From positions 219,855 to 283,854 of the forward strand of contig PBLD01000001.1 in NCBI GenBank assembly GCA_002722255.1: DNA of 64,000 nt, in the 5' to 3' direction. Source of the stretch: Winogradskyella sp. (GTDB taxonomy: Bacteria > Bacteroidota > Bacteroidia > Flavobacteriales > Flavobacteriaceae). The notes beneath the pieces are model-generated. The model searched no databases and was not told the DNA's origin. It saw only the letters and a program-made list of their open reading frames with translations. Below are positions 1 to 64,000 of the stretch, one piece after another (within the stretch, counting starts at the first letter, position 1; every line of letters starts with the position of its first letter). Both the position numbers and the translations under genes were made by a program.

Positions 1-299
1 TCAACCATGCTATCATTCATAAACATGGTAAAATAAATTGCTAAGCCTATAACCAAAACACTTGCAATTCTTAACGCTGGTTTTAACCAGTTAAGATCTT
101 TTACGGATGATCTTACTTTATATTTTGCTTTAAATGTTTCAAAATCGTCAATCTTTGAAAATTCTGAAGCTTTAAAGTACTTAGCTTTATCAATAATTTC
201 TTGATTGAAGGCAAAGTCTTCTCGCTTACTAAATGCGTCTTTCTCAGCATCTGTAAGTTCATTATTCAACCATTTTTTTAATAAATCGTCTTCAATCAT
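1..299 (-). CDS. FecR-like anti-sigma factor, N-terminal part (cut by window edge)
   Basis: Reading leftward from an ATG at 299, an open frame runs off the window edge. The translation starts MIEDDLLKKWLNNELTDAEK, has an acidic/basic cytoplasmic region of about 75 residues, then a single hydrophobic segment near residues 78-92. That layout is typical of FecR-family anti-sigma factors of Bacteroidota, which hold an ECF sigma factor and receive a signal from a TonB-dependent receptor through the periplasmic domain, which would lie outside the window. No metal or transfer gene resembles it, so it is probably host chromosome. The family call rests only on the N-terminal style. Confidence 0.55.
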   Translation of the reverse strand, partial: MIEDDLLKKWLNNELTDAEKDAFSKREDFAFNQEIIDKAKYFKASEFSKIDDFETFKAKYKVRSSVKDLNWLKPALRIASVLVIGLAIYFTMFMNDSMV

Positions 300-487
300 A
301 AATTTACTCCTTAAACATATAACAACTCAGGTTTCAATTCTCCTGATTATTTTATTTTAAAAAGATTAATTTAACCTAAATCGGCTAATAAAGAGTAGTT
401 TACAAGTACCGGAAGTACTATCGGTAACGATTTAGTAATGGTGCTTACTGCACTTGTTTTCATTTGATTACCTTGTAAATCATTACT

Positions 488-495
488 GCAAATTT
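488..495 (-). promoter_or_regulatory. Possible -7 box reading toward the FecR-like gene
   Basis: On the minus strand the octamer reads TAAATTTG, a perfect match to the Bacteroidota TAnnTTTG -7 element, about 190 nt upstream of the FecR-like start. The rest of 300-498 shows no gene. This stretch should contain the element/chromosome junction if the FecR-like gene is host DNA, but no clear att repeat could be recognised. Confidence 0.3.
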
Positions 496-498
496 ATA

Positions 499-538
499 AA
501 AAATAAAGGTAAAGCCGTGAAACTTTACCTTTATTTTT
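499..538. terminator. Perfect 16-bp hairpin terminator after rteC (left copy)
   Basis: Arms 499-514 and 523-538 are exact reverse complements around an 8-nt loop, with A-runs on the left and T-runs on the right, so it can terminate in both directions. It includes the stop codon of the minus-strand rteC gene and separates it from the FecR-like gene. Confidence 0.8.
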
Positions 539-1358
539 CGTCTTGTTCGTCCATCCTTTTAATGAGCGCATCCCGAAGACTATCGAGGAACTTTGTGCGG
601 TTCATCTTTCTGGCTTTCAATTCCAGATAGGAATGATAGAAATCCCCTAAGTCAATATTAAACATATTTTCAAAGGTTTTGGCTATGATTTTAATGTCTG
701 CATTACCGTTGTCAATCGAACCTTGCGAATGCAGCGAATATATCAACTCGATGAGTGAGGTCTTGCTGCCCGTCCAGTTTAAAGGCGGGTTTTCCCAAAT
801 TCTTTTCTGACTGTTGTTATTCAACTGGTCTTCGAGATAAACCTGTATCAAATCATTGGCAATAATCTTGGCTACTTTGTAATCGTGTGAGGTTGTAAAA
901 TTGTGGTCTGCCTCAAAATAATAGGTGTCTAAACTTAGCTTAATATCGTGTTTGCCACGTACAAAGTATTTGTTATCAAGATGGGTGCTGTTGGTTCTGT
1001 AATACTTGTAAAATTCCAGATTGGCATCGAAGTACCGCTTGATTTTGGAAAGCTCAATATTGAGGTATTTCCTGATAATTTTATCCCCTCCACGTGGTCT
1101 TTTTGTTTCAATTTTATAAATCGAATTGAAGAAGATAAGTTTTGAAACTAACTGCGGCTTTAGCTGCTTGAAAAACAATATTTCTTCTTCCGCATCTTTA
1201 AATCCCTTTTCTTGAATGTGCTTCTTTACCTCTTCAATCTTCTGCAATACCAGCACAATAGCATTTTCATACGATACCAATGAATTATTCTGCTCGTAGG
1301 TCAATTCACTTATTCTATCGTCTAATTCGTTTATTATAGTATGGCAATAATCTGTCAT
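531..1358 (-). CDS. rteC: RteC domain protein (left copy)
   Basis: A 275-residue protein of the RteC family, the ICE regulator that in CTnDOT activates the excision operon. The family is recognised from the central block around residues 60-90 (ILFFKQLKPQLVSKLIFF, then IYKIET) and from DYKVAKIIANDLIQVYL near residues 158-175. A paralogue is encoded at 26328-27173 on the other strand, with the same landmarks (EFFKMVKPQILGKLIYY, then YDYKVARIIANDLLYAYL). The two copies bracket the metal island. Here rteC stands alone, followed by a strong terminator. It could be a remnant of an older element or a second functional regulator; the frame is intact. Confidence 0.88.
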   Translation of the reverse strand: MTDYCHTIINELDDRISELTYEQNNSLVSYENAIVLVLQKIEEVKKHIQEKGFKDAEEEILFFKQLKPQLVSKLIFFNSIYKIETKRPRGGDKIIRKYLNIELSKIKRYFDANLEFYKYYRTNSTHLDNKYFVRGKHDIKLSLDTYYFEADHNFTTSHDYKVAKIIANDLIQVYLEDQLNNNSQKRIWENPPLNWTGSKTSLIELIYSLHSQGSIDNGNADIKIIAKTFENMFNIDLGDFYHSYLELKARKMNRTKFLDSLRDALIKRMDEQDEK

Positions 1359-1399
1359 TGAAAGCGGAATTTTAAGTATGATACCAATAAAAAGGATAA

Positions 1400-1445
1400 A
1401 ATGAGGCAGTAATTGCAGGTATCCTACAATAAATTACCTCATTTC
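1400..1445 (-). terminator. Hairpin downstream of the HMA gene
   Basis: Near-complementary arms AAATGAGG...TAATT and AATTA...CTCATTT enclose about 20 nt; on the minus strand the hairpin is followed by a T-rich stretch. It lies between the HMA gene at 1520 and the start of rteC. Confidence 0.45.
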
Positions 1446-1519
1446 AATATGTTTGTTATAGTATGCTTATAGGAAAGCCATATCCGCTTTCACTTTTGAA
1501 ACTGAATAGGGCTTGTGTA

Positions 1520-1741
1520 TTAAACCATTAAAGGTTCTGCTTTAAAGCCTTTTTTCTTAACGATGGCAACTATTTCATCTTCTGTAATTCCCTCTGATTT
1601 TACGGTTAGAATTTTGTCATTGTTAGCTGTATCTACATTCCATTCGCAGATACCGTCCGCTCCGTCCAAATCAGCTTTTACTTTTGATACGCATCCACCA
1701 CAATTAAGGTTGGTTTTGAATTGAAATTCTCTATTTTCCAT
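1520..1741 (-). CDS. HMA-domain metallochaperone (copy 1)
   Basis: A 73-residue protein made of a single heavy-metal-associated (HMA) domain. The metal-binding loop is NCGGCVSKV near residues 14-22, with the two Cys of a CxxC site; the family is known to hand Cu(I) to P-type ATPases or related acceptors. It is close to the protein at 4775-4996 (same length, shared GICEWNVDT and KGFKAEP segments), so the two arose by duplication. It has its own promoter with a class 1 metal box at 1778-1846. Metal specificity is inferred from the copper genes around it. Confidence 0.85.
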   Translation of the reverse strand: MENREFQFKTNLNCGGCVSKVKADLDGADGICEWNVDTANNDKILTVKSEGITEDEIVAIVKKKGFKAEPLMV

Positions 1742-1777
1742 TTTTTTGAAATTTATTTATAATGTTTTGTACTGTTG

Positions 1778-1846
1778 CAAAATTCAGCATAATTCCAAAG
1801 CCTTCTATTGTGATATTTCTTGTTTGATTTGTGACTTTTACTGATT
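1778..1846 (-). promoter_or_regulatory. Class 1 metal promoter: 35-bp box plus -7 octamer
   Basis: The -7 octamer at 1778-1785 reads GAATTTTG on the minus strand. Exactly 26 nt upstream begins the 35-bp box (1812-1846) whose plus-strand core is TTTGATTTGTGACTTTTAC. Six other promoters of the island have the same box at the same spacing. Drives the HMA gene at 1520-1741. Confidence 0.75.
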
Positions 1847-1866
1847 TAGCCCGTATTATAAAAAGC

Positions 1867-1895
1867 AAAAAGGTCATAGCAACGCTACAACCTTT
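1867..1895 (-). terminator. Terminator after the multicopper oxidase
   Basis: On the minus strand AAAGGTTGTAGC pairs with GCTATGACCTTT across a 3-nt loop, followed by a T-rich tract. It sits just past the stop of the oxidase C-terminal part at 1918. Confidence 0.6.
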
Positions 1896-1917
1896 CCCAA
1901 TCTTGTATTGAAATGCT

Positions 1918-3111
1918 TTAGTAGATGAGCGAAAGCCCTACACCAAAGCCCATATCACTATCATAGTGTGTTCTGATACCGATATGCCTTGTCAGGATAT
2001 ACCGCAGGTCTGCCATATATTCCAAATCGGTATTGACCATAAATCCGGCTCTTAGTCTTCGGGAGATAGGTATATCCTCACGCATTAACGATACACGAAA
2101 AATCCCATCGTGATATACTTCTGCCTGTACATTAACGAGCATTGGCAGGGTGTACATTACACCCAAGCTGACTGCTGCCCGGTTGTCCTTTTTATTGACC
2201 TGTCCGAACAGGTTTTGCTCGTGTTCGTCCATTCCCATTTTGCGGTATCGCCAATCGAAACCGATAAACGGCATCAGCCATTGCATTTTACCGATGTAAC
2301 GTCCTAAATGGGTTTCTACTTCGTAGCCGTGCATATCGTTGTAGCCTAAACGCCATTCTGTACCCAAACTGTAACGGGCGTTCATCAGCATAGCTTCCCC
2401 GTCTATACCGTTGATGGCAAAGTCGCTCTGTGCCATTAAGTGTGGCATATTGCTTTCCCGCTGTAACATTTTATAGGCTTTTTCCTTGTTGGGCAATTCG
2501 GGATTTTTATAATCGTCCACTGCAAAAACCCTGTTCATTCCTGCCATCATATGGTACAGGATATGGCAATGGAAAAACCAATCGCCCTCGGTATTGGCAA
2601 GAAACTCGATGGTATCGGTTTCCATCGGCATAATGTCGATTATATTTTTCATCGGTGCATTTTCGCCGTGCTCATTCAGCACCCTGAAATCAAAACCGTG
2701 CAGGTGTATCGGGTGGCGCATCATTGAGTTGTTGTGAATGGTAATCCTCAAAATCTCGCCTTTCTTTACAGGTATTTTGTCGCTTTCTGCCAAGACCTTA
2801 TTATCCATACTCCAAACGTAACGGTTCATATTTCCGGTAAGGGTAAATTTCAGTTCTTTTACCGGAGCATCTTTTGGCAATGTGGTATTGTGTGGCGATT
2901 TCAGCATTGCGTAATTGAGCGTTACTATATTGCTCAACGCATTGGCATTATAACGGTTGGGGTCTTCGTCCGTATTCATTTTATGGTTTTCCCCGTGATG
3001 CTCCATTGGCTGCCCATTGTCCTTAGCTTTCTTGCCCTTTTCTTCGCCTGTAATTTCAGGATACATTACTACGTTCATATCCATTTGGTTAAGGCTCATA
3101 TTCATTCCCAT
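1918..3111 (-). CDS. Multicopper oxidase, C-terminal part (frameshifted)
   Basis: This frame carries the last cupredoxin domain of a CopA/PcoA-type periplasmic multicopper oxidase, which oxidises Cu(I) to the less toxic Cu(II). Copper-ligand motifs are HPIHLHGFDFRV (about residues 132-143) and FHCHILYHMMAGM (about 179-191), supplying type 1, 2 and 3 ligands. Beyond residue 215 follow about 180 residues rich in alternating polar/aromatic strands (SLGTEWRLGYN, DSDMGFGVGLSLIY at the end), which look like an outer-membrane CopB-type barrel fused to the oxidase. The other copper ligands lie in the preceding frame (3102-4226). A one-base deletion near 3121-3131 explains the split, so the annotated ATG here is probably not a real start. 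Confidence 0.75.
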   Translation of the reverse strand: MGMNMSLNQMDMNVVMYPEITGEEKGKKAKDNGQPMEHHGENHKMNTDEDPNRYNANALSNIVTLNYAMLKSPHNTTLPKDAPVKELKFTLTGNMNRYVWSMDNKVLAESDKIPVKKGEILRITIHNNSMMRHPIHLHGFDFRVLNEHGENAPMKNIIDIMPMETDTIEFLANTEGDWFFHCHILYHMMAGMNRVFAVDDYKNPELPNKEKAYKMLQRESNMPHLMAQSDFAINGIDGEAMLMNARYSLGTEWRLGYNDMHGYEVETHLGRYIGKMQWLMPFIGFDWRYRKMGMDEHEQNLFGQVNKKDNRAAVSLGVMYTLPMLVNVQAEVYHDGIFRVSLMREDIPISRRLRAGFMVNTDLEYMADLRYILTRHIGIRTHYDSDMGFGVGLSLIY

Positions 3112-4226
3112 ATCGTCAAGGTCGCCGTGCCGTTCATCTTCATCATATCATTCATCATCTTCATACCCTCAAAATATTTCAGGCGTGGCATTTCCCCAAC
3201 ATATTGTTTTGTACCGCTGCCAATAAAATAGCTTGTGGATTGGGTACGGTCTTCGGTAGTTGCCATAAATTCAAAGGCTTTACCGTCTTCGGGAATGGTA
3301 ACGACTACATCGTAAGTTTCAGATACAGCGATAATCAGCCTGTCCACATCCACAGGTTGCACATCGTTGCCGTCGCTTGCCACTACGGACATTTTACCGC
3401 CTGCGTAGCGAAGCCAAAAGTAAGAGGATGCACCGCCATTAGAAATCCGCAAACGCACTTTGTCGCCTGCTTTTAACGGCTTGCCGTCAATGCTTTTCAG
3501 GTCTGTATGATGATTGCCGTTCATCAGCACACGTTCGTAATATACATCGCTCACGTCCATAGCCAACATACGTTTCCATTCGTTGGTCAGCTTGGTTTTG
3601 AATTTACCGCTTTGGATGGCTTCGGCATAGCTTTGTGTTGCGCCTTTTCTTATGGCAAACCAATCGCTTGCATTGTGCAGCATACGGTGTACATTGTTGG
3701 GATTGAGGTTCGTCCATTCGCTTAGCATTATGGGAATTTCCGGCAAATCGTCAATGCCTTTCCTGAATGTTTTGTCATCAGCCCTTTTGTGCATTATAAA
3801 GCTGCCGTACATACCAATCTGCTCCTGCAAGCCCGAATGTGAATGATACCAGTGCGTTCCGGTCTGAATAATCGGGAAACGGTAAGTATAGGTTGTGCCG
3901 GGTTCTATGGGCATTTGCGTTAAGAAAGGTACACCGTCTTCTTTATTGGGCAGGAATAGCCCGTGCCAATGCAGGGATGTACTTTCTTTCAACTGGTTAT
4001 GGACAACAATTTCTGCCGTGTCGCCCTCTGTAAATTCAAGCGTGGGCATTGGGATTTGCCCGTTTACAGCGATTGCCCTTTTTTCTTTGCCTGCGTAGTT
4101 TACAACCGTATCTCTTACATACAGGTCGTAATGGACTACTTTTTGGGCAATGCTGACTTGTGATATAAAGAGTGCCAACAGGGTTAGCGGCAACAGCTTT
4201 TTGTGAAGAAATTTTTGATTATCCAT
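3102..4226 (-). CDS. Multicopper oxidase, N-terminal part (frameshifted)
   Basis: The start is placed at 4226 (MDNQKFLHKK) because it begins a typical signal peptide ending near VSIAQ; the longer start at 4277 would lie in a terminator stem. The frame has a first cupredoxin domain with HWHGLFLPN and THWYHSHSG, two of the four copper-ligand motifs of multicopper oxidases, and a second cupredoxin domain without ligands. It then ends abruptly after MKMNG with a short aberrant tail. Restoring one G near 3121-3131 continues the reading as GDLDDMGMNMS into the frame at 1918-3111, giving one protein of about 770 residues. Either the gene is broken or the base is a sequencing error; a -1 slip cannot be excluded. 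Confidence 0.75.
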   Translation of the reverse strand: MDNQKFLHKKLLPLTLLALFISQVSIAQKVVHYDLYVRDTVVNYAGKEKRAIAVNGQIPMPTLEFTEGDTAEIVVHNQLKESTSLHWHGLFLPNKEDGVPFLTQMPIEPGTTYTYRFPIIQTGTHWYHSHSGLQEQIGMYGSFIMHKRADDKTFRKGIDDLPEIPIMLSEWTNLNPNNVHRMLHNASDWFAIRKGATQSYAEAIQSGKFKTKLTNEWKRMLAMDVSDVYYERVLMNGNHHTDLKSIDGKPLKAGDKVRLRISNGGASSYFWLRYAGGKMSVVASDGNDVQPVDVDRLIIAVSETYDVVVTIPEDGKAFEFMATTEDRTQSTSYFIGSGTKQYVGEMPRLKYFEGMKMMNDMMKMNGTATLTIWE

Positions 4227-4256
4227 TTTAAAAATAGCATTGGTTATAAAGATTAA

Positions 4257-4283
4257 AAGGCATTGCCTAATGAGCAATGCCTT
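4257..4283 (-). terminator. Hairpin between DUF3347 gene and oxidase
   Basis: Perfect 10-bp arms AAGGCATTGC (4257-4266) and GCAATGCCTT (4274-4283), followed by a T-rich run in the minus direction. It could attenuate read-through from the HMA/DUF3347 genes into the oxidase. Confidence 0.6.
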
Positions 4284-4291
4284 AATGGGTA

Positions 4292-4735
4292 TTATTTAGT
4301 TTCTGCAACTTTACCACACGTAAGCATAGATGAACCGTAGTAAGGATTTTTGATGTCCTTTTCTTTGCTCAACCAATATGCTTTTTTCATCGGGCAATAC
4401 TGGTAGTAAACTGGTTGGTTTACTTTGTCGGATGGTTTTACCAGTTTCCACATTATGGTAGATACATCATTGAAAGCGGCTCTTTGCTTTTCAATGTTGT
4501 TGCCTGCCTTGCTTAATTTCTCGGTGGCTTTCTGCAATTCTGCTTTCTGTGCAAAATTGTCTTCGCTCTTTACGGCTTCGTTCAGTGCGGAAATAGCGGT
4601 GTTTGCCGCCTTGCTGTCACTGCTTACCAAAGCATTTTTTACGCTGATATAATTGTTCAGCAGGTTGCCTGTATTTTGTGCAAAAGCAGAAAATCCAAAC
4701 ATCATTACGGTTATTGCAACTATTAACTTTTTCAT
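4292..4735 (-). CDS. DUF3347 domain protein, secreted
   Basis: A 147-residue protein with an N-terminal signal peptide (about residues 1-19, ending AFAQ). The mature part is a helical domain followed by the family's hallmark YCPMKKAYWLS and NPYYGSSMLTCG, a set of Cys/Met residues suited to binding copper in the periplasm. DUF3347 proteins are commonly found beside copper-efflux genes in Bacteroidota; their biochemical role is not established. It lies 39 nt downstream of the HMA gene at 4775 and shares its promoter, with the oxidase following after a hairpin. Confidence 0.85.
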   Translation of the reverse strand: MKKLIVAITVMMFGFSAFAQNTGNLLNNYISVKNALVSSDSKAANTAISALNEAVKSEDNFAQKAELQKATEKLSKAGNNIEKQRAAFNDVSTIMWKLVKPSDKVNQPVYYQYCPMKKAYWLSKEKDIKNPYYGSSMLTCGKVAETK

Positions 4736-4774
4736 TTTTTGTTCCTTTTAAAGATTAGTGAATTGCTGATGGTA

Positions 4775-4996
4775 TTATGCTGAAACAGGTTCAGCTTTAA
4801 AACCTTTTTTCCTGATGATTGCGACAACCTCGTCTTCGGTAATGCCCTCTGCTTTTACAGTCAGTATTTTATCGCTGTTTGTGGTGTCAACGTTCCATTC
4901 GCAGATACCGTCTGCGTTATCTAAATCTGCCTGCACTTTTGATACACAGTTACCACAGTTAAGGTTTGTCTTGAATTGAAGATTTTTACTTTCCAT
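4775..4996 (-). CDS. HMA-domain metallochaperone (copy 2)
   Basis: A 73-residue, single-domain HMA protein with NCGNCVSKV as the CxxC metal loop. It is a near copy of the protein at 1520-1741; differences are scattered conservative changes rather than a recent identical duplication. It heads the run HMA, DUF3347, multicopper oxidase on the minus strand, so it probably supplies or buffers Cu(I) for that periplasmic set. Its upstream region has two class 1 metal boxes spaced 60 bp apart, the only promoter in the window with two. Confidence 0.86.
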   Translation of the reverse strand: MESKNLQFKTNLNCGNCVSKVQADLDNADGICEWNVDTTNSDKILTVKAEGITEDEVVAIIRKKGFKAEPVSA

Positions 4997-5027
4997 TGTA
5001 TTGAACTTTTAATTGTTTTTGTTGGTA

Positions 5028-5156
5028 CAAAATTCGGAACATAATGCGCTATGCTGTTTGCGATATTCCTTGTTTGATTTATGATATTTACTGATTATAC
5101 CTCAAAAACGGTTCCGCTTGTAATATTTCGGTTTTGTTTTGTGACTTTTACTGATT
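5028..5156 (-). promoter_or_regulatory. Class 1 metal promoter with tandem boxes
   Basis: -7 octamer GAATTTTG (minus strand, 5028-5035), 26 nt, then a 35-bp box at 5062-5096 (plus-strand core TTTGATTTATGATATTTAC). A second box lies at 5122-5156, exactly 60 bp further upstream, and has no -7 octamer at the corresponding place, so it is an auxiliary site. The rest of 4997-5363 is non-coding and holds the hppD upstream region. Confidence 0.75.
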
Positions 5157-5291
5157 ATGGTGTTGGTTCTGAATAAGCGGAATACATTTACCGCTTAATA
5201 ACGCTAACTGATTATAAAATGTCTATCAAAACCTTTCTCTCGGTTTTGCATCGGGCGATGTTGTAGCTCGGGTTCAGGAACTAAAACACTA

Positions 5292-5313
5292 TTGCACAAT
5301 CCCACTTGTGCAA
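5292..5313 (+). promoter_or_regulatory. Palindromic operator candidate upstream of hppD
   Basis: Perfect inverted repeat TTGCACAA (5292-5299) and TTGTGCAA (5306-5313) separated by 6 nt, 50 nt before the hppD start. It resembles a dimeric repressor site. A clear TAnnTTTG box could not be assigned for this gene. Confidence 0.4.
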
Positions 5314-5363
5314 AAACCTTTATTGCAAAATCACACATAACATAATTTTTAAAAATCATTATA

Positions 5364-6524
5364 ATGACAAACGATTTGAAAAACGTTGAATACGGCTTGG
5401 ATAAAATATTCGAAGGTGCACAGGACTTTTTACCGATTTTAGGAACCGACTATGTAGAGTTTTATGTAGGCAATGCGAAGCAGGCTGCCCATTATTATAA
5501 GTCCGCTTTCGGATTTCGGTCAGAGGCTTATGCCGGACTGGAAACGGGAATGAAAGACAGGGCATCTTACGTGGTAAAACAGGATAAAGTACGGTTGGTC
5601 TTAACTACCGGAATGCGGTCTAATTCTGAAATCAACGAACACGTTAAAAAACACGGCGATGGCATCAAAGTGGTTGGTCTTTGGGTGGAAGATGCCCGCA
5701 AAGTCTTTGAAGAAACCACATCGAGAGGTGCAAAAGCATTTATGGAACCTACCGTAACCACAGATAAAAACGGCGAAGTGGTACAATCGGGTATCTATGC
5801 GTATGGCGAAACCATTTTTATGTTTACCGAACGCAAAAACTACAACGGTATTTTTATGCCAGGTTATGAAAAATGGGAAACCGAATATAATCCTGCTCCT
5901 GCCGGACTGAAATATATTGACCATATGGTGGGCAATGTGGACTGGAACCAAATGGACACCTGGGTAAAATGGTTTGAGGATGTAATGGGATTTGAAAACT
6001 TTCTGTCTTTTGATGATAAGCAGGTTTCAACCGAATATTCTGCCCTGATGTCAAAAGTAATGGCAAATGGTAACGGCAGAATTAAGTTCCCGATTAACGA
6101 ACCCGCAGAGGGCAAAAAGAAATCGCAGATTGAAGAGTACCTTGAATTTTATGAGGGCGAGGGTGTTCAGCATATTGCGGTAACTACGGACGATATTGTA
6201 AAGACGGTAAACGACCTTAAATCAAGAGGTGTTGAATTTCTATCAAGACCGCCACAAGCGTATTATGATGCTATTCCAGACCGTTTAAAAGCGCATATGC
6301 ACCGATTTAAAGAGGATATAAAGGAATTACAGGAATTGGGTATTTTGATTGATGCAGACGAAGAGGGCTATTTATTGCAAATCTTTACAAGACCTGTGGA
6401 AGACCGCCCTACATTCTTCTTTGAGGTTATCCAAAGAATGGGTGCAAGAGGTTTTGGCGCAGGAAATTTTAAGGCTTTGTTCCAGTCTATCGAAAGAGAG
6501 CAGGAACGCAGAGGTACGTTATAA
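5364..6524 (+). CDS. hppD: 4-hydroxyphenylpyruvate dioxygenase
   Basis: A full-length (386 aa) Fe(II) dioxygenase that converts 4-hydroxyphenylpyruvate to homogentisate in tyrosine catabolism. Two vicinal-oxygen-chelate domains are present; the metal ligands appear in the C-terminal one: His in IDHMVGN (about 187), His in GVQHIAVTT (about 270) and Glu in FFFEVIQRMG (about 354). The C-terminal gating region GARGFGAGNFKALFQSIEREQ is intact. It is the only gene on the plus strand between 531 and 26074 and the only one with no obvious link to metals. No other tyrosine-pathway gene (homogentisate dioxygenase, FAH) is near. A terminator follows, so it is a self-contained unit. Confidence 0.95.
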   Translation: MTNDLKNVEYGLDKIFEGAQDFLPILGTDYVEFYVGNAKQAAHYYKSAFGFRSEAYAGLETGMKDRASYVVKQDKVRLVLTTGMRSNSEINEHVKKHGDGIKVVGLWVEDARKVFEETTSRGAKAFMEPTVTTDKNGEVVQSGIYAYGETIFMFTERKNYNGIFMPGYEKWETEYNPAPAGLKYIDHMVGNVDWNQMDTWVKWFEDVMGFENFLSFDDKQVSTEYSALMSKVMANGNGRIKFPINEPAEGKKKSQIEEYLEFYEGEGVQHIAVTTDDIVKTVNDLKSRGVEFLSRPPQAYYDAIPDRLKAHMHRFKEDIKELQELGILIDADEEGYLLQIFTRPVEDRPTFFFEVIQRMGARGFGAGNFKALFQSIEREQERRGTL

Positions 6525-6547
6525 TTCTATAATTTTCTTTTAATGCG

Positions 6548-6583
6548 AAGAGGCTGTTTCCAATATTGAAACAGCCTCTTTTT
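6548..6583 (+). terminator. Terminator after hppD
   Basis: Perfect 13-bp arms AAGAGGCTGTTTC and GAAACAGCCTCTT with a 7-nt loop and a following T-run. Confidence 0.9.
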
Positions 6584-6705
6584 GTGTGCATTTATTTTTG
6601 GTATAGTTTACAATTTGGTTAATGTTTGTGTTCAATGTTGTTTTTGACAATTAATAAGCGATGCCTGTGATTGATGTTTTGCCATCTTCCTTTTTGGTTT
6701 AGGTC

Positions 6706-6740
6706 AAAAAAAACTGCCGCAGAATATTTTCGGCGGCAGT
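6706..6740 (-). terminator. Terminator after the Zn/Cd-type P-ATPase
   Basis: On the minus strand, CTGCCGCC...GCGGCAG pairs around an A/T-rich loop and is followed by eight T residues. It lies 12 nt beyond the ATPase stop. The stretch 6584-6705 holds no recognisable gene. Confidence 0.85.
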
Positions 6741-6752
6741 CAAATCCAACAA

Positions 6753-9008
6753 TTAAAACTTCATTTTCTGTATTCGCACCGCATTTAGAATTGCTAATAA
6801 TGCCACACCTACATCGGCAAATACGGCTTCCCACATTGTAGCCAGTCCGCCTGCTCCGAGTATCAGTACAATTGCTTTCACACCGAACGCCAAAACAATA
6901 TTCTGATAAACAATTTTCTTCGTCTGTTTCCCGATATTGATAGCCATCGGGATTTTAGACGGCATATCGTCCTGTATAACCACATCGGCAGTTTCAATGG
7001 CGGCATCACTTCCTAAACCACCCATTGCGATACCCGCATCACTCAATGCAATTACAGGAGCATCGTTTACACCGTCCCCGATAAAGGCTACGCTTCCATT
7101 ACGGGATTTGATTTCTTTTACTTTATTTACTTTGTCTTCGGGCAATAAATCTCCGTATGCACTGTCAATTCCTAACTGATTTGAAACGTATTGTACCACG
7201 GTATTTTTGTCCCCGCTTAACATTGTGGTTCTAACACCCATTTTACGCAGTTTGTCAACGGCGGCTTTCGCATCTACTTTAATGCTGTCAGAAATGGTTA
7301 TATATCCGGCAAACTTACCACCATAAGCGATTGCTATCACGGTATAAACAATGTTTGCCGTGTCTGCATCGTGGCTGATATTGAACTTGTCAAGCAATTT
7401 GAAATTACCTACCAACAGCTCTTTACCGTTGACAGTGGTTTTTAGCCCGTGTCCGGCAATTTCTTCCGTATTTTCAAGTTTCACTGTGGTATCTACTTCT
7501 CCCCAGTAATTGTGGATTGCGGTTGCCACAGGGTGCGTACTTTGGCTTTCTAAAACATTGACAAGGTTCAGGATTTCATCTTTGTTGAACTCCGGTTTTA
7601 TGAATACTTCCTGTACTTTGAAAACGCCCTCGGTCATCGTTCCTGTTTTGTCCATTACTACGTTTTCAACTTTGGCAAGAATATCAAGGAAGTTGGAACC
7701 TTTGAACAAGATACCGTTCCGGCTCGCTGCTCCAATACCACCGAAGTAACCTAACGGAATGGAAATTACCAACGCACAAGGACAAGAGATAACCAAAAAT
7801 ACCAATGCTCTGTACAGCCATTCGCTGAATACATAGTTATCTACAAAGAGTGCAGGCAGCAAAGTAATGGCTATTGACAGGTACACTACGATTGGCGTAT
7901 AAACTTTGGAGAATTTACGGATAAATAATTCGGTGGGTGCTTTTTGAGAAGTTGCATCCTGTACCAATTCCAGAATTTTGCTCAATTTACTATCAGCGTA
8001 GTCGGTAGTAACTTTTATCTGACTTACGGTATTCAGGTTAATCATACCTGCCAGTACAGTGTCGCCTTTACCTTTGGTGTCGGGTTTACTTTCTCCTGTG
8101 AGTGCTGCTGTATTGAATGAAGCACTATCCGAAACTAATTCGCCGTCCAAGCCTAATTTTTCGCCCGGTTTCAATTGGATAATATCGCCAATGTTAGCAT
8201 CTTCGGCTTTTATCACAACCGCTTTGCCTGCCCTAAGAACCGTAACTTCATCAGGACGTTGGTCTAACAGGGCTTTAATATTTCCTTTGGCTCTTGATAC
8301 TGCAATGGTCTGAAAAACTTCTCCTACGGAATAAAACAACATAACGGCTACTGCTTCGGGATATTCGCCTATGGCAAATGCTCCTATTGTAGCAATACCC
8401 ATTAAGAAGAACTCTGAAAAGAAATCTTTATACCGGATACTTTCTATTGCTTCTTTAATTACGGGTAGTCCGACAGGGATATAGGCAATTACATACCAAG
8501 CAATTCGTACCCATCCGGTAAACCAATCCTGTGGAAAGTAATTATCTAACCCGATGGCGATAAGCAATAAAATTAATGAGATACCCGCAGGCATAAAAAG
8601 CTGAAACGCTGTTTTGCCCTCTATGTCGTGGCTGTGGTCGTGGTCATCCCCGTGGCTGTGCCCGTGTCCGTGACTATGGTCGTGTCCGTGGTCGTGGTTA
8701 TGACCACCTTTTTTGTTATGGCTGTGTTTATGACCGTGGTCGTGATGGTGGTGGCTGTGGTCGTGATGGTCTTCCTCATCATCACAATGTCCGGCATCGT
8801 CTTCACTGCAACTGCTGCCGTCAGTGTGTCCGTGTCCGTCATCTTTATGATTGGCATCTTTTAGCAAATCTGCTGCTCCTGCTTTTTCATAAATTTTCTC
8901 TGTTCTTACACAGCACAACTGATTACCCTGCGTATCATATTTGTGTTTGTGTTCCTTTTTTTTTACAAGGTTCAGATTGTTATCTGTACTGCAACATAGT
9001 TTTGACAT
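6753..9008 (-). CDS. Heavy-metal P-type ATPase, His-rich (Zn/Cd/Pb type)
   Basis: A 751-residue P1B ATPase that pumps soft or borderline divalent cations out of the cytoplasm. Visible features: a Cys-containing start (KLCCST, QLCCVRT), a strongly His/Asp-rich tail at about residues 55-130, membrane segments, TGES, the CPC metal site in SCPCALVISIPLGYFGG (about residue 410), the phosphorylation loop DKTGTMTEG (about 451), the HP nucleotide-binding motif in STHPVATAI and GDGVNDAPV. The CPC context with SIPLGYFGGIG is the ZntA/CadA pattern rather than the CopA pattern. Instead of a CxxC HMA domain it uses the His-rich segment, common in zinc exporters. It is transcribed alone from a class 2 promoter. 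Confidence 0.92.
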   Translation of the reverse strand: MSKLCCSTDNNLNLVKKKEHKHKYDTQGNQLCCVRTEKIYEKAGAADLLKDANHKDDGHGHTDGSSCSEDDAGHCDDEEDHHDHSHHHHDHGHKHSHNKKGGHNHDHGHDHSHGHGHSHGDDHDHSHDIEGKTAFQLFMPAGISLILLLIAIGLDNYFPQDWFTGWVRIAWYVIAYIPVGLPVIKEAIESIRYKDFFSEFFLMGIATIGAFAIGEYPEAVAVMLFYSVGEVFQTIAVSRAKGNIKALLDQRPDEVTVLRAGKAVVIKAEDANIGDIIQLKPGEKLGLDGELVSDSASFNTAALTGESKPDTKGKGDTVLAGMINLNTVSQIKVTTDYADSKLSKILELVQDATSQKAPTELFIRKFSKVYTPIVVYLSIAITLLPALFVDNYVFSEWLYRALVFLVISCPCALVISIPLGYFGGIGAASRNGILFKGSNFLDILAKVENVVMDKTGTMTEGVFKVQEVFIKPEFNKDEILNLVNVLESQSTHPVATAIHNYWGEVDTTVKLENTEEIAGHGLKTTVNGKELLVGNFKLLDKFNISHDADTANIVYTVIAIAYGGKFAGYITISDSIKVDAKAAVDKLRKMGVRTTMLSGDKNTVVQYVSNQLGIDSAYGDLLPEDKVNKVKEIKSRNGSVAFIGDGVNDAPVIALSDAGIAMGGLGSDAAIETADVVIQDDMPSKIPMAINIGKQTKKIVYQNIVLAFGVKAIVLILGAGGLATMWEAVFADVGVALLAILNAVRIQKMKF

Positions 9009-9042
9009 ATCTATTAATTGTTTTTAATTTCCATTTATAAGG

Positions 9043-9078
9043 CAAAATTACTATGGGGTTTTGGGAACTTAGTTGCAA
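9043..9078 (-). promoter_or_regulatory. Class 2 efflux promoter of the Zn/Cd-type ATPase
   Basis: A perfect TAATTTTG -7 octamer (minus strand, 9043-9050) lies 10 nt from the dyad TTGGGAACTTAGTTGCAA (9061-9078, plus strand). The same dyad and the same 10-nt spacing occur at 9562-9597 and 17469-17504. Confidence 0.7.
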
Positions 9079-9134
9079 AAGCAACACGGCTATTTTGGAG
9101 TATATAAAATTTGCCTTTTGGAAAGGAGCGGTTG

Positions 9135-9536
9135 CTATGCTGTGGTTTCGGTAATGAAAAAACAGCCTGTGTACCTGTCGTCAATCATTACAATAACCAC
9201 CTTTTCGTTTACGTGGTCTAAACTTTCATCGTAATAGAAGTCATAAGATTTCATCCAGGCTATATTGCCGATGATGACTTCGTGTCCGTCCACAAAACCT
9301 TTAATGCCGCAGCCGGGTATCTTTTCAAATTTATCAACCGTATAATCTGATAAAGTGATTGGCGGAAGTGCTTTGAGAATAGCTTTTGCTATGGGATGCT
9401 CTGCTTTGGATTGCAGTGCTGCCGTGTATGCCATCATCGTGTCTTTTTCGGGAACGGCACATTCAAACCTGATGACTTTAAAATTATTGTTGTAGCCTAC
9501 ATCTGTATCTTGGGTAGGGATATATTTATCTGCCAT
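9135..9536 (-). CDS. Free-standing P-type ATPase nucleotide-binding (N) domain
   Basis: A 133-residue protein matching only the N domain of P1B ATPases: the His-Pro signature in SKAEHPIAKAIL (H47, P48), the glycine motif IPGCGIKGFVDGHEVIIGN (about residues 73-91) and an end (DRYTGCFFITET) that corresponds to the ATPase segment just before the second half of the P domain. There is no DKTGT, TGD, GDGxND or membrane segment. It could be debris of a lost ATPase, but it starts with an ATG, ends exactly at a domain border and has its own intact class 2 promoter, which argues for an expressed protein. Function unknown; nucleotide or metal binding is possible. Confidence 0.7.
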   Translation of the reverse strand: MADKYIPTQDTDVGYNNNFKVIRFECAVPEKDTMMAYTAALQSKAEHPIAKAILKALPPITLSDYTVDKFEKIPGCGIKGFVDGHEVIIGNIAWMKSYDFYYDESLDHVNEKVVIVMIDDRYTGCFFITETTA

Positions 9537-9561
9537 AGTAATATTTGATTTAATTACACAG

Positions 9562-9597
9562 CAAAACTACCCGTTGGTTTTGGGAACTTGGTTGCAA
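9562..9597 (-). promoter_or_regulatory. Class 2 efflux promoter of the N-domain gene
   Basis: A perfect TAGTTTTG -7 octamer (minus strand, 9562-9569), 10 nt, then the dyad TTGGGAACTTGGTTGCAA (9580-9597). Confidence 0.7.
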
Positions 9598-9600
9598 ATG

Positions 9601-9634
9601 AAAAGCAGCCATATCCTGAAATATGACTGCTTTT
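9601..9634 (-). terminator. Terminator after the Fur-family gene
   Basis: Arms AAAAGCAG.CATAT and ATATG.CTGCTTTT pair with one mismatch around a 6-nt loop; located 22 nt past the Fur stop codon and immediately before the class 2 promoter. Confidence 0.75.
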
Positions 9635-9656
9635 GATTAACCGATTGGGATAAAAA

Positions 9657-10082
9657 TTATTTTTTCTTAACGAACCTCGAACATTCGTTACACATTCCTT
9701 TCATCACGAAATTGACACTTTCCAACAGAAATTTATCGGGAAGCTGAATGGGCGGTATGGAAATGCTTTCAAGGCAAAAGGTATTTTTACAACGGTTACA
9801 GTTAAAATGTACGTGCAGCTCGCCAACGGTACACATACAGGTATCACTGCAAATGGAATACTTCATTGAGCCGGAACCGTCATCAATCGTATGGATGAGC
9901 AGGTTGTCGTGAAAAAGGCTCAACGTTCTGAAAATGGTCGATTTATTGACAGTTTCCAATTCGGTTTCCAAATCGGTAAGGCTGAACGCTTTTTTAAAGT
10001 CAGACATTGTTTTAAAAATTAACAGCCTAACTGATGTTGGTTTTATACTCCTGTTCAATAATTTTTGTTCCAAGCGTTCCAT
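9657..10082 (-). CDS. Fur-family metal-dependent regulator
   Basis: A 141-residue Fur-family repressor. The N-terminal winged helix includes TSVRLLIFKTMSD and the recognition region NKSTIFRTLSLFHDNLL; the C-terminal dimerisation domain has the family's HVHFNCNRC (about residues 89-97) and a second CNEC near the end, giving the two CxxC pairs of the structural zinc site. It is the only dedicated divalent-metal sensor visible near the zinc-type genes, so it is the first candidate to bind the class 2 dyads 60 bp downstream of its gene and elsewhere. Its own promoter is a class 1 copper-type promoter, which would link the two circuits. Exact metal (Zn, Fe, Mn) cannot be told. Confidence 0.85.
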   Translation of the reverse strand: MERLEQKLLNRSIKPTSVRLLIFKTMSDFKKAFSLTDLETELETVNKSTIFRTLSLFHDNLLIHTIDDGSGSMKYSICSDTCMCTVGELHVHFNCNRCKNTFCLESISIPPIQLPDKFLLESVNFVMKGMCNECSRFVKKK

Positions 10083-10123
10083 TTTTAGTATTTTATATGC
10101 TGTCCGTAGCTAAGGTGATTACA

Positions 10124-10192
10124 CAAAAATAGACAACCTTGCTGCCGACAATTTTACGATATTCTTTGTTTGATTTATGATATTTACTGTTT
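10124..10192 (-). promoter_or_regulatory. Class 1 metal promoter of the Fur-family gene
   Basis: A perfect TATTTTTG -7 octamer (minus strand, 10124-10131), 26 nt, then the 35-bp box 10158-10192 with plus-strand core TTTGATTTATGATATTTAC. It begins directly after the DUF2652 stop. Confidence 0.75.
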
Positions 10193-10198
10193 AGGTTT

Positions 10199-10765
10199 TT
10201 ACAGGTAATGTATGTAGCCGATTTCGGGCAAATACATACAGTCATCGCAATTGTCGTATTCTACGGTTGCTTTTTCGGGTTGGTCGAAATTGGCTTGTAA
10301 AAAAGCATCAGAAAACAAGGCATAAGGCGGATGTTCGGCAATATGATTTTTCAGCATCTTGTGTGCTTCTACCACAGGTGCGCCGTAGAGCTTCTCGAAT
10401 TTCCCGATTTTGTATTTGGTAAATTCTCCATAGTGTACGATTATCTTCAGCGAAAGCGGAATTTCGATTGCCAGTTGCATTGCCAGGCGTTTGAGTTCCT
10501 TTTGAAAATCGTTGTACATCTGTTCTATCTGCATCAGGGTTTCTTCAAAAGTGGGCAGGTTATGGTGCTTGTAAAATAGTATGGCATCGCCCTCTATTTC
10601 CGAAATTTCAAGGCAAAGGATATTGCTGTCCATTATTGATTTGAGCAGGCTTTCGGTTATATATTTACCAACAAACATATTGGATTTGATAACGAAATCT
10701 GTAAAACCTGAAATGTCGGGTATCATTACCATTCCTTTTTTATTATCGGCGGTATGTTCTTGCAT
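10199..10765 (-). CDS. DUF2652 protein (nucleotidyl-cyclase-like fold)
   Basis: A 188-residue protein with the DUF2652 start VMIPDISGFTDFVIKSN and the block EISEIEGDAILFYK. This arrangement resembles the first part of class III adenylate/guanylate cyclase domains (DISGF...GDAxxF), but the C-terminal half lacks the usual catalytic sequence, so cyclase activity should not be assumed. No signal peptide. It sits downstream of the RND efflux operon and a terminator; an IS982 element now occupies its immediate upstream region, ending 24 nt before its start codon, so its original promoter may be displaced. Confidence 0.7.
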   Translation of the reverse strand: MQEHTADNKKGMVMIPDISGFTDFVIKSNMFVGKYITESLLKSIMDSNILCLEISEIEGDAILFYKHHNLPTFEETLMQIEQMYNDFQKELKRLAMQLAIEIPLSLKIIVHYGEFTKYKIGKFEKLYGAPVVEAHKMLKNHIAEHPPYALFSDAFLQANFDQPEKATVEYDNCDDCMYLPEIGYIHYL

Positions 10766-10788
10766 TATTCCATCGTATTATTAATTAA

Positions 10789-11796
10789 CGTGAATAATGT
10801 TTAAGCAGCCCATAAAGATAATTGGTTTGTTTGCACAGGGGTGATATTTAGAGACGGCTTTTTAGGGAAGAAGCAATATGCGGTAAGCCCTGCTATGAGG
10901 TTTACTAAGAACCCTTTAACAGAGCGGTGTCTTGTATGTTCAATTTTGCAGATGTTCTTGAGCTCATCATTGACGGATTCTACAAGAGCTCTTTTTCTCA
11001 GCAGTATAGCATCCACATCAGATAAATTCTGCTGCTTCATATTCTTTCTCACTTTTGTAATGAGCTGTATGCCGTCCTGGAAGAGCAGTTCTGCCAGAGC
11101 CTTGGATATGTAGCCCTTATCTCCAAAGAGCTTTCCAAAGACCTCCTTGGTCATGGCCGTCATTAGTTCAATGTTCCTGTCATCCACATTGCCTTTGGTA
11201 AGGTAGAAAGACAGAAGCTCGCCTTTATCATTAATAATGAGGTGCAACTTAAAACCAAAGAACCATCCCATAGTAGACTTTCCTTTTGCAGCAATACCCT
11301 TAAAAACACGATGTTGCTTCTCGCGTTTGGAGTGGCACACACGCAACAAGGTAGAATCAATATAGTTTATGCCCCTGGACTTGCCCAAACCACGATACTT
11401 CAAATACAGCATCAAGGGCAACAAGATACGGTCCTGTCTTGCATTAAATCGCTCATAGCTTATCAGGGAAGGGAATAAGTCTGTGAGATGTTTGCAAACA
11501 TATTGGTTATAAAAATGTTTGAAGTTGGTGAACTGCCCAAAATGAAATAAAAGATAGATGCTCATCATTTCGCTATCCGATAAGTTTCCCTTTCTGTTGC
11601 GTCTTTTTACAGATAAATCCTCTAAAAGTGGACGATTTTCTAATTGTGAAGCAAATTCTATGCAAAAATCGTCCATTTCTACAAAGAATTCAGTAACTTT
11701 ATCTCTAAGCATTAGAAGTGTTTTTATTGTTTAATATACTGAAATACAGTATGATAAACTAAAATAAAAACACTTTTTTATTATCCATTATTCACG
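10789..11796. mobile_element. IS982-family insertion sequence, complete
   Basis: A 1008-bp element with one transposase gene. Terminal inverted repeats begin CGTGAATAATG (10789-10799) and end CATTATTCACG (11786-11796), 11 bp perfect. Both flanks carry TTAATTAA (10781-10788 and 11797-11804), an 8-bp target duplication; because this word is itself a palindrome it could also be read as an extension of the inverted repeats. Size, ends and transposase fit IS982. It inserted next to the terminator of the efflux operon and upstream of the DUF2652 gene. Confidence 0.88.
10801..11712 (-). CDS. IS982-family transposase
   Basis: A 303-residue DDE transposase. The catalytic triad fits Asp in INYIDSTLLRVCH, Asp in GDKGYISKAL and Glu in KRALVESVNDELKN, the pattern of IS982. 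The N terminus includes NLSDSEMMSIYLLFHFG, also typical. The frame is intact from the first to the last codon, so the copy may still be active. No accessory genes are present in the element. Confidence 0.92.
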   Translation of the reverse strand: MLRDKVTEFFVEMDDFCIEFASQLENRPLLEDLSVKRRNRKGNLSDSEMMSIYLLFHFGQFTNFKHFYNQYVCKHLTDLFPSLISYERFNARQDRILLPLMLYLKYRGLGKSRGINYIDSTLLRVCHSKREKQHRVFKGIAAKGKSTMGWFFGFKLHLIINDKGELLSFYLTKGNVDDRNIELMTAMTKEVFGKLFGDKGYISKALAELLFQDGIQLITKVRKNMKQQNLSDVDAILLRKRALVESVNDELKNICKIEHTRHRSVKGFLVNLIAGLTAYCFFPKKPSLNITPVQTNQLSLWAA

Positions 11797-11803
11797 TTAA
11801 TTA

Positions 11804-11837
11804 AAAATGCAGGGGCGTATGACTGCCCCTGCATTTT
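11804..11837 (-). terminator. Terminator of the RND efflux operon
   Basis: Perfect 13-bp arms AAAATGCAGGGGC and GCCCCTGCATTTT. It begins at the last base of the IS target duplication, so the IS landed right at its outer edge without breaking it. Confidence 0.88.
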
Positions 11838-11879
11838 GAGTATATCAGTGCCGTAGCATTAACTCCATTTCAACAAAAG

Positions 11880-13175
11880 CTATTTTATCTGCCCGATGGC
11901 TTTGCGGTACACTGCTTCGGCAATTTTGTACCGTACTTTTGCATCTAACATATTGCTGTATGCTCTCTGCCAAAGTGTTTCTGCTATCAGCACATCTTCT
12001 CCGGTAATAGTTCCGGCTTTAAAGCGGTCATTACTCAATTTAAGGTTCTCGTCAGCTTCGGTTAATGATGCCTGCATCAAATCAATATTTTTTGTCTGTA
12101 ATTGCAGGTTAAGTGTTGCCTGCTCAACCTCCACATTGATTTGGCTTTTCAGTTCTTTCAAACCGTATTCAGCCGAACGGATTGTCGCTTCCTGTTGTTT
12201 TACTTTTTCCCGTTTGCTTCCCCAGTCGAAAACAGGGATATTCACGCTTAGCATACCGAAGTAGGTCAGCATATGTTTTTTGGTCGGGTCGCCAAAGTTG
12301 ATGCCCTCTTTTCCAAAGGCAGCCACTCCGTTAAGTGCTAAACCAACGGTTGGTTTCAGGTCGGCTTTGAGCATACTTTTTGTTAGTTCGCCTATTTTAA
12401 CGGCATTGGCAGCCAAATCAATTTCCGGTCGCACGGCATCGGTGTTTTGCAAAATGCCCTGATTTGAAAAGTCGCCCGTACTCAATGTATCAGCTACGTC
12501 TATCACTGTGGGGTCTTCCATTCCGATTAACTGGCTCCATCTTCTTTTTGCCAAAATGAGCTTGTTTTCCGCTGCCTGTAAGCGGGCTTCGTTTTCGTTT
12601 TGAAGCACCTTTGCCCGCAACACATCGTTTTTGTAAATCAATCCTGCTTCAAACTGATTGTTCAGGAAAGTGTAATGCGAAGCCAGTTGCTTTTTAACCT
12701 GCTGTTCCAGTTTTATTTCTTCCTTTGCCTGCACTACAAGCCAGTAAGCGGTTTCGGTAGCCAATAATACTTCATCTTCGACCAATCTTTGTTGAGCGTT
12801 GCTCATCTGTATATTGGTTTCCGCCATTTGCTTACCGTACTTAATTTTACCTCCGGTATAAATCGGCTGTGTAACGCTGACCATTGGTGCAAGACCATAT
12901 TCGGGAAGCATTGTGTTTAACGGTTCGCCAAAGTAAAAGGCGGTTGCCGAAGCATCCAGTTTCGGTCTGCCTGCCACATCAGCAATCCGCTTGTCGGATT
13001 GGGTGGCAATTACGTCCTCTTTGGCTTTGCCTATCCTGTTGTTGTTTTTTAATGCCAGCTCTTTGCTTTCCGCAAGGGTTAATTGCTGTTGGGCAAAGAG
13101 GTTTTCTGTTCCCTGAAAGAGAGCGAAAGTGCATACAAAAACCTTTATGACTGTTTTATATCTTTTCTGTAACAT
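11880..13175 (-). CDS. TolC-family outer membrane efflux protein
   Basis: A 431-residue TolC/CusC-type channel with a signal peptide (residues about 1-28, ending LFAQ) and two repeats of the long coiled-coil/strand domain: first repeat around QQLTLAESKELALKNN, second around residues 255-400 with LKADLKPTVGLALNG. It forms the outer-membrane exit of a tripartite pump. It is the last gene of the operon MFP, RND, TolC, 9 nt after the permease stop. Substrate is discussed under the permease. Confidence 0.92.
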   Translation of the reverse strand: MLQKRYKTVIKVFVCTFALFQGTENLFAQQQLTLAESKELALKNNNRIGKAKEDVIATQSDKRIADVAGRPKLDASATAFYFGEPLNTMLPEYGLAPMVSVTQPIYTGGKIKYGKQMAETNIQMSNAQQRLVEDEVLLATETAYWLVVQAKEEIKLEQQVKKQLASHYTFLNNQFEAGLIYKNDVLRAKVLQNENEARLQAAENKLILAKRRWSQLIGMEDPTVIDVADTLSTGDFSNQGILQNTDAVRPEIDLAANAVKIGELTKSMLKADLKPTVGLALNGVAAFGKEGINFGDPTKKHMLTYFGMLSVNIPVFDWGSKREKVKQQEATIRSAEYGLKELKSQINVEVEQATLNLQLQTKNIDLMQASLTEADENLKLSNDRFKAGTITGEDVLIAETLWQRAYSNMLDAKVRYKIAEAVYRKAIGQIK

Positions 13176-13184
13176 AATCTCTTT

Positions 13185-16100
13185 TTATGATAAGTGATTT
13201 TTGGGTTGAACATTTTCGGCATTAAGCTCGTACTGCTCATCCAACTCTTTATTTTTAGGCGGTTTCACGAACCTGTAATACAATACTGGAACGATAAACA
13301 AAGTGGTAACCATTGATACCAAAATCCCGATTGAAATCGTACTTGAAATCGGTCCCCATTCGGGCGAACCACTCGACATCAACGGTATCAATCCGATTGC
13401 CGCCGCCATAGAAGTAAGGAAGATTGGTCGCATTCTTCGTTTGGCTGCTAACAGGGCTGCTTCTTTAATTGTGTGCCCGTGTTCCTTTACCAGTTCATCT
13501 GCATAGTCCACAAGGATAATTCCGTTTCGGACTACAATCCCCAATAGGGCGGTAATACCGATGATTGCCATAAACCCGAACTCGTAACCTGTAAGGAACA
13601 AGCCTAACATTGCACCAAGCAAGCTCAACGGGAACGAAGCCAGTACAATGAATACTTTACCAACACGCTTGAACTGGAATAACAGGACAAGGAAAATGAG
13701 GACGAAACTTATCATAAAAGCTTTTCCCATTTTGGGACCGCTTTCCAGTCCGTCTTCATATTCGCCACCGTAGGCAATCTTAATGCCTTTCGGTAATTTC
13801 AGGCTGTCAATTTTCGGCTGTACCTCTGCAAATACTTCTGCGGGTTTTCTGCCTAACTGTGCTTCGGAAGAAACGGTTAACGTTCTTAATCCGTTACGGT
13901 GTACAATAGCCCCAGTATGCCAAGACGGTTGTAAATCTACCACTTGCTTTAAAGGTACTTTAGCACCGAATGTTGAATTGATGTACATATTACCCAAAGC
14001 ATCCAGACTTTCCCGGTCGGTTTCGTCTGTACGCAATACAATGTCGATGGCTTTATTGCCCTCCCACATCTGCGATACTGGGTAGCCTTTTATCTTTGCA
14101 CCCAATGCCTGCGCAATCTGCGCTTTGCTAACGCCTAAACGCAGGGCTACATCTTCTTTAACAACGGCTTTCAGCCCTACATAATCATTCTGATAATCGG
14201 TGCGCACCCAGTTAGAGCCTTTGGTATTTTCCAGTAATGCCGCAACCTGTTTGGCTACTTTTTTCTGCTCGGTCATATCCTTGCCAATCACACGTATCTC
14301 AATCGGTGCGGGCTGCTGCTTCTTGCTTAACTGCCTTACCCGTACATAACCGTTCGGCAAGTAGTTGTTGAATTTCTGCACATACTCATCAATCATTTCA
14401 GAAGTGGCATCCTTGCTTGTGGTATTGATGAATATCTGCGCAAAGTTCTCACGTGGGTGCTCCGGTGCGTAGGTGGAGTAGAAACGTGGCGAGCTTGTAC
14501 CTATAAAGCTCGCTGTGGTTACAATTCGTTTATCGCCTGCAATTTCTTTTTCTATCTTCTTAACGGCTGTTTCGGTTTCGTGGATATTTGTACCGTTATC
14601 CATCCACAATTCAAGGTTGAACTGGTTTCTTTCTACGATAGGGAAAAACTCGGTTTTTACCTGACTGCCTACCACGAACGAAAGTAAAAAGATGAATATT
14701 CCTGCTACCAACGTGGTTTTGTACCATTTCATACAGAACTCAATTGCCCTGTCGAAACCGTCCTGCATCCTGTCTAAGAAATTGCGTTTTTTCGGTTTAT
14801 CATCTTGCTTTTTCAATCCTTTTTTCAGGAAGTGGTAACACATATATGGGGTCAGGAACAAGGCTACCAAGAACGAAACCGCCAAAGCGATACTAACGGT
14901 AATCGGTATCCATTGCACAAACTCCCTTGTTAGTCCGGTTAGCGTAAATGCCAACGGCAGGAACGATAGGACAATGGTTAGTGTAGCAGTAAAAATTGGA
15001 ACCATTAATTGCGTTGCACTTTGCCAAGCGGCAGTCCACGACGGTATTTTTTCGTCCACTTTCTCAATGTAGTTATCCACTACGATAATGGCATCATCTA
15101 CTACCATCCCCAGTACAATAATCATTGCCGCCAAACTAACCTGGTGCATTTCGATACCAAGTAAATTTAGGATAGCGAATGTTACGGCAATTGTAACAGG
15201 TGCGGCAATAGCAGAAATTGTAGCCACTCTAAACGGTAGCAGAAGCATCACTACCAAGATAACGGCGGCAATGGCAATTCCGAACTCAATAAAGAAATGC
15301 CCCAAATTCATATCCACCACTTTGGGTTGGTCGACAATAGTGTTGACCTGCACATCTGATGGCAGGATTTCTTTTACTTCAGCAACTTTTTGTGTCAGCG
15401 CATTTCCCAAATCGACAATATTCTGTCCGGGTTGCATTTCTACGGTCAGCATCATTACATCATTTCCCGCAACCGTAATTTTACTTTTCAGGTCTTCGTA
15501 TCTCCTTTCGATGTTGGCTATATCACGCAAGCGGATATTGCCACCCTGCGGAGAACTATATACAATAAGGTTTCCGATTTCATTTTCATTCTGATACTGC
15601 GCATCTGTAAAAATGAGGAAACGGTTTTTGTCAATCTCAATATCGCCGCTCGGAATGGTTACATTCTGTTGGCTCAATGTTGCTGTGATTTCATTGATAC
15701 CGAAGCCGTATTGTTTCAATACATCTTCACGCAGCGTAATGAATATTTGCTGCTTCTGCCCGCCGTAACGCTTGATTTTGGAAACCTGCGGAATGGTCTT
15801 AATACCGTCTTCCAGTTCGTCCAGATAATTTTCTAACTGGGCGTAAGAACGACCGGGAGCTGATACAGCAATCATTTGAACGACCACATCACCGAAGTCG
15901 CTGTTCACATACGGTCCCTGTACGCCTCGTGGCAATATCAAGGGCATATTGGCATCCAAACCGTGTTGTAAGGTGTTCCAGAATTTTTTGGTGTCTTTTA
16001 CATAGTCCTGCAATTCTACCGTTACAACTACCTGTCCGGGCTTACTTTCCGAATGGGTTTTATCTTTTTTGATTTCCTCAAAACCGAACAGGTATTGTTC

Positions 16101-16313
16101 CAGTTTATCGGTAACTTCTTTTTCCATCTGTACTTCGTCGCTTCCGGGATAGAAAGCCACGACAAGCCCCTGTCTAACTGTTACACGGGGGTCTTCACTT
16201 CTCGGCATCGTCATTAATGAAATCAGTCCTGCAAGCACCATAATAACGGTAATCGCTATCGGTACTTGCGGAAATTTCATTGCCGCTTCAATGATGTTTA
16301 TTTTCCTTTTCAT
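13185..16313 (-). CDS. RND efflux permease
   Basis: A 1042-residue inner-membrane RND pump subunit with 12 membrane segments and two large periplasmic loops. Transmembrane helix 4 reads GMVVDDAIIVVDNYIE (about residues 400-415): the paired Asp is the proton relay found in the AcrB/HAE and related groups, whereas copper/silver and zinc/cobalt pumps (HME, CusA/CzcA) usually have a VDAAIVMIEN-like sequence. So metal transport is suggested by location and by sharing a class 2 promoter with the Zn/Cd ATPase, but not by the permease signature. It could export organic compounds or metal chelates. Gene order MFP, RND, TolC with 3- and 9-nt gaps shows one operon. Confidence 0.92.
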   Translation of the reverse strand: MKRKINIIEAAMKFPQVPIAITVIMVLAGLISLMTMPRSEDPRVTVRQGLVVAFYPGSDEVQMEKEVTDKLEQYLFGFEEIKKDKTHSESKPGQVVVTVELQDYVKDTKKFWNTLQHGLDANMPLILPRGVQGPYVNSDFGDVVVQMIAVSAPGRSYAQLENYLDELEDGIKTIPQVSKIKRYGGQKQQIFITLREDVLKQYGFGINEITATLSQQNVTIPSGDIEIDKNRFLIFTDAQYQNENEIGNLIVYSSPQGGNIRLRDIANIERRYEDLKSKITVAGNDVMMLTVEMQPGQNIVDLGNALTQKVAEVKEILPSDVQVNTIVDQPKVVDMNLGHFFIEFGIAIAAVILVVMLLLPFRVATISAIAAPVTIAVTFAILNLLGIEMHQVSLAAMIIVLGMVVDDAIIVVDNYIEKVDEKIPSWTAAWQSATQLMVPIFTATLTIVLSFLPLAFTLTGLTREFVQWIPITVSIALAVSFLVALFLTPYMCYHFLKKGLKKQDDKPKKRNFLDRMQDGFDRAIEFCMKWYKTTLVAGIFIFLLSFVVGSQVKTEFFPIVERNQFNLELWMDNGTNIHETETAVKKIEKEIAGDKRIVTTASFIGTSSPRFYSTYAPEHPRENFAQIFINTTSKDATSEMIDEYVQKFNNYLPNGYVRVRQLSKKQQPAPIEIRVIGKDMTEQKKVAKQVAALLENTKGSNWVRTDYQNDYVGLKAVVKEDVALRLGVSKAQIAQALGAKIKGYPVSQMWEGNKAIDIVLRTDETDRESLDALGNMYINSTFGAKVPLKQVVDLQPSWHTGAIVHRNGLRTLTVSSEAQLGRKPAEVFAEVQPKIDSLKLPKGIKIAYGGEYEDGLESGPKMGKAFMISFVLIFLVLLFQFKRVGKVFIVLASFPLSLLGAMLGLFLTGYEFGFMAIIGITALLGIVVRNGIILVDYADELVKEHGHTIKEAALLAAKRRMRPIFLTSMAAAIGLIPLMSSGSPEWGPISSTISIGILVSMVTTLFIVPVLYYRFVKPPKNKELDEQYELNAENVQPKNHLS

Positions 16314-16316
16314 AAA

Positions 16317-17387
16317 TTATTCAGTTTTTGGAGCGGAGGTTGTTACCGATGCTGTTTCTGCTTTTACTTTTTGCCCGTCTTTGACGTTTTTTTGTCCGGC
16401 AAGGATAATGGTTTGGTTTTCTTCAAGCCCATTGGTAATAATGACTTCATCGCCTACGATTTTGCCAACGGTTACCCTTGTCAGCTTGGCGTTGTTGTTC
16501 TTATCTACCACGTACACGTGAGGGATTTTATCAACGTTGTTCACGATAGCGGTAAGCGGTACACGTACCTGCTTAACCTTAACTGGAACGCCTGCAAGCA
16601 CTTGGGTAATCATTCCCGGCATCAGCACACCACCGGGATTGTCAAGGCGTACTTTCAGTGTATATGCTTTGGAAATTTCATCAGCCACGGGATTGATGAT
16701 TGTGATTTTGCCCGTGAAATTGCGTTGCAATGTAGGTATGTGCATATCCACCTGCATCCCTTGTTTAAAGTTCCCGATTTCGCTTTCGGGTACTGCGAAC
16801 TGCGCATATACCATATCCGTTTTTACGATGGTAAAGGCAGGTACTCCCGGTGCTGCGATACCGCCCACCTCGGCGGCTTTCACGGTTATAATTCCGTTGG
16901 TAGGCGAATGCAGGCGGCTGTCGGAAATGCGCTTGCGGTTAATCTTTTTGTTTGCCTGCGCCTGTGCTACTTTGGTTTTGATGTCGATGTAATCCTTTTC
17001 GGGGAAGCTCCCTTTTTTGTACAGTTCATCAAATCTTCTGAACGCATCCTCGCTCTGTTCAAGGCTTGCATTGGCAATCTGCAATGCGGCTTCGTACTCG
17101 GTGGCATCAATGCTTGCAAGGAATTGTCCTTTGCTTACACGTTGTCCCTCATTTACGCCCACACTGTTAATTGTTCCGCTTACGGCAAAACTTACGGTAG
17201 TCATATTATCGGGTACAATAGAACCCGAATAGGAAACGGACTGCTCTGTTTCCGAACTGTTGATGGTGGCTACGGTTACTACCGGAGGCTCCTCTTTTAA
17301 CTGTTTTTCTGCTTGTTGCTTACAGCTTTGTATTAAGCCTGCTCCCATTACGAAGAGGGATAGCAAGCCAATTTTATGTGTTCTCAT
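16317..17387 (-). CDS. RND periplasmic adaptor (membrane fusion) lipoprotein
   Basis: A 356-residue HlyD-type adaptor. A lipobox (GLIQSC, Cys22) indicates anchoring to the inner membrane. The halves of the lipoyl domain are visible (VSFAVSGTINSVGVNEGQ about residues 65-82, and LHSPTNGIITVKAAEVGG after the hairpin), with a coiled-coil hairpin between them (about 100-150). It bridges the permease and TolC protein. It is the first gene of the operon and is preceded by a class 2 promoter. No metal-binding Met or His extension of the CusB type is seen. Confidence 0.9.
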   Translation of the reverse strand: MRTHKIGLLSLFVMGAGLIQSCKQQAEKQLKEEPPVVTVATINSSETEQSVSYSGSIVPDNMTTVSFAVSGTINSVGVNEGQRVSKGQFLASIDATEYEAALQIANASLEQSEDAFRRFDELYKKGSFPEKDYIDIKTKVAQAQANKKINRKRISDSRLHSPTNGIITVKAAEVGGIAAPGVPAFTIVKTDMVYAQFAVPESEIGNFKQGMQVDMHIPTLQRNFTGKITIINPVADEISKAYTLKVRLDNPGGVLMPGMITQVLAGVPVKVKQVRVPLTAIVNNVDKIPHVYVVDKNNNAKLTRVTVGKIVGDEVIITNGLEENQTIILAGQKNVKDGQKVKAETASVTTSAPKTE

Positions 17388-17468
17388 TTTAAATTTATTT
17401 TGTTACTTAATTTTTGGAGCAATGCGCTATTGATTTTTCCTGTTTCAACATATTTTTAAATTCTATGG

Positions 17469-17504
17469 CAAAGCTATCCGTCAGTTTTGGGAACCTGGTT
17501 GCAA
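17469..17504 (-). promoter_or_regulatory. Class 2 efflux promoter of the RND operon
   Basis: Perfect TAGCTTTG -7 octamer (minus strand, 17469-17476), 10 nt, then the dyad TTGGGAACCTGGTTGCAA (17487-17504). It lies in the 435-bp gap 17388-17822; the part 17505-17740 shows no gene or clear signal. Confidence 0.7.
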
Positions 17505-17743
17505 ATGCTGAATAGCTTTTTTGTTATCCTTTGTTCGGGCGTAAAACGGAACGGGGTTCTCCTGCAAATAGCCGGATTAAGTGCAGTTGTTGTATCTGTC
17601 ATCTTATTTGTTGTTAAACTTTGAAAATCTTAAAATATCAGGAGCAAAGGTCGGGTTAGCGCCATAGAGCAGCCATACGAAATGACGGGTAAAAGTTGTG
17701 AAATTTACTTTTTTGAATGGCTTGTATGTGCCGTAAACAAACA

Positions 17744-17767
17744 GAGCTACTGATGTTTCAGTAGCTC
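17744..17767 (-). terminator. Hairpin after the HMA-AraC regulator
   Basis: Perfect 10-bp arms GAGCTACTGA and TCAGTAGCTC with a 4-nt loop, followed on the minus strand by a moderately T-rich run. Located about 55 nt after the regulator stop. Confidence 0.6.
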
Positions 17768-17822
17768 CGATGTCCGCATTAATAAATTCAGCGTATTGCC
17801 TTGTTGATGGATTGAAAAACCC

Positions 17823-18413
17823 TTAATGCGGGGTATGCTCTTCGTCCATTTGCATATTTAGGGTATGCTCGTGCTCCTGCTTTACCTGCCTGAAATAGCT
17901 TGATGTAAAGCCTGTGTGCTTTTTCAACTGGTTGGAAAGGTATGCCTGACTGCTGTACCCCAATAGGTGGGCAATCTCGGTCAAAGACATTTCGGTATCT
18001 GCCAAAAGCTCTTTTACCTTTTCAATTTTCCGATGAATGATGTACTTTTCAAGTGTTATTCCCTCTGCCGAAGAAAATAAGGCACTCAATGTATCGTAGT
18101 TCTTGTGCAGCTTATTACTGATTAAGGTCGTGAATTTGGTAGGCGTTCCGCTATCCAGTTGCATCCTGATACCTTTTTCTACCAACTCTTTTATCTTGTT
18201 TATCGTTTTTTGGTTTTTGTCGTACATCAGCTCAAATCCGTTGCTTTTCAGCATCGTTTTGATTGCTCCCAACTTCTGCGAAAAGTCTTCCGTATCTTTT
18301 AAAACCACTTGTCCCAGTTTTATATCCAAAACCTCAAAACCCAAAGCTGTCATTTCCTGTTCAAGAACATACATACATCTATTGCACACCATTCCTTTTA
18401 TTAATAGTGTCAT
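17823..18413 (-). CDS. HMA-AraC fusion regulator 1
   Basis: A 196-residue protein in two parts. Residues 1-70 look like an HMA metal-binding domain: MTLLIKGMVCNRCMYVLEQE has the CxxC loop (C10, C13) after the first strand, followed by the beta-alpha pattern of the fold. Residues about 120-185 are an AraC-type double helix-turn-helix (MSLTEIAHLLGYSSQAYLSNQLKKH, split across the two helices). This suggests a soluble metal sensor that binds Cu(I) or a similar ion directly and activates transcription. Its own promoter has the class 1 box, so it is probably autoregulated. A paralogue lies at 25511-26074. Inference: these proteins bind the class 1 boxes. Confidence 0.8.
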   Translation of the reverse strand: MTLLIKGMVCNRCMYVLEQEMTALGFEVLDIKLGQVVLKDTEDFSQKLGAIKTMLKSNGFELMYDKNQKTINKIKELVEKGIRMQLDSGTPTKFTTLISNKLHKNYDTLSALFSSAEGITLEKYIIHRKIEKVKELLADTEMSLTEIAHLLGYSSQAYLSNQLKKHTGFTSSYFRQVKQEHEHTLNMQMDEEHTPH

Positions 18414-18451
18414 AGCTTCTAAAAATTGTATTAATCCCTTTATTCAGGGGT

Positions 18452-18520
18452 CAAAATTCTGCATTTGCTACCTACAAAGTGTTATGATATTCCGGTTTTG
18501 TTTTGTGAAATTTTATGAAA
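18452..18520 (-). promoter_or_regulatory. Class 1 metal promoter of HMA-AraC regulator 1
   Basis: GAATTTTG -7 octamer (minus strand, 18452-18459), 26 nt, then a 35-bp box 18486-18520. This box is the most diverged (plus-strand GGTTTTGTTTTGTGAAATTT), as might be expected for a weaker autoregulatory site. It resembles the auxiliary box at 5122-5156. Confidence 0.6.
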
Positions 18521-18566
18521 ATCGGTGCAGTAACATTAAATATTATAAACTTACTTGTGTGCGGTA

Positions 18567-19637
18567 TTACTGTACCGTAACACAAACATCCGCATTCATC
18601 GGGTAGCTTTGGCAAAGCAAAATTATTCCCTCTGCAATATCCTGTTCGGTCAATGCGGCATTGTTTAGCATCCGAACTTCTCCGTCTGTCTTTACAGCCC
18701 AACAAGCTCCGCAGGTTCCGTTCTTACAAGAACTCGGCACATTGATATGATGGGCTTTCATCGCATCCAAAAGCGACTGCTTCGGCTGAACCTCAATGAG
18801 CGATGTACATTCAAAAGTCTGCGTTTCATCATTAATGTAATTTTCCTCGTAGTAGTTTACAATCACATCTTTGGCATTGCCGTCCGTTTCCATATTGCCC
18901 GCATCTATCGGTATGGGGTCGAAGTATTCCAAATGGATATGCGTTTCGGGAATGTTCAAGCCCGTTAAGGCATCCCTGTACAAATCCATCAGCCCATTGG
19001 GTCCGCAGATGTAATAATGGGCTTCGGCAACCTCGCCAACCAGTCTTTTGATGACGGAACGCAAAACAAGCAAATTGAACCTGCCTGCAACGTGGTTGAT
19101 TTTGGTTGAAACAAATTCGGGTGCGGTAAAGGAATAGCAGATGTTCAGCTTTTCATCCGCCTGCATCGCTTCCAGTTCATTCCAGAATATAGTATCTTCC
19201 GGCGATTTGTTGCTGTACACCAGTAAGGGAATTGGATTGGTGCTTTCAATGCTTTTCAGCATTGCGTATAACGGCGAAATACCGCTGCCGCCTGCCAATA
19301 GTACGATTTGGGATTGTTCTGCTATCGGTTTTTCCAAAACAAAGTTTCCAAAGGGTGCTTCTATTTCCCAGTTTTCGATATGGTCTGCATTATCCAAAAT
19401 GTAATTGCTCATTTTTCCGCCTGTGACCCTTTTAATGGTAACGGCGGGAAATTCTTCAGACGGCTTAGAACTGAACGAATACGAACGTATGAGCAGTTCG
19501 CCGTTTACCGTAAGCCTGATATTAAGGTATTGACCGGGCAGATAGGTAAATGCCTGCTGCGCTGTGTCAAAGTATATGGTAATGGTGTCTTCGGTTTCCT
19601 TTATAATTTTGTGTGTCTGCCACGTGTATTTCTTCAT
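18567..19637 (-). CDS. Flavin and 2Fe-2S oxidoreductase (ferredoxin-NADP reductase type)
   Basis: A 356-residue electron-transfer protein in three modules: FAD-binding domain with RSYSFSS (about residues 52-58), NAD(P)-binding domain with LLAGGSGISPLYAML and ICGPNGLMD, and a C-terminal plant-type 2Fe-2S ferredoxin domain with Cys at about 304, 309, 312 and 342. The order matches PaaE/Hmp-like reductase components. It moves electrons from NAD(P)H to an unknown partner. Its place between two AraC-type regulators in a copper island suggests a role in redox repair or metal reduction, but no partner oxygenase is nearby. No class 1 box lies directly upstream. Confidence 0.85.
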   Translation of the reverse strand: MKKYTWQTHKIIKETEDTITIYFDTAQQAFTYLPGQYLNIRLTVNGELLIRSYSFSSKPSEEFPAVTIKRVTGGKMSNYILDNADHIENWEIEAPFGNFVLEKPIAEQSQIVLLAGGSGISPLYAMLKSIESTNPIPLLVYSNKSPEDTIFWNELEAMQADEKLNICYSFTAPEFVSTKINHVAGRFNLLVLRSVIKRLVGEVAEAHYYICGPNGLMDLYRDALTGLNIPETHIHLEYFDPIPIDAGNMETDGNAKDVIVNYYEENYINDETQTFECTSLIEVQPKQSLLDAMKAHHINVPSSCKNGTCGACWAVKTDGEVRMLNNAALTEQDIAEGIILLCQSYPMNADVCVTVQ

Positions 19638-19677
19638 CTCTCGGTAGTTTCCTGTCTTCCATTGCTTATAAAAAGAA

Positions 19678-19707
19678 AACCTCTGCTTTAGTACACAAAG
19701 AGAGGTT
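19678..19707 (-). terminator. Hairpin after the short AraC gene
   Basis: AACCTCT and AGAGAGGTT arms enclose about 16 nt, with a T-rich tract on the minus strand (TTTTCTTTTT). Weak but well placed between the AraC gene and the reductase. Confidence 0.5.
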
Positions 19708-19744
19708 AATGAAGACTTTTATTTAAAAGTTTGCTGTTCTGACA

Positions 19745-20161
19745 TTATAATTTGTTTTGTCTATCCTGCTGTCTTTTGATGATTTCGAGCTTGTTTTTTC
19801 GTATTTGCTTAAAATGTGCAGACGTTAATCCTGTATAGGTTATTAACTGACCCGATAGTTCAGTCGGCTTTTGGTAGCCTAATGCTTTTGCTATCTGCGA
19901 TATGGATTGTTCGGTGTACACCAGTAATTCTTTTACCTTTTCGATAATACGCTTTATAAAAATAATTTCAAGGGTGATATTGCATTTAACAAGGAGCAGG
20001 TTATTCAACTGCTGGTAATCCGTTTGTAGCTCGTTAGTAATTTGGACGGTAAATGGTGCGGATGTACCTGTATCCAATCGTGTCTGAATATTCAGGTCTG
20101 CTACCCCGCAAACTTTCGTCATTATTTCCGAACAGTCGCCTGAATTTTGTTTATGTGACAT
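19745..20161 (-). CDS. Short AraC-type regulator lacking the HMA domain
   Basis: A 138-residue protein with an AraC double helix-turn-helix (QSISQIAKALGYQKPTELSGQL and LTSAHFKQIRKN). It aligns with the C-terminal part of the HMA-AraC proteins (linker LQTDYQQLNNLL corresponds to LHNDYNYLSNLF), but its N terminus is only a short segment with two separated Cys (GDC and KVC) instead of a CxxC HMA domain. Compared with its paralogues the second helix-turn-helix is altered (TELSGQLITYTG rather than AYLSNQFKKVTG). It may be a diverged co-regulator or competitor for the class 1 boxes. Confidence 0.72.
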   Translation of the reverse strand: MSHKQNSGDCSEIMTKVCGVADLNIQTRLDTGTSAPFTVQITNELQTDYQQLNNLLLVKCNITLEIIFIKRIIEKVKELLVYTEQSISQIAKALGYQKPTELSGQLITYTGLTSAHFKQIRKNKLEIIKRQQDRQNKL

Positions 20162-20222
20162 AGCTTCTTATTTATGGAACAACGTTCTAAAGTGTTTCAT
20201 ATTTTCTTTGAAATAGTTTCGA

Positions 20223-20264
20223 GAAAAAAATCCCGGAGACGCACTTTCATACATTCCCGGGATT
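20223..20264 (-). terminator. Terminator after the degenerate HMA gene
   Basis: On the minus strand AATCCCGGGA pairs with TCCGGGATT and is followed by seven T residues. Confidence 0.8.
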
Positions 20265-20272
20265 GCCCAAAT

Positions 20273-20515
20273 TTAATTGCAGCATCCGGTTGAGCAACTT
20301 GAAGCCTCATTGCTGTCGCCGCCAACTTTGTAGCCTGCTTTTTCAATCGCCTCAACCAGCTCTTCTTTTACTTCATCGCTTTCAACTGAAACAGCCAATT
20401 TTCCTGCTTCTAATTTTTCGATTTTGATGCCGTCTATGTCTTTGATAGCACCGTTTACTCTTGCCTGGCAGTGTGCACTTTGCATATCTGGTATGCTTAA
20501 TTCTACATTTTTCAT
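20273..20515 (-). CDS. HMA-like protein with altered metal site
   Basis: An 80-residue HMA-fold protein. In place of the usual CxxC loop it has QSAHC (residues 12-16), leaving one Cys and a His, and it ends in a Cys-rich tail (SSCSTGCCN). The same SxHC-type change is seen in the first HMA domain of CopA at 25420-23009 (ESEHC), so this is a family feature rather than decay. It may bind Cu(I) with Cys/His plus the tail. It has its own class 1 promoter and terminator. Confidence 0.75.
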   Translation of the reverse strand: MKNVELSIPDMQSAHCQARVNGAIKDIDGIKIEKLEAGKLAVSVESDEVKEELVEAIEKAGYKVGGDSNEASSCSTGCCN

Positions 20516-20541
20516 TTTGAACTTGTTTTTTTATTGTTCTA

Positions 20542-20610
20542 CAAATTTCCGTATTTAACGGTGAGTTACTATTATGCTATTCCTTGTAAGATTTGTGATT
20601 TTTACTGATT
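20542..20610 (-). promoter_or_regulatory. Class 1 metal promoter of the degenerate HMA gene
   Basis: GAAATTTG -7 octamer (minus strand, 20542-20549), 26 nt, then the 35-bp box 20576-20610 (plus-strand core AAGATTTGTGATTTTTAC). Confidence 0.72.
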
Positions 20611-20624
20611 TAGAAATTGCCGTA

Positions 20625-21131
20625 TTATTCTACAATGAACTTGCCTTTCATATAGATGTAATGACCAGGAAACGAGCATAGGAAATCATACGAACCTTTT
20701 GCCGGAGCAGCAAAGGTGATTTCGGCGGTTTGCCCGCCGCCAATCATATCGGTTTTGGCAATAATGGAGTTTTCCATTCCCTTTGGAATGTAGCCGTTCT
20801 CCTTAGCATCTATTGATGCATTGGCAAAGGCGTTAAAGTCTGTCCCTTGTGCAAGAATGACAACATTGTGCCCCATAGCTTCAATCGGTGCTTTGCCGAT
20901 GTGCTTCAGAATGAGCTTTACAGTTTGTCCCTCTTTGGCTTTAAGTTCGGTCTTGTCGAATTTCATATCATCTCCGCCATTAATGGTAATTACGGCTTCG
21001 TTACCAGTTTCTGCTGGTGCAACCGTTTCTTCTGTTTCGGGATAAAGGCTTTCCTTTGCCTTTTCTTCTTTTGGTGTATTGTTACAGGCAGTAAAAGCGA
21101 TTACCGACAATGCTAACACTAACTTTTTCAT
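20625..21131 (-). CDS. Azurin-like blue copper lipoprotein
   Basis: A 168-residue cupredoxin. A lipobox (AFTAC, Cys16) indicates a lipoprotein, followed by an acidic linker and the azurin domain. Type 1 copper ligands are visible: His88 in AMGHNVV, then Cys152, His157 and Met161 in FLCSFPGHYIYMKG. Azurin shuttles electrons in the periplasm; in a copper island it may also bind or buffer copper. It has its own class 1 promoter. The distance to the HMA gene downstream (with a separate promoter) shows the two are independently controlled. Confidence 0.9.
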   Translation of the reverse strand: MKKLVLALSVIAFTACNNTPKEEKAKESLYPETEETVAPAETGNEAVITINGGDDMKFDKTELKAKEGQTVKLILKHIGKAPIEAMGHNVVILAQGTDFNAFANASIDAKENGYIPKGMENSIIAKTDMIGGGQTAEITFAAPAKGSYDFLCSFPGHYIYMKGKFIVE

Positions 21132-21165
21132 TTCTATTTGAGATTTTATTTGTTTTCTGATATTG

Positions 21166-21234
21166 CAAATTTCAGCACATTACGGCAGTTCCTTATTACG
21201 CTTTTCCCTGATAGATTTGTGATATTTACTGATT
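21166..21234 (-). promoter_or_regulatory. Class 1 metal promoter of azurin
   Basis: GAAATTTG -7 octamer (minus strand, 21166-21173), 26 nt, then the 35-bp box 21200-21234 (plus-strand core TAGATTTGTGATATTTAC). Confidence 0.74.
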
Positions 21235-21244
21235 TGGAAGTGCA

Positions 21245-21282
21245 TAAAAAAACGGCAGTTCCTGTTGAATGGAACTACCGTT
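21245..21282 (-). terminator. Terminator of the copA-CDF operon
   Basis: On the minus strand AACGGTAGTTCC pairs with GGAACTGCCGTT (one mismatch), followed by a run of seven T residues. Confidence 0.85.
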
Positions 21283-21312
21283 AAGCAAACGCAATAAAGC
21301 TAAATTCGATGA

Positions 21313-21699
21313 TTATTTTTTCAGTTTATCCGCAGGTGGGTTGTAGTCTGCCAAAGCAGTTACCCTTACCGTATCTACTCCTGTAATATCCCAAGTGATA
21401 GGTATCATTACCATATATTCGCACTTCGGGCACATATCGCCCTGCGAACCTATCATTTCTTTATGCCCCGGACAACCCGTAATCAGGTGTCCTGACGCAT
21501 CAACTAATTCGCCTTTTTCATTTCTGTTTTTTGCGGTTGTTTTTTCGGCAGGTTTTTCAACCTGTTCCGTAGCGTGGTCGTGTCCATCGCCCGCTGTGTG
21601 TACGTGTCCGTCCTTTGCTGTTTTGGTATCGCCACCGCAAGATGCCAAGAGGATAGTTAACGAGGCGAATGCGCCTATCAATAATTTGCTCACTTTCAT
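21313..21699 (-). CDS. Lipoprotein with heavy-metal-binding (HMBD-like) motif
   Basis: A 128-residue lipoprotein (lipobox LLASC, Cys21) with a His-rich stretch after the anchor (DGHVHTAGDGHDHA). The C-terminal half has CPGHKEMIGSQGDMCPKC (residues 76-93), a variant of the HMBD motif CPMHPE...CPKCGM found in copper and cobalt-zinc resistance proteins, with Pro-Gly replacing Pro-Met. It probably binds metal at the periplasmic face. It is the last gene of the run copA, DUF5661, CDF, HMBD. Confidence 0.75.
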   Translation of the reverse strand: MKVSKLLIGAFASLTILLASCGGDTKTAKDGHVHTAGDGHDHATEQVEKPAEKTTAKNRNEKGELVDASGHLITGCPGHKEMIGSQGDMCPKCEYMVMIPITWDITGVDTVRVTALADYNPPADKLKK

Positions 21700-21752
21700 T
21701 TCTATTTCCTTTTTAGAGATTAAAACTTGTTTTTAAATAGTATTCAACTGAA

Positions 21753-22703
21753 TTAATGATGATGATGGTCGTGTCCTGATGGGTCTGCCTTTACATTGCA
21801 CAATACTGAATTATCGTGTGTATGGGCAGGTGTTTCTAACTGAATAGTTACGTGATGAATGTTCAGGTGTTCCAAATCGTGCTCTATTTTACGAAGCATT
21901 ACTTCACTTTCTCCAATCGTCATTTTTTCATCAACTACGGCGTGGCAGGTAAGGGCGTTCAAACCGCTTGTAATCGTCCAGATATGCAGGTCGTGAATGC
22001 CGCTGATACCGTTGGTGTTCAGGATTTTTCCAGTTACCTTTTCAACCTCAACATTCTCCGGTGTGCCCTCCATTAATACGTGTACCGATGATTTGGTTAC
22101 TAAATAACCGCTTCTCAATACCAGTATGGAAACGATAACACTTGCCAATGGGTCTGCCCATCCCCAACCAAAGAACATAATGAGCAAGGCTGCGATGATA
22201 GCACCAACCGAACCAAGCATATCGCTGATTACGTGCAGGTATGCGCCACGCATATTGAGGTTTTCTTTTACGTCAGCCCCACGCATCATTATCCAGGCTA
22301 CAAGCACATTAACGAGTAAGCCGATGAATGCCACGATGAGCATACCGCTTGATTGAATTTCCGGCGGGTTTTGGAAGCGTTCTATCGCTTCGTAAATGAT
22401 ATAAGCTGAAATCAAAATCAGCGTTGCGCCGTTGATAACCGCCGCCAGTATTTCAAATCTTTTGTAGCCGTAGGTCTTGCCGTAGTCGGCTACCTTGCTG
22501 CTGAACTTAAATGCCATCAATGCAATGAACAATGATACCGCATCGCTCAACATATGTCCGGCATCTGCTAATAATGCAAGGCTGTTTGTCAGTAATCCGC
22601 CGATTACCTCTACTGCCATATACAACGTAATGATAACCAAGCTAATGGTTAAGGTCTTTTTATTCGCACTGTGCGAGTGGCTGTGCCCGTGGTCGTGTCC
22701 CAT
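21753..22703 (-). CDS. Cation diffusion facilitator (CzcD/ZitB type)
   Basis: A 316-residue CDF zinc/cadmium/cobalt proton antiporter of the inner membrane. Six membrane segments are evident; HMLSDAVSLF in helix 2 and HVISDMLGSV in helix 5 supply the HxxxD zinc site of the CzcD type. His-rich ends (MGHDHGHSHSHS at the start, GHDHHHH at the end) and the cytoplasmic domain with IHDLHIWTI fit the family. It is cotranscribed with copA although the two pumps handle different ions, so the operon gives broad metal protection. Confidence 0.93.
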   Translation of the reverse strand: MGHDHGHSHSHSANKKTLTISLVIITLYMAVEVIGGLLTNSLALLADAGHMLSDAVSLFIALMAFKFSSKVADYGKTYGYKRFEILAAVINGATLILISAYIIYEAIERFQNPPEIQSSGMLIVAFIGLLVNVLVAWIMMRGADVKENLNMRGAYLHVISDMLGSVGAIIAALLIMFFGWGWADPLASVIVSILVLRSGYLVTKSSVHVLMEGTPENVEVEKVTGKILNTNGISGIHDLHIWTITSGLNALTCHAVVDEKMTIGESEVMLRKIEHDLEHLNIHHVTIQLETPAHTHDNSVLCNVKADPSGHDHHHH

Positions 22704-22715
22704 ATTCTTTCTTAA

Positions 22716-22988
22716 TTATTCGTTGCCTAATTGTGGAACTTCCATTCCAAAACCTTTGTACAATCTTGTATAATAATCTGAAAATGCGTTTAAGTGGGAT
22801 AAGGCAATTTTTGCCGTAAGAATAGGGTCATTACCTGTTACATTGGTTGCCTCATCTTGCAAGCCGTGTTCCAGTTCCACTTCAAGCCCTACACGAAACT
22901 CATTTAATGGAATTTTATTCCAGTCAATATTCAACTGGTCGCCAATAGATTTGGCTTGCTCTGCCGTAAAATGTGTTTTCTTTTCCAT
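22716..22988 (-). CDS. DUF5661 family small protein
   Basis: A 90-residue protein with the DUF5661 pattern: TAEQAKSIGDQLNIDW, then FRVGLEVELEHG, TNVTGNDPILTAKIALSHL and DYYTRLYKG. The start at 22988 is preferred; an ATG at 23021 would overlap the copA stop. The family is of unknown function and is found in many genomes. Its place between copA and the CDF gene implies cotranscription with metal exporters, but no metal-ligand cluster is visible. Confidence 0.75.
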   Translation of the reverse strand: MEKKTHFTAEQAKSIGDQLNIDWNKIPLNEFRVGLEVELEHGLQDEATNVTGNDPILTAKIALSHLNAFSDYYTRLYKGFGMEVPQLGNE

Positions 22989-23008
22989 TGTCTTTAATTT
23001 TTTAGAAG

Positions 23009-25420
23009 TTATTTTTTCCATTTTAAACGTAAACTATTGCTTACCACACTCACACTGCTTAATGCCATTGCCGCTCCTGCAATCATCGGGTTTAATAAGA
23101 AGCCGTTGATTGGGTAAAGAATACCTGCTGCAATAGGAATACCGATAAGGTTGTAGATGAATGCCCAGAACAGGTTTTGCTTAATGGTAGCAACGGTCTG
23201 CTTTGATAATCTTATTGCCTGTGGTATTTTGGTAAGGTCTGATGAAATGATGGTCATTTTAGCTACGTCCATTGCGATATCCGAACCTTTACCCATTGCG
23301 ATACTGACATCGGCTGTTGCTAAAGCTGTACTGTCATTGATACCATCGCCAACCATCGCTACCACTTTGCCTTGTTGTTGCAGTTCTTTTACAAAGTCGG
23401 CTTTGTGCTGTGGCAATACTTCCGCTTTGTAATGCTTGATACCTGTTTGTTGTGCAATGGCTTTGGCAGTTGCTTCGTTATCTCCGGTCAGCATATACAG
23501 GTCAATGCCCATATCCTGCATTTCTTTGATAGCTGCTACCGATGTTTCTTTGATTTTATCGGAAATAGCCACTACCGAAAGTGCCTGTTTGCTGTTTGCA
23601 AACCAAATAACGGTTTTGGACTGTTTGCCCCATTCATCGGCTTGCAGTTGCAGTTGCTCCCCAATGGTAATCTTGTTTTCAGCTAAGAGCTTTTTATTAC
23701 CTACAAAATAGGTTTCGTTATTGTGATTGGCTTTTGCTCCTTTACCTGTAATACTGTCGAAGTTTGATAACGTAGTGGTAGAAACTCCGTCCAGATGTTT
23801 AACAACGGCTTCCGCCAACGGGTGTTCCGATTGTTTTTCGATGCTCAATAAAATATCTTTGGTCGCATCGTCATTGTTCAGCCATTGGATGCCTGTAACC
23901 TGTGGTCTTCCCTCGGTAATGGTTCCGGTTTTGTCTAAAACGATAGCGTTTACTTTTTTAGCCAATTCCAGACTTTCCGCATCTTTAATCAAAATACCGT
24001 TTTCAGCACCTTTACCAACGCCCACCATAATAGCGGTTGGTGTTGCCAAGCCCAAAGCACAAGGACAAGCAATAACCAATACGGTAACGGCTGCCAATAA
24101 TCCCTGTACTACACCGTTATCGCCACCCAAAATGAACCATAGTACAAATGTCAGGATAGCAATACCCATTACTACCGGAACGAAAATACCTGCGATTTTA
24201 TCGACCAATTTCTGTACCGGAGCTTTGCTTCCCTGTGCATCCTGTACCATTTTGATGATTTGGGCAAGCATTGTTTCTTTGCCCACTTTAACCGCCTTGA
24301 ACTGGAAGCTGCCTTTTTGGTTGATTGTACCTGCAAATACCTTTTCGTTTTCTTTTTTCAGTACAGGTACAGGCTCGCCGCTTAGCATACTTTCATCTAC
24401 ATACGAATTGCCCGATACCACCATACCATCTACCGCAATTTTTTCGCCTGGCTTAACTAAGATAATATCGCCTGCGTTCACATCTTCGATGGCTTTTTGT
24501 CTTTCCGTACCGTCAGCTTCTATCACGATAACCGTTTTCGGCTGTAAGCCCATCAGTTTTTTAATAGCTGATGAGGTGTTTCCTTTGGCTTTTTCTTCCA
24601 GCAGCTTACCTAACAGAATGAATGCGATAATAACGGCGGCTGCTTCAAAATACACGTGAGCGTGTAAGCCTCTCTGATGCCAAAAGTCCATAAACAGCAT
24701 ATTGAATACACTGAATATATAAGCAATACCTGTACTCAATGCTACGAGGGTATCCATATTGGCAGAACGGTGTTTTGCCTGTTTCCACGCATTAATAAAG
24801 AAGTCTTTACCTAACCAAAGGACTACCGGAGTGGAGAATGCCCACATTATCTCATTACCGTAAGGCATATCCATAAAGAACATACCGATAATGACTACCG
24901 GAAGCGATAGGATTACCGCCCAAATGGTTTTGTTTTTAAGTTTTCTGAATTTTTCGGCGTGGATAGCTTCTAATGTTTCCTGCTGCTTGTTTTCGTCTTC
25001 AAGCAGTAAGTCATAACCGCCATCCTGTACCGCCTTTCTGATTTGCTCGGAATTGGTCATATTCGGCAGGAACTCCACGGTAAGGTTGCCCGTACCAAAG
25101 TTTACCGAAGCATCTACCACGCCCGGAGCGTATTTTACCATACTCTCGGCACTGCCCGCACAAGATGCGCAGGTCATACCCAATACGGGATATGTATGTT
25201 TAACGGTTGGAACGCCGTAGCCTAAATCTTTAATCGCTTTTACAGCTTCTCCTACTACCTCGTTATCATTTACGGTAATAGCCGCCCTGCGGTTATTTAG
25301 CTCTACTTTGTGGGTTTCTACGCCTTTTACCTGTGCCAGTCCTTTTTCGACTATCAATGCACAGTGTTCGCTTTCTACATCCTCTAAAGGAATGTAAACT
25401 GTTTCTTTATTTGTTGCCAT
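23009..25420 (-). CDS. copA: Cu(I)-exporting P-type ATPase CopA
   Basis: An 803-residue P1B-1 ATPase that pumps Cu(I) from the cytoplasm. Two N-terminal HMA domains are present: the first is degenerate (ESEHC, about residues 16-20), the second is normal (GMTCASC, C84 and C87). The membrane metal site is ACPCALGLATPTA (about residue 452), the phosphorylated Asp is in DKTGTITEG (about 494), the HP motif is in SEHPLAEAV, and the hinge is GDGINDSTALATADVSIAMG. The CPC context is the copper pattern. It heads the operon copA, DUF5661, CDF, HMBD and has a class 1 promoter whose box reaches into the 3' end of the neighbouring regulator gene. Confidence 0.95.
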   Translation of the reverse strand: MATNKETVYIPLEDVESEHCALIVEKGLAQVKGVETHKVELNNRRAAITVNDNEVVGEAVKAIKDLGYGVPTVKHTYPVLGMTCASCAGSAESMVKYAPGVVDASVNFGTGNLTVEFLPNMTNSEQIRKAVQDGGYDLLLEDENKQQETLEAIHAEKFRKLKNKTIWAVILSLPVVIIGMFFMDMPYGNEIMWAFSTPVVLWLGKDFFINAWKQAKHRSANMDTLVALSTGIAYIFSVFNMLFMDFWHQRGLHAHVYFEAAAVIIAFILLGKLLEEKAKGNTSSAIKKLMGLQPKTVIVIEADGTERQKAIEDVNAGDIILVKPGEKIAVDGMVVSGNSYVDESMLSGEPVPVLKKENEKVFAGTINQKGSFQFKAVKVGKETMLAQIIKMVQDAQGSKAPVQKLVDKIAGIFVPVVMGIAILTFVLWFILGGDNGVVQGLLAAVTVLVIACPCALGLATPTAIMVGVGKGAENGILIKDAESLELAKKVNAIVLDKTGTITEGRPQVTGIQWLNNDDATKDILLSIEKQSEHPLAEAVVKHLDGVSTTTLSNFDSITGKGAKANHNNETYFVGNKKLLAENKITIGEQLQLQADEWGKQSKTVIWFANSKQALSVVAISDKIKETSVAAIKEMQDMGIDLYMLTGDNEATAKAIAQQTGIKHYKAEVLPQHKADFVKELQQQGKVVAMVGDGINDSTALATADVSIAMGKGSDIAMDVAKMTIISSDLTKIPQAIRLSKQTVATIKQNLFWAFIYNLIGIPIAAGILYPINGFLLNPMIAGAAMALSSVSVVSNSLRLKWKK

Positions 25421-25446
25421 ATTTCGATTGCTTTGTTTTCACATTG

Positions 25447-25515
25447 CAAAGTTGGCAACAATAAGGGGGAGTTCTATTGTGAAATTATGGGTTTGATTTG
25501 TAAGATTTACTTAAA
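25447..25515 (-). promoter_or_regulatory. Class 1 metal promoter of copA
   Basis: CAACTTTG -7 octamer (minus strand, 25447-25454), 26 nt, then the 35-bp box 25481-25515 (plus-strand core TTTGATTTGTAAGATTTAC). The last bases overlap the end of the HMA-AraC gene at 25511. Confidence 0.7.
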
Positions 25516-26074
25516 CCTTATCCAAAGGCTTGCGCTTGTCTTCCCGTATCTGCTTGAAATGGCTTGGTGTAAGTCCGGTTACTTTCTTGAACTGGTTGCT
25601 CAAATACGCCACGCTCGAATAATTCATACGGTCGGCAATTTCGCTTAAAGACAGCTCATCATATACCAAAAGCTCTTTTACCTTTTCTACTTTCTGTGCG
25701 ATAAAATATTTCTCAATGGTCGTGCCCTCAATATCGGAAAACAGGTTGGAAAGATAGTTGTAGTCGTTGTGCAGCGCATCGCTCAATACATCCGAAAGAT
25801 TGGTTTTGGCATCATTGTCCTGATGGTGCACCAAATCAATGATAACATTTTTTATCTTCTCAATCATCCGGCTCTTTTTGTCGTCAATGACCTGAAAGCC
25901 CAAAGGGTCTAAAACATTTTCCAATGCTTCACGCTCTTTTGTGGTTAAATCTTTTTTAAGGGTTATTTCGCCCAACTTTATATTGTTAGCCTCTATACCG
26001 AGCTTGTCGAGTTCGTTTTGAACTACGAGAATACAACGGTTGCAGACCATATTTTTGATAAATAATTTGCTCAT
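25511..26074 (-). CDS. HMA-AraC fusion regulator 2
   Basis: A 187-residue paralogue of the protein at 17823-18413: N-terminal HMA-type domain with MVCNRC (C11, C14), a linker DYNYLSNLFSDIEGTTIEKY, and a C-terminal AraC double helix-turn-helix (LSLSEIADRMNYSSVAYLSNQ and LTPSHFKQIRED). It lies directly upstream of copA in the same direction, the classic place for a dedicated regulator. Its own promoter has a perfect TAAATTTG -7 box but no class 1 box, so it may be expressed constitutively and act as the primary copper sensor, while copy 1 is inducible. Confidence 0.8.
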   Translation of the reverse strand: MSKLFIKNMVCNRCILVVQNELDKLGIEANNIKLGEITLKKDLTTKEREALENVLDPLGFQVIDDKKSRMIEKIKNVIIDLVHHQDNDAKTNLSDVLSDALHNDYNYLSNLFSDIEGTTIEKYFIAQKVEKVKELLVYDELSLSEIADRMNYSSVAYLSNQFKKVTGLTPSHFKQIREDKRKPLDKV

Positions 26075-26119
26075 ATTTCCCTAAATCACTGTTCATATTA
26101 TTGCATAAATACGCAAAGA

Positions 26120-26127
26120 CAAATTTA
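26120..26127 (-). promoter_or_regulatory. -7 box of HMA-AraC regulator 2
   Basis: Perfect TAAATTTG on the minus strand, about 45 nt before the start codon. The upstream DNA has no class 1 or class 2 box. Confidence 0.55.
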
Positions 26128-26287
26128 GGATTAAAATTTAAGTATTTATTGATTGTGAGCGACTAAGTGATACGGGTAAGGTTTTTTACAGGAGAAAACA
26201 GGCATAAATGGTTCAAAATCTTCCCCATTGTAGGGGCATATTGGCAGTTAAATCCCTGTTTATTAATAACATTTGTGCAGGTACACT

Positions 26288-26315
26288 GTATCAGTAACAA
26301 AGTATCAGTAACAAA
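26288..26315 (+). repeat. Tandem 14-bp direct repeat upstream of rteC (right copy)
   Basis: GTATCAGTAACAAA occurs twice back to back (26288-26301 and 26302-26315), ending 12 nt before the rteC start codon. It would lie in the 5' untranslated region or overlap the translation start region and could be a regulatory or protein-binding site. The left rteC copy has no such repeat. Confidence 0.6.
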
Positions 26316-26327
26316 ATCCTCCCTACT

Positions 26328-27173
26328 ATGAGAAAATCATTAGGCAATATTGTTAGCGAAATTCAGGAGAAGGAACGGAAACTATCACTTACGTGCTCGG
26401 GGCTGATTGAAGAGGCTTTTCAAATGACGGTTTATCTTCAGGAGCTACTGGTTTCGTCAAAAGAATGTGTTTTAAATTCGGGCTTTGTCAATGAGGCAAA
26501 AGAGATTGAGTTTTTCAAAATGGTTAAACCCCAAATCCTGGGCAAACTCATCTACTACAATAAGCTCTACCGGATAGAAACCGCTTGCCCGGTTAATAAC
26601 GGGAAAATGTATCATACTTATTTCGCTAACCATTTACAGGAGTTAAAGATTGAATTTAGGGAACATATCTGCAACTCCCATTTTTATAGGTACTACCGTT
26701 CGGGCAGGGTGGATAAGGATAACGAATACTTTAAGCGAGGGCAGATAAATTACCTCGATGGGCTTAACAGTTACGTCTTTGAAATCGACCCGCAATTCTC
26801 TACCTATTACGATTACAAAGTAGCCCGCATCATCGCTAATGACCTATTATACGCCTACCTCTTAACCAAAATCAACCCCGAAGATAATCTCGATGTATAT
26901 TTTCAGAACGCAGAAGGTATCAAAGAACTTTCTTGGACGGACAGCAAAAACGCACTGGTTGAGCTGATGTATGCCCTGTACGCATCGGGCGCTATTTCAG
27001 GTGGTAAAATCGGCATCCGAAAGCTCACTGCCATTTCGCAGGTCTTATTCCGAATTTCACTGACCGATGTGCATCACGCATTCCATAGAATGAAAACCCG
27101 TGCAGGCTCACGGACATTATTTTTAGACCAGTTGAAACAGGCTCTTGAAGAATATATGGATAAGGATTTATAA
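26328..27173 (+). CDS. rteC: RteC domain protein (right copy)
   Basis: A 281-residue RteC-family regulator with the landmarks EFFKMVKPQILGKLIYYNKLYRIET and DYKVARIIANDLLYAYL (each split in the protein by short variable segments). In CTnDOT, RteC activates the excision genes. Here the next genes on the same strand are two HTH proteins of the excisionase type, so this copy matches the canonical order and is probably the working ICE regulator. No RteA/RteB two-component pair is present in the window. Confidence 0.9.
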   Translation: MRKSLGNIVSEIQEKERKLSLTCSGLIEEAFQMTVYLQELLVSSKECVLNSGFVNEAKEIEFFKMVKPQILGKLIYYNKLYRIETACPVNNGKMYHTYFANHLQELKIEFREHICNSHFYRYYRSGRVDKDNEYFKRGQINYLDGLNSYVFEIDPQFSTYYDYKVARIIANDLLYAYLLTKINPEDNLDVYFQNAEGIKELSWTDSKNALVELMYALYASGAISGGKIGIRKLTAISQVLFRISLTDVHHAFHRMKTRAGSRTLFLDQLKQALEEYMDKDL

Positions 27174-27197
27174 ATAGTCCGTCCGTAAAGGGTTTGA

Positions 27198-27228
27198 AAG
27201 CAATACACATTCCGTATTGCTTTTTTTT
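27198..27228 (+). terminator. Terminator after rteC (right copy)
   Basis: AAGCAATAC and GTATTGCTT arms with a 7-nt loop and a run of eight T residues, 25 nt after the rteC stop. Confidence 0.9.
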
Positions 27229-27377
27229 GTGCCTGCACTTACCCATATATGCCAATTGGCAAATGGACTTATTTCCATAACCGAAAAATGGGAAAATCTA
27301 CCGAAACTCTTATTTAATAAGGGTTTACGACAAATTGTAAAATTTTCAAAAAAACGCTTTTTCAATTGGCAAGCATT

Positions 27378-27410
27378 GGCAGACAAACACTGCCACAGTT
27401 CTGAATTTTG
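27378..27410 (+). promoter_or_regulatory. Promoter with GGCAG inverted repeat before the HTH pair
   Basis: Inverted repeat GGCAG, 7 nt, CTGCC (27378-27394), followed by GAATTTTG (27403-27410), a one-mismatch -7 box 26 nt before the start of the first HTH gene. Further TTGGC and TGCCAATTGGCA words occur at 27250-27380. Unlike the other ICE operons this promoter lacks the 10-bp phased GCC array, so it may be controlled by RteC. Confidence 0.45.
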
Positions 27411-27436
27411 TCCTGTGAACATTAAACAGCAGTGCT

Positions 27437-27790
27437 ATGAACATTATAACAGTTGACGAAGAAGTGTGGAAGCACCTCAATGAACGGTTGAAAGCCATAA
27501 GCGAATATATCCTCAAACTTGAAGATACAAGTTACGATAGCTTATGGCTCAACAATCACGAAGTCTGCCAGTATCTCCACATCAGCGAAAAAACATTGTG
27601 GCGTATGCGTACCAACGGGCAGATTGCTTTTTCAAAAATGTATGGACAGTATTACTATACGATTGGTGCTATCAAGGAAATGCTCAACGCAAACGCTGTG
27701 CAGACCACCAATGAATATGTAGAAGAGCTTATGGCGAAAGGCAAAAGCTATATCGAAAAAGGCAGAAAGCTGAAATCAGGTAATAATTAA
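27437..27790 (+). CDS. Helix-turn-helix protein, excisionase-like (pair 1, first)
   Basis: A 117-residue protein with an HTH_17/MerR-like domain: WLNNHEVCQYLHISEKTLWRMRTNGQ holds the helix-turn-helix (about residues 35-60), followed by the wing YYYTIGAIKEML. Small proteins of this type act as excisionases and transcription activators in CTnDOT-like ICEs (Xis2c/Xis2d). The next HTH gene follows after 12 nt, so the two are cotranscribed and may work as a pair. A similar pair is present at 62050-62641. Confidence 0.8.
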   Translation: MNIITVDEEVWKHLNERLKAISEYILKLEDTSYDSLWLNNHEVCQYLHISEKTLWRMRTNGQIAFSKMYGQYYYTIGAIKEMLNANAVQTTNEYVEELMAKGKSYIEKGRKLKSGNN

Positions 27791-27802
27791 AGGCGTACTC
27801 GT

Positions 27803-28111
27803 ATGAATATCGACAAAATGGAATTTGTGGCGTGGATGGAACGCATAATGGATAGGCTTGACATTCTCGGCAACCACATAGACGATTTACAAAAGAAGCG
27901 CAACAGCATAGACGGCGAGGAATTACTGGATAATCAGGATTTATTGCAAATGTTGAAAATAAGTAACCGTTCCCTGCAACGGTATCGCTCCATCGGCAAG
28001 CTCCCTTATTATACCATTAGCGGAAAACTGTATTACAAGCTGTCCGATGTGCATCAGTTCATCAGGGAAAGTTTTAACCCTCCCTTGCCCAAACTGGATG
28101 CCAATAAGTGA
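27803..28111 (+). CDS. Helix-turn-helix protein, excisionase-like (pair 1, second)
   Basis: A 102-residue protein with LLDNQDLLQMLKISNRSLQR and YRSIGKLPYYTISGKLYYKLSD, the HTH_17 fold plus wing. It is a paralogue of the preceding protein. The last 12 bp of the gene overlap the first unit of the phased GCC array that controls the next operon, a compact arrangement in which the pair may bind DNA at its own 3' end. Confidence 0.8.
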   Translation: MNIDKMEFVAWMERIMDRLDILGNHIDDLQKKRNSIDGEELLDNQDLLQMLKISNRSLQRYRSIGKLPYYTISGKLYYKLSDVHQFIRESFNPPLPKLDANK

Positions 28112-28169
28112 CAAACACTGCCTTTGACTGCCACATAATGCAAATCAGTGAAGGCTTCCTTTACATTCG
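28100..28169 (+). promoter_or_regulatory. Class 3 ICE promoter: phased GCC array (site B)
   Basis: 10-bp units start at 28100 (GCCAATAAGT), 28110 (GACAAACACT), 28120 (GCCTTTGACT), 28130 (GCCACATAAT) and perhaps 28140 (GCAAATCAGT). The -7 octamer TACATTCG is at 28162, exactly 32 nt after the start of unit 28130, and 27 nt before the DUF3945 gene. Confidence 0.75.
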
Positions 28170-28196
28170 ACAGTGAATTTTTAAAATTTTCAGATT

Positions 28197-29672
28197 ATGA
28201 GCGAAGAAACAACTAATAAACAGGATATGCCTGAACAGCTATCGGACATATTACTGGTGCTGGATAAAGAGAAAATGAAAATCCAAGCCGTAAAGAGTAT
28301 TGACGAAAACGGGAAAATGGAAACCGTAGAACCCACAAAGAAGAACCAAAACCAGTTTATGCGTGTGGACAAAAGCGGTGATTTCTTTTCCAACTTCTTT
28401 TCCAATTTTTTCAGTCAGTTAAAGAACCCTACCAATTTTTCATTCTTCAAAGTGCCTGCACCTCTTGCTATTGATAAAGCACAGGAGTTGCAAAAGCAGG
28501 TAGATAAGCCTACTCCCGAGGGCGAAAAAGTGATGAAAGAATACGAAGTGAAGACAGAACCACAGCAGGATAAAAAACAAGAAAATCAAAATAATATGGC
28601 AACAGCACAAACAACACCGGAAGTAAGCGAATATCGCTACAAGCCGGAACAGATTGATTGGGACACAATGAAAAATCTCGGGTTAAGCAAGGAATATCTT
28701 GAAAAAAGAAACCTGCTTGACCCTTTGCTACGAGGTTACAAAACCAATGAACTTTTACCGATTGGCGTTAATTTCGGAGGTTCTGTTCTTCGCACAGATG
28801 CCCGCCTGTCTTTACAGCAAGCCGAAGATGGAAATGTTATCGTAGCAATACACGGTATCAAAAAAGAGCCTAACCTCCACTTCGAGTTTTTTGGTCACAA
28901 GTTTACCGATGAAGACAAGAAAAACCTGCTCGAAACGGGCAATATGGGGCGTGTCGTTAATTTGGTAAATTCCAAAACAGGCGAATTGATGCCGTCTATT
29001 ATCAGTATTGACAGGCTGACAAACGATGTAATTGCATTACGGACAGAGTTCATAAAAATTCCCGATGAAATTAAGGGCGTAAAGCTGAATGAGGAACAAA
29101 AGCAAACTTTAATGGAGGGTAAACCGCTAAAGTTAGAGGGTATGATTTCCACCAAAGGAACGGAGTTCTCGGCAACAGTACAGTTCAATGCAGACAAGCG
29201 TTATGTGGAGTTCCTGTTTGACCGCAATAATTCCAACAGGCAAACCCAAAGCAACGGTCAAGCCCAAAGCAAAGGACAAAATAATCAGCAAAGCCAACCG
29301 CAGGAAGCTCCAAAAACATTTAGGGGCAAAGAGCTGACCGATGAGCAACATAAGGATTTCAAAGCAGGTCAAACCATCTACATTGATGGATTAAAAGATA
29401 AAAAAGGGCAACCTTATCAGGGCTATATCACTTTCAATAAGGATACAGGAAAAACCGGGTTCGAGTTTCCCAATCAGTATAAGGAAAGAGTAAAACCCAC
29501 CGAAGCCCACAAAACGCAGACTGCCGTCAATTCGGAGGGCAAAACCAACGAAGCGACCAAAAACGTCCAAGAGCCTTTAAAGTCCGGGCAGCAAAGTCCA
29601 AAAAACAAGCAGCAGCAGGAACAACAGGAAAAGCCCGAAACCCCTGCAAAATCCAAAGGCAGAAAAATGTAG
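28197..29672 (+). CDS. DUF4099/DUF3945 domain protein
   Basis: A 491-residue soluble protein. Residues about 140-210 match DUF4099 (YRYKPEQIDWDTMKNLGLS), and repeats of DUF3945 follow (FFGHKFTDEDKKNLLETGNMG; then KGVKLNEEQKQTLMEGKPLKL; then FRGKELTDEQHKDFKAGQ), each ending in a short strand segment. The tail is Gln/Lys/Glu-rich and disordered. Such proteins are a constant part of Bacteroidota ICEs, next to topoisomerase genes; the role is not known. It heads the operon that continues with topB and is preceded by a class 3 promoter. Confidence 0.82.
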   Translation: MSEETTNKQDMPEQLSDILLVLDKEKMKIQAVKSIDENGKMETVEPTKKNQNQFMRVDKSGDFFSNFFSNFFSQLKNPTNFSFFKVPAPLAIDKAQELQKQVDKPTPEGEKVMKEYEVKTEPQQDKKQENQNNMATAQTTPEVSEYRYKPEQIDWDTMKNLGLSKEYLEKRNLLDPLLRGYKTNELLPIGVNFGGSVLRTDARLSLQQAEDGNVIVAIHGIKKEPNLHFEFFGHKFTDEDKKNLLETGNMGRVVNLVNSKTGELMPSIISIDRLTNDVIALRTEFIKIPDEIKGVKLNEEQKQTLMEGKPLKLEGMISTKGTEFSATVQFNADKRYVEFLFDRNNSNRQTQSNGQAQSKGQNNQQSQPQEAPKTFRGKELTDEQHKDFKAGQTIYIDGLKDKKGQPYQGYITFNKDTGKTGFEFPNQYKERVKPTEAHKTQTAVNSEGKTNEATKNVQEPLKSGQQSPKNKQQQEQQEKPETPAKSKGRKM

Positions 29673-29678
29673 TACGAT

Positions 29679-31772
29679 ATGAAAACAATTATTGCAGAAA
29701 AACCAAGCGTAGCAAGGGAAATAGCCGGACTTGTGGGAGCATCCGATAAAAAGGACGGCTACCTGACAGGTAACGGCTATTTTGTTACGTGGGCATTCGG
29801 TCATTTAATAGGACTGGGAATGCCCGAAGATTATGGCATTTCGGGATTTGATAAAGCATCCCTGCCGATATTGCCCAACCCGTTTTTATTGACCGTCCGC
29901 AAGGTCAAAAAAGATAAAGGGTACACCGCCGATACTGGCGCATTAAAGCAATTGAAAGTCATTGAGCAACTTTTTAAGCAAAGCAACAGCATCATCGTTG
30001 CTACCGATGCAGGTCGTGAGGGCGAACTCATTTTCAGGTACATTTATGAGTACCTGAAATGCAACAAGCCTTTTGAACGCCTTTGGATAAGTTCACTTAC
30101 CGAAAAGGCAATAAAGCAGGGTTTTGACAACCTGAAAGACGGGGCAGCATTTGACGGATTGTACCAGGCTGCGCAAGGCAGAAGCCGTGCCGACTGGCTT
30201 GTAGGCATCAATGCTACACAGGCATTGAGTATAGCCGCAGGTAACGGTATCTATTCGCTCGGAAGAGTGCAAACACCCACACTGGCTTTGATATGCAAAC
30301 GCTACCTTGACAATAAGAATTTCACGGTAAAGAAATACTGGCAGATACAGTTGATGCACAACAAAACGCAGGTTGATTTCAAAAGTATTTCCGCTACCAA
30401 ATGGGAAGAAAAGCAACTTGCCGATGATACCCTTAGAGCTATTCAGCGTGGCACAACGGCAACTGTTACCTCGGTAGAAACCAAAAGCGTTACAGAACAA
30501 CCGCCCTTGCTTTTTGATTTGACAGGCTTACAAAAGGAAGCTAACAAAAGACTGAAATTATCTGCTGAAGCAACGCTTAATATCGCACAAAGCCTGTACG
30601 AAAAGAAATTTATCACGTACCCACGTACCGGAAGCAAATACATTCCTGAAGATATGTGGGCTGAAATTCCAAACCTTGTGCGGGCATTGCAGAACCGTGA
30701 AGATTGCAAGCAAGCCCTTACCAAAATCAAATGGGGACGGTTCAACAAACGTATCGTGAATGACCTCCGTGTAACGGACCATCACGGTTTGTTGATTACG
30801 GATAAAGTGCCGTCCGTACTCAATGCAGACGAAAACAAGATTTACAATATGATTGCGCTTCGGTTGCTCGAAGCCATATCACAAGCCTGTGTCAAAGAAA
30901 TAACCGATGTATCATTACAGGTATTGCATTACGACTTTACGGCAAAAGGCTGTAAAATTCAGGAAGCGGGTTGGCGTTCCATCAAAGGAAGTTTTACCGA
31001 TGATGGCGAAGAGCCGGTACAGGAACTACCTGAACTGAATAAAGGCGATGAACTCAAAATAAAGGAAGCCGCCGTTTTGGAAAAGCAGACCAAACCGCCA
31101 GTGCTTTACACCGAAGCCGGGCTTTTGTCGGCTATGGAAACCGCAGGGAAAGAAATCGAGAACGAGGAAGAGCGCAAAGCCCTCAAAAATATCGGTATCG
31201 GTACTCCGGCTACAAGAGCCGCCATTATCGAAACCCTGTTTACCCGCAATTATATCCAAAGGGATAAACGTTCATTAATCCCTACGGAAAAAGGATTGCA
31301 GGTGTACGGGCTTGTCAAAGACCGAAAAATTGCGGATGTGGCAATGACCGCCGAATGGGAATTGGCATTGCAGAAAATCGAGAACAACGAAGCGGATGCC
31401 GGAACATTTCAAAAGGAAATGGAAACCTATGCCAAATCCATTACCGATGAATTGCTGCAAACTTCTATTGCTCAAAACAACCTACCGAAGTTGGTTTGCC
31501 CTAAATGCAAAAGCCAGCAACTCATTATCCGTGATAAAATTGTGAAGTGTCCCGATGAGGTTTGTAGTTGGGTACAGTTCCGTATCGTCTGCGGTGTGCA
31601 AATCAGTATCGAAAATGTAACAAGCCTTGTCAATAAAGGCAAAACCTCTTTAATCAAAGGAATGACAAGCAAAGCAGGTAAGAAATTCGATGCGTATATC
31701 GTGTTGAATGCCGATTGTAGTACCTCTTTTGAGTTTGAGAAAAACAAAAGCAGTAAACGCAATGGAAAATAA
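29679..31772 (+). CDS. topB: DNA topoisomerase III (type IA)
   Basis: A 697-residue type IA topoisomerase that relaxes or decatenates DNA through a 5'-phosphotyrosine link. The TOPRIM domain starts at residue 1 (MKTIIAEKPSVAREIAG) with the acidic metal triad in VATDAGREGELIFRYI (about residues 106-121). The active-site Tyr is in FITYPRTGSKYIPED (about residue 313). The C terminus has a zinc-finger-like CPKC...CPDEVC and a DUF3945-like end. ICE-borne copies probably help process transfer intermediates. It follows the DUF3945 gene by 6 nt. Confidence 0.95.
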   Translation: MKTIIAEKPSVAREIAGLVGASDKKDGYLTGNGYFVTWAFGHLIGLGMPEDYGISGFDKASLPILPNPFLLTVRKVKKDKGYTADTGALKQLKVIEQLFKQSNSIIVATDAGREGELIFRYIYEYLKCNKPFERLWISSLTEKAIKQGFDNLKDGAAFDGLYQAAQGRSRADWLVGINATQALSIAAGNGIYSLGRVQTPTLALICKRYLDNKNFTVKKYWQIQLMHNKTQVDFKSISATKWEEKQLADDTLRAIQRGTTATVTSVETKSVTEQPPLLFDLTGLQKEANKRLKLSAEATLNIAQSLYEKKFITYPRTGSKYIPEDMWAEIPNLVRALQNREDCKQALTKIKWGRFNKRIVNDLRVTDHHGLLITDKVPSVLNADENKIYNMIALRLLEAISQACVKEITDVSLQVLHYDFTAKGCKIQEAGWRSIKGSFTDDGEEPVQELPELNKGDELKIKEAAVLEKQTKPPVLYTEAGLLSAMETAGKEIENEEERKALKNIGIGTPATRAAIIETLFTRNYIQRDKRSLIPTEKGLQVYGLVKDRKIADVAMTAEWELALQKIENNEADAGTFQKEMETYAKSITDELLQTSIAQNNLPKLVCPKCKSQQLIIRDKIVKCPDEVCSWVQFRIVCGVQISIENVTSLVNKGKTSLIKGMTSKAGKKFDAYIVLNADCSTSFEFEKNKSSKRNGK

Positions 31773-32643
31773 ACCGTCAATCGTACCCAAAGAAATCAGG
31801 AACCTGATTTATACTATCCGGGGCAAACAGGTAATGTTGGATAGTGACCTCGCTGCCTTATATCAGGTAGAAACAAAGAACCTGAACAAAGCCGTTAAAA
31901 GAAATATTGAGCGATTTCCTGTATCATTCTGCTTTCAACTGACCGAAGAGGAAGTTGAAAACTTGAGGTTCCAAATTGGAACCTCAAGTTTGAGCTACGG
32001 CGGCAGACGTTATTTACCCTATGTTTTTACCGAACAAGGCGTTGCAATGGCATCTGCCATACTCCGTTCAGACATAGCCGTTAAAATGAGTGTTGAAATA
32101 ATGGAAGCCTTTGTAGAAATGCGGCGTATGCTTATTAGCAATGCTTCTTTGTTTCATCGTTTGGATAATATCGAGTTAAAGCAACTGGAAGCCGACCAAA
32201 AATTTGAAGAGATTTTTAAGGCTTTGGAAAGTGATAAGCTGCACAGCGAAAAAGGCATTTTCTATAACGGGCAGGTTTTTGATGCCTATGCCTTTGTTTC
32301 CGATATTATCCGCAATGCCACAAGTTCCATTATCCTGCTTGATAATTATGTGGATGATACCGTGCTTACGTTATTGGGGAAACGCAAAGACAATGTAACA
32401 GCCACAATCCTTACTAAAAATATCAGTAATCAATTACGGTTGGATTTACAACGCTACAATAGCCAATATCCTCCGGTAGATATTGAGCTTTTCTCCGATG
32501 CCCACGACCGTTTCTTGATTATTGACCATACAGAACTCTACCACATCGGGGCATCACTCAAAGACCTGGGCAAAAAATGGTTTGCCTTTTCAAGAATGGA
32601 TATTGAAGTCGGCAGGATGCTTCAAATCTTGAATAAGCCATAA
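31762..32643 (+). CDS. ORF6N domain protein with phospholipase-D-like C terminus
   Basis: A 293-residue protein starting at MENKPSIVPKEI; the longer start at 31708 overlaps topB by 65 bp and adds an unrelated leader, so 31762 is preferred. Residues about 10-120 are the phage-type ORF6N DNA-binding domain (IYTIRGKQVMLDSDLAALYQVETKNLN, broken here across two halves, and RYLPYVFTEQGVAMAS). The C-terminal part has YAFVSDIIRNATSSIILLDNYVDD and HDRFLIIDHTELYHIGASLKD, resembling one HxK-type half of a phospholipase D/nuclease domain with Arg replacing Lys. Found on many Bacteroidota mobile elements; function unproven. Confidence 0.8.
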   Translation: MENKPSIVPKEIRNLIYTIRGKQVMLDSDLAALYQVETKNLNKAVKRNIERFPVSFCFQLTEEEVENLRFQIGTSSLSYGGRRYLPYVFTEQGVAMASAILRSDIAVKMSVEIMEAFVEMRRMLISNASLFHRLDNIELKQLEADQKFEEIFKALESDKLHSEKGIFYNGQVFDAYAFVSDIIRNATSSIILLDNYVDDTVLTLLGKRKDNVTATILTKNISNQLRLDLQRYNSQYPPVDIELFSDAHDRFLIIDHTELYHIGASLKDLGKKWFAFSRMDIEVGRMLQILNKP

Positions 32644-32648
32644 AAATG

Positions 32649-32674
32649 AACCTCCGAATTATCGGAGGTTTTTT
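32649..32674 (+). terminator. Terminator after the ORF6N gene
   Basis: AACCTCCGA and TCGGAGGTT arms with a 4-nt loop and a T-run. Confidence 0.92.
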
Positions 32675-32686
32675 GTTGCCTATTAC

Positions 32687-32756
32687 GCCAAATCCTGCCT
32701 TTCAAAGCCAAACCCTGCAACATTCTCATAGGCATTTGCTCCTGCTTCTAATTTTA
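32687..32756 (+). promoter_or_regulatory. Class 3 ICE promoter: phased GCC array (site C)
   Basis: Units at 32687 (GCCAAATCCT), 32697 (GCCTTTCAAA), 32707 (GCCAAACCCT) and 32717 (GCAACATTCT). The -7 octamer TAATTTTA starts at 32749, exactly 32 nt after the last unit start. Drives the DUF1896 and methylase-helicase genes. Confidence 0.72.
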
Positions 32757-32789
32757 GGATTTAAGTAAAATTCTAAAACAAAATATAGT

Positions 32790-33227
32790 ATGGATGTACA
32801 GCAAAAAGACCTATCGTATTTCAGATTACGACTGCAAGAACTGTTAAACAGTAGCTTCCCCGAAAAGGCACACGACCAAAAATTTATCGACCAGCGTTCT
32901 TCGTGGGCTTCCAATGCTTATGAGGGTGCTTTCAGGGCGGGAAACCCCATTGAGCAATGCAATGAAATAGCCAACTACATACTTTTTGAGGGCTTACACT
33001 TCTCCAAATTCGACACTGTTTTTCAGGTGGTATGCAATGAGTTTGATACCGTAATGGCAGATGAGGAACTGCGACCGTTTGCCCTTAAAATGTTCCCTGT
33101 CTGTGAGGCTGTTCTCGCAGGATATGAATTAACCGATGATTTCGCCTACGGTTATGAGTTTGATTTACTCTATACCGAACTGACTGGAACCATCGCAATA
33201 TGGATAGAGGAAAATGGGCTTCAGTAA
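32790..33227 (+). CDS. DUF1896 family protein
   Basis: A 145-residue protein of the DUF1896 family, recognised from [20 protein letters not shown], the block [20 protein letters not shown] and [15 protein letters not shown]. It is all-helical and acidic with no catalytic motif. Members occur in Bacteroidota ICEs just before the large methylase-helicase gene, as here; the two genes overlap by 14 bp and are surely cotranscribed. It may be a partner or modulator of that enzyme. Confidence 0.85.
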
Positions 33228-36200
33228 GAAGCAACATCTCCAACAGAATATTGATGCCCTGCGAATTGCTTTTAAACTGGAAAAGGAGAAACGGCAAGCC
33301 ACCGTAGGCGAAAGACTGCTAATGATGCAATACAGCGGATTTGGCGGTCTTAAATTCGTGCTGAACCCCATAGCCAACGAAATAGACATCAATCATTGGA
33401 GAAAAACCGAACACGACCTTTTCCCTATTACGCAGGAACTCCACCAACTGCTCAAAGAAAATTCCGAAGACGATAAGCAATACCGCAGGTATGTGGACAG
33501 TATGAAAAGTTCCGTACTGACAGCTTTTTATACACCGCCACAGGTAATAGATGCGATTTCCGCAACCTTGCGTGAAAGAGGTCTGAACATTGATAAATTC
33601 CTTGAACCGTCCGCAGGTATCGGCTCATTCGTACAGTCCTTTTCGGAAAACCAACAAAGTATTACCGCTTATGAAAAAGACTTGCTCACAGGCAAGATTT
33701 TAAAACAGCTTTACCCCGAAAGCAATATCCGTGTAAGTGGTTTTGAAGAAATTCTCGAAAAGGAACAAAACAGCTATGATGTAATTGCCAGCAATATACC
33801 ATTTGGCGATACTTCCGTTTTCGACCTTTCCTATTCCCGTAGCAGGGACAGTGCAAAAGTACAGGCAGCCCGAAGCATACACAATTACTTTTTTCTGAAA
33901 GGTGCTGATATGCTCCGTGAGGGCGGTTTGTTGGTTTACATTACTTCACAGGGCATTCTGAACAGCCCTAAGAACGAACCCATACGCAAGGCGTTAATGC
34001 AGGATAATAATCTGGTTTCGGTTGTTCGCTTACCCAACAATCTTTTTACAGAATATGCAGGTACAGAAGTCGGAAGCGACCTGATTATCCTGCAAAAGAA
34101 TACGGCAAAACAAAATCTGACCGAAAGGGAAGATCTGTTTTGCCAAAGCAGGCAAACAGAATACAATACACCTGGTAATGCACTCTTTCAGGACAACACA
34201 AGGATTGTGCATACCGAACGTAAATTAGATACCGACCCATACGGACAACCTGCATTAATCTATACGCATAAAGACGGCGTTGAGGGAATTGCCAAAGATT
34301 TAAAACAAATGCTTTCCGAAGATTTTGGCAAGCACCTGAATATAGGTTTGTACAAAGGCGAACGGAACGATGAACCTATAATACAAATTCCGATTGAACC
34401 AACGGTTACACCTCCGGTTATTGAGCCTGTAATCATTCAGCCAAAACCGCAACCTGTACCCACGCCTGTAACCCATCGGGAAAGCCCACAGGAATTAAAG
34501 CAACTAAGCATCTTCGACCTGTTTGAAAATGCGGACGAACCTGTAATGGTTGCTGCTCCGCCCAAAAGAACCACGCAAGCCAAAAGGCAAAGCACTAAAA
34601 CAAACCGCCGTGCAATAGGTCGCCAAACCGACCTGTTCAGTGCGATGCAACAACCTTATACGCCTCCTGTTACTAATAGACCTACCAATGGAAATACATC
34701 AGCCAACGGCAAAAAACAGGAAGTTATCGGCGACCTGTTTTCAAGTATCAATGAGAATGGCCAAGCTGATAAGCCAGCTATTCCCGATACCATTCCCGAA
34801 CCTGCTCCGTACAGTGGCAAACTGCAATCGTTCCATCGCAACGATTGCCTTGTGGTGGATAATGGTTGGGTCGGTCATCTGCAAGATGTAGATATAGCAG
34901 ACGGTACGGCTGTATTCCACCCTTTACAGTTACCGACCTTACAGAAAGCAAGAGCCGAAGCGTATATCGGGGTGCGTGATGTTTACCAACAGCTTTACAC
35001 AAAAGAGGCACAGCATCAGACCGAATACAAAGAAGAAAGGGAAAACCTTAATCGCCTTTACGATGCCTTTATTAAAAGGTACGGCAACCTCAACAGTGCC
35101 GATAATATCAAGCTCATCAAAACGGATAGTTCCGGTAAGGAAATCCCTTATTTGGAACGTGTTATTGGTGGCGTGGTACACAAAGCCGATATATTCAGCA
35201 GACCTGTTAGTTTTTCTACTATAACCATAGCAACGGATAATCCCGAAGAAGCGTTATCAGCTTCGTTGAACAAGTACGGAAGCGTGGATTTGGACTTTAT
35301 GTCCGAAATCAGCGGTATGCCTGACGATGCTTTGAAAGAAGCCTTACACGGTCGTATCTACTACAATCCACTTCAAAAGGAATATGAAATAGCCGAACGC
35401 TGGATTGCAGGGAACGTAGTGGAAAAAGCGGAGAAAGTCAGAGCCTATCTCGAAAGCAATCCCGATGATACACAAGCCAAAGAAAGCCTTACCGTATTAG
35501 AGGAAGCAAGACCAATACGAATTGAATTTGAAGAACTCGATTTTAATCTGGGCGAACGCTGGATACCCACAGGTATTTATGCCCGGTTTGCATCGCACCT
35601 GTTCGATGCAGAAGTCCGTGTCCATTATTCCGACAGTGCCGATGACTTTTCCGTAACCTGCAAACAGAAGAACGTACACATTTGGGAGAAATACGCCGTC
35701 AAAGCCCAAAGCCGGACGTATGATGGGATTGCCCTGCTCAAACACGCCCTTGTCAATACCACGCCCGATATTTCAAAAACAATAACGGTTGAAGGCAAAG
35801 ATGTCAAAGTGCGGGATATGGAAGCCATACAAATGGCGAATACTAAGATTGATGAAATCCGCAACGCCTTTACCGATTGGCTTCACGCCCAAAACGATGA
35901 GTTCAAAACAAGGCTGACCGACCAATATAATGATACGTTTAACTGTTTCGTCCGCCCTAACTACGACGGCACACATCAGGAGTTTCCGGGATTAGACTGC
36001 AAGGGCTTAGGCATTAATGACCTGTATTCGAGCCAAAAGGATGCCGTTTGGATGATAAAGCTCAACAACGGGGCAATTTGCGACCACGAAGTAGGTGCAG
36101 GAAAAACGTTGGTAATGTGTACGGCTGCACAGGAAATGAAGCGTTTGGGGTTAGCCCATAAGCCTATGATTATCGGGCTGAAAAGCAATGTTCACGAAAT

Positions 36201-38634
36201 TGCCGAAGCCTACCGCACGGCTTACCCACACGCAAAAATTCTGTTTCCTGGCAAGGAAGATTTTACGCCCCAAAAACGCCTGCGGATTTTTGGCGACATT
36301 AAAAACAACGATTGGGATTGTGTGATACTGACACACGACCAATTCGGAATGATACCGCAATCGCCCGAAATTCAAAAAGAAATACTCCAAATAGAATTAG
36401 ACAGCGTAGAGCGTAACCTCGATGCCCTGCAATCGCAAGGCAAGGAAGTTACCAGAGGGATGCTTGCCGGAGTAATCAAGCGGAAAGAAAACCTCGAAGT
36501 CAAGCTCAAAACCCTGCAACACGATATTGAAAACCGAAAAGATGATGTGGTGGATTTTAAGATGATGGGCATTGACCACTTGTTCGTTGATGAAAGCCAC
36601 CAATTCAAAAACCTGATGTTCAACACAAGGCATACAAGGGTTGCCGGATTGGGCAATGTGGACGGAAGCCAAAAAGCATTGAACCTGCTCTTTGCTATCC
36701 GTACTATTCAGGAGCGTACCAATGCGGATATGGGAGCAACCTTTCTTTCAGGAACTACCATCAGCAACTCATTAACGGAACTATATCTGCTGTTCAAATA
36801 CCTGCGACCACGGGCATTGGAAAAACAGGGCATTCATTCTTTTGATGCGTGGGCAGCTATCTATGCAAGGAAAACGACCGATTATGAATTTTCTGTTGCT
36901 AACAACATTGTAGCTAAAGAACGTTTCCGATACTTTATCAAAGTGCCGGAACTGGCACAATTCTACTCCGAAATTACGGATTACCGAACGGCAAAAGATA
37001 TAGGAATTGACCGCCCCAATAAGAACGAGGTGTTGTACAATATACCGCCTACTCCCGACCAGGAAGAATTTATCCAAAGTCTGATGGAATTTGCAAAAAC
37101 AGGAAAAGGAGAACTACTCGGAAGAGCACCTTTATCTCCATCGGAAGAAAAAGCAAAGATGCTCATCGCAACGGACTACGCCCGTAAAATGTCTTTGGAT
37201 ATGCGGATGGTAAGCGGTGCGTATGATGACCACCCCGATAACAAGGCTTCGCATTGTGCGGCAAACATTACCAAGTATTACAACCAATACAACGCACAGA
37301 AAGGAACACAGTTCGTTTTCTCCGATTTGGGAACCTACAAGCCGGGCGAATGGAATGTGTACTCCGAAATCAAACGCAAGCTCGTGGAAGACCACGGCAT
37401 ACCTGCAAACGAAATCCGTTTTATACAGGAAGGCAAAAATGATAAGCAACGTAAGGAACTTATCAAAGGAATGAACGAGGGCAAAATCCGTGTGTTGTTC
37501 GGTTCCACAAGTATGCTCGGAACTGGCGTGAACGCACAGAAAAGAGCCGTTGCCGTTCATCATCTCGATACGCCGTGGCGACCAAGCGACCTTGCTCAAA
37601 GGGACGGCAGAGCCGTTCGAAAAGGTAATGAGATTGCCAAATTCTTTGCCGATAACAAAGTAGATGTGATTATCTATGCCGTAGAAAAATCATTGGATAG
37701 TTACAAGTTCAATCTGTTGTACAATAAGCAACTTTTTATAGACCAATTAAAAAACAATAACCTCGGCAAACGTACTATTGACGAGGGCAGTATGGACGAA
37801 AAATCGGGAATGAATTTTTCGGAATACGTGGCTATCCTATCAGGAAATACAGACCTGTTGGATAAAGCCAAATTGGAAAAACAGATTGCCGGGTTGGAAA
37901 GCGAAAAACAGGCGTTCAACCGTTCAAAGTATAGTGCGAAGTACAAATTGGAAGATTATACGGAAATGTTGCAAAGCACTCAATCTCGTTTAAACCGTAT
38001 GAGCCTTGATTGGAATAATCTGCAAGAGCGTATCCAAAAACGGTCAGACGGTACAATCGTAAATCCTGTACAGTTGGATGGCTTACCGCCCAATGCCGAT
38101 ATTAAACAAATCGGTGCAAAACTCAACCAGATTGCGGACAAAGCCCGAACCGGAGGTCAGTATGAAGAAATCGGTACGTTATACGGATTTACGCTTTTGG
38201 TAAAAACGGAAATGTCCGAAAAAGAGGGTGTGGATATAAGGGTAAACCGTTTTTTGGTACAGGGCGAGGGCAATATCAAATATACCTACAACAACGGTGT
38301 GATTGCTAAAGATGAAAAGCTGGCTGCTACGAACTTCCTTAATGCACTGGAGAAATTGCCCGGCTATATCGAGCAGGAGCACAAGAAAATTACGGAGATA
38401 CAAAAAGACCTGCCCATTCTTCAGGAAGTGGTTAACGGTACTTGGTCGAAAGAAAGTAAACTGGGCGAACTCAAAACGGAACTGGCTGCCGTAGAAAGAA
38501 AGATACAGCTATCTATTACACCAGAAACCAAACAAGATGCTCCGGAGCAGGCAGAAAAGCAGAAAGAAGCTCCAAAGGTTCAGGAAAGCATTATACGGAC
38601 AAAAGGTATTCATTTGCCTCGTGGCGTATTGTAA
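33214..38634 (+). CDS. Giant N6-DNA methylase/helicase fusion
   Basis: A single 1806-residue protein. Residues about 90-300 form an N6-adenine methylase domain: [11 protein letters not shown] (AdoMet site, about 131-141) and SNIPFGD as the catalytic NPPF-type motif (about 192-198). Residues about 380-545 are a Pro/Gln/Lys-rich linker. The C-terminal half is an SNF2-like superfamily 2 helicase: [12 protein letters not shown] (Walker A, about 956-968), VDESHQFKN (DEAH-type box, about 1124-1132) and [11 protein letters not shown] (motif VI, about 1461-1471), ending in a coiled coil. Such methylase-helicases are hallmark genes of CTnDOT-like ICEs and large plasmids; protection of incoming DNA from restriction is a reasonable inference, not shown. 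Confidence 0.9.
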
Positions 38635-38656
38635 AACCTGAACGGGCAGGCAATAA

Positions 38657-38685
38657 AAAAGGGAGGTCATTTAAGCCTCCCTTTT
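38657..38685. terminator. Bidirectional terminator between convergent genes
   Basis: Perfect 10-bp arms AAAAGGGAGG (38657-38666) and CCTCCCTTTT (38676-38685) with A- and T-runs on both sides; lies between the methylase-helicase and the coupling-protein stop. Confidence 0.9.
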
Positions 38686-38688
38686 AAA

Positions 38689-40689
38689 TTATCCGTCCTG
38701 TACCAAATGCTGCAAGTTCGGGTCATTCTTGATACGCTCCATTTCGCTAACAACAATATTCAGGATGTCTTTTTTTATCTGTTTGTAATTGCTTTCAATT
38801 TCCTGCTTCATTTTATCCTCGCCCTGCTCATTTACAAAAGATAAGATTTGGGGTATCTTTTGGTAGGCTTTGGTTTCGGCGGCTACCTTTTCATTATCTA
38901 CCACGATTTCGGCGTGAAATATCTTTTGCTCGATACGTTCATCAAAGTTATCCGATACAGAACCGACAAACATACCCTGTGTAAGCGTTGAAATTTTGGA
39001 AGCCGGAATAAGGCTGTCTAACTGTGTGGAAATAGAGGTGGATTTATCATTGCGGTTAATGGTCATACTCTGACGTTTCTGTAATACTTTACCGAAACGC
39101 TCCGAAAGACTTTTTGCCGTTTCTCCAACCACCTGACCACTGAATATATTACCTACCGTATTCTGTATTACCTTGCTTTCCTTGTCGCCGTAATCCCTCG
39201 TTAATTGCGAAAAATCCTGGAAGCCCAAACATACTGCCACCTTATTACTTCTCGCAGTTGCAATAAGATTATCCAGTCCTCTGAAGTAAATCGTGGGTAA
39301 CTCATCTATGATAACCGAACTCTTTAATTGTCCTTTTTTGTTGATGAGCTTGACAATTCGGGAATTGTACAACCCTAATGCTGCTGAATAAATATTTTGG
39401 CGGTCGGGATTGTTACCCACGCACAAAATCTTCGGCTCGTTCGGGTTATTGATGTCGAGTGTAAAATCATCCCCGGTCATTACCCAGTACAACTGCGGGC
39501 TAATCATTCTTGACAAAGGTATTTTTGCCGATGCTATCTGCCCTTGTAACTGGTCTTGTGCGCCACCTTGCCACGCATCCATAAAGGGCGACAAATAGTT
39601 TTCCAAATCGGGGTATGAGGTTAAAATCGTGAATACGTCCGAATACTTTTTGTTCAGCAATTCAATGGCGTGTGGGAACGTACAATACTTGCCATCCTCA
39701 TAGATTTTCAGATACCAAATAATAGCAGCTAAAAGAATAATTGGGCTTTCCACGAAAAAATCGCCTTGCTTCTGTATCCACGACCTGTTGAGGTTTAGCA
39801 TTATGGTATAAGCCGCTTCGTAAGCATCAGAAATGTCGGTCATAAAATCGGGATTGAGTGGATTACAACGGTGGCTCTTGCGTGGGTCGTCGAAATTTAT
39901 CACGTAAAATTTCGGCTGTACCTTGTATTTATCCCGGTGCTTTAGTAAATGATTGTAGGCGATAGTCGAAAGGTCGTCAAACTTGAAATCGTAGATGTAC
40001 ATACTAAAGCCTTTTTCTATCTGCTGCTTGATGTAGTTGTTTACGATGGCATAAGATTTACCGGAACCCGGAGTACCCAACACGATTGATGCCCTGAAAG
40101 GATTTACAATGTTTATCCAACCGTTGTTCCATTTGCCTTTGTAGTAAAATTTGGTGGGCAGGTTGACGGAATACTCGTTTTCCATCAGCTTGGTTTCCTG
40201 TTGAAAGCTCTCGTTTTCGTTATTGAAAACATCGTCCATTAGGTTGGTACGGAGCAATCGGCTCATCCATACGCCTGCCATCAGCAAGGCGATATAACCT
40301 AACGAGATAGTAAGAATATACAGAAATGTGCTTGTTGCGGGGGATAGCTTTAGCAATGGTGTGTTCAGGAAGAACAGCGCAAAGCCAATGCCCAACGCCA
40401 CATAAATTTTAGACCAGGTTATCTTCTCATTCTTTACACCCTTTGTCCCTAAGCAACTCAAAGCCAGTAAAACCAAAGCGAATGCTTTTGTATAAAGGGT
40501 ATGTGAAAACAAGCCCGCCGTACGGTCGAAATTGCCTAACATCTTGTTGATTACTTCCAACGTCCAGCCACGTTCTAAAAAGAAACCGTAGCAGAACCAA
40601 TAAAGGTGCATCAGCACCAAAAGAATACTGACTGCCCGCATAAAAGCCATTATTTTGGCAAGCCCTCTTAAATCGTCTTCTCCCTGCAT
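38689..40689 (-). CDS. Type IV coupling protein (TraG/VirD4 family, MobC of CTnDOT-like ICEs)
   Basis: A 666-residue inner-membrane ATPase that links the relaxosome to the secretion channel. The first 150 residues have about four membrane segments; the Walker A GTPGSGKSYAIV is near residues 205-216 and the Walker B SVIIDELPTIYF near 462-473. A TraG/VirD4 C-terminal pattern (ATARSNKVAVCLGFQDFSQL) follows. It is transcribed divergently from the neighbouring cargo direction only in its promoter use: its own class 3 promoter lies at 40715-40784, so it does not depend on the mob genes upstream. The GNAT/SMR cargo sits between it and the relaxase. Confidence 0.92.
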   Translation of the reverse strand: MQGEDDLRGLAKIMAFMRAVSILLVLMHLYWFCYGFFLERGWTLEVINKMLGNFDRTAGLFSHTLYTKAFALVLLALSCLGTKGVKNEKITWSKIYVALGIGFALFFLNTPLLKLSPATSTFLYILTISLGYIALLMAGVWMSRLLRTNLMDDVFNNENESFQQETKLMENEYSVNLPTKFYYKGKWNNGWINIVNPFRASIVLGTPGSGKSYAIVNNYIKQQIEKGFSMYIYDFKFDDLSTIAYNHLLKHRDKYKVQPKFYVINFDDPRKSHRCNPLNPDFMTDISDAYEAAYTIMLNLNRSWIQKQGDFFVESPIILLAAIIWYLKIYEDGKYCTFPHAIELLNKKYSDVFTILTSYPDLENYLSPFMDAWQGGAQDQLQGQIASAKIPLSRMISPQLYWVMTGDDFTLDINNPNEPKILCVGNNPDRQNIYSAALGLYNSRIVKLINKKGQLKSSVIIDELPTIYFRGLDNLIATARSNKVAVCLGFQDFSQLTRDYGDKESKVIQNTVGNIFSGQVVGETAKSLSERFGKVLQKRQSMTINRNDKSTSISTQLDSLIPASKISTLTQGMFVGSVSDNFDERIEQKIFHAEIVVDNEKVAAETKAYQKIPQILSFVNEQGEDKMKQEIESNYKQIKKDILNIVVSEMERIKNDPNLQHLVQDG

Positions 40690-40714
40690 TATTTTAAGTT
40701 TTAATGTTCGGGCG

Positions 40715-40784
40715 TGAATTTAAAGGCTGTTGCTGTCGGCTCTTAAAATATGGCAGTAAGTGGCGTTGTGTGGCAGTATTTGGC
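40715..40784 (-). promoter_or_regulatory. Class 3 ICE promoter: phased GCC array (site D)
   Basis: On the minus strand, units start at 40784 (GCCAAATACT), 40774 (GCCACACAAC), 40764 (GCCACTTACT) and 40754 (GCCATATTTT). The -7 octamer TAAATTCA starts at 40722, exactly 32 nt after the last unit start. It controls the coupling-protein gene. Confidence 0.72.
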
Positions 40785-40801
40785 AGATTAGTATAAAATG
40801 A

Positions 40802-40826
40802 AAAAGGTAGCAAATCGCTACCTTTT
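40802..40826 (-). terminator. Terminator of the Crp-SMR-GNAT cargo
   Basis: Perfect 10-bp arms AAAAGGTAGC and GCTACCTTTT with a 5-nt loop; it insulates the cargo from the class 3 promoter of the coupling protein. Confidence 0.88.
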
Positions 40827-40914
40827 CAACCTTATTGTAAAATTGATTTTGTCCTTATTCTTTCTCAAAAGTAACGGCTTCGTCCATCTCGCCCCTTGTG
40901 AGGCTCAATTTAAT

Positions 40915-41448
40915 TTACAAAATCCTCTCTTCTAATTTTAATTTCATCATTATATCGGTTTGTTCATCATCGCCTAATTTGAAAATATGCTTGTCAAATT
41001 CAACAAAACCATTTTTCTTATAAAAGCTGATTGCCCGAGGATTTTCTTCCCAAACACCTAACCAAACGTAGTGTGCATTTTTCTGTTTGGCAATTTCAAT
41101 AGCTTTTTCATAAAGCACTTGTCCGACTTTTTTACCGTGAAATTCCTTTAAAACATAAATGCGTTCAATTTCAAGTGCTGTGTCGTCTTGCAATTCTGTT
41201 TGCGATTGCCCGAAATTGATTTTCAAATAACCAACTAATTCGTTTTCAGATAAGGCAAAATAAAACTCGGAACTTTCATTGTTCAATTCTTCTATTAGCT
41301 TTTCATTGGAAAATCCCTCCTCTAAATATGTTGTCATATTCTCTTCTGTATTACTCGAAGAAAATGTTTCTGAAAATGTTTGTCTGCCTATCTGTTGCAG
41401 TTGTTCAATATCGTTTAATGTTACTTTTCTTATTTCCATTGGTTCCAT
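40915..41448 (-). CDS. GNAT-family N-acetyltransferase (cargo, second)
   Basis: A 177-residue acetyltransferase of the PaiA-like type. The acetyl-CoA-binding motif is VLKEFHGKKVGQVLYEKAIE (about residues 94-113, with the Gly-Lys-Lys-Val-Gly loop), followed by AHYVWLGVWEENPRAISFYKKNGF, the typical end of the fold. It probably acetylates a polyamine or small amine; the substrate cannot be read from sequence. Its start codon directly abuts the stop of the GNAT gene at 41449, so the two are cotranscribed. Confidence 0.88.
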   Translation of the reverse strand: MEPMEIRKVTLNDIEQLQQIGRQTFSETFSSSNTEENMTTYLEEGFSNEKLIEELNNESSEFYFALSENELVGYLKINFGQSQTELQDDTALEIERIYVLKEFHGKKVGQVLYEKAIEIAKQKNAHYVWLGVWEENPRAISFYKKNGFVEFDKHIFKLGDDEQTDIMMKLKLEERIL

Positions 41449-41907
41449 CTATTTTAAATTCCATTCGTAGTTAAGCCATTCGGTATTTTCTCTTGCTCCT
41501 AATCGTTCATAAAATTTCACTCCTACTTTATTCCACGGTGCAACCGTCCATTTTATTTGACTGCAATTATTTTGTTCTGCTTCAGTTTTTAACGCATTCA
41601 TTAGTTGTTCGCCAATTTTCTGACCACGATAATTTTCGTCCACATAGAGCTCTTTCATATAAATAGCAGGACGGTTTTGGGCTGTATAAGGAAGAAAATA
41701 ATAAACCAACATTCCTGCGATTTTATCATTATCTTCTGCCACAAGGCAATAAAAATCGGGTGGGTTTTTCTTAAATCCGCTGTTTCTGACAATTTCGGGT
41801 GTAATGGCAAAACTGTCAATGTATTTTTCAAAAACAGCCAATTCTTTCATTAAATGCCAAACTTTCTCGCTGTCCTTTTCTTCGGCTTTTCTTATTGTTA
41901 TATTCAT
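41449..41907 (-). CDS. GNAT-family N-acetyltransferase (diamine acetyltransferase-like)
   Basis: A 152-residue acetyltransferase resembling spermidine/diamine N1-acetyltransferases: MKELYVDENYRGQKIGEQLMNAL has the acetyl-CoA loop (RGQKIG, about residues 94-99), and WTVAPWNKVGVKFYERLGA matches the C-terminal active region with the general-acid Tyr. The N-terminal ELAVFEKY segment also fits that group. In the cargo it follows the SMR gene by 16 nt, suggesting a polyamine- or cation-related detoxification set. Confidence 0.88.
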   Translation of the reverse strand: MNITIRKAEEKDSEKVWHLMKELAVFEKYIDSFAITPEIVRNSGFKKNPPDFYCLVAEDNDKIAGMLVYYFLPYTAQNRPAIYMKELYVDENYRGQKIGEQLMNALKTEAEQNNCSQIKWTVAPWNKVGVKFYERLGARENTEWLNYEWNLK

Positions 41908-41923
41908 TTTTTTAAAACATTAT

Positions 41924-42253
41924 TTAATGAGCTGATACGGCTTTCAGCCCGACAATCGAGCCTATTAAAGTGATAAGAAAAAGTATTCGCAGAAATGTTG
42001 CAGGCTCTTTAAATACAAGAATACCGACTAAAACTGTTCCGACTGCTCCGATACCTGTCCATACGGCATAAGCCGTTCCGATGGGCAAAGTTTGGGTTGC
42101 TTTAATCAAAAGTCCCATACTCATAGTAAGGGTAACGAGAAAACCTGCATACCACAAATACATTTCATTTCCTGTTGTTTCTTTTGCTTTTCCCAAACAG
42201 AATGCAAAAGCCACTTCAAACAACCCTGCTACAACTAAAATTATCCAATTCAT
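41924..42253 (-). CDS. Small multidrug resistance transporter (Gdx/SugE-like)
   Basis: A 109-residue four-helix proton antiporter. The essential Glu is in AGLFEVAFAF (about residue 13). GTAYAVWTGIGAVGTVL (about residues 58-74) matches the Gdx guanidinium-exporter subgroup better than the EmrE subgroup (which usually has GxAYAIWSGxG). The substrate may be guanidinium or small quaternary ammonium ions. No guanidine riboswitch was recognised upstream; regulation is more likely through the Crp-family gene in front. Confidence 0.9.
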   Translation of the reverse strand: MNWIILVVAGLFEVAFAFCLGKAKETTGNEMYLWYAGFLVTLTMSMGLLIKATQTLPIGTAYAVWTGIGAVGTVLVGILVFKEPATFLRILFLITLIGSIVGLKAVSAH

Positions 42254-42328
42254 TTCCTTTGTTCTTTATCTGCAAAGGTCGGAAACGGAATTGAGGTGAA
42301 ATTTTACAAATGATAAAAAATGAGCCGT

Positions 42329-42892
42329 TCACTTTATTTCTGCCCTAATTCTGCTCAAACTGACTTGTGTTATACCTAAATAAGAAGCAATGTGTCCTAA
42401 TTGCACTCGCTGGACTATATCGGGACTGTTTTTCAAAAGTTCCTTATATCGTTCGGTAGCTGTTCGGACTTGTCGAGAAATAAGCCTTTCTTCTGTTTTT
42501 ATAAGTTCTTTTTCGGCAAATCTTCGCCCCCAATTTGCAATATGTATATCATTCTCAAAAAGTCTTTGTAAGACTGTTGTTTTCAGTTTATATAATTCGC
42601 AATCTTCCAACAACTCTACATTTTCATATCCTTTCTGATTGGCTATATAGCTTTTCATTGAAATAATAGTATCGCCCTCTTTGCCAAACCAAAAAGTGAT
42701 TTCATCATTATCTTTATATGAATATGCTCTTGCTACACCTTTCTTTATAAAGTAGATGTTCTTTTCAATTTTATCAGCTCTCAAAAGAATATGCCCTTTT
42801 TTATATTTAACCTCTGTAATTGATTTCTTGAGCAATTCTTTTGAAGTATCTGGAAGCGGATATATATTCTCAAGTAAAAGGTCTATGTTCAT
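42329..42892 (-). CDS. Crp/Fnr-family transcription regulator (cargo)
   Basis: A 187-residue regulator with an N-terminal cyclic-nucleotide-type beta roll (KKGHILLRADKIEKNIYFIKKG, split around the turn, about residues 30-52) and a C-terminal winged helix (LGHIASYLGITQVSLSRIRAEIK). The start is set at 42892 (MNIDLLLENIYPLP); the upstream ATG at 42919 lies inside the probable -7 box and would not be transcribed. It has no Fnr-type Cys cluster. It is the first gene of the cargo operon with the SMR and two GNAT genes and probably controls it. Confidence 0.88.
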   Translation of the reverse strand: MNIDLLLENIYPLPDTSKELLKKSITEVKYKKGHILLRADKIEKNIYFIKKGVARAYSYKDNDEITFWFGKEGDTIISMKSYIANQKGYENVELLEDCELYKLKTTVLQRLFENDIHIANWGRRFAEKELIKTEERLISRQVRTATERYKELLKNSPDIVQRVQLGHIASYLGITQVSLSRIRAEIK

Positions 42893-42916
42893 TAATCCAA
42901 TGCTGATTTGTTGTAA

Positions 42917-42924
42917 CAAAATTA
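42917..42924 (-). promoter_or_regulatory. -7 box of the Crp-SMR-GNAT operon
   Basis: Perfect TAATTTTG on the minus strand, 24 nt before the chosen Crp start. No phased GCC array is present, so the cargo is controlled separately from the ICE. Confidence 0.55.
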
Positions 42925-43018
42925 CAAAATAAAAAAATGAGCTTCGTTATATGTGGTGTGAAGACTGAAGCTGTACAACCTTAAAAATGAAACATATATT
43001 TCAATCAATAGATATTTT

Positions 43019-44302
43019 TTACAACCTACTACCTTTCTTCTTTTTCTTCTTCATTTTATTGGCAAAATCCTGTTCCTCGTAATCTTCGCCCTGGGCTTCG
43101 GGCAATAAGCCTCCCAGTGCTTCAATCAAACCATCTTCGTGTTTACCAGTAGTTAAGAAGTCGAACAAATGGTGTGGTTCTTCCGCAGGAAGATCCGCAT
43201 CATTTGATGTAGATATTTTCGGTTGTAATTCAACTGGCTCTTTAATCTCCGGTTTGATATTATTGTTCCAATAATCATTAAAGGCATTGGCAGAAAGTTC
43301 CTTGCTCAAACGTGAACCGTTCCAAACCGCTTTAGAATTGTGGTCTATAAATGTCATTCCGTAAATACGCCCTGTATCATTCCTCCGCACCACTACGTTA
43401 ATTCCCTGCTCGGCTAATTGCTTCTTAAAGCCCATTTCATCAGTTGTTGATTTCAAGGCAATGGTAACGGCTGATTGTAAGGTCTGCTTGGTTGGACTAT
43501 CTTTTAAATCCGTTTTGCATTTCGCAAAATACAGTTCCAAAGCCGGAAGCCCTGCATCTTTACCAAACAAAGAAGCCTTGAACGGATGCCCGGCTCTTTC
43601 GCCTTTCTCGTTTAAAGGAATGTATAATAAACCCTGCCGTAGCTGCCCCTGCAATTCGCCCTCTACTTTTTCGGTGGTAATATTGAACAGGGAAAGCAAG
43701 GCATTGTATTCGCCCAAAGTCTGAAACTTATAGTAATTTGGTAAGTGGCGAACTACTGAAGCGATTTGACTTTTCACATCTCCAGCTTTGTAGTTTACCG
43801 GGCGGAAAACCTTGTCGTTCTGCCGATGCTCCTTATCAGTTGCGGGTATCAATCCGTGTTTTCTTTCCAACTCACGGCACACATTCATAGACCGCATTTT
43901 CTCGAACTTGTCCGAAATCTTTTTACCCTCTTCGTCCACGCAAACCGATACAATGTGTATATGGCTGCGGTCAATATCCGTGTGTTTGAACACCACAAAA
44001 GGCTGTTCTCCGTAACCCATTTCCCGCATATACTGTTCTGCCATCTCCCTAAACTTATCATCGCTTACTTTATCATTCGGGTCAGGATTGAGCGAAATAT
44101 GCAACGTATGTTTTTCGGTATTGCGGTTGGCTATCAGGTAAGGCGCAAAAGACTGGGCTAATTGTGCAACGGAATAATGCCCGTTAGCGGTTTCAATCAT
44201 CTTATTGGCAAACAAAATCTGTCCGTTTTCATTCTCCACTTTGAGCTGATTGTACGCCAATGCTCCGTATAAATTTCCGCTTCTACCGATTTTCGCTATC
44301 AT
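43019..44302 (-). CDS. mobB: Relaxase / mobilisation nuclease MobB
   Basis: A 427-residue relaxase that nicks the transfer origin and stays bound to the 5' end. The N terminus MIAKIGRSGNLYGALAYNQL provides the Tyr candidates (Y12, Y17), and the metal-binding histidines are in DIDRSHIHIVSV (H114, H116) and HTLHIS (about 65-68), which is the two-His pattern of the MOBP-type relaxase domain. The C-terminal third is charged and probably binds partners. It follows the relaxosome gene by 2 nt; the oriT candidate lies just upstream of both. Confidence 0.92.
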   Translation of the reverse strand: MIAKIGRSGNLYGALAYNQLKVENENGQILFANKMIETANGHYSVAQLAQSFAPYLIANRNTEKHTLHISLNPDPNDKVSDDKFREMAEQYMREMGYGEQPFVVFKHTDIDRSHIHIVSVCVDEEGKKISDKFEKMRSMNVCRELERKHGLIPATDKEHRQNDKVFRPVNYKAGDVKSQIASVVRHLPNYYKFQTLGEYNALLSLFNITTEKVEGELQGQLRQGLLYIPLNEKGERAGHPFKASLFGKDAGLPALELYFAKCKTDLKDSPTKQTLQSAVTIALKSTTDEMGFKKQLAEQGINVVVRRNDTGRIYGMTFIDHNSKAVWNGSRLSKELSANAFNDYWNNNIKPEIKEPVELQPKISTSNDADLPAEEPHHLFDFLTTGKHEDGLIEALGGLLPEAQGEDYEEQDFANKMKKKKKKGSRL

Positions 44303-44304
44303 TT

Positions 44305-44745
44305 CTAAGGCTGTTTTTTCAGGTACTTTGCTTCAAATTCCTCGGTTAGCTGAATAATTTTTTGGCATAGCATCGCCATTTCAGCCGTCTGTTTTTCCAA
44401 TTTGTAGAGGAACGCTGCCGCTTTTTTCTCGGAAAAATGCTTGTACAACAGCTTTACAATCTGGTTATAATTTACACCTATGGAACGGAACTGGCTGTGA
44501 AAAGAGGTTAGCCGCATATAAAAATCAACCGTTCCTTTGTCAATCTGAATGGTCTTTATGGTCTTGTCAAAGATGCAGGACGTTATGAAATGCGCCTTTA
44601 CCTGCATACCTGATTTATCAAACAGGGTAAGAAAACGGGCGTGTTCCTGCTCGTTAAAGGAAATCGTATAGCGGATGGTCGCCGGGTCTTCTTTTGGGCG
44701 GCGTCCGGTCTTTTTCAATTGCTTTTTGTTGTTATCGTTCATCAC
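44305..44745 (-). CDS. mobA: Relaxosome accessory protein MobA
   Basis: A 146-residue basic protein with GRRPKEDPATIRYTISFNEQEHARF, the start of a ribbon-helix-helix domain typical of MobC-family plasmid mobilisation proteins, and an alpha-helical C terminus (YNQIVKLLYKHFSEKKAAAFLYKLEK). It probably binds the oriT region directly upstream of its gene and helps the relaxase to nick. In Bacteroides ICEs the same gene is called MobA although its family name is MobC. Confidence 0.85.
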   Translation of the reverse strand: MMNDNNKKQLKKTGRRPKEDPATIRYTISFNEQEHARFLTLFDKSGMQVKAHFITSCIFDKTIKTIQIDKGTVDFYMRLTSFHSQFRSIGVNYNQIVKLLYKHFSEKKAAAFLYKLEKQTAEMAMLCQKIIQLTEEFEAKYLKKQP

Positions 44746-45042
44746 TAATCCATTTTAAAATCCATACAAAACCCTGACTTCGGAAGGTGTTTTCTGCCCC
44801 CTGCAAAGGGCAAGTTGTTTTGAGCATCGGAAATCATTCCGAGATGCTCAAAACACAACTTGCCGTGTTCCGTTGAACACAAAAATCCGCCCTTCGGGAC
44901 GGATTAAATGTAACAGGGAAAACGGCTCGATGCCGTTCCCGTTACCCTCCATTTTGTCAAAAGACTTTTGCATAAATCCGTTAATAATAATCATTGTACA
45001 AAGTAAAGCCCTACCTGTAAGAGTATTGCAATGCGATACCCG
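44746..45042. other. oriT candidate region with three hairpins
   Basis: A gene-free stretch (part of 44746-45441) between divergent mob and ParA genes. It has a long stem at 44809-44864 (GGCAAGTTGT...GAGCATC pairing with its complement, with 2-nt bulges), a TTCG-tetraloop hairpin at 44884-44905 and a third stem at 44910-44945 (GTAACAGGG...ACGGC with GCCGTTCCCGTTAC). Adjacent to the relaxase genes this is the natural place for oriT. The nic site cannot be identified from sequence. Confidence 0.5.
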
Positions 45043-45112
45043 GACAAAGACTGCCTTTGAGTGCCAAACACTGCCACACCTCAATCAGCGGATAAATCAA
45101 TCGCTTTATTTG
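45043..45112 (+). promoter_or_regulatory. Class 3 ICE promoter: phased GCC array (site E)
   Basis: Units at 45043 (GACAAAGACT), 45053 (GCCTTTGAGT), 45063 (GCCAAACACT) and 45073 (GCCACACCTC). The -7 octamer TTTATTTG starts at 45105, exactly 32 nt after the last unit start. The next gene begins only at 45442, so the transcript would have a leader of about 320 nt. Confidence 0.7.
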
Positions 45113-45141
45113 CCGTATAATTTTAGTGCAGGTAGTAAAAA

Positions 45142-45210
45142 ATGTATTTCGACAAAGAAGAAAATCAGGTTTGCAAACAGGCAGTTTGGAATAAAAGCAT
45201 AAGGTTTTAA
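45142..45210 (+). CDS. Possible 22-codon leader peptide
   Basis: Within the leader after promoter E an ATG at 45142 opens a 22-codon frame ending at 45210. It is preceded by an A-rich stretch of the type used for translation starts in Bacteroidota. It may be chance; nothing identifies a function. Confidence 0.2.
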   Translation: MYFDKEENQVCKQAVWNKSIRF

Positions 45211-45256
45211 AAGCATAAAACAATAAAAGTGTAAAAGCATAAAAGCGGTAAAGCAA
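45193..45256 (+). repeat. Eight tandem 8-bp units (AAAAGCAT type)
   Basis: Octamers follow one another in strict 8-bp register from 45193: AAAAGCAT at 45193, 45209 and 45233, and the variants AAGGTTTT, AAAACAAT, AAAAGTGT, AAAAGCGG and TAAAGCAA at the other positions. The array lies about 190 nt upstream of the ParA gene; partition-type centromeres and replication iterons have this form. The remaining DNA to 45441 shows no clear signal. Confidence 0.6.
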
Positions 45257-45441
45257 TTTACCTATTGTAAGGTTTGCCACTTGCTAAAGAATGTGCCTGA
45301 CAAGGCAAAAATGAAAGCAAATACCTGTGCAGGAAAGTACGCAAAAGGGAATGCAGGAATATAGGAATGAGGTAATAATCAGATAAACCAATATTCAATC
45401 CTGCAAAACAAATAAAGTGTGTAACAATAAATTTTTAAATA

Positions 45442-46209
45442 ATGGAAACAACAAAGAAAACTTTAAAAATCAGCTTCTCCACCCAAAAAGGCGGTGTGGG
45501 AAAATCTACAATGACCACCTTGCTGGCAAGTGTGCTTCACTACCGTTTAGGTTTTAATGTGCTGGTGATGGACTGCGACTTTCCGCAACACAGCCTGACC
45601 AATATGCGTGAACGGGATAAGAGAACCATAATGCAGAACGACTACCATAAAAAGGCGGCAATGAAGCAGTTTCAAGCCATCAACAAAAAAGCGTACCCGA
45701 TTATCAAATGCAAGGCTGAAACAGCTCTGGAGAAAGCATCGGAATACAGAAGCCAGTCGGCGGTTGTGCCGGATGTTATTTTCTTCGACCTGCCGGGAAC
45801 AGCCAATACCAAAGGTGTACTGACAACCTTAAAAAAAATGGACTTCATCTTTTCGCCCATTACTGCCGACCGTTTGGTAGTGGAAAGTACATTGGGCTTT
45901 ACCAAAGCCTTTCTCGGACTTCCCCAAACGGACGAGGGCAATCCCGAACAAGAGATGTGGCTGTTCTGGAACCAAGTGGATGGCAGGGAAAAAACAGGTT
46001 TGTATGATGCGTATCAAAGTGTCATCAAAGAACTCAACCTGCCCATAATGGAAACAAGGATAATGGACAGCAAGCGTTTCCGAAAGGAAACAGACGACAC
46101 AGCCAGTTATGTATTCAGGTCAAGTTTGCTGCCTGCCGAACCACAGTTAATGAAAGCAACTAAAATGGATTTGTTTGTCGAGGAATTTTTAAAAATCACT
46201 CATCTATAA
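45442..46209 (+). CDS. ParA-family ATPase (TraA of Bacteroides-type ICEs)
   Basis: A 255-residue Walker-type cytoskeletal ATPase. The deviant Walker A is STQKGGVGKSTMTTLL (about residues 13-28) with the signature Lys, and the second acidic motif is IFFDLPGTANT (about 113-123). It is the first gene of the traA-traD group. ParA proteins position or segregate DNA; in ICEs the partner is often not annotated. The octamer array in the leader could be its DNA site. No ParB-like gene is next to it; the DUF3408 proteins that follow are candidates. Confidence 0.88.
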   Translation: METTKKTLKISFSTQKGGVGKSTMTTLLASVLHYRLGFNVLVMDCDFPQHSLTNMRERDKRTIMQNDYHKKAAMKQFQAINKKAYPIIKCKAETALEKASEYRSQSAVVPDVIFFDLPGTANTKGVLTTLKKMDFIFSPITADRLVVESTLGFTKAFLGLPQTDEGNPEQEMWLFWNQVDGREKTGLYDAYQSVIKELNLPIMETRIMDSKRFRKETDDTASYVFRSSLLPAEPQLMKATKMDLFVEEFLKITHL

Positions 46210-46221
46210 AAATAGTAAAGT

Positions 46222-46626
46222 ATGGCTTCAGATAACAAAAACAACGATTTTGAAAAGCCCAATGTTGATGAGGAATACCTTATGAACGTCATAAGCGGCG
46301 ATGAGCCTGTTGCTCCACCGACCATTAACAAAAAGCAGGATGTACCAAAGGAAAACAAGCCCAGGGAAAAAGCCCGTAACAGTTCATCAAAGAAAGCGGA
46401 CTACGAGGAAACGTTTTTGGTCAATCGTTTTCCATCGGGGCGTAATGGCAAGGTCGTTTACATACGCCCTGAATACCACGAAAGATTGCTCCGCATCGTT
46501 CAACTGACAAGGGAAGAAAGAACAACGCTCTACTCTTACATTGACAATATTCTTGAACATCATTTCAGGGAGTACGGGGACGATATTACCGATTATTTCA
46601 ATGAACATTTTAAACCCATTCTATAA
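46222..46626 (+). CDS. DUF3408 protein 1 (TraB/TraC type)
   Basis: A 134-residue protein with a disordered, charged N terminus (about residues 1-60) and a C-terminal DUF3408 domain: YIRPEYHERLLRIVQLTREERTTLY followed by SYIDNILEHHF. The C-terminal fold resembles ribbon-helix-helix or ParB-like small DNA-binding domains. Its stop overlaps the start of the second DUF3408 gene, and both follow ParA, so a role as the DNA-binding partner of ParA is reasonable but unproven. Confidence 0.82.
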   Translation: MASDNKNNDFEKPNVDEEYLMNVISGDEPVAPPTINKKQDVPKENKPREKARNSSSKKADYEETFLVNRFPSGRNGKVVYIRPEYHERLLRIVQLTREERTTLYSYIDNILEHHFREYGDDITDYFNEHFKPIL

Positions 46627-46931
46627 TGAAGAAAGATAAAAAGAACAGGAATACTGTTGCAGCCGGCAGCAACTCCGATACAGTTAGCAATACAGCTAAA
46701 ACAACCTATGAAAACGCATTTATGCAAATGAATAAAATGCAGAAAAGAGGCAATAAAAGCATATACCTAAGTCCTGAACATCACGAGCGTTTAACCCGCA
46801 TAGTCCAGATTATAGGCGATGATAAAATACCCTTGTTTGCCTATCTCAATAATATTCTTGAACATCATTTTAAAGTATTTGAAGATATGATTACAAAAGA
46901 GTTCAACGAAAAGTACAAAGGCTTGTTTTAA
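46626..46931 (+). CDS. DUF3408 protein 2 (TraB/TraC type)
   Basis: A 101-residue paralogue of the preceding protein with a shorter N-terminal tail and the same C-terminal block (YLSPEHHERLTRIVQIIGDDKI followed by LNNILEHHFKVFEDM). The two genes overlap by one base. A pair of DUF3408 proteins next to ParA is the standard arrangement in Bacteroidota transfer regions. Confidence 0.82.
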   Translation: MKKDKKNRNTVAAGSNSDTVSNTAKTTYENAFMQMNKMQKRGNKSIYLSPEHHERLTRIVQIIGDDKIPLFAYLNNILEHHFKVFEDMITKEFNEKYKGLF

Positions 46932-46943
46932 AAAACCTACGTT

Positions 46944-47579
46944 ATGGAAATAGTAATTGTGATATGCCTGCTGATAGTCATTGTCCTGCTTTTACAGGAT
47001 AAGATTGTCATTAAGAAAAGGACAAAACAAGTACCTCCGCAGAAGAAAGTCAATCCGAACCTGCCCGATATTATGGGGCAGCCAAAATCCGTAGAACGCC
47101 TTTCAATGCCAAACGCTGCCAATGAACGCCAAATTGAGGAACCGGAGATAAACCCCGCTAATTTAGACATTGAATACGACGAAAATGAAAACGTCGGCAT
47201 TCAAATCCGCAAGGAAGAGCTGGACGAAGTTTTCAGTAATATACCTGATTTGGAGGAAGAGGAAGAAGATTGGAACAGGTACGGAATATCCGGTGGCGAT
47301 GACGGTTTTGCCCAAGGGGTTACCTTTGAAGAACTAAGCTCCGTGGGGGTGTTGCTCCAAAAAGAAGAATTGGAACCAGCCCAAAAGGAAACAGCGATAG
47401 CCATAGTTCAAAAAATACAGGGAACCGAATTATTCAGCCTATTGGAGAATTCTATGGAAGATGCTTCCCGAAGAATAGCCGAGCTTTTGGATAGCACCCT
47501 TTCATCTGAAACGGAAGACAGTTCTTCCACTTTGCGGAAAAGTGATTTGAGTGATTTTGACATTGAGGAGTTTGTTTAG
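46944..47579 (+). CDS. traD: Conjugal transfer protein TraD
   Basis: A 211-residue membrane-anchored protein: one N-terminal hydrophobic segment (IVIVICLLIVIVLLLQ, residues about 3-18) followed by a basic stretch and a long acidic, largely disordered region (LDEVFSNIPDLEEEEEDW near the centre). This matches TraD of CTnDOT-like ICEs, whose molecular role is unknown (it is not the TraD coupling protein of F plasmids). It ends the traA-traD group; the next ICE gene, traE, lies 3.6 kb away beyond the defence cassette. Confidence 0.8.
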   Translation: MEIVIVICLLIVIVLLLQDKIVIKKRTKQVPPQKKVNPNLPDIMGQPKSVERLSMPNAANERQIEEPEINPANLDIEYDENENVGIQIRKEELDEVFSNIPDLEEEEEDWNRYGISGGDDGFAQGVTFEELSSVGVLLQKEELEPAQKETAIAIVQKIQGTELFSLLENSMEDASRRIAELLDSTLSSETEDSSSTLRKSDLSDFDIEEFV

Positions 47580-47635
47580 GCAAGCTCCCTTTTGTATGTT
47601 AGACACAAATTAAAAATTGTTCAAACGCTATAAAA

Positions 47636-49390
47636 CTAAGTGCCCGCTATTTTTACAAATTTTGGAGTATCGAACTTCGGTGTAATTGTTGGCATATCTA
47701 CTTTGACTGATATTGGCATTGGAAAATCAACTCCCATAATAATTGCTTCTCCTGACCCTAAAGATGGTAAAAAAGAAAGAGTTTCTTTATTGGCAGTCGA
47801 GCAAGCACTCGCGATTGCTTCCTTATCTTGATAATTTATCAGCCTATGAGTAATGAATGTTCCCATTTGACTTAGCGTACCAACAGGAATATCTCTTGGC
47901 ATTTGTGTTGATAAACATAGAAATAATCCATATTTACGACTTTCTTTAGCAATGTTATCAAAAGCATTTAATTCTGTGCTTTCAAAATATTCATCCTTAA
48001 TTTTCTTGTTTAAAAACTGATGGGCTTCATCTACAAAGAGAATTAGAGGATTTTCTCTGAAAATATTAGTTCGAGCTTTATTCAATAAGTATCTTCCCAA
48101 TGAATTTGCCAAGATTTCTCTTGCCTGAAAATTATAAGGTACATTTTCAAAACCAATTCTTAAAATATTTAATTCTGGATTATTCAAAAACTCGTCTATC
48201 TTGGTTATTAGGTTATTTGTGGTTGGAGCATTAAATCCAAACATACCGGAATAATCATTGTCCGATATTACATTGTTAACACGCATTATTAAACTCGTTG
48301 CATTTCCATAATTTCTTTCATCTCTATTGTTTGCCCAACGGTCGTTGAATATTTGAAAACATTCATTCCCTATTTGCCTGTGGAGTAGATTTATACTGAA
48401 ATTATTTATTGTGAAATCTTCTATAATAGATTTATAAGTAAAGTAGGCATTATTATATGCCGCAGTAATATTATTTTGTTTTACAACTAATCCATTATTT
48501 ATAACTACTTGCTGACCCCTGAATGTAAAAGTATCGTTAGTTCCATCATTATTATGTCCATTATTAGGAATATTCCCTAATAAGCAATGTGCAACTTTTA
48601 ACGACTTAATAGCTTCCAATAAAACGGGTTGCTGTACTTGTCCTGATGGTCTGAACAGAACGAATAAATCATTAATGGTTAAATTCTGATATGGAAAATA
48701 GCTTTCTGAAATCAGTGTTGAATGGTCAACTTTTGGATGAGCATCAAATGTAGAGTATTCTCCCGTTGGGTCTAAGATTATAGCTTTTGCTCCGGTTTCT
48801 ATAACTCCCTCAATAAATTTGCTGATGGTATAACTTTTCCCTCCTCCTGTTGTACCAACAACCGCACAATGACGACTAAATATCGCTTGCAAAGAAATAT
48901 CTACGGGAACATTTTTATCGTATATCAAATTCCCCATTCTAAAAGTAGGAGAATGTTCGATATTTTCGGGTTTTATGCCAAAGGTTTTGAAATGTGTAGA
49001 AAGAAATTCCGACGAACAAATGAATACCTTAGAACCAATGAGTGGGAGGCTATTTATCCCTTTTTCTATTCTACTCGGGTCAAACAAATCAAATGATAAA
49101 AGAATTTCTATTCTTCCTACTGGATGAAATGCTTTAGTTGAAAAAGTTCTTTCACTTAATTCCAACCGTTCTTTTTCAGGTAACGATATTTCCAACATTT
49201 TTCCCAGAAAACCTTTTTCCTCTCCCTCAACAACAATATAGTTTCCTACAAGTCCACCTCTCAACACTTCTGCGTGGTGAACAAATGTTTTCATCAAAAC
49301 AGAAGACGGGAAATGCACTTTCACAAATGCAGGGGATACAAAATTTACATACCCAAGAAAATGACTGTGATTAAAGGGGCTATTGCTCAT
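47636..49390 (-). CDS. HerA-type ATPase (SIR2-HerA defence)
   Basis: A 584-residue hexameric translocase-type ATPase of the HerA/FtsK group. An N-terminal barrel-like HAS domain (about residues 1-140) is followed by the Walker A AVVGTTGGGKSYTIS (about 176-190), ILDPTGEYST, the Walker B LILFVDEAHQF (about 448-458) and the sensor region SRKYGLFLCLSTQMPRDIP. It lies 2 nt after the SIR2 gene. SIR2-HerA pairs (also called Nezha) are described anti-phage systems in which the complex depletes NAD+ on infection. The gene is visibly more A/T-rich than the transfer genes on both sides. Confidence 0.88.
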   Translation of the reverse strand: MSNSPFNHSHFLGYVNFVSPAFVKVHFPSSVLMKTFVHHAEVLRGGLVGNYIVVEGEEKGFLGKMLEISLPEKERLELSERTFSTKAFHPVGRIEILLSFDLFDPSRIEKGINSLPLIGSKVFICSSEFLSTHFKTFGIKPENIEHSPTFRMGNLIYDKNVPVDISLQAIFSRHCAVVGTTGGGKSYTISKFIEGVIETGAKAIILDPTGEYSTFDAHPKVDHSTLISESYFPYQNLTINDLFVLFRPSGQVQQPVLLEAIKSLKVAHCLLGNIPNNGHNNDGTNDTFTFRGQQVVINNGLVVKQNNITAAYNNAYFTYKSIIEDFTINNFSINLLHRQIGNECFQIFNDRWANNRDERNYGNATSLIMRVNNVISDNDYSGMFGFNAPTTNNLITKIDEFLNNPELNILRIGFENVPYNFQAREILANSLGRYLLNKARTNIFRENPLILFVDEAHQFLNKKIKDEYFESTELNAFDNIAKESRKYGLFLCLSTQMPRDIPVGTLSQMGTFITHRLINYQDKEAIASACSTANKETLSFLPSLGSGEAIIMGVDFPMPISVKVDMPTITPKFDTPKFVKIAGT

Positions 49391-49392
49391 AT

Positions 49393-50598
49393 CTAACTAT
49401 TAGGGATATTAATTACTATTTGTCGTGTATCTTCCTGATTGTAAGATTTTAAGTCAGGATAATTCTTAGCGAAATCCTCAAAGGTTTCTGAAACAATAGA
49501 TATATTGGAATATTTGTTTGCAGCATCAATAAAGGGTTTCATATTTTCGTTGGTTTCATCTATCCCTTTATTTACAATCATCAATTGAAAGCCTGGATTT
49601 TGTTCCAAGGCTTCGATGATTGCGGTTACGATATGTTTATCCCCGAAACTAAAGCCTATTGTAATAAGGAAAACATTCTCCTTTCTCAAATTGGACTGGA
49701 ACCTCGACATCATTTCAAAATACGGCTGTTCATAAGAGCTTTCATATTTTGATTGATGTGGATATATCATCAATGGTTCGTCAGGTTCTTCTTTTTGTAT
49801 AATCTTGTTGTCTTGCTTTTCCCAATTTACAGAACCGTGTAATTTGTACAAATGGAAAACTTTTTGAATAAAATTGTCTTCTTCTTTTACTCTACTTTGA
49901 TTGCGGGAAACAATATCGTAATCATAATTACGCCCACTAAATATTCTTGGTTGAGAAAATGAAAACCCGTCTATAACAACAAAATTGCTTTCACAAGCTG
50001 ATTGTTCAAACATTAGGTCATAATTCAATGTAAACAGCTTAAATCTTGGTAAAGTAACTTTGCGTTTCGTTATTTTATTTAATAAGAGCGTATGTGGCGA
50101 ATTATCTGGCAAACTCAATTGACAGGCTTCTTTGATAAAATCTTTAATTTTGTTTACACAATCCTCAATATCTATATCCTCTTTGGGTATATATGGTATA
50201 GCAGGTGTTGCCATAGAAAGAACCTTTTCTAAATTCTTTACTATAGAGCCATCATCCCATTTTTCATCGTAGCCAATAGTTTCAAGTAACTTTCCAAAAA
50301 CATCGGCTGTTAAAAGAGCTTCCGCATCATCCCATAAATTTGCCATCGACTTACCCAACTTCCCATCTTTTCCCCAACCAATAGATGACCCTGCACCAGT
50401 TAGAAGTAATAAATTCTCAAATTGATTATTTAGAGTTTGGGAGTATTTATTCCTATTTGTTGCAATTGCATAATCAATTCTATTTTCGGTACTTTCTTTG
50501 AAATCGTGAAGTTTGCCGTCGATATATACTTTTATATCAGTAGCATCACTATCATCATAAGCAACAGAACTGTTATTGTTGAGTAAAATGTATTTCAT
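49393..50598 (-). CDS. SIR2-domain NADase (SIR2-HerA defence)
   Basis: A 401-residue SIR2-like protein. NAD-binding and catalytic motifs are complete: LLTGAGSSIGWG (about residues 66-77), FTLNYDLMFE (about 189-198) and YKLHGSVNWE (about 251-260, with the probable catalytic His254), plus a C-terminal GFSFGDKHIVTAIIEAL. Such proteins hydrolyse NAD+ when activated. It is encoded between an XRE regulator and HerA in one minus-strand unit. A residue-intact active site argues for a working system rather than a relic. Confidence 0.88.
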   Translation of the reverse strand: MKYILLNNNSSVAYDDSDATDIKVYIDGKLHDFKESTENRIDYAIATNRNKYSQTLNNQFENLLLLTGAGSSIGWGKDGKLGKSMANLWDDAEALLTADVFGKLLETIGYDEKWDDGSIVKNLEKVLSMATPAIPYIPKEDIDIEDCVNKIKDFIKEACQLSLPDNSPHTLLLNKITKRKVTLPRFKLFTLNYDLMFEQSACESNFVVIDGFSFSQPRIFSGRNYDYDIVSRNQSRVKEEDNFIQKVFHLYKLHGSVNWEKQDNKIIQKEEPDEPLMIYPHQSKYESSYEQPYFEMMSRFQSNLRKENVFLITIGFSFGDKHIVTAIIEALEQNPGFQLMIVNKGIDETNENMKPFIDAANKYSNISIVSETFEDFAKNYPDLKSYNQEDTRQIVINIPNS

Positions 50599-50653
50599 AT
50601 TCGCATATTTTATTTGTTAACCTTTTTATTGCCAAAGAAGAGTTGTTAAAAAC

Positions 50654-50953
50654 CTAATCTGCATTATTCTTGATTGCATTTAATTCTTTTAAAACAATTT
50701 TTAAAGCCTGCTTTCCTATTTCTTTATCGTCAATAAGTCCCTTTATTTTATCTGAAAACCATAAAACCAATAGCTCATCAATTGGGGTATTCAAAAATTC
50801 TGCAAGCTTTTCGATGTGTTTTCTTGGCAATGGTCTTTCTTCATTTTCGACTTTACTGATAAAAGCACTATCCAGTTCCAATGCAGCCCCAACTTCCCGT
50901 AGGAACAATCCTTTACTTTCTCTTAGTCTTTTTATGTGTTTTCCAAATGCCAT
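50654..50953 (-). CDS. XRE-family regulator of the defence cassette
   Basis: A 99-residue protein with a Cro/C1 helix-turn-helix: FGKHIKRLRESKGLFLREVG and LDSAFISKVENEERPLPR (about residues 3-46), followed by a helical C-terminal extension. It lies 55 nt upstream of the SIR2 gene on the same strand and probably represses the toxic cassette. XRE genes of this type also accompany restriction-modification and other defence genes. SIR2-HerA operons without such a gene are also known. Confidence 0.85.
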   Translation of the reverse strand: MAFGKHIKRLRESKGLFLREVGAALELDSAFISKVENEERPLPRKHIEKLAEFLNTPIDELLVLWFSDKIKGLIDDKEIGKQALKIVLKELNAIKNNAD

Positions 50954-51033
50954 TTTGCTTTTTTAAGACTTGTCTAAATATGTCAAATTTAAGCAAAATA
51001 GTTTAATAAATACGGATTTAGACTTTCTATAAA

Positions 51034-51103
51034 GCCACTCACTGCCAAATCATTCCTTTGACTGCCACTTTATTATAACGCCCTGATTTCTGAAACACCT
51101 TTG
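51034..51103 (+). promoter_or_regulatory. Class 3 ICE promoter: phased GCC array (site F), tra operon
   Basis: Units at 51034 (GCCACTCACT), 51044 (GCCAAATCAT), 51054 (TCCTTTGACT) and 51064 (GCCACTTTAT). The -7 octamer CACCTTTG starts at 51096, exactly 32 nt after the last unit start, and 54 nt before traE. Drives the long traE-traQ operon. Confidence 0.72.
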
Positions 51104-51157
51104 TTCCGAAAGTCCGCAAGGTGCGGGATAACAATAACAAATTAATGTGTTTCAATT

Positions 51158-51463
51158 ATGGAAAAACAGAGAAAAAAAGTTTTGCTGGCAGCCGTGGCTA
51201 TGCTGTCAGGAATTGGTGCGTTCGCACAGGGAAACGGCTCGGCAGGTATCAACGAGGCTACCCAAATGGTAACTTCCTATTTCGACCCCGCAACCCAATT
51301 AATCTACGCCATCGGTGCGGTCGTGGGCTTGATAGGGGGCGTTAAAGTTTACAATAAGTTCAGTTCGGGCGACCCCGACACATCGAAGACTGCGGCAAGC
51401 TGGTTCGGTGCGTGTATCTTCTTAATCGTAGCGGCTACCATCCTGCGTTCATTCTTCCTTTAA
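51158..51463 (+). CDS. traE: Conjugative transfer protein TraE (DUF4134)
   Basis: A 101-residue small membrane protein of the DUF4134/TraE family. A signal-like N terminus (to about residue 25, GAFAQ) is followed by two hydrophobic segments (LIYAIGAVVGLIGGVKVY, residues about 47-64, and SWFGACIFLIVAATILRSFF). Size and topology resemble VirB2-type pilin precursors, a role often proposed. It is the first gene of the transfer operon and follows a class 3 promoter. Confidence 0.9.
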   Translation: MEKQRKKVLLAAVAMLSGIGAFAQGNGSAGINEATQMVTSYFDPATQLIYAIGAVVGLIGGVKVYNKFSSGDPDTSKTAASWFGACIFLIVAATILRSFFL

Positions 51464-51474
51464 TCCTTTGCTTT

Positions 51475-51807
51475 ATGAACAATTACAACATAAACAAAGG
51501 CATTGGCAGGACAGTGGAATTTAAGGGACTGAAAGCACAATACCTGTTCATTTTCGCTGGCGGACTGCTCGGTACGCTCATCCTCGTGATGATACTGTAT
51601 ATGGCAGGCGTAAACTCTTACATCTGCCTGTTCCTCGGAGCAGGCGGTGCTTCGCTCATTGTGTGGCAGACCTTTTCACTAAACAGGAAGTACGGCGAAC
51701 ACGGGCTAATGAAAATCGGAGCAGGAAAAAGACATCCCCGATACATCATTTGTCGCAAGCCTGTACACCGCTATCTGAAATTCACTCCTAAATCGAATGC
51801 CCTATGA
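51475..51807 (+). CDS. traF: Conjugative transfer protein TraF (DUF4133)
   Basis: A 110-residue protein of the DUF4133/TraF family. The start is set at 51475 (MNNYNINKGIGRTVEFKGLK) because the family begins there and the ATG is 11 nt after traE; the longer frame from 51412 would overlap traE. Two membrane segments lie at about residues 27-45 and 50-68, the layout of VirB3-like proteins. The stop overlaps the traG start by 4 nt. Confidence 0.9.
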   Translation: MNNYNINKGIGRTVEFKGLKAQYLFIFAGGLLGTLILVMILYMAGVNSYICLFLGAGGASLIVWQTFSLNRKYGEHGLMKIGAGKRHPRYIICRKPVHRYLKFTPKSNAL

Positions 51808-54308
51808 GAAACGTTGCAAAGACAACAACGCTGGAAAACAAATTTCCTTTGTTGGCAGTAGAAAACAACTGCATCCTTTCCAAAGATGCGGACATTACCG
51901 CCTGCTTTGAGGTTCGTTTGCCGGAACTGTTTACGGTAGCATCGGCGGAATACGAAGCTATTCACTCCGCCTGGCATAAGGCTATCAAGACCTTGCCGGA
52001 TTTTACGGTCATCCACAAACAGGATTGGTACATCAAAGAAAGCTATGCTCCCGATTTGGCAAAGGAAGACCAAAGTTTTTTGGCTAAATCCTACCAACGC
52101 CATTTTAATGAGCGACCATTTCTGAACCATTATTGTTACCTGTTCCTGACCAAGACCACTAAGGAAAGAATGCGTATGCAAAGCAACTTCAGTTCGCTTT
52201 GCAAAGGTACGCTCATACCAAAGGAAATCAGGAACAAGGAAACGATACACCGCTTTATGGAAGCGGTGGCACAGTTTGAGCGTATCGTGAACGATAGCGG
52301 TTTCATAACCCTGCAACGCCTTACCGAAGATGAAATCATCGGAACGGACGAAAAGCAGGGATTGTTGGAACAGTACCTAACCCTGTCAAGGGAAAGCGGA
52401 ACACCGATGCAGGACATCGCACTCGGAACGGAAGAAGTCCGTATCGGAAACAAAAGGTTGAGCCTGCACACCTTGTCCGATACAGACGATTTGCCCGGAA
52501 CGGTATCGGCTGATACCCGTTTTGAAAAGCTATCCACCGACCGGAGCGACTGCCGTTTGTCGTTCGCTGCTCCCGTGGGATTACTCCTTAGCTGTAACCA
52601 TATCTACAACCAATATTTGTTTTTGGATAACAGCGAAGACAACCTGCAAAAGTTTGAAAAGTCCGCCCGCAATATGCACTCTTTGGCAAGGTATAGCAGG
52701 GCAAACCAAATCAACAAAGAGTGGATAGAAAAATACCTGAACGAAGCCCACAGCTTCGGTCTGTCGTCTATCAGGGCACACTTCAACATTATGGCGTGGT
52801 CGGAAGACCCTGCGGAGCTGAAACAGTTAAAGAACGATTGCGGTAGTGCATTGGCATTGATGGAGTGTAAGCCTCGCCACAACACTACGGACGTAGCCAC
52901 TTTGTTTTGGGCTGGAATGCCCGGCAATGCAGGCGATTTTCCGAGTGAGGAAAGTTTTTACACTTTTATCGAACCTGCCTTGTGCTTCTTCACAGAAGAA
53001 ACCAACTATCACAATTCGCCCTCGCCGTTCGGTATCAAGATGGCTGACAGGCTTACAGGAAAACCTATCCATTTGGATATTTCCGACCTGCCTATGAAGT
53101 GTGGCATTATCACGAACCGGAACAAGTTTATACTTGGTCCGTCAGGTTCGGGAAAATCGTTCTTCACAAACCATATGGTAAGGCAATACTACGAACAGGG
53201 CGCACACGTATTGTTGGTAGATACGGGTAATTCTTATCAGGGCTTATGCGAACTCATCAAAGGAAAGACCAAAGGTGAAGACGGTGTTTATTTTACGTAC
53301 ACCGAAGGCAACCCGATTGCATTCAATCCATTTTACACGGATGATGGGGTTTTCGACATCGAAAAGAGAGAAAGTGTTAAGACCTTAATATTGACACTAT
53401 GGAAACGTGATGATGAACCGCCAACCCGTTCGGAAGAAGTGGCATTATCCAATGCCGTATCAGGTTATATTGAACGTATCAAAACAGATGATGTTTACCC
53501 ATCATTCAACGGTTTCTACGAGTATGTCAAAGGTGATTACCGCAAGGTACTCGAAGAAAAACAGGTAAGGGAAAAAGACTTTGACATTGCAAATTTCCTG
53601 AACGTCCTCGAACCCTACTACAAGGGTGGCGAATACGATTATCTGTTGAACTCCGACAAGCAGTTAGACCTGCTTTCCAAACGCTTTATCGTGTTTGAAA
53701 TTGATGCGATTAAAGACCACAAAATCCTCTTTCCCATAGTCACAATTATCATTATGGAAGTTTTTATCAACAAGATGCGGAGGCTGAAAGGTATCCGAAA
53801 ACTCATCCTGATTGAAGAAGCGTGGAAAGCGATTGCCAAAGAAGGAATGGCGGAATATATAAAATATTTATTTAAAACCGTCCGCAAATTCTTCGGAGAG
53901 GCGATTGTCGTTACGCAAGAGGTAGATGATATTATCCAGTCGCCCATTGTAAAAGAAAGTATCATCAACAATTCCGACTGTAAAATCCTCTTAGACCAGC
54001 GTAAGTATATGAATAAATTCGATGACATACAGGCAATGTTGGGGCTTACAGATAAGGAAAAAGGTCAGGTACTTTCTATCAATATGAACAACGATGCAAG
54101 CCGACTGTACAAAGAGGTTTGGATTGGCTTAGGTGGTACGAACTCGGCAGTCTATGCCACCGAAGTTAGTTTGGAGGAATACCTCGCATACACCACCGAA
54201 GAAACCGAAAAAATGGAGGTAATGCAATTAGCTTCCGAATTGGACGGTAACGTAGAACTCGCCATTAAGCATATCGCAATGCAAAGGCGTGACAAAGCAA
54301 ATCAATAG
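51804..54308 (+). CDS. traG: Conjugative transfer ATPase TraG (VirB4 family)
   Basis: An 834-residue VirB4-type ATPase, the conserved motor of type IV secretion. The N-terminal half (about 1-400) is the variable VirB4 domain. The Walker A is in FILGPSGSGKSFFTNHM (about residues 441-457) and the Walker B in KLILIEEAWKAIAKEGM (about 663-679), followed by VVTQEVDDIIQSPIV. It is full length and intact. It lies in the operon directly after traF. Distinguish from the coupling protein at 38689, which is also called TraG in general databases. Confidence 0.94.
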   Translation: MRNVAKTTTLENKFPLLAVENNCILSKDADITACFEVRLPELFTVASAEYEAIHSAWHKAIKTLPDFTVIHKQDWYIKESYAPDLAKEDQSFLAKSYQRHFNERPFLNHYCYLFLTKTTKERMRMQSNFSSLCKGTLIPKEIRNKETIHRFMEAVAQFERIVNDSGFITLQRLTEDEIIGTDEKQGLLEQYLTLSRESGTPMQDIALGTEEVRIGNKRLSLHTLSDTDDLPGTVSADTRFEKLSTDRSDCRLSFAAPVGLLLSCNHIYNQYLFLDNSEDNLQKFEKSARNMHSLARYSRANQINKEWIEKYLNEAHSFGLSSIRAHFNIMAWSEDPAELKQLKNDCGSALALMECKPRHNTTDVATLFWAGMPGNAGDFPSEESFYTFIEPALCFFTEETNYHNSPSPFGIKMADRLTGKPIHLDISDLPMKCGIITNRNKFILGPSGSGKSFFTNHMVRQYYEQGAHVLLVDTGNSYQGLCELIKGKTKGEDGVYFTYTEGNPIAFNPFYTDDGVFDIEKRESVKTLILTLWKRDDEPPTRSEEVALSNAVSGYIERIKTDDVYPSFNGFYEYVKGDYRKVLEEKQVREKDFDIANFLNVLEPYYKGGEYDYLLNSDKQLDLLSKRFIVFEIDAIKDHKILFPIVTIIIMEVFINKMRRLKGIRKLILIEEAWKAIAKEGMAEYIKYLFKTVRKFFGEAIVVTQEVDDIIQSPIVKESIINNSDCKILLDQRKYMNKFDDIQAMLGLTDKEKGQVLSINMNNDASRLYKEVWIGLGGTNSAVYATEVSLEEYLAYTTEETEKMEVMQLASELDGNVELAIKHIAMQRRDKANQ

Positions 54309-54334
54309 TCATTAACATTTTAAAATTCATAAAA

Positions 54335-54967
54335 ATGAAAAAGTTCCTTTTTATGGTGTGTACGGCACTAATGCTCGCCGTAGCACCGTCCGCAAAAGCA
54401 CAATGGGTAGTAACCGACCCCACAAATCTGGCATCGGGTATTCTCAACAGTGCGAATGAAATCGTACAGACTTCTTCCACGGTATCCAATGTAATTAAAA
54501 ATTTCAAGGAAGTGGAAAAGGTGTATAAACAGGGTAAGGAGTATTACGACAAGCTACAAGCTGTAAATAATCTTGTAAAAGATGCACGTAAGGTACAGCA
54601 GACTGTATTGCTTGTCGGTGACGTATCCGAAATGTATGTTACCAACTTCGGTAAGATGATGAACGACCCGAATTTTTCTGCACAGGAATTGGCAGCTATC
54701 AGCAATGGTTATTCGGCATTGCTGAATGAAAGTACCGAACTGCTGAAAGAACTCAAACAGATTGTAACCTCATCAAGCCTTTCGCTGAACGACAAAGAGC
54801 GTATGGATATTATTGATAGAGTGTACAAAGAAGTAAAGGAATACCACAGCTTGGTACGCTACTATACCAATAAGAATATCTCTGTAAGTATTCTAAGAGC
54901 AAAAAAGCAGAACAATACCAAAAGAGTGCTTGACCTCTATGGAACTCCTAACCAAAAATACTGGTAG
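54335..54967 (+). CDS. traI: Conjugative transfer protein TraI (DUF4141)
   Basis: A 210-residue secreted protein of the DUF4141/TraI family: signal peptide (about residues 1-22, ending AKA) then a long helical region (SANEIVQTSSTVSNVIKNFK and similar coiled-coil segments). By size, position and helix content it resembles VirB5-type minor pilins. TraH, which lies between TraG and TraI in some elements, is not present here. Confidence 0.88.
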   Translation: MKKFLFMVCTALMLAVAPSAKAQWVVTDPTNLASGILNSANEIVQTSSTVSNVIKNFKEVEKVYKQGKEYYDKLQAVNNLVKDARKVQQTVLLVGDVSEMYVTNFGKMMNDPNFSAQELAAISNGYSALLNESTELLKELKQIVTSSSLSLNDKERMDIIDRVYKEVKEYHSLVRYYTNKNISVSILRAKKQNNTKRVLDLYGTPNQKYW

Positions 54968-54969
54968 TT

Positions 54970-55965
54970 ATGGAATTTCAAAATCTTCACGAAGTCCTAC
55001 GCTCATTATATGATGAGATGCTCCCACTGTCCGCCGATATGGCGGCAGTGGCTAAAGGGATAGCCGGATTGGGGGCTTTGTTCTATGTTGCCATAAAAGT
55101 ATGGCAGGCTTTGAGCAGGGCTGAACCCATTGATATGTACCCTTTGCTTCGTCCTTTCGCTTTGGGGCTTTGCATTATGTTTTTCCCAACTATCGTATTG
55201 GGAACAATCAATGCCGTGTTAAGTCCGGTGGTACAGGGTACTCACACAATCCTCGAAAATCAGGTGCTTGACCTCAACAATTTGCAGGCGAAAAAAGACC
55301 TGCTCGAACGGGAAGCTATGCTACGAAATCCTGAAACAGCCTATCTCGTATCAAATGAGGAATTTGATAAAAAGCTCGAAGAATTGGGCTGGTCGCCCGG
55401 CGATTTGATTACGATGTCGGGAATGTATATGGATAGGTTTGCCTACCAAACCGAACAAGCTATTAAGAATTGGTTTCGCAATCTGTTAGAGGTACTGTTT
55501 CAGGCGGCAGCTTTGGTTATTGATACCATAAGGACGTTCTTTCTCATTGTCCTGTCCATACTCGGGCCGATAGCCTTTGCGATAAGCGTGTGGGACGGTT
55601 TTCAGTCCACGCTCACGCAATGGCTGACCCGATACGTCAGCGTTTACCTGTGGTTGCCTGTGGCAGACCTGTTCAGCTCTATGCTTGCCAAAATACAATC
55701 CCTCATTATCGAAAAGGATATAGCAATGCTTGCCGACCCGACTTACATTCCTGATACCTCAAATACCGTGTACATCATCTTTATGATAATCGGTATCGTG
55801 GGCTACTTCACTATCCCAACGGTAACAGGCTGGATTATTCAGGCAGGCGGTGCAGGGAACTTTACCCGTAACGTAAACCAAGCCGCAATGAAAACCGGAA
55901 ATATCGCCGGAGCAGGAACAGGTTCGGCAGTTGGAAATATCGGTGGCAAGTTAATGGGGAAATAA
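54970..55965 (+). CDS. traJ: Conjugative transfer protein TraJ (VirB6-like)
   Basis: A 331-residue polytopic inner-membrane protein with at least five hydrophobic segments (for example around residues 22-42, 57-80, 175-205 and 265-285). It has a Gly-rich C terminus (QAGGAGNFTRNVNQAAMKT, then GNIAGAGTGSAVGNIGG). It is the VirB6-like channel component of the Bacteroidota transfer system. It starts 2 nt after traI. Confidence 0.9.
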   Translation: MEFQNLHEVLRSLYDEMLPLSADMAAVAKGIAGLGALFYVAIKVWQALSRAEPIDMYPLLRPFALGLCIMFFPTIVLGTINAVLSPVVQGTHTILENQVLDLNNLQAKKDLLEREAMLRNPETAYLVSNEEFDKKLEELGWSPGDLITMSGMYMDRFAYQTEQAIKNWFRNLLEVLFQAAALVIDTIRTFFLIVLSILGPIAFAISVWDGFQSTLTQWLTRYVSVYLWLPVADLFSSMLAKIQSLIIEKDIAMLADPTYIPDTSNTVYIIFMIIGIVGYFTIPTVTGWIIQAGGAGNFTRNVNQAAMKTGNIAGAGTGSAVGNIGGKLMGK

Positions 55966-55986
55966 AAACAATCAAATCATTTAAAA

Positions 55987-56610
55987 ATGGAATTTAAAAC
56001 ATTAAGAAATATCGAAAACAGTTTTAGGCAAATACGGCTGTATGCCATTGTATTTGCCGTTCTCTGCCTAAGCGTGGTAGGATTTTCACTTTGGAAATCT
56101 TACAGCTTTGCAGACGAACAACGCCAAAAAATCTATGTGCTGGATAATGGAAAATCGTTGATGCTTGCCTTATCGCAAGATGCAAGTATCAACCGACCTG
56201 TGGAAGCAAGGGAACACGTCAGGCGTTTTCACGAACTCTTTTTTACGCTTGCTCCCGACAAGAACGCTATCGAAAGCAATATGAGCAGGGCATTCAACCT
56301 TGCCGATAAATCAGCTTTTGATTATTACAAAGACCTGTCGGAAAAGGGCTATTACAGCAGGATTATTTCGGGGAATGTACAGCAACGCATTGAGGTGGAT
56401 AGTGTCGTGTGCAATTTCGACACCTATCCTTATGCGGTGCGTACCTACGCCAAACAATTCATTATCCGTTCGAGCAACGTGACCAGGCGTAACCTGATTA
56501 CTTCCTGTTATCTCGTGAACTCTGTCCGTTCGGACAACAACCCGCAAGGCTTCAACATCGAAAAGTTTGCAGTGATAGAAAACAGGGATATAGAAGTTAT
56601 CGAACGCTAA
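55987..56610 (+). CDS. traK: Conjugative transfer protein TraK (VirB8-like)
   Basis: A 207-residue protein with a short N-terminal cytoplasmic part, one membrane segment (LYAIVFAVLCLSVVGFSLW, about residues 18-36) and a periplasmic domain of about 150 residues. That is the VirB8 layout. The segment GYYSRIISGNVQQRIEVDSV and the end NIEKFAVIENRDIEVIER match the TraK family of CTnDOT-like ICEs. It sits in the middle of the operon with 21-nt and 12-nt spacers. Confidence 0.9.
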   Translation: MEFKTLRNIENSFRQIRLYAIVFAVLCLSVVGFSLWKSYSFADEQRQKIYVLDNGKSLMLALSQDASINRPVEAREHVRRFHELFFTLAPDKNAIESNMSRAFNLADKSAFDYYKDLSEKGYYSRIISGNVQQRIEVDSVVCNFDTYPYAVRTYAKQFIIRSSNVTRRNLITSCYLVNSVRSDNNPQGFNIEKFAVIENRDIEVIER

Positions 56611-56622
56611 AAAAACAATCTT

Positions 56623-57051
56623 ATGGAAGCATTATCAGATTTAAGCACGTTTGCAAAAATCCTTACCGATAAAGGATATAACGGCTATTTCCATACGCAG
56701 GGAGCGTATGCTGGAAAGTTGAAGGAAAGTATCGGCGAATACCTCGAAAACTGCCAAAAAGGTACAGATAGTTTGCCTAAACAGGACTTGTTGCTGACGG
56801 GCTACCTGCAATGGTCGGGCGAAGACAAGCCAAGTGTAGAATGCAGTATGTGGGTAAAATACCTGAACGGCAAATTCTCGCTTAACAGAATGGAGGTTGC
56901 AAGGAAAGACCAATTTGGGCAACTGCTGAAAAAATCGGAACTGACAAACCTGTCAGTCATATCCGCACCCAAAGCGGTTGAGGCAGTCGCTTTGGTCAAT
57001 GAAGAACCGAAGCAAAAGGCAGGTCAAAGTCCTAAGCGTTTCAAGCTATAA
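56623..57051 (+). CDS. Hypothetical protein in the tra operon
   Basis: A 142-residue soluble protein between traK and traL. I do not recognise the family. It begins with ALSDLSTFAKILTDKGYNGY and has a mixed alpha/beta pattern (GYLQWSGEDKPSVECSMWVK in the middle), with a basic, Pro/Gln-rich tail (EPKQKAGQSPKRFKL). No signal peptide or membrane segment. The gene follows traK by 12 nt and precedes traL by 19 nt, so it is certainly cotranscribed. CTnDOT gene order has no named gene here, so it may be specific to the Flavobacteriia/Sphingobacteriia branch. Confidence 0.7.
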   Translation: MEALSDLSTFAKILTDKGYNGYFHTQGAYAGKLKESIGEYLENCQKGTDSLPKQDLLLTGYLQWSGEDKPSVECSMWVKYLNGKFSLNRMEVARKDQFGQLLKKSELTNLSVISAPKAVEAVALVNEEPKQKAGQSPKRFKL

Positions 57052-57070
57052 CAACAGAAATAGTAAGGTT

Positions 57071-57358
57071 ATGAAAAAACTAAGAGCAAATATGGACAGG
57101 TACTTTGACAAGCTGGACGAACGCTGGCGGGCATTGCCCTTGCGGAAACAGCACCAATACACACTTTACTTTTTTGTGGGGTATCTACTGCTTACGGCAG
57201 GTGTCATTTGCAAAGTATGGTACGATACCTCAAAGTCGGGTAACGATATGGTCATTGAGCATATCGAAAACCCTGTCCTCAAAAAAAGTGAAAGTCCTGC
57301 AAGATTGCAGGACACATTATCAACAATTCTAAAAAACAAGATTTATGAAAGAAAATGA
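57071..57358 (+). CDS. traL: Conjugative transfer protein TraL (DUF3989-like)
   Basis: A 95-residue single-pass membrane protein. The start at 57071 (MKKLRANMDRYFDKLDERWR) is chosen because the frame extended upstream to 56978 runs through the previous gene. A membrane segment (YTLYFFVGYLLLTAGVICKV, about residues 30-49) follows an amphipathic helix. Position between traK and traM and size fit TraL. Its last 14 bp overlap the start of traM. Confidence 0.78.
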   Translation: MKKLRANMDRYFDKLDERWRALPLRKQHQYTLYFFVGYLLLTAGVICKVWYDTSKSGNDMVIEHIENPVLKKSESPARLQDTLSTILKNKIYERK

Positions 57359-58679
57359 GAACAAAAAGTCGGTTGTTCGGGTAACGGAAGGGAACCAGGC
57401 AGCAACCACTGATGTACTGCAAGACGGTACACAGAACAAAGCCGAAAAGCTCAAAAAGCCACTCATATTTGGCTTAATGGGAATTGTCTTCGTAGGTTGT
57501 ATGTACCTCATATTTAAACCATCCGCAGACAAAAAGGAAATTGAGAACATCGGGCTGAACGATGCAGTACCGGAGGCTACCGGAGCAGGAATGCCTGCCG
57601 ACAAAGGCAAGGCTTACGAGTTGGAAATGCTGGAACGCAAAGAGCAAGAAAAACGCAATGCACTTACCACGCTTTCTGACTATTGGAATACTGAAGACAA
57701 AAAAGAGCCTAATGATGAATTTCCCGAAGAAGACGAAAACAGCAGCTATGGCGTTGGCAGAGGTTCGGGAAGAAACGGCAATCCTGCATTGAGCAGTTAC
57801 CGCAATGCACAAAGCACATTGGGTTCATTTTATCAGGATAACAACTCTGAAACAACAGAACTCCGCAGGCAATTGGACGAACTAAAAGAACAATTAGCCG
57901 AGAAAGATGTACCTAAATCTGTAACCGTTGATGACCAGCTTGCCATAATGGAGAAATCCTACCAGATGGCGGCAAAGTATCTGCCAACAGGTACAAATTC
58001 GACAGAAGCCCCACCTGCTAAGGATGCAGGTACGGCTACCGCAGGTTCAACTCAAAAGGAGCATTTTGTGGCATTCACACCTACAAGAAAGAACACCGTT
58101 TCCGCTTTGTATCGTGAGCCTACGGACAGTGCCTTTTTAGCCGATTGGAGCGAAACAAGAAACCGGGGCTTTTATACCGCAGGTTCTATTGAGCAAACGG
58201 CACAACCGAAAAACAGTATCAAAGCCTGTGTACACGATGCGCAAACGGTTATTGGCGAAACAGGGGTACGATTGCGATTGTTAGAGCCAGCCCAAACGCC
58301 TCAACGTACCATTCCGAAAGGAACGATTGTAACAGCTAATGCCAAATTTCAGGGAGGTCGATTGCAGCTAAAGATTACCTCCGTAGAATTAGAGGGCAAC
58401 ATCATTCCGGTTGATATTACTATTTACGATTTGGACGGACAGCAAGGCTTGTACGTTCCGTATTCGCCCGAAATGAACGCCCTTACCGAAATGGCGGGCA
58501 ATATGAGCCAGACTTCGGGAACAAGCATAATGCTCACGCAGAATGCAGGACAACAGGTTGCTGCTGATTTAAGCCGTGGCGTGGTACAGGGTGTTTCGGG
58601 CTATTTCGCCAAAAAGGTAAGAACCCCAAAGGTTACGCTAAAAGCAGGGCATCAGGTCTTCCTTGTATCTAAAAAATAA
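57345..58679 (+). CDS. traM: Conjugative transfer protein TraM (VirB10-like)
   Basis: A 444-residue protein with a cytoplasmic N terminus, a single membrane segment (LIFGLMGIVFVGCMYLIF, about residues 39-56), a charged, coiled-coil periplasmic region (for example LRRQLDELKEQLAEK) and a C-terminal beta domain (about residues 300-444; TIPKGTIVTANAKFQGGRLQ, then VPYSPEMNALTEMAGNM). This is the VirB10-like scaffold of CTnDOT-type systems (TraM family). Confidence 0.9.
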   Translation: MKENENKKSVVRVTEGNQAATTDVLQDGTQNKAEKLKKPLIFGLMGIVFVGCMYLIFKPSADKKEIENIGLNDAVPEATGAGMPADKGKAYELEMLERKEQEKRNALTTLSDYWNTEDKKEPNDEFPEEDENSSYGVGRGSGRNGNPALSSYRNAQSTLGSFYQDNNSETTELRRQLDELKEQLAEKDVPKSVTVDDQLAIMEKSYQMAAKYLPTGTNSTEAPPAKDAGTATAGSTQKEHFVAFTPTRKNTVSALYREPTDSAFLADWSETRNRGFYTAGSIEQTAQPKNSIKACVHDAQTVIGETGVRLRLLEPAQTPQRTIPKGTIVTANAKFQGGRLQLKITSVELEGNIIPVDITIYDLDGQQGLYVPYSPEMNALTEMAGNMSQTSGTSIMLTQNAGQQVAADLSRGVVQGVSGYFAKKVRTPKVTLKAGHQVFLVSKK

Positions 58680-58703
58680 TGTTGAACTCAAATAATTTAA
58701 ACA

Positions 58704-59597
58704 ATGAAAAATCATTTAAAAACCTTTTGGGCATTTGCCCTGATACTCGGCTTTGCCGTACAATCTTACGCACAGGATAGTGCAAAAACTCCGCTTGCAT
58801 TAGGCAAGATAGAACCGTATAGAATGGAAGTTACCTACGATAAAACTTCACATCTTATTTTTCCGACCGCCATCCGTTATGTGGATTTGGGAAGCGAATA
58901 CCTGATTGCTGGAAAAGCGGAAGATGCGGAAAATGTATTGCGTGTAAAAGCATCGGTAAGGGAATTTGAAGCGGAAACCAATTTTTCAGTTATCACAAAT
59001 GACGGGCGTTTTTACAGTTTCAATGTGTATTACAGTCCCTATCCCGAAGCGTTGAGCTATGACCTCTTGACAATGCAAAAGGCGGTTGATAAAGCCAACG
59101 GAAACGATGTGCTTTTTGAAGAATTGGGCAACAATTCGCCATCATTGGCAGGCTTGCTTTTGGAAACCATTTACAAAAAGGACAAACGTATTGTAAAGCA
59201 TATCGGGGCTAAGAGTTTCGGTATTCAGTTTATCCTCAAAGGTATCTACATACACAACGGCAAATACTATTTCCATACGGAATTGAGAAACCGTACCAAT
59301 GTGCCGTTTCAGATTGATTTTGTGAATTTCAAAGTGGTGGATAAAAAGGTAGCCAAACGTACCGTAGTGCAGGAACGCCCGATGATACCGCTTAGGACTT
59401 ACAAACCATTGGATGAGATTGGCGGAAAAACGACCGAGCAAAACGTGTTCCTGTTAGACCAATTTACCATTGCCGATGACAAGGTACTACTTATTGAGAT
59501 TTTCGAGAAAAACGGTGGCAGGCATCAGACACTCCAGATAGAAAATTCCGACTTAATCAAAGCTCGTTTGATTAACGATATGCACCTGAAATTTTAA
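58704..59597 (+). CDS. traN: Conjugative transfer protein TraN (VirB9-like)
   Basis: A 297-residue secreted protein: signal peptide (residues about 1-23, ending YAQ) and a VirB9-like beta domain (YRMEVTYDKTSHLIFPTAIR, then SVITNDGRFYSFNVYY and VDFVNFKVV-like strands with RTNVPFQIDFVNFKVVDKK). It would form the outer-membrane core ring with TraM and TraO. It begins 24 nt after traM. Confidence 0.92.
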   Translation: MKNHLKTFWAFALILGFAVQSYAQDSAKTPLALGKIEPYRMEVTYDKTSHLIFPTAIRYVDLGSEYLIAGKAEDAENVLRVKASVREFEAETNFSVITNDGRFYSFNVYYSPYPEALSYDLLTMQKAVDKANGNDVLFEELGNNSPSLAGLLLETIYKKDKRIVKHIGAKSFGIQFILKGIYIHNGKYYFHTELRNRTNVPFQIDFVNFKVVDKKVAKRTVVQERPMIPLRTYKPLDEIGGKTTEQNVFLLDQFTIADDKVLLIEIFEKNGGRHQTLQIENSDLIKARLINDMHLKF

Positions 59598-59618
59598 TAA
59601 CCTTTTAAAGTAAATAAT

Positions 59619-60179
59619 ATGAAAAAGTATATCTATACCGTGATGCTCATCTTTATGGCCATCACGGTCACACAGGCACAAAGAATGTTACCTAAACAGA
59701 AAGGATTGGAAGTGAGTACGGGTGTGCTGTCCGATGATAAAATCGGTAACGATTATTACATCAATGTAGCAATGACCGTAAACGGCAAAAATGGTAACTA
59801 CCAGCTTTGGGCGTTGGAATATACACACCAATACCACGATTATAAAGACCTCCGCATACCGCAGGAAACTTATACCGCAGAGGGCGGTTACAGTTTCTTC
59901 CTGTTGGGCGATGTTCGTAAGAACATCACGCTGAACTTTGGAATAACAGGCGTAGTCGGTTACGAAAGCATCAACCGTGGCGAAGCAATGTTGTATGACG
60001 GAGCGAAGATACTGAGCGAAGACAATTTTGTTTACGGAGCAGGCGGACGGCTCACATTTGAAACGTACCTGTCCGACCGTTTTGTGTTAGTCCTGCAAGG
60101 GCGTACAAAGGTTTTGTGGGGTACAGACTTGGAACAATTCCGACCGTCCGCAGGCGTGGGATTAAGGTTTAATTTTTAA
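59619..60179 (+). CDS. traO: Conjugative transfer protein TraO
   Basis: A 186-residue secreted protein with a signal peptide (about residues 1-20, ending TQAQ) and a C-terminal outer-membrane-like strand pattern (GAGGRLTFETYLSDRFVLVL, then PSAGVGLRFNF at the very end, a final aromatic residue typical of beta barrels). TraO is a conserved member of CTnDOT-type transfer operons and is thought to be an outer-membrane component. Confidence 0.88.
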   Translation: MKKYIYTVMLIFMAITVTQAQRMLPKQKGLEVSTGVLSDDKIGNDYYINVAMTVNGKNGNYQLWALEYTHQYHDYKDLRIPQETYTAEGGYSFFLLGDVRKNITLNFGITGVVGYESINRGEAMLYDGAKILSEDNFVYGAGGRLTFETYLSDRFVLVLQGRTKVLWGTDLEQFRPSAGVGLRFNF

Positions 60180-60187
60180 AATGTAAA

Positions 60188-60640
60188 ATGATGATAGCAA
60201 TATTCAATAAATTCAGGATAGGATTAAGCTCAATATATATACTCTTGGCAATCCTCACGGCTTCGGTTACGTTGGTATCTTGTAGCAAAGACGATGAACT
60301 CGAAATACAGAACGATTTCCCTTTTGAGGTCAAAGTAATGCCTGTACCCAAAGATATTGCCAGTGGGCAGACCGTAGAGATACGGATTACCATACAGCGA
60401 ACAGGCAATTACAGCAACACGCAATATTTTCTCCGCTACTTTCAATTTGACGGTCAAGGCACATTGCGGTATTATGACGAACCACCGTATTTGCCAAACG
60501 ATTTGTATTCGTTGCCAACGGAGCAGTTCCGGTTGTATTACACTTCGGCATCTACCGTATCACAATCCTTTGAGGTTTGGATTTCCGATAACTTCGGTAA
60601 CGAAAAGCAGTTGAGCTTTCAGTTCAACAGTAGTGATTAA
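60188..60640 (+). CDS. traQ: Conjugative transfer protein TraQ (DUF3872 lipoprotein)
   Basis: A 150-residue lipoprotein (lipobox LVSC, about Cys32) of the DUF3872/TraQ family, recognised from EIQNDFPFEVKVMPVPKDIASG and IRITIQRTGNYSNTQYFLRYFQFDG (interrupted here for length), an immunoglobulin-like strand domain. It is the last gene of the operon. TraP (primase-like), which precedes TraQ in CTnDOT, is absent in this window. Confidence 0.88.
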   Translation: MMIAIFNKFRIGLSSIYILLAILTASVTLVSCSKDDELEIQNDFPFEVKVMPVPKDIASGQTVEIRITIQRTGNYSNTQYFLRYFQFDGQGTLRYYDEPPYLPNDLYSLPTEQFRLYYTSASTVSQSFEVWISDNFGNEKQLSFQFNSSD

Positions 60641-60652
60641 TGCTACTTATAT

Positions 60653-60692
60653 AAAAGCAAAACCGACTGTTACAGGTCGGTTTATTGCTTTT
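60653..60692 (+). terminator. Terminator of the tra operon
   Basis: AAAAGCA...ACCGAC pairs with GGTCGGT...TGCTTTT (outer and inner stems with a small internal bulge), closing the traE-traQ operon 13 nt after traQ. Confidence 0.88.
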
Positions 60693-60751
60693 CAGCTTTC
60701 GGTGTACGTTGTTTTTTGTTTAAATTTACTTGAATTATAATCTTAACGGGT

Positions 60752-61033
60752 ATGGATACAGTTACGGCTCAATTGGTGTTTGGTATTATTGTTATCGTTA
60801 TTGCGATAGTGCTTATTTATTGGATAAACCGCAGGAAATTTTATAGGCGTAATGGTATGGGTGCAGAGGGATTTTCGAGTTTTGAAGCATCTGTATTTAC
60901 CCGTTTTATAGAACGTGTCGGCAAATGGATTGCATACGCTTTGATAATTCTCGGTATTGTCTGTATATGGACTTATAGCCAAATGAAAAAGGACAAAGAG
61001 AAGCAACAAGTGGAGATACCTAACTCGAAATAA
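60752..61033 (+). CDS. Small two-helix membrane protein
   Basis: A 93-residue protein with two hydrophobic segments (LVFGIIVIVIAIVLIYWI, about residues 8-25, and WIAYALIILGIVCIWTY, about 62-78) separated by a basic loop containing RRKFYRRNGMGAEGFSSFEA. I do not recognise a function. Similar small membrane genes are often found just after traQ in related ICEs. A lysine-rich C-terminal tail follows. Confidence 0.65.
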   Translation: MDTVTAQLVFGIIVIVIAIVLIYWINRRKFYRRNGMGAEGFSSFEASVFTRFIERVGKWIAYALIILGIVCIWTYSQMKKDKEKQQVEIPNSK

Positions 61034-61095
61034 GTATTTTTATGGAAATTTAGATTATATGATTTAGTATTCATAATAAAGAGGAAAATTATAAA

Positions 61096-61896
61096 ATGAC
61101 AAAATCCTTTGATGACATAACCCTACGAAATATATCTGATATTATATCAAATATACTGACACATACGAAAATTACAGAACATTTATCAGGTGCTGGTATT
61201 TCTCAATCTCAATATGGCACAAATAAAACAGACAGATTGTTTTATGCTTTAAAAGAAAGACAAGCACAAGACAGATGTGGAAATAATGTATTGGCATTTG
61301 TTGTTAGATTATTAAATCCTAAAAGATATAATTCCGAAGATGAATTTGAAAAAGATAGAACAACTATCAATGAGAAACTTGTTTATGAAGGGATAGAAAT
61401 TGATAAAAGTGGACAGCCCCGACAAGTTGATAAGGCGAAAACTATTTCGGAAGCAAAAAGCAGGTCACTAAAAATCAAAGAAAAAGTACACGGAATTGGA
61501 GTTCATTCAGAAATTTTGCCTTATTGTGAAGCTGAATGGTTAAAGGAAAATTATTTTCACGCTATACTTGAAATTACGAAAAGTGTAGCAGAGAGGCTTA
61601 GGCAAAAAAGTGGCTATACTTCAGACGGAGCAGATTTAGTTGATGATTGTTTTGCGTTGGGAAAGGACAAAAGACCTATGCTTGCTTTCAATACTCTGAA
61701 AAATCAAAGCGAAGAAAGTGAACACAAAGGTTTTGGAAATTTCTGCAAAGGATTTTTTTCTATGTACAGAAATCCAAAAGCACACAACCCCAAAATATTG
61801 GAAGATACCCAACTTTCACAAATGACAGAAGTTTTGGTTGTAGCAACAATTATTCACAACAAACTTGATAACACTTATAAAACGGGGCTTAAATAA
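61096..61896 (+). CDS. TIGR02391-family protein with HEPN-type RNxxxH motif
   Basis: A 266-residue protein of the Ymh/TIGR02391 family, recognised from the C-terminal block FKGFGNFCKGFFSMYRNPKAH-like (here GFGNFCKGFFSMYRNPKAHN, about residues 213-232). RNPKAH fits the RNxxxH catalytic motif of HEPN ribonucleases, which act as toxins or in phage defence. The N-terminal part (ISDIISNILTHTKITEHLSG) is a helical region of unknown role. The gene is A/T-rich compared with the transfer genes, has a terminator after it, and stands without an obvious antitoxin, so it looks like a single-gene cargo. Confidence 0.72.
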   Translation: MTKSFDDITLRNISDIISNILTHTKITEHLSGAGISQSQYGTNKTDRLFYALKERQAQDRCGNNVLAFVVRLLNPKRYNSEDEFEKDRTTINEKLVYEGIEIDKSGQPRQVDKAKTISEAKSRSLKIKEKVHGIGVHSEILPYCEAEWLKENYFHAILEITKSVAERLRQKSGYTSDGADLVDDCFALGKDKRPMLAFNTLKNQSEESEHKGFGNFCKGFFSMYRNPKAHNPKILEDTQLSQMTEVLVVATIIHNKLDNTYKTGLK

Positions 61897-61898
61897 AA

Positions 61899-61932
61899 AA
61901 AATCGGATAGCTCAAAAGGTTATCCGATTTTT
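61899..61932 (+). terminator. Terminator after the HEPN-type gene
   Basis: AAAATCGGATA and TATCCGATTTT arms with an 11-nt loop and a T-run. Confidence 0.9.
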
Positions 61933-61953
61933 CGTTTATGGCAAAAGTAAAAA

Positions 61954-62023
61954 GCCAAACACTGCCTTTCAACGCCAATCAATGCAACCTTTCCCAATCC
62001 TGCAATAAGCCTTTATAAATTCG
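61954..62023 (+). promoter_or_regulatory. Class 3 ICE promoter: phased GCC array (site G)
   Basis: Units at 61954 (GCCAAACACT), 61964 (GCCTTTCAAC), 61974 (GCCAATCAAT) and 61984 (GCAACCTTTC). The -7 octamer TAAATTCG starts at 62016, exactly 32 nt after the last unit start, and 26 nt before the HTH gene. Confidence 0.74.
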
Positions 62024-62049
62024 ACTTCCACAGAAAAAATGAGCAAACA

Positions 62050-62361
62050 ATGGAAGTTATTGCAATACAAAAAACCGCATTGGACGGAATGAAGAATGAC
62101 CTAAGGGAACTTTTGGAAATGACCGAAAATGCCACACGAAAATATACCCCGATTTTCAAAGAGGAGCAATGGCTCGATAACCAGGAAGTGTGTTTGATGA
62201 TGAACATTACCAAACGGACTTTGCAGACCTACAAGGACAAAGGCTTATTACCATATTCCAAACTGAACCGCAAGAATTATTATAAACGCTCGGACGTACA
62301 GGCTTTACTCGAAGCCGGACAGCCGTACAATACCAACGACAATGGATTTACTGACGAATGA
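62050..62361 (+). CDS. Helix-turn-helix protein, excisionase-like (pair 2, first)
   Basis: A 103-residue HTH_17 protein: WLDNQEVCLMMNITKRTLQT and YKDKGLLPYSKLNRKNYYKR are the helix-turn-helix and wing. It is more similar to the second protein of pair 1 than to the first (DNQ...LLPY...YYK). Unlike pair 1 it is controlled by a class 3 array, so pair 2 would be switched on together with transfer. It overlaps the next gene by 20 bp. Confidence 0.8.
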   Translation: MEVIAIQKTALDGMKNDLRELLEMTENATRKYTPIFKEEQWLDNQEVCLMMNITKRTLQTYKDKGLLPYSKLNRKNYYKRSDVQALLEAGQPYNTNDNGFTDE

Positions 62362-62641
62362 AACGGAAGAAATCATCGCCCATCAGGAAATGATAATGCA
62401 GTTGAGAAACCGTATTGAAGAAATATTAAAAAATTACCGTCCTGTAATGAACGGAGAAATATACTTGTCGGGCGAAGATGTGTGTAGGCTGTTACATATC
62501 AGTAAACGGACTTTACAGCAATACCGTGACGATAATATCCTGCCGTATATACAAATTGGGGGTAAGATTATTTATAAGGAAACGGATATTCTGACCGTCT
62601 TAGAACAGAACTATATAACCAATGACAGACATTGCTTCTAA
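62342..62641 (+). CDS. Helix-turn-helix protein, excisionase-like (pair 2, second)
   Basis: A 99-residue HTH_17 protein with YLSGEDVCRLLHISKRTLQQ and YRDDNILPYIQIGGKIIYKE. It is translated from an ATG within the end of the first gene. With its partner it probably belongs to the excision/regulation set of the element. The stop is followed by a structured non-coding region. Confidence 0.8.
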   Translation: MDLLTNETEEIIAHQEMIMQLRNRIEEILKNYRPVMNGEIYLSGEDVCRLLHISKRTLQQYRDDNILPYIQIGGKIIYKETDILTVLEQNYITNDRHCF

Positions 62642-62915
62642 TTAATTTGGTTCTGACTATGTTTCAACGGAAGGACTTTAGTATATTTGCTATGTAAAAT
62701 ATAACAATACTTAAAGTGTTTTTGCTTTAGGTCTTGGTACTGAAAACTGGTAATTTTTTGTATCCCCAAGACAATAAGTAAGAACGCTCACGTCATAGGC
62801 GTGGGCGCTCGCTTATTCGGGGATTAAGGCGTACCAGTGCCTCAGTATCGGTAAGTGTGGTTGCCTGCGCTTCTTTTTTTTGTGCAGGGCTACATCAACT
62901 CAAAAAAGTAATGAT
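62642..62915 (+). other. Non-coding leader with structured segment
   Basis: This 274-bp gap has no gene. It holds an imperfect long stem at about 62774-62817 (AATAAGTAAGAACGCTCACG pairing with CGTGGGCGCTCGCTTATT) and further G/C-rich words (GGCGTACCAGTGCCTCAG) unusual for an A/T-rich intergenic region. It could be a structured RNA leader, a recombination site or an sRNA. Confidence 0.4.
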
Positions 62916-63401
62916 ATGGAAACTGGTACAGCACAACAAAAAATTGCCCTCGCCTTTATCAATGATAAAAGCCCGATTTTGGATTTGACCTGCAACGACC
63001 TCGTTGCTTCAGGAATTGAAGTATTGTTCCGTTCTGAAAACATTGAAGACGGACTATCTCAATTACCAGCATTAAAAACACTTCCCAACATTTGTATTAT
63101 TGACCTTGATTTTTACAATAAGAATGTGCTGGCACAGCTTCAAGAATTGAGAACACAATATCCAACCATTAACCTGATTGCACATAATGATATTGATGCA
63201 GAAAAAGCCGTAAAACCTCTTTTGGAAATTGGTTTTACAGGTTATTTGCTCATTGGTAGCGATACGGACGATTTTAAAAAAGCTATTGATGTTGTTACCA
63301 ATGGCGGTAGATATTTTAGTGTGGGAGTAGCGGAAATTGCACAGGAATATTTCAGTAATAAGTTACGTTCCGATTATAATAGTATAAAATATCTGTTCTA
63401 A
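62916..63401 (+). CDS. Receiver-like protein without output domain
   Basis: A 161-residue protein (start at METGTAQQKIAL, preferred over an upstream in-frame ATG at 62880). It has the alternating pattern of a response-regulator receiver domain: KIALAFINDKSPILDL, IIDLDFYN with the probable phospho-acceptor Asp, and FTGYLLIGSDTDDFKKAI. The conserved Lys of strand 5 is replaced (YLLIGS instead of YLLKDS). It ends GGRYFSVGVAEIAQEYFSNK where a LuxR-type DNA-binding domain would normally begin, so no output domain is present. It may be an adapter or an atypical regulator. Confidence 0.7.
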   Translation: METGTAQQKIALAFINDKSPILDLTCNDLVASGIEVLFRSENIEDGLSQLPALKTLPNICIIDLDFYNKNVLAQLQELRTQYPTINLIAHNDIDAEKAVKPLLEIGFTGYLLIGSDTDDFKKAIDVVTNGGRYFSVGVAEIAQEYFSNKLRSDYNSIKYLF

Positions 63402-63419
63402 TCAAGCGGCGTTCTTTTG

Positions 63420-63457
63420 CTTCTTTTCTTTGGTCGCTTATGTGAAAAGAAAAGAAG
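63420..63457 (+). terminator. Terminator after the receiver-like gene
   Basis: Perfect 12-bp arms CTTCTTTTCTTT and AAAGAAAAGAAG around a 14-nt loop; there is no T-run after it on the plus strand, so termination efficiency is uncertain. Confidence 0.5.
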
Positions 63458-63584
63458 TCATTGCATACCTAATCATTGGGATAATGAATATCCCACACAA
63501 TAATGTCGCAACCTGTTTGGTAAAAGGTAGAGAAAGGAAATTGTGTAGCGGTGCATTTTGACAAAGGGGTTGCACCGATTTGAT

Positions 63585-63627
63585 GCAAAAAGACTGTCCC
63601 GACCATCGGGAGGATCTGTCTTTTTGC
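63585..63627. terminator. Hairpin between the receiver-like gene and PRTRC ThiF
   Basis: GCAAAAAGAC pairs with GTCTTTTTGC, and the inner TCCCGA pairs with TCGGGA, making a symmetrical hairpin with A/T-rich outer arms that can work on both strands. It lies 16 bp past the stop of the minus-strand ThiF gene. Confidence 0.7.
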
Positions 63628-63643
63628 CGCCCGACTTTTCGGG

Positions 63644-64000
63644 TCAGGCGACTTTTATCGGGTGGGTGCGGAAATCTTTCAGATTGTGAAAAAATCCTTT
63701 GTATTCAGTCATTCCCCTGCGAAATAAGTTCCACAGCAAAGAACAACCCATTTGGGTTAATGAGGAATTGATAAACAAGTCCTGGTGTTCCAACGCTTCG
63801 GCAAGTGAGCAACTTGGCGTGTTATCCTCTTGTTCGGATTGCTTCAGCAATTCGCCAAATTCATCGGTAACAAATGGCAGGCTTGCCACCGTTTGGTATT
63901 TCTCTGAATTGGGTTGCTTTATCTCTCCGATAGTAGATAGTAGCACTTGTCCTGTATCTTGGCTGTTGCCAAAATCCAACCAATATTTCGGCTCATCTTG
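63644..64000 (-). CDS. PRTRC-system ThiF-family protein, C-terminal part (cut by window edge)
   Basis: The frame is open to the right edge, so only the C-terminal 118 codons are seen. The visible part has YWLDFGNSQDTGQVLLSTIG, then PSCSLAEALEHQDLFINSSL and LLWNLFRRGMTEYKGFFHNL, the pattern of PRTRC-system ThiF/E1-like adenylating proteins. PRTRC genes (ParB-related, ThiF-related) form conserved cassettes on Bacteroidota ICEs and plasmids; the rest of the cassette should lie to the right. Function is unknown. A TTG at 63979 is not needed as a start. Confidence 0.85.
   Translation of the reverse strand, partial: QDEPKYWLDFGNSQDTGQVLLSTIGEIKQPNSEKYQTVASLPFVTDEFGELLKQSEQEDNTPSCSLAEALEHQDLFINSSLTQMGCSLLWNLFRRGMTEYKGFFHNLKDFRTHPIKVA

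Follow-up and report, generated by a model that had tools for sequence, protein, structure and literature searches.

HMA-like domains fused to AraC regulators as probable Cu(I)-responsive activators in Bacteroidota

Two genes on the minus strand of the window, a stretch of 64,000 nucleotides from a Winogradskyella sp. contig (PBLD01000001.1), lie in a mobile metal-resistance island and encode proteins in which an HMA-like domain carrying a MxCxxC motif is followed by a canonical AraC double helix-turn-helix (HTH). We hold with good confidence that both proteins, W1 (196 aa, positions 17823 to 18413) and W2 (187 aa, positions 25511 to 26074), are cytosolic Cu(I)-responsive activators of the AraC type and members of a one-component copper-regulator family of Bacteroidota. 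A first-pass annotation made from the letters alone had described this build in both open reading frames, and both are present as described. It had also held that the arrangement occurs twice; the two copies are real but the count was too low, as the genome carries five full-length HMA-AraC copies, three of them outside the window (two of these near-identical to each other), together with one HMA-less copy inside it.

The AraC part of each protein was recognized directly by Pfam, with HTH_18 above its cut-off at residues 99 to 176 of W1 (positions 17886 to 18119, minus strand; E 1.8e-15) and residues 97 to 175 of W2 (E 1.6e-14). HTH_18 was also found, at E up to 1, in 37/37 members of an alignment consisting of W1, W2 and 35 relatives collected by whole-protein similarity (A3), and structures of MarA, SoxS and the AraC DNA-binding domain are among the Foldseek matches of the regulator. 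The HMA-less copy, a 138-aa AraC frame at positions 19745 to 20161 (minus strand), lacks the MVCxRC motif as well as the HMA domain and scores 28.8 bits with HTH_18, below the cut-off of 33.6. Its frame is open at 136 to 148 aa in related islands (L013-L026, L031 and L055), and it may possibly act as a metal-blind competitor for the same operators.

The N-terminal part, residues 1 to 65 of W1 (positions 18219 to 18413, minus strand, delimited by fold and profile), was modeled by AlphaFold2 with a mean pLDDT of 88.8 for the full-length protein and 86.7 for residues 1 to 72 alone. The predicted elements (strand 2-6, helix 11-23, strands 28-32 and 35-38, helix 44-57, strand 61-65) give the βαββαβ order, which is the HMA-like fold that the first-pass annotation had expected. 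The ferredoxin-like fold of an HMA domain (PF00403) was likewise indicated by two structural comparisons. Foldseek with residues 1 to 72 ranked a copper chaperone first (2qif, probability 1.00, E 0.011) and listed 3fry (CopA), 6ff1 (CsoZ) and 2kt2 (NmerA) among its first ten matches along with unrelated proteins, no match reaching E 0.001. VIA-align gave a Z score of 8.5 to Ccc2a (1fvq) and about 8 to many HMA domains, with unrelated ferredoxin-like folds scoring up to 8.1.

We take as decisive for the predicted HMA-like identity a profile of 41 N-terminal domains (residues 1 to 72) that was compared with PDB sequences. It returned 23 sequences at E up to 1, all of them HMA domains or chaperones and nearly all copper proteins; the lowest E value, 7e-8, belongs to a chain with six repeats and sums over all of them, and among chains that have one HMA domain the lowest is 7e-4. 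Scans with single sequences missed the domain, which was recognized through profile and fold. The Pfam HMA model left W1 and W2 unmatched even at E 10, short of the curated PF00403 cut-off, and matched 20/37 members of A3 weakly at E up to 1 (best 1.8e-4), while the NCBIfam scan gave just a short CopZ match to residues 2 to 25 of W1 (E 1.2e-4), far under the cut-off. The N-terminal domain is therefore described here as HMA-like by its profile and as lying outside Pfam HMA membership.

The motif in the first loop reads M8-V9-C10-N11-R12-C13 in W1 (codons of C10 to C13 at positions 18375 to 18386, minus strand) and is the same in W2 (C11 to C14, positions 26033 to 26044, minus strand). M-V-C-x-R-C is present in 41/41 members of one alignment (A1), which were partly found via this motif itself. 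In A3, no change is seen at M8, V9, R12 or C13, while C10 is replaced by serine in 2/37, leaving both cysteines in 35/37.

A predicted operator lies upstream of copA, and its anatomy suggests that the regulators work by activation. In the window, copA encodes a Cu(I)-type P1B ATPase (positions 23009 to 25420, minus strand; TIGR01511, E 6e-186, above cut-off), and its operator, located by matrix scan and by its -7 spacing, occupies positions 25474 to 25511 (minus strand) and touches the W2 stop codon. Of 110 copA-locus sequences given, 99 had both genes, and regulator and copA are on the same strand in all 99. The consensus AGTAAATCTTACAAATCAATTCCATAATTCCACAATAG precedes copA in 76/76 close relatives in which copA was found (49 distinct sites). 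It is a direct repeat with a period of 21 bp (half-sites TyACAAATC and TnYRYAAYA), a predicted site of the type bound by AraC/XylS regulators, whose direct half-sites lie about two helical turns apart. In five loci (four distinct) the regulator gene is 1.5 to 2.3 kb distant and the operator still stands before copA, indicating that it belongs to the copA promoter; L087 was left out of this argument, since it is far from its best regulator match but the sequence just before its copA resembles the closing part of another regulator gene. In 16/99 copA loci, mostly of distant relatives, the operator matrix fails; there the motif has drifted or differs.

Promoters of Bacteroidota have a -7 box, TAnnTTTG, with TTTG as its core. 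Among 60 distinct copA sites, counted with the 16/99 low-scoring loci left out, TTTG begins 30 bp after the second half-site in 51 and 29 bp after it in 7, and is absent in 2. This geometry is fixed, and the box itself is weak: 57/58 distinct copA promoters have CA or GA in place of TA. Upstream of W2-like genes, consensus TAnnTTTG occurs in 40/61 distinct sequences against 3.35 expected, and the W2 promoter carries it as TAAATTTG at positions 26120 to 26127 (minus strand, read from the sequence). A weak -7 box together with a site adjoining the -33 region is the anatomy of an activator-dependent promoter, and the promoter geometry thus supports the activation, as opposed to repression, that had been proposed for these regulators.

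The operator was also sought blindly, as the pattern YACAAATC-N8-AATNNYRYAA-N26-TTTG, in 395 Bacteroidota genomes. Exact matches occurred in 14 places in 9 genomes, and 9/9 of these genomes contain the family, against a base rate of 183/395. One exact locus was examined in each genome: the gene that follows, which starts 24 to 36 bp downstream of the site and was judged from its first 60 residues, was copA-like, CopZ-like or an HMA membrane protein in 9/9. A control pattern with the half-sites 3 bp closer had no exact match in the 395 genomes and 16 one-mismatch places in 15 genomes, and a reversed pattern had 9 places at one mismatch. The true pattern with one mismatch allowed was found at 43 places. 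The 30 genomes concerned include 22 that have the family and 8 that lack it, and a copper gene followed the site in just 4 of the 21 one-mismatch loci that were read (L213, L214, L220 and L241). Because noise at one mismatch is appreciable, the co-occurrence of operator and regulator is weak there, and our conclusions lean on the exact sites. At one of the one-mismatch loci (L212), the site lies directly 3' of an HMA-AraC gene and is followed, by reading, by the start of a TonB-dependent receptor gene, possibly a copper-controlled outer-membrane gene.

Scanning both strands of the window with the copA matrix revealed eight sites, all on the minus strand and all inside the metal island. Besides the copA site, they precede a 73-aa CopZ-like protein with CxxC (gene 1520 to 1741, HMA by reading; site 1805 to 1842), a second 73-aa CopZ-like protein with CxxC (gene 4775 to 4996, HMA by reading) that stands ahead of multicopper oxidase (MCO) genes and has a tandem pair (proximal site 5055 to 5092, distal site 5115 to 5152), a Fur-like gene (9657 to 10082, by reading; site 10151 to 10188), W1 (site 18479 to 18516), a small HMA protein (20273 to 20515, PF00403 above cut-off; site 20569 to 20606) and an azurin/plastocyanin-like lipoprotein (20625 to 21131, PF00127 E 3.7e-16; site 21193 to 21230), all of these features being on the minus strand. 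A weaker ninth site (17672 to 17709, minus strand) precedes RND efflux genes (17387 to 11880, RND by reading). The standard 30-bp spacing to TTTG is seen in 8/9 window sites, the RND site included, the exception being the distal site of the tandem; the Fur-like promoter differs from the rest in having, by reading, the consensus TA in its -7 box.

The window copA site is identical to a training site of the copA matrix, and the other seven sites score between 23.3 and 7.1; the highest score in 20 Markov-shuffled windows was 7.9. By its score of 7.1 the azurin site could be a chance match, and the case for it depends on its -7 spacing. Scores of the seven island sites with a second, balanced matrix are circular, as those sites trained it, and their independent scores are those of the copA matrix. 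The RND site was in the training set of neither matrix and scored -2.9 with the copA matrix and 16.8 with the balanced matrix, the best off-island score being 8.5.

Several features of the island deserve mention in their own right. The copper-type operator before the Fur-like gene hints that a second metal regulator is controlled by copper. The multicopper oxidase (1918 to 4277, minus strand) is split into two overlapping reading frames of 391 and 397 aa, compared with one 745-aa frame in a relative, and is apparently broken. By reading, the island also contains a metal ATPase fragment (HAD, 133 aa) and a transposase of the IS type (9135 to 9536 and 10801 to 11712, minus strand).

The first-pass annotation had proposed that one copy is autoregulated and the other has a plain promoter, and the predicted operators bear this out: a site lies 65 bp upstream of W1 and none lies before W2. 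With duplicates included, the operator is found upstream of 7/11 W1-like rows (5/9 distinct) as opposed to 0/130 rows of W2 and other regulators.

A mechanism may be outlined as follows. The HMA-like domain would take up cytosolic Cu(I) through the cysteines of MxCxxC, and the long helix at residues 66 to 88 would relay the signal to the AraC domain by a change in the arrangement of HMA-like domain, linker and AraC domain. On the strength of their co-location, HMA-AraC regulators probably bind the predicted operator, with two subunits on the direct half-sites 21 bp apart, adjoining the -33 region of a promoter with a weak -7 box (CAnnTTTG or GAnnTTTG). The bound regulator would then recruit RNA polymerase to a predicted regulon of copA, CopZ-like chaperones, azurin, multicopper oxidase, RND efflux and W1 itself.

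How W1 and W2 would divide this regulon can be read in two ways. As parallel regulators, W2 would serve copA only, and W1 would control its own gene and those for periplasmic proteins and chaperones, perhaps responding to a different copper level or redox state. Two operator flavors in the window, a copA type (CTTACAAATC..AATTTCACAA) and an island type (TCACAAATC..GAATATCRYAA), agree with such a division, as does the separate clade (100/100) that W1-like genes form in a tree of 87 sequences. However, W1 and W2 have, by eye, closely similar recognition helices, and the flavors are distinguished by sequence; we regard this reading as plausible but tentative. Alternatively, the two could form a cascade, in line with the primary sensor and amplifier suggested by the first-pass annotation. 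W2, made constitutively, would sense copper first and, once loaded with it, activate W1; W1 would in turn act on its own promoter and strengthen the response across the island. The consensus -7 box and absent operator of W2-like promoters speak for this order, along with the operator ahead of W1 and of its distinct relatives. The site is nevertheless missing from 4/9 distinct W1-like upstreams, and the site before W1 itself belongs to the island type, which suggests that W2 may serve copA only. Given the two flavors and the type of W1's site, a cascade is possible, though doubtful enough that we do not favor it over parallel regulators.

Uptake of Cu(I) by the regulators themselves, as outlined above, can also be weighed against a less direct route. 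HMA domains pass Cu(I) to each other through docking faces, and the same operator stands before CopZ-like genes; the HMA-like domain could therefore get its copper from, or dock with, CopZ or the metal-binding domains of CopA, and so report chaperone loading in place of free Cu(I). The CxxC would still be required in that case, and we consider this route unlikely.

The genomic surroundings of the family tie it to copper. The co-occurrence with copA that the first-pass annotation had put forward as a check was counted: a copA homologue lies in the flank of 78/80 close relatives, 13/20 sampled MVCxRC loci and 9/14 divergent MVCxRC loci. In relatives with serine in place of the first cysteine (MVSxRC) the count is 1/21, and that one is at 25% identity. 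Four copper markers (CPC ATPase, HMA CxxC, YxCPMHP and MCO) were then compared within 6 kb, leaving out L137 (a 3.3-kb contig) and grouping L129, L187, L188 and L189, which the central-motif pattern missed, on other analyses. At least one marker was present at 27/33 MVCxRC loci versus 0/21 MVSxRC loci (p 1e-9), and the CPC ATPase alone at 19/33 versus 0/21 (p 5e-6); the other 6/33 MVCxRC loci have none of the four within 6 kb. No copA match was found in the stretches around the three other full-length copies of the Winogradskyella genome (0/3), where copper neighbors were named by reading: a CusB-like gene adjoins one copy (L122, in a stretch nearly identical to L124), where the automatic markers gave nothing, and a third copy (L123) has an MCO motif, a 71-aa CxxC protein and an RND pump beside it.

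In the tree, the MVSxRC sequences (19 rows) form one clade (100/100) nested inside MVCxRC, although the bootstrap is not fully settled. The nesting of a single clade implies that the first cysteine was lost once, along with the copper linkage, and the contrast between the two groups therefore counts as one evolutionary event and not twenty-one. Such a joint loss would be predicted if copper binds at CxxC. The clade itself (L141 and L172-L191), with its first cysteine gone and no copper neighbors in 6 kb, has cupin-like, kinase-like and response-regulator-like genes as neighbors (clustered and named by reading), each at 3 to 5 of the 21 loci. That the ligand is another metal (Ag(I), Au(I), Zn or Cd), or that the HMA part is a mere dimerization relic, is very unlikely: the island does have a CDF transporter and a Zn/Cd-type ATPase at 6753 to 9008 (ATPase by reading), but the predicted targets across the phylum are a Cu-type ATPase, CopZ and related HMA genes, with azurin and MCO added in the window, and the only clade to have lost the first cysteine is the one with no copper neighbors.

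HMA-AraC proteins are a phylum-wide family and not a rarity of one island. With the MVSxRC clade included, matches at E up to 1e-10 were found in 183/395 Bacteroidota genomes, a count that could take in a few HMA-less copies. The 31 plasmid records with at least 80% query coverage are Bacteroidota, mostly Hymenobacter, except for two weak Enterococcus matches (30% identity), and the annotated names of the plasmid homologues are generic (AraC family, helix-turn-helix, response-regulator). The island segment at 17603 to 34074 of the window is 99.4 to 100% identical over 12.7 to 16.5 kb to contigs of Zunongwangia pacifica and Muricauda/Allomuricauda (L013-L015), which points to very recent transfer between genera.

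We incline, by a modest degree, to the broader reading that HMA-AraC takes the place of CueR and CsoR in much of Bacteroidota, as the cytosolic one-component copper sensor that has been missing there. On this view, an AraC activator would have captured a chaperone domain, and the family would later have yielded a copper-blind daughter clade through the loss of one cysteine and a chaperone-less half-size partner on the same mobile island. If this is true, the family fills a copper-regulator gap in a phylum that is frequent in the gut, in soil and in the sea, and offers a testable operator together with a natural cysteine-loss control. It would also provide a modular copper switch, ready for use, that mobile elements carry from one genus to another. 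Among the open-licence PMC papers listed, judged by title and opening of the abstract, none describes an HMA-AraC copper regulator, though absence there does not equal absence in print, and HMA-AraC proteins are probably copper sensors of an apparently undescribed kind. According to a 2023 survey (PMC10141476), the few marine Bacteroidota that it covered have only two-component and ECF copper regulators, and CueR is not reported outside Pseudomonadota.

The known system nearest in role is CueR (described in PMC10141476), a cytosolic one-component Cu(I) sensor, as is predicted for HMA-AraC, that activates copA and an oxidase. CueR differs in its MerR winged helix, its long -10/-35 spacer and its lack of an HMA domain; MerR-type models were unmatched by W1 and W2 in Pfam and NCBIfam scans, and among 51 Bacteroidota genomes CueR was above cut-off in none, with weaker MerR-type matches in 12. 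CsoR and CopY are one-component Cu(I) sensors of copA operons that act as repressors. They have the one-component, copA-linked role that is predicted for HMA-AraC but are repressors with unrelated folds, and the CsoR Trns_repr_metal domain (PF02583) was unmatched by W1 and W2 in Pfam and differs in topology from the AlphaFold2 model. PF02583 proteins of the CsoR type occur in 17/51 Bacteroidota genomes, 3/26 with HMA-AraC versus 14/25 without it (Fisher p 0.001), a split confounded by lineage because ten of the 14 CsoR genomes are of one bacterial family.

In architecture, the nearest relatives are other proteins with an AraC domain. AraC of the arabinose operon has a double HTH that binds direct half-sites 21 bp apart adjoining the -35 region, and an N-terminal sugar-binding cupin; HMA-AraC has the same double HTH and, as predicted, the same half-site layout, with the cupin replaced by the HMA-like domain. 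Ada/AdaA places an N-terminal metal-binding cysteine site before the AraC domain, a zinc site that takes methyl groups from DNA. Ada/AdaA and, by prediction, HMA-AraC combine a cysteine metal site with an AraC domain, but the zinc site of Ada is unrelated to HMA. The N-terminus of HMA-AraC resembles CopZ, Atx1 and the metal-binding domains of CopA in its fold and its MxCxxC; those domains carry copper, whereas that of HMA-AraC forms part of a transcription factor, and the R of its CxRC motif is invariant.
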